Virus record (IMG/VR): IMGVR_UViG_3300028666_000303
Span: 1 to 21,846 of that record
Length of the DNA stretch: 21,846 bases
Strand: one strand, 5' to 3'
From: a virus
Of the stretch, positions 1-21,846 are shown piece after piece. How positions within the stretch are numbered: position 1 is the first letter of the stretch; the number at the start of each line of letters is the position of its first letter. The notes below the pieces were generated by a model. That model was not told the DNA's origin. It did no database searches and saw only the letters and a program-made list of their open reading frames with translations. The position numbers were made by a program, and so were the translations under genes.

Positions 1-25
1 TATACCCGTCAAGAATGGCGGGACG

Positions 26-964
26 ATGACTCTAGAAAAGACCAGCCGTGGTTGGCGGTTAACACTGAGTACTGGCGACCCCAAGATTGCCCCTGAGAAT
101 TTCTACGGGCCGAATAAAGACGAATTGATTTATGCTGTAGCTGATGCAAAGGTCGAGTCTAATAGAACCATCCATAGATTAAAGAAAGAAAAGTTTTTAG
201 GCGGCGGGGAAGAGGCAACTATTACTCCGTCTCCCTCCCGCAATATCGCCAAAGTGGCAGCACTTTCGGCGGATGACGTTTACGAAATCAAAAACCAATT
301 AGCGGAAAATCCCGCAGACGCTATCGACACTTGGGTGAAGAAAAGATTTGGACTCGATCAAGACGAATTTGCCGAAGCTTTAAAGTCTGCTCCCGAAGCT
401 AAGAAGATACTAGATGCCCAGACTGTTAAGGGTAACATTGATGAAGTAAACAATGATTTTTGTTCCACCAATCCTGACTACCTAGAATACGTGACGACTT
501 CCGATTCGGAAGTTAATCAAATCAATATGCGTTTGCTAGTTGGCAGGATGGCTAAGAGTTATCTTAATAAGAAGATTACAAAATCCACTGCCCAGCCGAT
601 TGTAGATGATGCTATCTACGAGATTTATAAACGTGGTAAGTGGACTGTAGAAAACCTTGAAACGGCGAAAGAAGAACTGATCGAGAACGAATTGTTCGAA
701 CGCTCAGAGTCTCGTCGCACCGTTCCAGAACCGCAACCTGAACCAGTGGCCGTAAAAGGCCCATCCGTGCCTGCCACGCAACCCATTGTTGCGACACCCG
801 GACAGCCAGTGGGCTTAATAGGACTATCTGCTAAAGGTGGATCACCTGTGGCAGCACCCGAAGAAAAGCCGCTGACAGACGTAGACCTGCAAAGTATTCC
901 TTTAAGCGATTTAAAGGCAATTGCTATGGCTCAACTCAGAGCGCAGCAACAGGGTCGGCAATAA
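26..964 (+). CDS. Scaffold-like capsid assembly protein (N-terminus may lie upstream)
   Basis: I see a 312-residue acidic protein directly before the major capsid gene, the usual place for a scaffold. Residues 75-225 are mostly helical and charged. They include a segment (about 145-225) of the kind common in capsid-adjacent phage proteins: an NPDY motif followed by a WTVENLETAKEEL helix. Residues 233-282 are a proline-rich linker, and 286-308 form a short amphipathic C-terminal helix, as scaffolds often use for coat contact. No enzyme motif is visible. The ATG at 26 has no convincing Shine-Dalgarno, and its frame stays open to the left edge (reading I-P-V-K-N-G-G-T before the Met), so the gene may begin outside the window. 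If 26 is the start, it would overlap by ATGA a gene ending at 29. The scaffold role is inferred from position and composition. Confidence 0.55.
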   Translation: MTLEKTSRGWRLTLSTGDPKIAPENFYGPNKDELIYAVADAKVESNRTIHRLKKEKFLGGGEEATITPSPSRNIAKVAALSADDVYEIKNQLAENPADAIDTWVKKRFGLDQDEFAEALKSAPEAKKILDAQTVKGNIDEVNNDFCSTNPDYLEYVTTSDSEVNQINMRLLVGRMAKSYLNKKITKSTAQPIVDDAIYEIYKRGKWTVENLETAKEELIENELFERSESRRTVPEPQPEPVAVKGPSVPATQPIVATPGQPVGLIGLSAKGGSPVAAPEEKPLTDVDLQSIPLSDLKAIAMAQLRAQQQGRQ

Positions 965-982
965 CTTTTTAAAGGCACCATA

Positions 983-1972
983 ATGGCCTATTCACCAGCA
1001 GTAAACACGGTTGCATCCGGCAACTTTCCTAACGCTCTAGCAATTTACTACGAGCGTAAAGCTATCCCCAACTTGAAGCAATCGACTCCTTTCCTCGGTT
1101 GCACGAAGCAGTGGCCGCTACCTATGCACAGCGGTAACACTATTCAGTTCTTCTCCTACAACTTGCTAGGCTCAAACGTGCAGCAATCGACAGAAGGTTT
1201 TGTTGGTTCGCCTGTGCCCGAGAGCGCAGTCAAGATTCAGGCTGTGATTGGTCAGTACGCTGACTACACCAACAGTTCTGACTTGCTGATGGAGACTGCC
1301 CTTGATGACAAGGGTCTTCTGTCTAGCTTGGCTGAGGAAATGAACTACCGGTTAGCTCTGACCCTTAACCAGCTAGTTATCACCGCTGCGGATTCTACCA
1401 CAGGTATTGACTCAACTGTGCTTCAGACTCTAGCGGCAGGTACTTACCTAACTGCGTCCAACCTTCGTACCATCGCTCAACAGCTTTCGAGCGTGAACGT
1501 TCGGTACTTCGAAGGCGATAGCTGGGCCGGTATTATCAACCCCCTTGTTACGCATGACGTGTACAACGACGCAAGCTTCAATGGCTTAACTGACATTATG
1601 AAGCGCAGCCCTGAGACAGCGAAGAAGCTGTTTGGTGCCGTTGACCGCGATGCCCCCTTTGAATTTGCTGGAATTAAGTTCAAGGAAACCACAACTGCAA
1701 CCCCTACAACCATCGGCGGAAACCTGTACTACCCAACGTACATCTTCGGCGACGATGCTCTACTGAGTATCTTCCTTGGTCCCAACCCAACGGATAAGAA
1801 CAGAAAGAACTACTCACTGAACATCCAGATGGCCCCTGAAGGTGGTTCTGTTTCCGATCCGGCAAGACTGATCGGTGGATGGATTTCCTACAACGTGAAG
1901 TTCACTATCACTCCTCCTCCGGGAACTGTGATGCGTCTTCGCAAAATCCTCAGCAACACTTCAAGCTCGTAA
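983..1972 (+). CDS. Major capsid protein, N4-gp56 family
   Basis: This 329-residue protein has the pattern of N4-gp56-type coat proteins, which build the icosahedral shell with an HK97-like fold. Visible hallmarks are an N-terminal YYERKAIPNL segment, a LPMHSGNTIQFFSY segment around residues 46-60, then a QYADYTNSSDLLMET stretch near 90-105 and the helix LNQLVITAAD. Length is within the family range. The start follows AAAGG at 971-975 with 7-nt spacing. It sits 18 nt after the scaffold-like gene and is followed by the largest intergenic gap of the window. Family assignment is from recognised sequence pattern, not a search. Confidence 0.85.
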   Translation: MAYSPAVNTVASGNFPNALAIYYERKAIPNLKQSTPFLGCTKQWPLPMHSGNTIQFFSYNLLGSNVQQSTEGFVGSPVPESAVKIQAVIGQYADYTNSSDLLMETALDDKGLLSSLAEEMNYRLALTLNQLVITAADSTTGIDSTVLQTLAAGTYLTASNLRTIAQQLSSVNVRYFEGDSWAGIINPLVTHDVYNDASFNGLTDIMKRSPETAKKLFGAVDRDAPFEFAGIKFKETTTATPTTIGGNLYYPTYIFGDDALLSIFLGPNPTDKNRKNYSLNIQMAPEGGSVSDPARLIGGWISYNVKFTITPPPGTVMRLRKILSNTSSS

Positions 1973-1976
1973 GTTT

Positions 1977-1989
1977 AGGGCCTCGCCCT
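1977..1989 (+). other. Small hairpin just after the capsid gene stop
   Basis: AGGGC (1977-1981) and GCCCT (1985-1989) are perfect inverse complements around a CTC loop, five bases after the capsid stop codon. There is no U-tract after it (TTGCTTC follows), so an intrinsic terminator is not supported. It may mark the 3' end of the capsid message or protect it after processing. Confidence 0.35.
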
Positions 1990-1997
1990 TGCTTCAC

Positions 1998-2187
1998 TAA
2001 AAGGCTAGTAGTTTGAACGGAGCCTGAATGCCCGAACCCTTGGCCGGGAGAAGGCAATAAGTTTGGTTTCCTCGTGGGAAGTTTCCGAAAAGAGAATAGA
2101 CAGATCGTCGTTCTTAATAAAGAAATTTCTCCACGGGCCAAGGACTCCTTAGACCCTCCCAACAATACATTCCTACTAGCCATTTTA
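1998..2187 (+). ncRNA. Candidate structured RNA (three-way junction) in the capsid-gene 3' gap / 5' leader of the next gene
   Basis: Pairing read directly from the sequence. P1: 1998-2010 with 2174-2187, thirteen pairs and one bulged A (2182), core GGCTAGTA/TACTAGCC. P2: 2011-2015 with 2033-2037, GUUUG/CGAAC including one G-U. P3: CCTTGGCC 2038-2045 with GGCCAAGG 2136-2143, continuing after a small internal loop as GGAGAA 2047-2052 with TTCTCC 2127-2132. Hairpins inside P3: 2067-2071/2077-2081 and 2111-2115/2120-2124. P1, P2 and P3 abut with no unpaired bases on their 5' sides. The 3' arm of P1 ends one or two bases before the AAGGA ribosome-binding site (2189-2193) of the gene at 2199. It could be a cis-regulatory leader or a stable phage RNA. 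I match it to no known family, and no covariation has been tested. Confidence 0.55.
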
Positions 2188-2198
2188 TAAGGATCAAG

Positions 2199-2582
2199 AT
2201 GATAACAGCATCAATTACCGGAACGATTAAGGTAACAGACAATCTCACGAACTCTGTGGCTTTATCTAAACCCGTAAATAATGCGTATACCGGCGAGTTG
2301 TTCACATACGGACAATCGGTGATTGTCGGCACAGGAGCTTATACGGTTCCTCTGCCGATAACTCCGATTGAGTTCTTGTATGTCAAAAATCTTTCTGCAA
2401 ATGCAGGGACTACTATAACAGTTACTTGGACTCCTGTGGGGGGAAGTTCGGCGAATGTCATAACTCTGGACCCCGGAGCCTTGATAATTTTTTCGGAAGT
2501 TATCACGACTAACGGGATCAGTGCTTTGAGTTTGATATCCAACCAAGCCGGAACCCCAGTAGAATTTATCATAGCTGGTTAA
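2199..2582 (+). CDS. Small beta-rich virion protein, hypothetical
   Basis: A 127-residue protein rich in Thr, Val, Ile and Gly, with alternating hydrophobic strands and no charged catalytic cluster. It has a VTDNLTNSV motif near the N-terminus, a central YVKNLSANAGTTITVTW strand pair and a PGALIIFSE segment. Proteins of this look and size recur beside capsid and tail genes of phages and are normally annotated as structural. The ATG follows AAGGA (2189-2193) with 5-nt spacing, directly after the structured RNA, so that RNA is positioned to affect its translation. It could be a head decoration or fibre-base protein; the exact role is unknown. Confidence 0.6.
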   Translation: MITASITGTIKVTDNLTNSVALSKPVNNAYTGELFTYGQSVIVGTGAYTVPLPITPIEFLYVKNLSANAGTTITVTWTPVGGSSANVITLDPGALIIFSEVITTNGISALSLISNQAGTPVEFIIAG

Positions 2583-2583
2583 A

Positions 2584-3183
2584 ATGATTCCTGTCCTTTA
2601 TCTCATTCGTCACGGAAGAACGGCCTATAACGAAAAAGGCTTGTTTCGCGGGGAAGCGGATATCCCTCTTGTAGAGGATGGTATCCACGACGCCGAAGAA
2701 GCTAAAAAGTTTTTGGGCGATGTTACTCCTTCTTTCATAGTTTCTTCTGATAAGAAACGGGCTATACAAACGTCCAAGATATTATCAGAAGGGGTAGAAG
2801 TACAACCTACAGACCAGCTTCGCGCTTGGAATTTAGGGAAATTTTCTGGCCAACCTAAGAATGAAGAGAACCAAAAAGAAGTCGATTCCTATGTAGAACG
2901 TCCTGACGAAAGAGTTCCAGAAGGCGAAAGCCTAAACGAATTCAGAGAGAGGATTTTGCCTGTGTTAGCGGAATGTTTCGAACACGCTACTAGGGTAGGA
3001 CCGGGGTTTATTATAGCGCACTCAAGTGTCATTCATGAAGTTGGTACTCAGCTTTTTGGCAACCACAAGAGTTTAGTAGTTAAGCCGGGTGGCATAGTTA
3101 TCGTGGGGTTTGGCGACGGCGAAATCACCGCTGACCGAGTTTTTAAACCGCTTAAAAATCATAATGATGCAAGCGTTTCGTAA
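2584..3183 (+). CDS. Histidine phosphatase (phosphoglycerate-mutase-like) superfamily protein
   Basis: A 199-residue protein with the full active-site set of the histidine phosphatase superfamily. It has LIRHGRT with R9-H10-G11 (H10 the phospho-acceptor), the second arginine in SSDKKRAIQT (R59), the acid/base region PEGES (E115) and the second histidine in IAHSSV (H146). The family transfers phosphate via phosphohistidine on sugars, nucleotides, proteins or other small substrates; the substrate cannot be read here. The start lies one base after the preceding stop, so translation is probably coupled. A phosphatase between two virion-type genes is unusual. It may be a moron-like metabolic or counter-defence gene, or be packaged. 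Confidence 0.85.
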   Translation: MIPVLYLIRHGRTAYNEKGLFRGEADIPLVEDGIHDAEEAKKFLGDVTPSFIVSSDKKRAIQTSKILSEGVEVQPTDQLRAWNLGKFSGQPKNEENQKEVDSYVERPDERVPEGESLNEFRERILPVLAECFEHATRVGPGFIIAHSSVIHEVGTQLFGNHKSLVVKPGGIVIVGFGDGEITADRVFKPLKNHNDASVS

Positions 3184-3200
3184 CAGGAGATTCATTTTCA

Positions 3201-3875
3201 ATGGCTAATTCAGACACAATTGTTGCCTTGACTGGACCCGGCACAGCCCGTAACCAGATCAACGCTCTTACACTAACTTCCACAACTGAGACGGTCTTCG
3301 TCGTGGGGACTGATACCGCAGGCACTACTGTTGCGGCTATTCTTACTGTCCCCGTGGGCGCGGGTACTAACTTGGTTGGTTCGGCAAGTCCTATCGAGTT
3401 CAACCTAAACTCTGCTTTGTCTCAATCGTCTTACGGGCGTAAGGACCAAGTGCAGACTGCTCCTCCGTTCTTCAGCAAGACTACGTTTGACGCAGGCCGT
3501 CCCTTCCGCATTCGCGTGACTGGGTATGCGACTCTGAATGCTGGTGCGGGTAACACTGTGGCTATTGGTCTGTACCAAGGTACATCCACCACTACCGCTA
3601 GTGATACCAAGATTGCCGCGATGACAGCCGGTGGTTCTCCTAGCACAAGCTTTAACTTTGTGTTGGAGACCTTCATCCAGTGGGACTCGACCTCTCAGGT
3701 GCTCGGTGGATACTACACTGGCCAGTGCGGAAACGCCCTCACTACGCAGCACGTTCTCACGAACGCAGCTTCTGTGACTCAGGCGTCCAACCTGACATTC
3801 GTCCTTTCCGGAACTTTCGGGAACGCCGGAGGCGGAACCATCAACATCGCTGAGTTCAGCGCAGAGCAAGTCTAA
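3201..3875 (+). CDS. Beta-rich virion protein, hypothetical
   Basis: A 224-residue, Thr/Ala/Gly-rich protein with few charges. The first ~75 residues (through LVGSASPIEFNLN) look like a short extended N-terminal domain. Residues 85-224 look like a beta-sandwich, with FRIRVTGYATLNAG, VAIGLYQGTS and a terminal GGTINIAEFSAEQV strand. The start follows AGGAGA (3185-3190) with 10-nt spacing. Position in the head module suggests a decoration or minor capsid protein. I recognise no named family. Confidence 0.6.
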   Translation: MANSDTIVALTGPGTARNQINALTLTSTTETVFVVGTDTAGTTVAAILTVPVGAGTNLVGSASPIEFNLNSALSQSSYGRKDQVQTAPPFFSKTTFDAGRPFRIRVTGYATLNAGAGNTVAIGLYQGTSTTTASDTKIAAMTAGGSPSTSFNFVLETFIQWDSTSQVLGGYYTGQCGNALTTQHVLTNAASVTQASNLTFVLSGTFGNAGGGTINIAEFSAEQV

Positions 3876-3903
3876 CGTATTTCTTAAGTGCCTAGAGGAC
3901 TTA

Positions 3904-4566
3904 ATGCACAACCCACAAGCAGAAGAAAACATTCTTGACCGCGACTTAGCATTCTCCTCCTCATTATTGGGGAAAGAATGCAGTCGCTGTCATAGAGCGT
4001 ATATCTACAGTAAGTTTAAAAAAGATTCGAGCAGCCGAGACGGGCATACACATTTGTGTAACCAATGTCTCAATACGCCGAGATTGTCCGTAGAAGAGAA
4101 TCTTTACCGATACAAAGAAATGAACGAAAGTTCTGCGGCGGTAGAAGCACAGCGTAGACCAGATGAACTTGATTATCTTGAAAGAGACTCGGTTGGTAGG
4201 TGGCTTTGGCATACAGACTTTTTAGACAAGCTAAGGCGTTTATTAGGCGGAAAGCTCATAGTCGGAGACGCTTACTTCCTAGACGAGTTCTCCCTGTATA
4301 TTCAAGACGCCAGATGCGTCGATACTCAAGGAGTTCGATACCTTGGATTTATCCCAACGGGAAAGATTCAGGAATTTAGTTCCTACAAGTATGATCGGAA
4401 CGGAGTTCCTATTGATGAGTCCGCGCGAGGGTATCGCGGGATTTTGATGAAGTTAGTCATCGATGGGTATATCACCGAAGCACAGTGCGCCAAGGAATTC
4501 GGGCATTGCGATGAAAATATTTGGGCTAAAACCCTTTACAATTGGCGAAACATAAAGAGAGGATAA
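3904..4566 (+). CDS. Zinc-ribbon protein of unknown function
   Basis: A 220-residue protein whose N-terminus carries a four-cysteine zinc site: C26-x2-C29 (ECSRCH), then after a KFKKDSSSRDGH segment C52-x2-C55 (CNQC). This CxxC...F.K...DG...CxxC layout is common at the N-terminus of phage HNH/endonuclease-VII-like and DNA-binding proteins. No HNH catalytic motif follows. The remaining 160 residues are mixed alpha/beta and charged, ending in a WAKTLYNWRN helix, and I do not recognise them. The start follows AGAGGA (3894-3899). Nucleic-acid or protein binding is plausible; nuclease activity is not supported. Confidence 0.6.
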   Translation: MHNPQAEENILDRDLAFSSSLLGKECSRCHRAYIYSKFKKDSSSRDGHTHLCNQCLNTPRLSVEENLYRYKEMNESSAAVEAQRRPDELDYLERDSVGRWLWHTDFLDKLRRLLGGKLIVGDAYFLDEFSLYIQDARCVDTQGVRYLGFIPTGKIQEFSSYKYDRNGVPIDESARGYRGILMKLVIDGYITEAQCAKEFGHCDENIWAKTLYNWRNIKRG

Positions 4567-4582
4567 CGGGAGTATTTCCGTT
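4565..4582 (+). promoter_or_regulatory. Possible hairpin over the weak RBS region of the next gene
   Basis: AACGG (4565-4569) and CCGTT (4578-4582) are inverse complements, enclosing GAGTATTT. The only Shine-Dalgarno-like bases (GGGAG, 4568-4572) are partly inside the stem and would otherwise be 15 nt from the ATG at 4588, too far for normal use. Folding could modulate initiation. A five-pair stem is weak evidence. Confidence 0.25.
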
Positions 4583-4587
4583 TCTGT

Positions 4588-5154
4588 ATGGCAAAAGAAA
4601 AAGAAGCAACACCAGTAACACCAGATTTGGACGCGCCCGTCACGGTGTCGGGGGCTGACCTGTTAAACCTTATCACGATGCTCCAGAACAACAATGCTAA
4701 GAGTATTGCTGAGGCGTTTGAAAAGCTATCACCGAACTACAAGACTCCGGAGCAAAAAGCTTTCAACGAGAAGCTTCGCGGAGATCAACGCAATATCGAA
4801 ATTTTCAAGCTGAAAAATCGCAAGCGTCAGCAAAAGTTTTGCGATCATGAGATTGGCCAGACCGGTAGGAAACGGTTAGGAGAAGGAGCATTCAACATGC
4901 TCAAGCTCCCCACCGGCGAAACTATCGGGGTGTGTACTTACTGCCAGATGGTCATTTCTTCGGCGAACCCGGATCATACTCGGTTCTTCAAGAAAGCAGG
5001 AGGAACCCTAGCGGAAGCTGGGCAGTTCAATCTGAACGACCCCATCAAGGCGCAGTTAGCCAGACTTGGGGACGACGAACGTAAAAGAGTTCTCGAAGCC
5101 CGTGCCAAGCACGTCGAGCTTAGTCCTCAAGACGATGACGAGGATTATCTGTAA
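4588..5154 (+). CDS. Cys/His (zinc-site-like) protein, paralogue 1
   Basis: A 188-residue charged protein. Residues 1-80 are a helical, lysine-rich N-terminal part with a predicted coiled region near 55-82. A compact motif follows: C85-x-H87, then LPTGETIG leading to C116-x2-C119, then SSANPDH ending at H130. This could coordinate zinc. The next gene repeats the same motif with the same order, so the two are tandem paralogues. The C-terminus (160-188) is very acidic. Its stop overlaps the next start as TAATG (5152-5156), which implies translational coupling and perhaps fixed stoichiometry. Function is unknown; a small connector or DNA-contact role in the head is possible. Confidence 0.6.
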   Translation: MAKEKEATPVTPDLDAPVTVSGADLLNLITMLQNNNAKSIAEAFEKLSPNYKTPEQKAFNEKLRGDQRNIEIFKLKNRKRQQKFCDHEIGQTGRKRLGEGAFNMLKLPTGETIGVCTYCQMVISSANPDHTRFFKKAGGTLAEAGQFNLNDPIKAQLARLGDDERKRVLEARAKHVELSPQDDDEDYL

Positions 5155-5612
5155 TGACGGCTAATGAACTTCGTGAGAAACTTCAGAAGTTAGAATTCCA
5201 GAAGAGCACGTATAAACATCTTCTAGCGGGGGTGGAGAGGCAAGAGAAATGCTCTCACCTTCGGAACCAATTAGGATTAGGATATCGAAAAAACTATCCC
5301 GACGATTTTTCCTTTTGCGGGTTAATGCTTCCAGACGGCGAACTCATAGGAATATGCCAGTATTGCCAGCTTAAGGTATCCTCAAGAAATCCAGATCACG
5401 CGAAATACTTCAAGGGGGATTGGGTCAATCAATCCGCGAATATGCCGATGATGAGTACGGCGTCAACCACTCCGGCAGTGTTTCATACGCAGTGGCCTTA
5501 TGGCGGCAATATCAACGACGAACTTTGGCGCAATTGGTATAAATCCACAGAAACTTGCACAGTCTTTACAGACAGTCTAACTCCCTCGAACAACCCAGCA
5601 AAAAACCTATAA
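5154..5612 (+). CDS. Cys/His (zinc-site-like) protein, paralogue 2
   Basis: A 152-residue protein that begins inside the preceding stop codon (TAATG). It shares with its neighbour a short basic, helical N-terminus followed by C33-x-H35, then LPDGELIG, C68-x2-C71 (CQYC) and SSRNPDH with H82 and a YF/FF-K ending. The tail from about residue 95 differs completely and is rich in Ser, Thr, Asn and Trp. The pair probably arose by tandem duplication and then diverged at both ends around the conserved core. No family is recognised and the biochemical role is unknown. Confidence 0.6.
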   Translation: MTANELREKLQKLEFQKSTYKHLLAGVERQEKCSHLRNQLGLGYRKNYPDDFSFCGLMLPDGELIGICQYCQLKVSSRNPDHAKYFKGDWVNQSANMPMMSTASTTPAVFHTQWPYGGNINDELWRNWYKSTETCTVFTDSLTPSNNPAKNL

Positions 5613-5661
5613 CCGAGTTACTAGGCCGGATTGGTACAACTCTAACTCTAAGGAATTAGAA

Positions 5662-6396
5662 ATGTCTTCCAACATCCAGTTAAAAACTACAATAGACTTG
5701 ACCAGTAGGTTTATCTATAATGCCCCTCTGCTCTACGTGAACAGCGGGGCATTGGCGTATTCAATCGGGGATTGGGTGCGCCAATTCCTGTTGGCTCCTC
5801 CTTTCTCTTGGAGATGGAATAGAGCATTCGCTAAGCCTATTGTGTGCCAGCCGGGGGTAGCCGACTATACAGTTAGTATACCAGACTTCGGTTGGTTAGA
5901 AAAAGCAACTGTAGTTTTTCCTCCCGATACCAGCGGGAATAACCCCCTTATCTCGAAAGAACTTACCGTCCAGCAAGCTCTAATTGGGGAAACTATGCTA
6001 GGACAACCGGCCTTTATCTCCACTGTTGGCGACGATAACAACGGAAACATTACCTTCCGATTGATGATGGTTCCGGATAAGGCTTACACTCTGAACATGA
6101 TTTACCAGAAATCTGCTCCTTCCTTTGGGGCGGTAACTGATACTTGGGCACCTATCCCCGACTATTACTCCTACATCTACAACCAAGGATATTTAGCTAA
6201 GACTTACGAATACAAGGGCGACGAAAGGTTTGCCTTTGCTCACATGGAGTTTCTGAAGCAGGTTGTGGCAGCTAACGAGGGATTGTCTGAGACAGACAGA
6301 AACATATTCTTAGGACCCCATCTTAACTACTTACGCGAGAACCAGAGCGTAGGTCAGACAGGATCGCTAGGTCGTCAAGGAAGGTCAGGGCAGTAA
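5662..6396 (+). CDS. Neck/connector-like virion protein, copy 1
   Basis: A 244-residue protein with a helical first third (SIGDWVRQFLLAPPF) leading to the signature S-WRWN (W50, W52), then a PDFGWLEK motif (W78) and a beta-rich centre. It ends with helical YNQGYLAKTYEYKGDERF and a disordered, Gly/Gln/Arg-rich tail. The partial gene at the right edge keeps the WRWN and GWL motifs at the same spacing, so they are paralogues. Proteins of this kind occur between head genes and fibre genes of short-tailed phages, suggesting a head-tail or tail-hub adaptor. That role is inferred. The start follows AAGGA (5650-5654) with 7-nt spacing, and its stop overlaps the next ATG. Confidence 0.6.
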   Translation: MSSNIQLKTTIDLTSRFIYNAPLLYVNSGALAYSIGDWVRQFLLAPPFSWRWNRAFAKPIVCQPGVADYTVSIPDFGWLEKATVVFPPDTSGNNPLISKELTVQQALIGETMLGQPAFISTVGDDNNGNITFRLMMVPDKAYTLNMIYQKSAPSFGAVTDTWAPIPDYYSYIYNQGYLAKTYEYKGDERFAFAHMEFLKQVVAANEGLSETDRNIFLGPHLNYLRENQSVGQTGSLGRQGRSGQ

Positions 6397-6836
6397 TGGC
6401 TACGATACAAGAAAATCTTTTAGCTGCTCAGATTCCTCCCAACGTGTTTGTGGCGGGACCCTCCAATGGTAAAGGTGCGGCCAGCATCCGGAGACTATCG
6501 GCCTACGATCTTACCAGAATTTTTCCGGGGCTAGTCGTCCAGTTCGATGCGAACGATAACGCCTACTTTGACATAACCGGAGGAGGAATCCTCGGGAATA
6601 TCACAGCAGTTATTGCTGGGGTTGGTTTGTCTGGTGGGGGCACAAGCGGGGCGGTTACTCTCAATCTGGGGATTCCTATTTCCGTAGCGCACGGGGGAAC
6701 GGGAACTTCGTCTCCGAGTTTGATAGCTGGTAGCGGAATCTCCATTACAGGAGCTTGGCCCGACCAGACTATCACTAACACTGGAGCTACTGCTGGCCTC
6801 GACTTTACGCAAGCTTTCCTCCTTATGGGGGCATAA
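6396..6836 (+). CDS. Short tail-fibre-type protein
   Basis: A 146-residue protein starting within the preceding stop (TAATG). After a 60-residue N-terminal part it has the Gly/Thr/Ser-rich pattern typical of phage fibre shafts. Examples are GVGLSGGGTSGAVTLNLG, a VAHGGTGTSSPSLI segment (the GGTG motif recurrent in fibres) and SGISITGAWPDQTITNTG. This resembles, in miniature, the repeats of the large fibre two genes downstream. Its probable role is a fibre base or adaptor joining the connector to the large fibre. It ends in a hydrophobic AFLLMGA tail. Confidence 0.65.
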   Translation: MATIQENLLAAQIPPNVFVAGPSNGKGAASIRRLSAYDLTRIFPGLVVQFDANDNAYFDITGGGILGNITAVIAGVGLSGGGTSGAVTLNLGIPISVAHGGTGTSSPSLIAGSGISITGAWPDQTITNTGATAGLDFTQAFLLMGA

Positions 6837-7165
6837 TGGCAGCGATCATAAGAGTACTAGGCCAAGTCTACCCAGCCGCTAACACAGAAACCACTTTGTA
6901 CACATGCGGGACAACTTCGGCAGTTATATCAACAATCAATATATGCAACACCAGTCCGTCCGCAGCAGATTCTTTTACCGTAAGAATATGTATAGCAGGG
7001 GCGGGAGACACTAACTCCCAACTGTTAGCCTACTTAGTAAATCTTCCTCCGGGGACTTTTCTCCCTGTGACGGTTGGGCTGACTGTAGCGAGTACAGATG
7101 TTATCAAGGTTTTGGCACTCAATGGAACGTGCTCATTCCAGCTTTTCGGGCAAGAAAATAGTTAA
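6836..7165 (+). CDS. Small beta-sandwich virion protein
   Basis: A 109-residue protein coupled to both neighbours by TAATG junctions. The sequence runs as RVLGQVYPAANTETTLYT, then STINICNTS, a FTVRICIAGAG strand, LPPGTFLPVTVGL and a final CSFQLFGQE. This order (GQ..PA..T.T.LYT...ST..ICN...F.V.....) is a pattern often seen in small structural proteins beside phage fibres. It carries four cysteines despite having no signal peptide. Structural role likely; precise position in the virion unknown. Confidence 0.65.
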   Translation: MAAIIRVLGQVYPAANTETTLYTCGTTSAVISTINICNTSPSAADSFTVRICIAGAGDTNSQLLAYLVNLPPGTFLPVTVGLTVASTDVIKVLALNGTCSFQLFGQENS

Positions 7166-10100
7166 TGGCGAATAACCCATATCCTCCGTTTACAGACGTA
7201 GCTAATGCCAATGCCATCCAAGGCAGCAACTTCGCTACGTCTACGGGGACTATTGTTCTTTCGGGGAGCAATATTACTATCTCTACTGGGGCTAGTAGTA
7301 TTCAGATTATCGGTCCTCCTGCCGGGGGATTCACCCTAAACGGAACTTCTTCTAGTGCTTCAATCTCCGCAGGCGCGGGGATCGGTATTGGCCAAGCCGC
7401 CAGCACCATCACGATTTCTGCGTCTGTACAGACGTTCTTGCAAAGTATCACAGCGTTAGGCAACACTACCCTAAGTTCTTCGGGAACCTTCTCTGGACTG
7501 CTCAACGTCTCCGGAGCCGGAATTGTCAGCGTTGGTGGGGGAGCACAAAGCCTAACAATCTCTGCTTCTCAATCTATTCAAACTCATAGCCTGACTGCGT
7601 TAGGAAATACTACTTCAAGTTCTTCAGGAAGTTTCAACACTCTCCTGAACTTCTCTGGAGCCGGAATTGCGTCAGTCGGTGTGGGTAATGGAACCGTTAC
7701 CATTTCTGTTCCGGCCCCGGCTGCGACCAATGTGGTCACGTCTCTCAATGGATCAAATGGAAGCCTTTCGATCTCAGCAGGGGCAGGCATTGGGATCGGC
7801 AACGCGGCAAGCACCATCACGATCTCCGCATCCGTGCAGACCTCATCGATCTCCTTAACTGCGTTAGGAAACACCACCAGCAGTTCATCCGGAACTTTCT
7901 CGAATGTACTGAATTTTTCCGGAGCCGGAATCGCCTCTGTTGGAGTTGGGAACGGTAGTGTTACTATCTCGGTTCCAGCACCCGCTGCTACCAATGTAGT
8001 TACAAGTCTAAATGGTTCCAATGGGAGCCTATCTATCTCTGCCGGGGCCGGGATTGGAATCGGACAAGCTAATAGCACGATTACCATTTCTGCTAGCAAC
8101 CAGACTAATACTCTGAGTTACTTAGCATTTGCCTCCATGACAACGGCGTTAAACGGGTCAACAACAGGAACCGCAGCTACTTTTAGCGGACCGTTGGTGA
8201 TAGTCGCCGGAAACCAAATAACGATTTCTCAAAACACAGGCATTGGTACAAATAGTACTTTGTCTAGTGGCAGCAATGCTTTAGTTATTTCCGGTCCTTC
8301 TTTCAGCGCAGGCGGAGGTCTGGCTGTTACTACCGGATCGGTAGTCTCTTACTCCATTACAAACCACGTTTCTAGTGTAAACGGGTCAAGTGGAACTTTG
8401 AGTATTTCTGCCGGGGCTGGCATCGGCATAGGTCAGGCTGCGTCAACTATCACCGTCTCTGCTTCAGTGCAGACTTACTCACACAGCATCACCGCGTTAG
8501 GAAACACAACAGTAAGTTCATCTGGAACGTTTTCCGGATTGCTTAACATCTCGGGCGCGGGTATCATCAGTGTGGGTGGTGGGGCGCAAAGCTTAACGAT
8601 CTCCGCTACAACCCCATCAGTTGTAACTAGCCTGAACGGGTCAAACGGAAGCTTATCAATTTCTGCGGGAGCGGGAATTGGTATTGGGCAAGCTGCGTCC
8701 ACTATCACGATCTCAGCGTCTGTCCAGACTATATCTCAGTCATTGACTGCTCTTGGTAATACCACTAGCAGTTCATTCGGGACGTTTGCCGGGTTATTGA
8801 ATTTCTCCGGGGCTGGTATAGCTTCGGTAGGTGTGGGCAATGGCAGTGTCACAATCTCCGTGCCTGCTCCGGCTGCTACCAACGTAGTCACGTCCTTGAA
8901 CGGGTCGAACGGGAGCTTGTCGATCTCCGCAGGGGCGAATATCGGCATAGGGCAAGCCGCTAGCACCATTACTATCTCGGCGTCTAGCTACTCCACGTTA
9001 GTATCGATCTCTAGCATCGCGGGAGGAACTACTTCCGGAACAGCCAACACCGCTTCGTCTACAGCCTTTGGGTTCGTTGCTGGAAATAACATCACGTTAA
9101 GCCAGCTATCCACCAACCCTACCATCACGATCATCGGTCCTACCCCCGCAGGAGGGGCCGGGTTCACCCTCAATGGTACATCCTCTAGCGCGTCGATCTC
9201 CGCAGGGGCTGGTATTGGTATCGGGCAAGCTGCTTCTACCATCACCATATCCTATTCCGGTACCTCCAACTTTACTGGAATTAGCCTCAGTGGTAATACC
9301 ACCACGGCGGTAGGCAACAGCGCGACAGCTATCACGGGCAACAGTGTAATACTTAGCGCGGCAGGCATTCTATCGTTATCCGCCACCACGAATGCCAGCG
9401 GAGGTACGATTACTTTATCAGTACCAGCCCCTCCGACAGCCACCAACTTCAGCCTGAATGGAACATCTAGCAGCGCATCCTTAGTAGCAGGGGCCGGGAT
9501 CGCGTTTAACTCCGGCGCAAGCAGCATCAGCGTATCGTACTCCGGAACTTCTAACTTTACCGGAATCAGTTTCAGCGGAAACACAACAACGCTAGCGGCC
9601 AACAGCGCGACAGCGTTCTCCGGCAATAGCTTGGTAATGAGTGTTGCAGGCATCTTATCCATGTCTGGAACAACCAATGCCAGCGGCGGAACCATAACTC
9701 TTTCTGTTCCGGCTCCTGCTGCTACGAACGTTGTTACGTCCCTCAATGGGTCGAACGGTAGTTTGTCTATCTCTGCCGGTGCTGGAATTGGAATAGGCAA
9801 TGCCGCTTCTACCATAACCATTTCGGCCTCTGTTCAGACCGCTTCGGTTTCTTTAACAGCCCTTGGTAATACAACCTCAAGTTCTTCTGGAACATTCACC
9901 AATCTCCTAAACTTTTCTGGCGCGGGTATCGCGTCGGTTGGAGTTGGCAATGGAAGTGTGACCATTTCAGTACCCGCTCCCGCCGCGACGAATGTGGTAA
10001 CTTCGTTGAACGGGTCTAACGGGTCTATGTCTATTTCGGCTGGTGCCGGAATCGGCATTGGGCAGGCTGCGTCTACTATCACGATTTCAGCCTCGGTGCA

Positions 10101-11730
10101 GACATTCTCTCATAGCTTGACGGCCTTGGGTAACACTACCATAAGTTCTTCGGGAACGTTTTCAGGTCTTCTAAACGTTTCCGGTGCGGGTATCATCAGC
10201 ATTGGGGGAGGGGCACAGAGCCTCACAATTTCTGCCACTACTCCTTCCGTGGTTACTTCGCTTAATGGATCGAGCGGTAGCCTATCTATCTCTGCTGGTG
10301 CTAACATCGGTATTGGGCAGGCTGCTTCCACGATTACTATCTCGGCAAGCAACCAATCGGTATTGTATTCTATCGCCTCGATTGCTGGCGGAACTACTTC
10401 CGGAACCGTAAATACCGCGTCTTCAACGGCCTTCGGTCTTGTCGCCGGTCCGAACATCACTCTTAGCCAGCTATCCACTAGCCCAAATATCACCATCAGC
10501 GCAGCGGCAGGCGGAGGCGGCGGAGGATTCACACTTAACGGAAGTTCTTCTAGCATGTCTTTGGTCGCTGGAAGCAACGTGAGTTTGAGTTCGAACCTTA
10601 GCACTATCACCATCAACGCAGGGATCGGAAGAATCAGTGTTCTTCAAAACTACTCCCTCGCTTTGGCGGGAGGTTTAGTAGCCTCTTCCTCGGGAACCGT
10701 TACCGGGCTAGGAAGTTCTCTGTTTCTACAGAGACTCAAACTCCCCTCAGGAATGAACCTCAGCGAAGTTGATGTGGCTTTGGGCCTGACCTTCCCTGCC
10801 ACAAACCAAGGCGCGGGAACTCTTACTCGTTCTTTCGTCGTATATTCGTTTGGAAATTCTACCTCGCTAGCGTCGGTGCTAAGCACCTCAGGAACCTCAG
10901 CGTGGACAACGGGAACCTCTACAGTTGGAGCTTCTACCTCTCTGTCCCAGTTCCAAGGTGGTTGGTCGCTGCCTCAGGTTCATCCCCTTACATTCGCTTC
11001 TACGTTGCTAGCAGCGGGAGAGTATGTCGTCGGCCACATCTTCAACTTTGCTCAGGTGACAAGCACTTGGACGGTTGGAATTTATGGGGCGCAAAACAGC
11101 TTAATCCAGACAACATCCCTCACCGCGTTTACTGCTTCTCCTGTTGGGGCGAGTGCTCTTTCCTCAGGCGGGTTAGCGGGAGTGTCGGCGCATACTGCTT
11201 CTACTTCAACAGCCATTACTGCCTTTACCGTAGCCCCTACCCTCGCATCGGTGTTCAGCAATGCTGGAACGTTGCAATTCAGATATGTTTCGCAGTCCTC
11301 TGCTACCGCTGCCGGATTCGCCAGCACTACACAGACTACGGCTGCTTCTCTGTCGGGATCACAGGGAGTTCACTGGTCTACGCTACCCACGGCTGCTACT
11401 GTCCTGTCTTCAGCGGGAACGGCAGGAGTTTCTGTGTTAGGAAGCGGAGGTCTCTCGGCTGGGTCATTTATCGGAACATCTGGATCGGTGGCAGGTATCA
11501 GTAACATCAACACCGGCCAAGTTAACCCCTTGTCTCCTACAGTCCCCGGATTTGTCTTTATTGGCACCGGATCGACCACAGGCGTGAATGCGGCGGTTCC
11601 CCCTTACTTCCTCGCTGGAATTTTCAGCACAGGGGCCGTTCCAATATCTATCGCCCTGTCAACTACAGCCATTACCTTTACCGGCTCCGCGCAAGCGGCT
11701 CAGCCGTGGATGGCACTGATTGGATCGTAA
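7165..11730 (+). CDS. Large repetitive tail fibre protein
   Basis: A 1521-residue protein of mainly Ser, Gly, Thr, Ala, Ile and Val with no cysteine that I can find. Residues 1-54 are an N-terminal attachment part. Residues 55-1152 hold about twelve modules of roughly 80-125 residues built from recurring strings such as SLNGSNGSLSISAGAGIGIG, ASTITISASVQT, LTALGNTT and LNFSGAGIASVG. Residues 1154-1521 are non-repetitive and aromatic-richer (SFVVYSFGNSTS, SQFQGGWSLPQVHPLTF, EYVVGHIFNFAQVTSTWTV), suiting a receptor-binding or trimerising head. The architecture of base, beta-repeat shaft and distal head is that of a long tail fibre. It is coupled by TAATG at both ends. No protease or S74 chaperone motif is visible. 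Confidence 0.8.
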   Translation: MANNPYPPFTDVANANAIQGSNFATSTGTIVLSGSNITISTGASSIQIIGPPAGGFTLNGTSSSASISAGAGIGIGQAASTITISASVQTFLQSITALGNTTLSSSGTFSGLLNVSGAGIVSVGGGAQSLTISASQSIQTHSLTALGNTTSSSSGSFNTLLNFSGAGIASVGVGNGTVTISVPAPAATNVVTSLNGSNGSLSISAGAGIGIGNAASTITISASVQTSSISLTALGNTTSSSSGTFSNVLNFSGAGIASVGVGNGSVTISVPAPAATNVVTSLNGSNGSLSISAGAGIGIGQANSTITISASNQTNTLSYLAFASMTTALNGSTTGTAATFSGPLVIVAGNQITISQNTGIGTNSTLSSGSNALVISGPSFSAGGGLAVTTGSVVSYSITNHVSSVNGSSGTLSISAGAGIGIGQAASTITVSASVQTYSHSITALGNTTVSSSGTFSGLLNISGAGIISVGGGAQSLTISATTPSVVTSLNGSNGSLSISAGAGIGIGQAASTITISASVQTISQSLTALGNTTSSSFGTFAGLLNFSGAGIASVGVGNGSVTISVPAPAATNVVTSLNGSNGSLSISAGANIGIGQAASTITISASSYSTLVSISSIAGGTTSGTANTASSTAFGFVAGNNITLSQLSTNPTITIIGPTPAGGAGFTLNGTSSSASISAGAGIGIGQAASTITISYSGTSNFTGISLSGNTTTAVGNSATAITGNSVILSAAGILSLSATTNASGGTITLSVPAPPTATNFSLNGTSSSASLVAGAGIAFNSGASSISVSYSGTSNFTGISFSGNTTTLAANSATAFSGNSLVMSVAGILSMSGTTNASGGTITLSVPAPAATNVVTSLNGSNGSLSISAGAGIGIGNAASTITISASVQTASVSLTALGNTTSSSSGTFTNLLNFSGAGIASVGVGNGSVTISVPAPAATNVVTSLNGSNGSMSISAGAGIGIGQAASTITISASVQTFSHSLTALGNTTISSSGTFSGLLNVSGAGIISIGGGAQSLTISATTPSVVTSLNGSSGSLSISAGANIGIGQAASTITISASNQSVLYSIASIAGGTTSGTVNTASSTAFGLVAGPNITLSQLSTSPNITISAAAGGGGGGFTLNGSSSSMSLVAGSNVSLSSNLSTITINAGIGRISVLQNYSLALAGGLVASSSGTVTGLGSSLFLQRLKLPSGMNLSEVDVALGLTFPATNQGAGTLTRSFVVYSFGNSTSLASVLSTSGTSAWTTGTSTVGASTSLSQFQGGWSLPQVHPLTFASTLLAAGEYVVGHIFNFAQVTSTWTVGIYGAQNSLIQTTSLTAFTASPVGASALSSGGLAGVSAHTASTSTAITAFTVAPTLASVFSNAGTLQFRYVSQSSATAAGFASTTQTTAASLSGSQGVHWSTLPTAATVLSSAGTAGVSVLGSGGLSAGSFIGTSGSVAGISNINTGQVNPLSPTVPGFVFIGTGSTTGVNAAVPPYFLAGIFSTGAVPISIALSTTAITFTGSAQAAQPWMALIGS
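7327..10620 (+). repeat. About twelve tandem protein repeats (fibre shaft), diverged at DNA level
   Basis: Modules of mostly 80-95 codons recur with near-identical protein cores but freely different synonymous codons. For example, the SLNGSNGSLSI core is encoded differently at about 7741, 8005, 8635, 8893, 9739 and 10003. A few modules deviate: one longer insert at 8101-8390, and two consecutive GTSNFTGIS modules at about 9259 and 9541. Two related IAGGTTSGT modules occur at about 9015 and 10384. Boundaries are approximate. Confidence 0.8.
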
Positions 11731-12404
11731 TGGCACTTCCTTATATTGTTCAATCCTACACTAGCGGTGTCCCCACTCCGGGTAATTTAAACCCAATTAC
11801 CATGACCGGAGTGACTGCCGGAAACTTGCTTATTTGTGGCATGTTCTCAGGCGGAGGAGCAGGAGGCACGCTAACGTGTACAGACTCCCAAGGCAATAAT
11901 TGGGCAACAAAAAGCACCGTGAATTTAGCGACGGACTCCGATACTATCACCGTGCTAGCAACCATTGCTTCGGCGACTGGAAATTGTGTTGTTACCTTTT
12001 ACGTTAACGCGGTCACTCCTAGTGGTGGGCTAAGAGCCGTGTTATACGAGGCTGCTAATTCCACTACTACCCTAGACGGAGGAGCAGGCGCAACGTCCAA
12101 CACAACGGGAGCCACTACCCTTGATAGTGGTCCGTTGATAACTGGAGCGCATAACGGCTTGTTATTTTCAATTGGCGCGACGGATAACGCGACGAACGCC
12201 ACTATAGGTCCTCTTCGGGGGTGGACAAACCCACAAAACTTTGGGGATACCTCGGACCCCAACCCAATCGGATTAGCCCAAGTATCTATCGCCCCATACC
12301 CCGGAACATACGAAGCAAAAAGCACAACCCTCGCTAGCGCCGAACAAGCCACAATTCTTGTGTGTTTCTTATCCGGTGGTCGAACTTACATGATAGCTAA
12401 ATAA
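11730..12404 (+). CDS. Beta-sandwich virion protein, hypothetical
   Basis: A 224-residue protein starting at the ATG that overlaps the fibre stop (TAATG, 11728-11732). A GTG at 11706 in the same frame would only add residues inside the fibre gene, so I reject it. The sequence has the pattern PITMTGVTAGNLLICGMFSGG, TCTDSQGNNWAT, a valine-rich strand and a long Thr/Gly/Asn-rich second half. The CTDSQGN-W motif resembles concanavalin/jelly-roll-like modules in secreted and virion proteins. It has four cysteines and no signal peptide. It may be a fibre tip or side-chain binding protein coupled to the large fibre. Unrecognised beyond that. Confidence 0.55.
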   Translation: MALPYIVQSYTSGVPTPGNLNPITMTGVTAGNLLICGMFSGGGAGGTLTCTDSQGNNWATKSTVNLATDSDTITVLATIASATGNCVVTFYVNAVTPSGGLRAVLYEAANSTTTLDGGAGATSNTTGATTLDSGPLITGAHNGLLFSIGATDNATNATIGPLRGWTNPQNFGDTSDPNPIGLAQVSIAPYPGTYEAKSTTLASAEQATILVCFLSGGRTYMIAK

Positions 12405-12415
12405 ATATGCGTCTT

Positions 12416-12420
12416 AGGAG
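12416..12420 (+). promoter_or_regulatory. Ribosome-binding site that sets the glycosyltransferase-like start
   Basis: AGGAG lies 4 nt before the ATG at 12425. The in-frame ATG at 12407 has only AT-rich sequence before it, so 12425 is preferred. Confidence 0.6.
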
Positions 12421-12424
12421 CACA

Positions 12425-13138
12425 ATGAAAAGCAAAAACAACGAGTCAGATTTTGGGTATCACAACACTAACCTGACTCAATCAATCGATAGACTACACC
12501 GTGGCCAGACTTACAAAGATTTGTCTACGGTATGGATTACTATAACTCGCGGGAGTCTTAAACCCAAAGTGGTTTCGTCTTGGATGGGCTTGATGAAGCC
12601 GATGAACCAACCCTTCTTCGGTCCGTTATTTATCGAGAACGACGAAGTAGGGGTAGGGTATCAAAAAGCTTTTGAGACAGTCCTCGACCATCCCGAACTT
12701 AGTAAATGGAAATACATCCTTACCGTAGAGGAAGATAATCTCCCCCCTCAAGACGGACTGATGCGGTTATACGAAAGCATCGAAGGGTTCGACGCCGTGG
12801 CCGGGTTGTACTGGACTAAAGGCGCAGAAGGCCAGCCAATGATTTATGGCGATCCTTCGGTTATGCCAAGAAACTTTGTACCCCAAGTCCCCCGTATAGA
12901 CACGATACAACACTGCAACGGGTTAGGGATGGGCTTTAACTTATGGAGGATAGACTCCTTCAAAACAAAACTCAAGGACATGCCCCGACCTTGGTTTAGA
13001 ACTATCCAAGAAACGGGGAAAGCTTTTACCCAAGACTTGTGGTTCTTTAATGAAGCCGCTAAGTATGGGTATAAGGTAGCTTGCGACACCAGAGTTAAGG
13101 TGGGGCATTTAGACATTTCTACAGGAATGGTTTGGTAA
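12425..13138 (+). CDS. GT-A-type glycosyltransferase-like protein
   Basis: A 237-residue protein that resembles phage-encoded family-2-like glycosyltransferases. Near the N-terminus is a hydrophobic strand (VWITITRGS). Next comes KYILTVEEDNLPPQD, where E102-E103-D104 sits where the nucleotide-sugar/metal-binding acidic motif is expected. Later features are GFDAVAGLYW, CNGLGMGFNLWRID, a PWF segment, TQDLWFFNEAAKYGYKV (acceptor-side acidic region) and a late VGHLD histidine (H228). The usual DxD is replaced by an EED variant. The family moves a sugar from an activated donor to a glycan, protein or DNA base; the acceptor here is unknown. It is followed by a methyltransferase-like gene, suggesting shared modification of a virion or host surface component. 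Confidence 0.65.
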   Translation: MKSKNNESDFGYHNTNLTQSIDRLHRGQTYKDLSTVWITITRGSLKPKVVSSWMGLMKPMNQPFFGPLFIENDEVGVGYQKAFETVLDHPELSKWKYILTVEEDNLPPQDGLMRLYESIEGFDAVAGLYWTKGAEGQPMIYGDPSVMPRNFVPQVPRIDTIQHCNGLGMGFNLWRIDSFKTKLKDMPRPWFRTIQETGKAFTQDLWFFNEAAKYGYKVACDTRVKVGHLDISTGMVW

Positions 13139-13160
13139 GAGCGCGAAAGGCTCAGAGGAT

Positions 13161-13634
13161 ATGAAAAAGAATAAAGTCGAAGTCATCGATTTACTCGATC
13201 TTAATACAGTCAAATTTGATTTAACCGGCAAGTGGCCTTATGCAGACAAGTCTGTGAAGGAAATCAACTGCCTACACAAACTGGAATACATTCCGGGGAA
13301 ACTCAGAATTCCAGTTATGGAAGAAGCGTGGCGGGTTCTCCAAGACGCCGGTAAGCTCAACGTCATAGTCGCTTACTGGACTTCTCCCAGAAGCATACAA
13401 GACCCGCTAGCGGAGTGGCCTCCTTTTTGCGAACAATCCTTCCTTTATTTCAACAAGGGATGGAGAGAGCAGAACGCCTTACCCCCTATTAAGTGTGACT
13501 TTGACTTCACATACGGGTATCAAACTGATCCGGAAGCCGCAGGAAGAAGTGCGGAAACGCAAAGCTTTTGGGTAAAACACTACTTAAACACTGTACTTGA
13601 TTTACAGTTGGCGTTGGTGAAACGCCCTCTGTAA
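13161..13634 (+). CDS. SAM-methyltransferase-like protein lacking the N-terminal SAM motif
   Basis: A 157-residue protein matching the middle and C-terminal part of class I (type 11-like) methyltransferases. It has FDLTGKWPYADKSVKEI (residues 19-35), the NCLHKLEYI motif in place of the usual H-x-LEH, then EEAWRVLQDAGKLNVIVAY (54-72, the post-motif 'r-LkpGGkl' strand). The glycine-rich SAM-binding motif I that normally precedes this is absent, and the 22-nt gap upstream has no room for it. It may be a natural short form, need a partner or be inactive. A start Shine-Dalgarno AAAGG lies at 13146-13150. Confidence 0.55.
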   Translation: MKKNKVEVIDLLDLNTVKFDLTGKWPYADKSVKEINCLHKLEYIPGKLRIPVMEEAWRVLQDAGKLNVIVAYWTSPRSIQDPLAEWPPFCEQSFLYFNKGWREQNALPPIKCDFDFTYGYQTDPEAAGRSAETQSFWVKHYLNTVLDLQLALVKRPL

Positions 13635-13643
13635 GGGTGGTTC

Positions 13644-13943
13644 ATGAATTTTTTAGCAAAACTACTGACGTTTCTTAGACAGGCGTACTCCGATGATGGG
13701 ACTCCTTCGAGCAGCCGACTGCTAACCAGCTTTCTAGCTTTGGTATGCTCGGGAGTTCTTGTCCTTGTGGCCGACCATCTGGTTAGGATTACGGACAACG
13801 CGCAGCTAGCGATCTGGCTATCCAACCTTCCCTACGTTATAGGAGCGTTAGTATTTTTCTTTACTGCGCCTTATGGGGTAAACAGAGGGTCCACCAGTAT
13901 CACGGATGTTCTTAACATCTTCAAAGGTAAAAAGAATGAATAA
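13644..13943 (+). CDS. Two-helix membrane protein, holin-like
   Basis: A 99-residue protein with a short amphipathic N-terminus, a polar loop (SDDGTPSSSR), and two hydrophobic segments at about 26-44 (SFLALVCSGVLVLV) and 57-76 (WLSNLPYVIGALVFFF). It ends in a lysine-rich tail (FKGKKNE). Size, two-helix topology and charged tail fit holins, which permeabilise the inner membrane at lysis, but no endolysin is nearby in the window. Its last 8 nt overlap the start of the next gene (ATG at 13936). An alternative is a membrane helper for the exported proteins encoded downstream. Confidence 0.5.
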   Translation: MNFLAKLLTFLRQAYSDDGTPSSSRLLTSFLALVCSGVLVLVADHLVRITDNAQLAIWLSNLPYVIGALVFFFTAPYGVNRGSTSITDVLNIFKGKKNE

Positions 13944-15498
13944 GTTACTTCTATTTCTTTTGTTCCCAGTGCTAGGTTTTTCCCAAACAGCACAGAGATG
14001 GAATGTGGCCATTCAGCCTACCTCGGGGAGTAACTTCTCCGTGGTCATCCCTAACGCGCAGGTGTCGGTGTGTACGTGGAACGATCAGTTGTCTTGCGAT
14101 TCTCCCAACTTAGTTATATATGCCGACACGGCGTTAACCCAGCAAATAGATCAACCGCTCCAAGCTAATGCCGCAGGCACCTATTTTTACTACGTGCAGG
14201 CAGGCACCCACTTAGTTGAGAAAGTTTGCGCTCCGTATAACCAATGTAGTTTCTACGACATATACGTTGGGTCTTCTGCCGGTGGTACCGGGAGTAGCCT
14301 GTGCGGTCCTCTCCCCGGAGACGTAACCTCAACGCGATGCGGAACAGATGCCCTCAGTCATTTAACAGGCAGCAACCTCAGCCTCCTAAGTGGTTTCGGA
14401 TTTGAAACGGTTTCTTATGTCAGCACGGTAGGGGAGTCGTCCTTCTCCGAAGAAATTGTAGGTGTCGGCGACCAATCAGGGTCTCATATAACAAATGGAG
14501 TTGACATAGTTGGTATCGGGGACAGTTCGGCGATACAATTCTCCGCTTCTACTTTCGACATTATAGGAATCGGGGATGGATCGGCTAACACAATTGGGGG
14601 TCAAAGCTCCGATATTATCGCAATTGGAAACGGCTCGGGGTCGCACATCGGAAGCAATGTCGATGATGTGGTTGCAATTGGAAACGGAGCCGGGGCGAAT
14701 CTTGTCTCGACTTCTTCAGATGTAGTTGGTATAGGAAATGGCTCCTCCTCCTCTGTGAACTCTACAGGGACGCTAACAATCGTAGTCGGAATAGGAGTTG
14801 GTGCTGCTTCTAATCACGGAACAGGCGTGTTCAATAACGTCGTAGGAATTGGAAATGGCTCCGGGTCTGAAAGCGATCCCACCTTCTCTTCTGACTACAC
14901 AGACGTAATTGGTATTGGAGACGGGGCTGCTGGGGCAATGGGAACCGTTTCGGACGTAATCGGAATAGGACACAGACCTTTAATCTGCAATACAGGCTCA
15001 GAGGTAATCGCGCTCGGAACGTTAGCTCTTGGAGGGTATTACAACGGGGCTAATTGCGAGGGTGTTGCCGGGAATGCCGGTAGCAACGATATCGCAATCG
15101 GGCAGGACGCCTTGGCTGGTAACACGACCGGAACTAATAACGTGGCGATAGGCACCATGTCCGGAGCGAACGGGTACACCGCCTTCAACTCCATTGGAAA
15201 CTCGAATACCACAGGCTCTCATAATACTTGGGTTGGCGATTACTCGGGGCCAAATACAACTTCGCAACTAACGAACACGATTGCTCTTGGGTATCAAGCC
15301 TACAACACAGTATCCAATCAGACAGTAATCGGAAACAACTCTATTACCCAAGCCGTCATTTATGGGGATGTTGAAATCAACGGGGGCACGAATACTGTGT
15401 ACCGTTGCGCCACTAGCGGATCGCTCCCAGCGGGGGCCTTGACTATCGTTTCCGGAAGTTGCGGCACGACCACCGATACCGGGTTGAGAGTTCAATAA
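13936..15498 (+). CDS. Exported fibre/adhesin-like protein with YadA-like beta-roll repeats
   Basis: A 520-residue protein. Residues 1-17 are a classic Sec signal peptide (MNKLLLFLLFPVLGFSQ), cleavage expected before Q17. The ATG at 13936 is chosen because it begins the signal peptide exactly; upstream codons lie in the holin-like gene. Residues 20-113 form a domain shared with the next gene, with four cysteines (C46, C54, C98, C104) in both. Residues about 161-450 are about 12 repeats of the [IV][IV][GA]IG[ND]GS type, like the left-handed beta-roll heads of trimeric adhesins such as YadA and of some phage fibres. A C-terminal cap has C491 and C509. Ten cysteines in all suggest disulphides. 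Probable role is a trimeric surface-binding protein acting outside the cytoplasm. Whether it enters the virion is unknown. Confidence 0.65.
   Translation: MNKLLLFLLFPVLGFSQTAQRWNVAIQPTSGSNFSVVIPNAQVSVCTWNDQLSCDSPNLVIYADTALTQQIDQPLQANAAGTYFYYVQAGTHLVEKVCAPYNQCSFYDIYVGSSAGGTGSSLCGPLPGDVTSTRCGTDALSHLTGSNLSLLSGFGFETVSYVSTVGESSFSEEIVGVGDQSGSHITNGVDIVGIGDSSAIQFSASTFDIIGIGDGSANTIGGQSSDIIAIGNGSGSHIGSNVDDVVAIGNGAGANLVSTSSDVVGIGNGSSSSVNSTGTLTIVVGIGVGAASNHGTGVFNNVVGIGNGSGSESDPTFSSDYTDVIGIGDGAAGAMGTVSDVIGIGHRPLICNTGSEVIALGTLALGGYYNGANCEGVAGNAGSNDIAIGQDALAGNTTGTNNVAIGTMSGANGYTAFNSIGNSNTTGSHNTWVGDYSGPNTTSQLTNTIALGYQAYNTVSNQTVIGNNSITQAVIYGDVEINGGTNTVYRCATSGSLPAGALTIVSGSCGTTTDTGLRVQ
14416..15285 (+). repeat. 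IG[ND]GS-type beta-roll repeats
   Basis: Irregular repeats of about 16-32 codons centred on VVGIGNGS-like octets, e.g. IVGIGDSS, IIGIGDGS, IIAIGNGS, VVAIGNGA, VVGIGNGS, VIGIGDGA. They change toward the C-terminus into DIAIGQDALAGNTTGTNN-type repeats common in phage fibres. Codons vary among repeats. Boundaries are approximate. Confidence 0.65.
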
Positions 15499-17786
15499 TG
15501 AATTTAAAAACACTTCTATTTCTTTTACTGTTCCCTGTCATGGGCTTCTCCCAGTCAGCGGAGCGGTGGAATACTGCCCTGATTCCCAAAGGTTCGGGCA
15601 GCAACTTTGCGTCGGTAATCCCTAACGCAAAAGTTTACGTCTGCGTATATAACAGTCAGCTAGCGTGTAACGCTCCTCAGCCTATCTATACCGATCCCAC
15701 TTTAACCTCGACGCTTACCCAGCCGATTACGGCTGCTGGAAACGGTGTCTACCAGTACTACATCCAATCTGGAACAAGAGTGGTGGAGAAGGTATGCGCC
15801 CCTTACAATCAGTGCAGTTTCTATGAAGTGTATGTGGGGTCTTCGGGAGGCGGAAGTTCGTCGGGATGTACCCCATCGTCTCCATCTGCCGGGTACTTTG
15901 TTTACTGGAATGGAACCCAATGCGTTACTGGCTTTGTCGATGAAGGGGCCACCTCAGCAAATACAACCACAACTACAGACCAGAATATCACGCTAAACGC
16001 TACCAACACAGGGAGCGGAAAAGTTATTATCGACTCGGCGGGTGAAGACGGAATCATACTATGCACCGACCCCACTTTGTTTGTTAACTGCCCTACAGGA
16101 GGATCGGGAGGTACCATAACCCTCGATGCGGGGACTGGTATTTTCATGCAAGCTAAGGGGTCAGTTCAGGTTGACTCTGCTGCTGGTTTTACGGTGGATG
16201 ATGTAAGCGTAGAGGGGGTGCAACTAAATTCCACTGGGGGGCCGGTCGAGTTAAGCGCAAATGGTTCTTCAGATTCGATCTCTATAGATGCCCAACACGG
16301 TATCAGTCTGTCTGACGCCGGAAGCATTGGGATTTCTATCGATTCCAATACTGGTCCTATTGCGTTAGGAGGGGCAGACTTATTCATACATTCGAGCGCA
16401 ACTCCGGGTTCCGGAACAAACTTTTTGACTATTAACTCGGCTGGGTTAGTAGGAAGCTCTGCTTCGGCAGGCATGACTTGGCCAGCCGCTGCTGGTATCC
16501 CCTGCTACTCGGGAAGTTCTAGCTGGTGTACTAGCTACAGCAACACCAATACCATCCCCTCTAACTATGTTCCCACTCTAAACCAAAACACAACGGGATA
16601 CGCTGCTGCCATTGCGGGGGGAGCGTTAGGCTCTTTGCCGTACCAGTCAGCGGTTAACACAACCTTGTTCTTAGCAAGTCCTACAACTAATGGACATGCT
16701 TTTGTTCACGGATGGAACACTTCAACCGGATCAGCAACAGCCCCTACCATCTTCGATCTCGGGACATATCTAGGGGCAAACATTGGCCAAGCTTCTCCTA
16801 TCGTTGTTACGCCGTCTACTTTGGGTGTAACCATATCTTGCCCGACTTGCGGAACCGCAGGAGGCGGAACAAGCTTAGGGGTAAACGGGGGAGGAACCTT
16901 AGGGTCCGCTAACCTCAATGCCACGTCTCCAGTAGCCGATGCTAACTACCTCGCGCTGCTCCCTAAAATTTCTGGAGCTAACATAATCGTTGAAGCTCCT
17001 TACGGTACGTCTTCCGGATTCGGAGTTCTAGAGTGCGGAAGCGGAACCACATGCTCTGGTGGCGTCATCACCGTGACCGGAAGCGGATTCCCAATCACGA
17101 TAGGTTCTACCTCCATAGCCGCTAGCTCGACTACTACCGTTATCGCTGGGTTAACCATAGATGGGGTAACTCCTACCATCATGGGGTATCTAGATGCTAC
17201 CTCTAGCATCCAAACTCAGCTAAACGCAAAACAAGCCAGCCTCGGGTATACTCCTGCTCACTCCGGAGCGAACTCGGATATCTCCTCTTTATCTGGATTA
17301 TCTACGCCTCTCAGTGCTCCTCAAGGAGGCTTAGGCGCAGCTTCTCTTACTGGGTATATATTCGGAAATGGGTCCAGTGCTGCCACTGCTTCTGCGACTA
17401 TCCCCGGTTCTTCTATCTCTGGAAATATCGCAGGCAATGCCGCTAATTTAAGTGGGACTCCTACTCTCCCGAACGGGACTTCTGCTACCACGCAAGCGGT
17501 TAACGATAACACTACCAAGTTGGCCACTACCGCGTACGTCAAGAGTCCGGGTATCATAACACCGACAGCAATTACGCTCTCTGGGACTGGGCCTACTACC
17601 GTAGGGATGCCTCCAACTACCTTCTCTGTTCTCTCTAGTGCGTACCCTTGCGCTAGCAACACGGGAAGAATAGCTACTGTGTCTGACTCTACTACCCAGA
17701 CATGGGGTTCGGCTTACACAGGTGGCGGTGCTTTATTCGCTGCTGTGGTGTGCGACGGAAGCTCCTACACGGTATGGGGAAAATAA
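15498..17786 (+). CDS. Exported tail-fibre-like protein, paralogous N-terminus with previous gene
   Basis: A 762-residue protein starting at the ATG inside the preceding stop (TAATG). Residues 1-19 are a Sec signal peptide ending GFSQ. Residues 22-116 match the previous protein's N-terminal domain, including the shared string VEKVCAPYNQCSFY and all four cysteines. The rest uses ordinary phage-fibre modules: a beta-prism-like 150-360, then NAKQASLGYTPAHSGANS, GNGSSAATASATIPGSSISG, a TTKLATTAYV segment, and a C-terminal RIATVSDSTTQTW...GGG...VVCDGSSY cap. Sixteen cysteines, mostly in close pairs (such as CPTC and ECGSGTTC), suit an oxidising compartment. A fibre body behind a signal peptide is unusual. 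It may be a secreted adhesin, or the hydrophobic N-terminus may serve as a virion anchor. Confidence 0.65.
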   Translation: MNLKTLLFLLLFPVMGFSQSAERWNTALIPKGSGSNFASVIPNAKVYVCVYNSQLACNAPQPIYTDPTLTSTLTQPITAAGNGVYQYYIQSGTRVVEKVCAPYNQCSFYEVYVGSSGGGSSSGCTPSSPSAGYFVYWNGTQCVTGFVDEGATSANTTTTTDQNITLNATNTGSGKVIIDSAGEDGIILCTDPTLFVNCPTGGSGGTITLDAGTGIFMQAKGSVQVDSAAGFTVDDVSVEGVQLNSTGGPVELSANGSSDSISIDAQHGISLSDAGSIGISIDSNTGPIALGGADLFIHSSATPGSGTNFLTINSAGLVGSSASAGMTWPAAAGIPCYSGSSSWCTSYSNTNTIPSNYVPTLNQNTTGYAAAIAGGALGSLPYQSAVNTTLFLASPTTNGHAFVHGWNTSTGSATAPTIFDLGTYLGANIGQASPIVVTPSTLGVTISCPTCGTAGGGTSLGVNGGGTLGSANLNATSPVADANYLALLPKISGANIIVEAPYGTSSGFGVLECGSGTTCSGGVITVTGSGFPITIGSTSIAASSTTTVIAGLTIDGVTPTIMGYLDATSSIQTQLNAKQASLGYTPAHSGANSDISSLSGLSTPLSAPQGGLGAASLTGYIFGNGSSAATASATIPGSSISGNIAGNAANLSGTPTLPNGTSATTQAVNDNTTKLATTAYVKSPGIITPTAITLSGTGPTTVGMPPTTFSVLSSAYPCASNTGRIATVSDSTTQTWGSAYTGGGALFAAVVCDGSSYTVWGK

Positions 17787-20700
17787 TGAAAGCCAAAATT
17801 CTCGTACTGTTTTTACTCCTGCCCCTGTTATCTCACTCCCAAACGCTTAAGTCCCTAGCAACGGCCCGTGGGTTTACGTTTGGTTGCGGAGACACAGACC
17901 CGTCCATATTCAACAACGATTCTACTTTTAACAGCCTTGTCGCGGCTCAATGCAACTCTATTGAACCCGGTAACGTCATGAAGCAGAACGCGATGGAGCC
18001 ATCGAACGGAAGCTATGACTTTTCTCAGGCCGATCTAGTCATGAACTATGCGGCTGCGAATTCCCAGACCGTGACAGCAACTGCGCCTGTCTGGGATAAT
18101 GCGAGCTACGGGGGAGGAACGCCTTCTTGGGTTTCTGGGTTAAGCTCCGGCGCACTCACGACGGCTCTCCAGAACTACGTCGCACAGTTCATGACTCACA
18201 TGCACACCAACTATCCGGGGCGCATGAAGCAGATTGCCCTCGTCAGTGAGTCTAGTCACCAGTGCCCAAATAACACTTACAATCCCGGATATGGCACTGG
18301 GCCGTATTGTTCTATCTTAGGCCCGGACACGTCTTCGAACGCTTATGCTCGAAATGTTTCTGGTTTAACCTATTTTCCTGAGTACGTCACTGTGGCCTAC
18401 ACACAGGCTCGGGCAACCGACCCCACGGCCCAGCTTTGCTACGATGACTGGGGATGGGAGGGCAGCGGGGCTAGTGGGTACCAATACTGGCTAGTTGCTT
18501 ATCTCAAGAGCCGAGGGTTAGTTGATTGTGTGGGTCTGGAAGGACAGTGGCAATATCAAGTCATACCCTCGAACGTACCGTCCTCTTCAGCTATAGCTTC
18601 GACTATAAGTGCTTATCAAGCTCTTGGGGTAACTGTTTACTTTTCTCAGGTTCAGTTAGGCATCCATACTAACGGCGCAAACAACACCGTCCCGAATTCC
18701 TATACCTCTACAGTTCCGGCAGATTTAACGACGCAAGCAAACACCTACTCATACTTACTAAGCGCGTGTCTCGCTAATCCCTCAACTTGTAGTGCTTTCT
18801 ATGTGTGGGGAATAGGGGATAAATGGGCCTTCATCGATGCCCCTAGTCCATACGGGGTTGGCGCTCCTCAGATTTACGACGCCAATTATAACGCAAAAGC
18901 TGCGTATACGTCGATCAAAAATGTGTTGAGTAGCGGGATAACTACCTATACTTTGTCCACCACAACGACAGGAACTGGGTCAGGTACCATATCGGGCTGC
19001 GCTGGTAACTATGCGGCAGCGGCTTCTTACTCCTGCACGGTCACTCCTACTGGAGGGTCCACGCTATCCAGCGTAACGGGATGCGGAGGGTCGGGCACAA
19101 CCACTTACTCCGGAACCATGCCTGCCTCTGCTTGCACGGTCACAGCTACCTTTACCGCTGGTGGAGGAGGCGGAGGCTGCACCCCATTGGCCGCTACCCT
19201 TAACCCATCCGATGTTCTGGCTGCGCTGAACTCTGTATCAAGCTGCACCACAGCGACGGTCAATCTTCCCGTGGGAAATGTTAACTGGACAACTGGCTTC
19301 ACTTACACAGTGCCTAGCAATTTGACCAACTTAACAATCCAAGGTCAGACGGTGGTTAATTGTTCTGGAACTCCGGGAAACGCCGGGGCTACGTGCGCTT
19401 CGGTAACAGACTCTTCTGTAATCAGCGATACCTACCAGAGCAACACCTCGCTCATAGTTATCAACGCTAACACCCAAGCTAGCGCAGTCCTTCGAGTTAC
19501 TGGACTGACTATGGCGGGTGGGGCTGTGGGCGGAACGTACTCCAAGTACAACGGCTTTATTGAAATCTACAGCGGATCGTCTCAAGTTCGGTACGACCAC
19601 AATCACTGCAATATGGCTCCGTACTCCCCCAACTCAAACTCCTCGGTTTGCTTCAAAACCTTTGGAGCTATAGTAGGCGTGGCGGATCATAACTTCTTCG
19701 AGTTAGCTCCTAACTCTGGAGGTTTCCCAACTCAACAAACCTTCTCTTTCGGAATTTCCGTCTTTGGTGCCTATAACGACACCATTGGAAACGGAGACGG
19801 AACCTTCTCTCACCCTACCGCGTGGGGTAGTTCTTCTACATTTTATGTGGAATCAAACACCTTTATCGGAGGATACACCGACGATTGCGGCGGAGCGGGT
19901 GCCATTGGCATTAGGAATAATACCATACAAGGAAGCTACACCCAGACCCACGGCACTAAATCTGCCGCAGGGCCTGATCGCGGATGCCGACTTTACGAGG
20001 TATACCACAACTATATCACAGGCCCTACCTCTGGAATCGGTCCTTTAGACGCCGTGTTTGGTTCTAAGAACGCAACCGGATTGGTCTGGGGTAATAACCT
20101 GATATCTGGATTCTACAGATACACCAACTTATGTACAGACAGAAACTCTTGCGAGTCTCCGGAAACCGCCCCTCCGAATGGTTGGGGGTACTGCGGAACG
20201 GTTCACGGTGGTTCTGACTCTTCATGGGATGGTAATAACAATGCTTCTACGGGATGGCCGTGCCTCGATGGTATTGGTCGTGGTCAGGATGTTCAAGCTC
20301 TGAACGGGCAAGCATTCCCCAACCGTCTTAATTCCATAACTGGAACTGCGGCTTGGTCTCACCAGTACTTAGAACCTATGTACTTCTTCATGAATAGTGG
20401 TACCCCTCAAGCGGGAACGTTTGCGGAAGTAGGCTCTACAGATACTTCTAATAACAGAGACTACTACTACGATTGCGGGTCGCTCAACAGCACTTGCTCT
20501 GGTGGGTTCACAGGCGCGGCAGGAACCGGGTACGGAACCTTAGCCAATCGCCCAGCCACTTGCACGGCAGGCGCGGGAGGCACATACGCGACAAGCCCTA
20601 CAGGAAGCTACGGCGTGGCCTACTTTGCCACAGATGCCAACAGCGGTAATGGCGAGCTTTACGTTTGCTCTAGCACTAACACTTGGACTGCGATATACCA

Positions 20701-20818
20701 ACCTTATGTTTACCCTCACCCGTTAGTGAGTGGTACAATTCCCACCCCAACTTCCCCATCAATTTCAGGAAGCTTATCCCTCACCGGATTAGCTCAACTC
20801 ACCGGAGGACCTCAATAA
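17786..20818 (+). CDS. Exported GH10-like / InlB-repeat / beta-helix fusion with altered catalytic site
   Basis: A 1010-residue protein starting at the TAATG overlap; an upstream in-frame start at 17702 only extends into the previous gene. Residues 1-19 are a signal peptide ending SHSQ. Residues 28-380 resemble a glycoside hydrolase family 10 barrel (endo-xylanase-type). They include IEPGNVMKQNAMEP (60-72), PVWD (101-104) with W103, LVSES with acid/base-like E155, GLEGQ (250-254) and VWGIGDKW (340-347). At the nucleophile strand the usual T-E-L-D is S287-Q288-V-Q290, and other subsite residues are replaced too. Residues 386-458 are a bacterial InlB/flg_new_2-like repeat (YSCTVTPTGG, YSGTMPASACTVTATF). 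Then comes a polyglycine linker and a right-handed beta-helix-like domain (about 465-930). It ends with a YPHPL motif (976-980) and a Ser/Pro/Gly tail. Likely polysaccharide-binding rather than hydrolytic. Confidence 0.65.
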   Translation: MKAKILVLFLLLPLLSHSQTLKSLATARGFTFGCGDTDPSIFNNDSTFNSLVAAQCNSIEPGNVMKQNAMEPSNGSYDFSQADLVMNYAAANSQTVTATAPVWDNASYGGGTPSWVSGLSSGALTTALQNYVAQFMTHMHTNYPGRMKQIALVSESSHQCPNNTYNPGYGTGPYCSILGPDTSSNAYARNVSGLTYFPEYVTVAYTQARATDPTAQLCYDDWGWEGSGASGYQYWLVAYLKSRGLVDCVGLEGQWQYQVIPSNVPSSSAIASTISAYQALGVTVYFSQVQLGIHTNGANNTVPNSYTSTVPADLTTQANTYSYLLSACLANPSTCSAFYVWGIGDKWAFIDAPSPYGVGAPQIYDANYNAKAAYTSIKNVLSSGITTYTLSTTTTGTGSGTISGCAGNYAAAASYSCTVTPTGGSTLSSVTGCGGSGTTTYSGTMPASACTVTATFTAGGGGGGCTPLAATLNPSDVLAALNSVSSCTTATVNLPVGNVNWTTGFTYTVPSNLTNLTIQGQTVVNCSGTPGNAGATCASVTDSSVISDTYQSNTSLIVINANTQASAVLRVTGLTMAGGAVGGTYSKYNGFIEIYSGSSQVRYDHNHCNMAPYSPNSNSSVCFKTFGAIVGVADHNFFELAPNSGGFPTQQTFSFGISVFGAYNDTIGNGDGTFSHPTAWGSSSTFYVESNTFIGGYTDDCGGAGAIGIRNNTIQGSYTQTHGTKSAAGPDRGCRLYEVYHNYITGPTSGIGPLDAVFGSKNATGLVWGNNLISGFYRYTNLCTDRNSCESPETAPPNGWGYCGTVHGGSDSSWDGNNNASTGWPCLDGIGRGQDVQALNGQAFPNRLNSITGTAAWSHQYLEPMYFFMNSGTPQAGTFAEVGSTDTSNNRDYYYDCGSLNSTCSGGFTGAAGTGYGTLANRPATCTAGAGGTYATSPTGSYGVAYFATDANSGNGELYVCSSTNTWTAIYQPYVYPHPLVSGTIPTPTSPSISGSLSLTGLAQLTGGPQ

Positions 20819-21300
20819 TGCGTTCCAAACTTTTTCTAGCTATCGTGGTTGTTTCACTTTTTACTGGGTGTGCCGCTCATAGCCAAATTCCCCCTACAAC
20901 ACACACCGTGACTCTTACGGTAAATTCGTCGGCTCCATCGGGGAGCACATGGGTTGCCAGCAAGGCGGTTCTTACGGCTGGGGCTACCTCGTGCCCATCC
21001 ACAAGCGGGACGACTTACGTTCGAATAAACGCTACCGCACAGGTCTCGACTACTTTTATCGACCCCACTTCTTCCGGTCAAACCGTCTGCGAGATTATGC
21101 AGTACATTGACGCTGGCGGAGCGGTTAGTCCCCCTTCGAACGCGGTAGGTCCTTATGCGGTGCTTGCCAATCCTACTGCTCCTACGATCAATGGACAGCA
21201 AGCTAATGCCGAGGACAAGCCGGTTGCGATACCCGCGCCTCTACCAACCCTTGCTAAGAACACAACAACAACTCCTACCATCACAGCGATTGTAAACTAA
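20818..21300 (+). CDS. Small exported beta protein, possible lipoprotein
   Basis: A 160-residue protein starting in the TAATG overlap with the previous stop. The N-terminus MRSKLFLAIVVVSLFTGC is a signal peptide. It contains a lipobox-like F-T-G-C18 (F at -3 is atypical) but also a later AHS|Q site matching the other three exported proteins, so lipid attachment is uncertain. The mature part (about 25-140) looks like one Ig/fibronectin-like beta domain (VTLTVNSSAPSG, YVRINATAQVST) with two cysteines. A Pro/Ala/Thr-rich, low-complexity tail follows. Small exported lipoproteins in phages can act in superinfection exclusion (known for T5 Llp); here that is only a hypothesis. Confidence 0.5.
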   Translation: MRSKLFLAIVVVSLFTGCAAHSQIPPTTHTVTLTVNSSAPSGSTWVASKAVLTAGATSCPSTSGTTYVRINATAQVSTTFIDPTSSGQTVCEIMQYIDAGGAVSPPSNAVGPYAVLANPTAPTINGQQANAEDKPVAIPAPLPTLAKNTTTTPTITAIVN

Positions 21301-21846
21301 TGCCAGCAATTCCAAATCTCCAACCAATAAGCACAATCACCCTTGAGGAAGTAGTAAATTACACTCGTAGTTTTGCCGAGTGTAATCCAATACTTCCTGC
21401 GGGAGGATACAGCTACGAGCCTGCCTTGACTTTTGCAAACGATGTTTTGCAGAAGATTTTGGCGCAGAACTTAAACTGGAGATGGAATGCCAGCTATGTT
21501 CCGCTGTTCCTCACTAACGCTTTACAACAAGACTACATCACCAACTTAACTGATATAGGATGGCTTACTTCCGGATTCAGAATCGACATTAACAACAACA
21601 CTAACACAAATAACCTGTGTCCTAAGCCGTTGTTCTTAATGGAGATAAACCGAGATATGGGGCTTACTCCTTATCAGGGTAACTCCGCCTCTGTCTGTTT
21701 CATTCCCAACAACCAGTGCATGTTTGGAACTTGGGCAGCTAACACACAGTACTCGTGCGGGTACGGGACCTCTGGGGCAACATCCACCCCTATCCAGCAA
21801 ATAGTAGATGCGAACGGCAACATGCTGTTATTAGACACGTCTATCA
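21300..21846 (+). CDS. Neck/connector-like virion protein, copy 2 (partial, runs off right edge)
   Basis: An open frame from the ATG in the TAATG junction (21298-21302) to the window end, 182 codons, with no stop. It repeats the landmarks of the protein at 5662-6396: a helical DVLQKILAQNLNW leading to WRWN (W60, W62), then 22 residues later a D-x-GWL motif (W88). The WRWN-to-GWL spacing is the same in both copies. Beyond the motif it is beta-rich and contains CPKPLFLMEINRDMG. It is divergent from copy 1 but clearly paralogous. A second connector or adaptor-like protein after the exported cassette suggests a second adsorption module to the right. Confidence 0.6.
   Translation, partial: MPAIPNLQPISTITLEEVVNYTRSFAECNPILPAGGYSYEPALTFANDVLQKILAQNLNWRWNASYVPLFLTNALQQDYITNLTDIGWLTSGFRIDINNNTNTNNLCPKPLFLMEINRDMGLTPYQGNSASVCFIPNNQCMFGTWAANTQYSCGYGTSGATSTPIQQIVDANGNMLLLDTSI

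Follow-up and report, generated by a model that had tools for sequence, protein, structure and literature searches.

Tail fibres and tailspikes are classically regarded as cytoplasmic proteins, made and fitted inside the cell. In ordinary tailspikes the homologue of the head-binding domain considered here begins no more than about 10 residues from the start codon and carries no signal, and in one paper the diversity-generating target proteins of phages are described as being without signal peptides. The literature that we searched, with subscription journals and preprints outside its scope, holds no report of Sec signals on the spikes of tailed phages. Among bacterial proteins, WceF of Pantoea stewartii combines a Tat export signal with a P22-like head domain and a beta-helix, belongs to no virion and modifies the biofilm glycan (PMC7949094).

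The locus described here lies in a window of 21,846 nt, the whole stretch of DNA that was analysed, from a soil virus (record IMGVR_UViG_3300028666_000303). We consider it somewhat better than an even chance that four consecutive genes in this window are the cassette for tailspikes and tail fibres in a podovirus, a relative of phage Tunturi_3, with products that would be exported through Sec and would dock on virions at lysis.

Results

Four consecutive genes with predicted export signals

Genes P0001 (13936..15498; 520 aa, 10 Cys), P0002 (15498..17786; 762 aa, 16 Cys), P0003 (17786..20818; 1010 aa) and P0004 (20818..21300; 160 aa) follow one another on the plus strand, and their starts are real, each lying 1 to 8 bases inside the end of the gene before it; a promoter and terminator scan stayed at chance level. 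An earlier note had claimed that all four products begin with signal peptides ending in S-Q (cleavage between S and Q), and signal-peptide scores of 10.1, 10.1, 11.4 and 11.5, respectively, bear this out. We built the scorer ourselves, and chose the cut-off of 8.5 after the gap had been seen; exactly four of the 68 six-frame window ORFs of at least 60 aa exceed it, and these are P0001 to P0004. The virion genes upstream that were said to lack such N-termini do score low (at most 4.7), like all other predicted window genes, and 5.3 is the highest score among genes without a signal in the window and the relative L003 taken together. Known spanins and lipoproteins of P22, N4, Bacteroides and Flavobacterium phages are recovered by the same scorer, as are secreted Granulicella proteins. 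At the background rate of strong signals in a distant phage clade (29 of 1187 ORFs, 2.4%), four in a row would be expected by chance with p ~6e-6, and four of 21 with p ~1.5e-3.

The predicted signals are MNKLLLFLLFPVLGFS in P0001 (13936..13983), MNLKTLLFLLLFPVMGFS in P0002 (15498..15551, the scorer's own cut falling two residues later) and MKAKILVLFLLLPLLSHS in P0003 (17786..17839), each followed by Q and all on the plus strand. All three have a basic n-region, a hydrophobic h-region, small residues at -1 and -3 and no transmembrane continuation, and by the home-made scorer they are predicted to be Sec signals of the signal-peptidase-I type ending in S-Q. P0004 may be a lipoprotein, or a partner of the spike cassette that is secreted. 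Its N-terminus is MRSKLFLAIVVVSLFTGCAAHS, again followed by Q, and lipoprotein export may be as likely as S-Q cleavage because of the lipobox-like LFTGC18, a relaxed fit to [LVI][ASTVI][GAS]C. A Cys closes the hydrophobic stretch of its relatives in L143 (VAGC) and L144 (AMAC) and is absent in L003.

Among fibre-like phage proteins, [ASGTC]Q stands near the cut in 30 of the 33 that carry a signal, versus 48 of the 178 that do not, and the median cysteine content of these two classes differs about four-fold (1.93% versus 0.52%, p 3.8e-16). Secreted Granulicella proteins have A-Q sites too. Between P0003 and its homologue in L143, the signal is 33% identical and the mature part 91%. Export of the whole cassette, as the earlier note had proposed, is well supported by the signal-like N-termini, by the cysteine enrichment and by this divergence of the signal beside a conserved mature part.

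That hydrophobic N-termini might instead be a fixed attachment device, the second suggestion made there, is disfavoured, because they diverge so freely and because a site resembling that of signal peptidase closes nearly all of them. It has also to be considered that the N-termini stay uncut and unexported, the proteins folding in the cytoplasm and the N-terminus anchoring the spike in the tail or contacting the membrane in assembly or ejection. Cytoplasmic assembly is usual for ordinary tailspikes, and phage lysis proteins with uncut signal-anchors exist, spanins having been picked up by the same scorer; nevertheless we regard this as improbable, since signal features are kept while the segment diverges, most of the proteins have Q just after the predicted cut, cysteines are enriched, and the lipobox-like Cys of the P0004 relatives would make no sense.

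A head-binding domain behind the predicted signal

Directly after the predicted S-Q cut, P0001 and P0002 start with a domain that modelling identifies as a P22-type tailspike head-binding domain. It is predicted, for virion docking, at 13984..14289 in P0001 (plus strand, 4 Cys) and modelled at 15552..15872 in P0002 (plus strand; pLDDT 86, pTM 0.76), and the P0001 copy belongs to alignment A9. Residues 14-118 of P0001 are 61% identical to the L003 relative, and the C-terminal part of P0002 resembles tail fibres; Pfam, PHROGs and NCBIfam gave nothing useful for either protein. The AlphaFold model of the P0002 domain, the homologue of that in P0001, matches the Pan3 tailspike (9vyg_o) at Z 9.6 and the P22 head-binding domain (1lkt, 2vky) at Z 8.5-8.6, values above most unrelated rows, a few of which reach 7-8. 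Profile comparison gave E 6.5e-4 for the Pan3 tail spike, 0.016 for that of Pam1 and just 0.11 for P22 itself.

The link to ordinary tailspikes came via L012 and Tunturi_2. In L012, one protein with an export tag matches the N-domain of the Xanthomonas phage PBR31 tail spike (E 3e-13), where the matching domain begins at residue 2, without a signal. A tblastn search of 50,697 phage records with P0002 and with its N-domain returned just weak fibre-repeat or chance matches, and 11 aligned N-domains proved too diverse to be scanned with. Fibres gp14 and gp15 of Tunturi_3 were rejected as homologues of the domain at an hhalign probability of 0.2%; the nearest isolate therefore has fibres without signals that are not simple homologues of it. 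Two scans of a bacterial genome collection found no relatives of the domain, so the host cannot be fixed by prophages. The domain has been seen only on signal-bearing proteins, which is not evidence, as this family had served to retrieve the loci and the signal is part of the profile. In the export-tagged proteins it always has an even number of cysteines, 4 or 2, and the closest ordinary head-binding domains have zero. A WceF-like class of exported bacterial tailspike was considered for the cassette and rejected, the cassette lying in a phage structural operon and bacterial-genome relatives not having been found.

No head-binding domain was recognised in P0003 or P0004, and the AlphaFold model of the latter (pLDDT 40) is unusable. 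Pfam places a GH10 domain (E 8.7e-44; 17846..18922, plus strand) and Flg_new_2 (E 6.8e-7) in P0003, whose C-terminal half received no assignment; a phage with baseplate genes has a homologue 78% identical to this protein. The earlier assignment of a GH10 body holds, its beta-helix is unconfirmed, and the Ig-like label given to P0004 is weakly supported. Only one of the two catalytic glutamates is present: the acid/base Glu is kept (VSE) and the nucleophile is Gln (SQVQ for TE[ILV]D), as in L143. Conserved His residues are gone as well, and the domain is predicted from these residues to be inactive. Glycosidase domains (GH10, GH30) and A-Q cut sites like those of Acidobacteriota secreted enzymes could suggest that the cassette is captured host cargo, namely carbon-degrading auxiliary genes that retain their signals and have nothing to do with the virion. 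This we think very improbable, for the GH10 active site is gone in both phage copies, P0001 and P0002 are phage spikes and not host enzymes, no relatives were found in the bacterial genome collection, and the cassette sits in a fibre locus.

The cassette in related and cultivated phages

The variable fibre slot of the window is flanked on its 5' side by a conserved neck/tail protein (5662..6396, plus strand) 37% identical to Tunturi_3 gp13, and on its 3' side by a second (21300..21845, plus strand; truncated by the window end) that is 84% identical to its L003 counterpart and 39% to Tunturi_3 gp12; the cassette occupies the position that holds fibres gp14-gp18 in Tunturi_3. Immediately before it is a small, holin-like membrane protein (13644..13943, plus strand) with no family match, which recurs before the cassette in the relatives L007, L008, L019, L024 and L003. 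The major capsid proteins of Tunturi_3 and the window phage are 36% identical, and because of this similarity and the A-Q sites the host is probably a member of the Acidobacteriota.

The cassette was looked for in other phages, as the earlier note had advised, and it is found in the tail-fibre slot of related podoviruses, of a baseplate-bearing phage (in L143 it lies directly 3' of baseplate genes) and of Tunturi 1 and Tunturi 2, which are Tunturiibacter phages in culture. In the complete genomes of these two podoviruses, signals are carried by all four spike-like ORFs that reach 250 aa, and there are no other spike-like ORFs of that length; in the 112-kb relative G001, likewise, no other long spike-like ORF was found. 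For the export-tagged genes of Tunturi 1 and 2 the annotations read hypothetical, tail fiber, pectin lyase/tail spike and virion structural protein, and the text of the paper describing the phages does not mention a signal peptide. No relatives of Tunturi_2 gp12 and gp17 were found in viral contigs.

The principal interpretation of the earlier note, an adhesion/glycan module serving as decoys, is not the best reading, because of the head-binding domains of P0001 and P0002, the fibre locus and the tagging of the only long spike-like ORFs in Tunturi 1 and 2. Free decoys or glycan binders do remain the main rival: spikes that are exported and never virion-bound, free or on the surface, binding or modifying host and matrix glycans or blocking superinfection. 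The precedent of WceF in a bacterium, the GH10 and GH30 bodies and the possible lipoprotein P0004 speak for such a role, as do separate, long signal-free fibre-like proteins of the window phage (at 7165 and 11730), which could serve the virion. We nonetheless judge it unlikely, since Tunturi 1 and 2, in which as in G001 no other long spike-like ORF was found, do infect and need a receptor-binding protein, and since the cassette stands where other phages have ordinary fibre genes. A WceF-type head domain after a signal does not itself prove docking, and the related Tunturi_3 manages with signal-free fibres.

Discussion

If the cassette encodes exported virion spikes, as we favour, its products would be threaded through Sec late in infection and then trimmed, and would fold in the periplasm with disulfide bonds. 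The cut would expose the P22-type head-binding domain as the start of P0001 and P0002. At lysis the spikes would meet the virions as these are set free, and would attach to the tail via this domain, and we infer that the resulting particles would recognise host-surface glycans. More generally, but at slightly less than even odds, many unrelated Acidobacteriota phages, podovirus- and myovirus-like, may have receptor-binding spikes that are Sec-exported, disulfide-bonded and matured in the periplasm, joining virions only at or after lysis. For tailed phages, such a route of assembly beyond the cytoplasm would be new relative to the literature searched. Were it true, virion assembly would have to end outside the cytoplasm, spikes could exploit disulfides and extracellular enzyme domains, and annotation would change, spike genes in soil viromes now resembling secreted host enzymes or auxiliary genes. 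With Tunturi 1 and 2 in culture, the question is directly testable.

Tunturi_3 gp14-gp18 resemble the cassette in their slot beside the same two conserved neck genes of a related podovirus, and differ in being without signals and having few cysteines. The fibre loci of Tunturi_1 and Tunturi_2 share with it consecutive export-tagged spike genes of high cysteine content, with a gp12 N-domain related to tailspikes, although their genus is unrelated to the window phage. GH10 xylanases share with P0003 the domain and the acid/base Glu, but not its substituted nucleophile or its loss of conserved His. WceF is similar in layout, its export signal preceding a P22-like head domain and a spike that acts on glycans, and is unlike the cassette in being a single bacterial gene of a polysaccharide locus, exported by Tat and not Sec. 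The tailspikes of P22 (gp9) and of the podoviruses Pam1 and Pan3 differ in lacking a signal peptide and, in the closest ordinary domains, the cysteines; they share with the cassette the N-domain fold, a weak but significant sequence similarity, a modular body behind it and a place among the tail genes.

Predicted export signals of the cassette

The earlier note had described signal-like N-termini on the products of four consecutive plus-strand genes, P0001 (13936-15498), P0002 (15498-17786), P0003 (17786-20818) and P0004 (20818-21300), and their absence from upstream virion genes, and both descriptions hold. On a home-made scale that rewards a basic start, a core of hydrophobic residues, small residues at positions -3 and -1 and a continuation that is not hydrophobic, all four score 10.1-11.5 and the remaining predicted genes of the window 4.7 or less; when all 68 six-frame ORFs of the window with 60 aa or more are scored, only these four exceed 8.5. 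The background rate of the scorer is 29/1187 ORFs. In control phages it picks up the P22 and N4 spanins and, from Bacteroides and Flavobacterium phages, genes that resemble those of lipoproteins; none of the 22 fibre-like proteins of at least 250 aa from T7, P22, N4, crAss001, B40-8, 11b and parts of Tunturi 4 and 5 is called as signal-bearing. It also picks up six secreted-type proteins in a 50 kb stretch of a Granulicella plasmid, several with a predicted cut at A|Q, as in the phage proteins.

Across all fetched phage loci, median cysteine content is 1.93% in signal-bearing fibre-like proteins (n=33) versus 0.52% in signal-free ones (n=178; p 3.8e-16), and 2.03% versus 0.51% in the near clade alone; this test is statistical only, since some ordinary tailspikes (P22, MTx) reach 1.2-1.5% over the whole protein. 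Between P0003 and its homologue in the baseplate-bearing phage L143, identity is only 33% in the signal but 91% over the 90 residues that follow, and both N-termini still score as signals, a pattern that fits the evolution of real signal peptides and not a specific docking motif. P0001 and P0002 are an exception (signal 88% identical, mature part 60%), as expected of a recent tandem copy.

A tailspike-type head-binding domain

Directly behind the predicted cut, P0001 and P0002 share a domain of about 100 residues, followed by unrelated bodies. Its AlphaFold model (pLDDT 86) has as top structural matches the head-binding domains of podovirus tailspikes (Pan3, Z 9.6; P22, 8.5-8.6; Sf6, 8.4; Pam1, 8.3); a viral structure library returned tail spike and pectate-lyase spikes, and profile comparison of the sequences points the same way (tail spike of Pan3, E 6.5e-4; Pam1, 0.016; P22, 0.11). 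The corresponding domain of a different export-tagged protein, in locus L012, matches ordinary tailspikes at E 3e-13; in these no signal precedes the domain, which begins within about 10 residues of the start codon. The exported domain carries four cysteines in ten members and two in two, never an odd count, whereas the ordinary head-binding domains of PBR31, ctn9Y15, P26218, MTx and P22 have none; in the ordinary tailspike X14 the first 110 residues include two, of which one lies past the head-binding domain.

P0003 contains a GH10 domain (E 8.7e-44) in which Gln replaces the catalytic nucleophile and His residues that are otherwise conserved are lost. Since the L143 homologue has identical losses, P0003 is more likely to be a glycan-binding pseudo-enzyme than a xylanase. 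The Glu-to-Gln GH10 regions (window 17846-18922; L143 6058-7190) are 87% identical between these two phages of different type, a conserved pseudo-xylanase. Equivalent proteins in relatives have GH30 and GDSL domains. The small P0004 is perhaps a lipoprotein; in L143, L144 and L145 too, a similar small signal-bearing gene immediately follows the P0003-type gene.

Genome context and occurrence in other phages

The window is a linear virus record of 21.8 kb. Its major capsid protein (983-1972) shares 36% identity with the capsid protein of Tunturi_3, a cultivated podovirus of Tunturiibacter (Acidobacteriota), and 92% with that of L003/G001, a 112 kb metagenomic relative. The two conserved neck-type genes at 5662 and 21300 match Tunturi_3 gp13 (37%) and gp12 (39%), and variable cargo fills the interval between them: signal-free fibre-like genes (6396-12404), small glycosyltransferase-/methyltransferase-like genes, a holin-like membrane protein (13644) and P0001-P0004. 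The fibre-like repeat protein of 1521 aa upstream of the cassette (7165-11730) has no signal peptide and no cysteines, in contrast to the exported products downstream. Just 5' of the cassette, the glycosyltransferase-like and partial methyltransferase-like genes (12407-13634) perhaps act in host-surface or DNA modification. By the capsid gene lies a phosphoglycerate-mutase-like histidine phosphatase gene (window 2584-3183, phrog_12933, E 1.9e-21; L003 4531-5145; also L008, L024 and others), kept across the near clade.

The cassette was sought in related phage genomes, as the earlier note had proposed, and was found there. Where the region is covered in near relatives (L003, L007/L022, L008, L024 and L103), export-tagged spikes lie between the neck genes or right after them; in L019 the spike slot is empty. 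Eight structural-operon genes of G001 bear signals; apart from these, the only long spike-like ORF found in this genome is that of a conserved 1799-aa tail-hub-like protein. L143 has baseplate wedge proteins (E 6e-44 and 3e-26) and holds a P0003/P0004-type cassette at its tail-fibre position; given the podovirus-like character of the window phage, this suggests that unrelated phages have exchanged the cassette.

Several neighbouring features were also seen. Directly 3' of the L143 cassette is a peptidase-like gene (11315-12157) that matches phrog_16701 weakly and in which a papain-like motif was recognised by eye. A further family of large export-tagged proteins, with mature N-terminus QQPQ, occurs in a distant capsid clade (L065, L068 18095-20008, L079 17206-20280) and adjoins the cassette in L143 (3571-5988). 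L024 (2476-7047) and L099 (5564-10135) have a second spike gene with an export tag, coding for 1523 aa, which is 5' of the capsid gene and well away from the fibre slot. The major capsid gene of L022 (8970-10714), L023 and L024 (8815-10639) is split in two by a homing-endonuclease-like ORF, probably a self-splicing element.

The most important occurrence is in the cultivated podoviruses Tunturi 1 and 2, where five fibre-locus genes (gp12, gp13, gp14, gp16 and gp17) are export-tagged and include all four spike-like ORFs of at least 250 aa. Their published annotations are hypothetical, tail fiber, pectin lyase or tail spike, and virion structural protein; signal peptides are not mentioned in the text of that paper.

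Comparison with known systems

Export of the cassette products and their identity as tailspikes are well supported. From the head-binding domain and the absence of alternative spikes in Tunturi 1 and 2 we infer that the products dock on virions after export. The exported set could be additional to the virion fibres of the window phage, which also encodes long fibre-like proteins without signals. The main caution on docking comes from Pantoea, whose WceF (PMC7949094) is exported and carries this head domain although no virion is involved: such a domain can be kept for folding. The open-access full texts searched yielded no report of tailed-phage spikes that carry Sec signals; each component is known, and what appears to be new is their combination and its occurrence across unrelated phages. 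The best explanation is that the cassette is the tailspike locus: its products would be exported by Sec, mature outside the cytoplasm and attach to virions at lysis. Such late docking is physically plausible, since P22 tailspikes bind spike-less particles in vitro.
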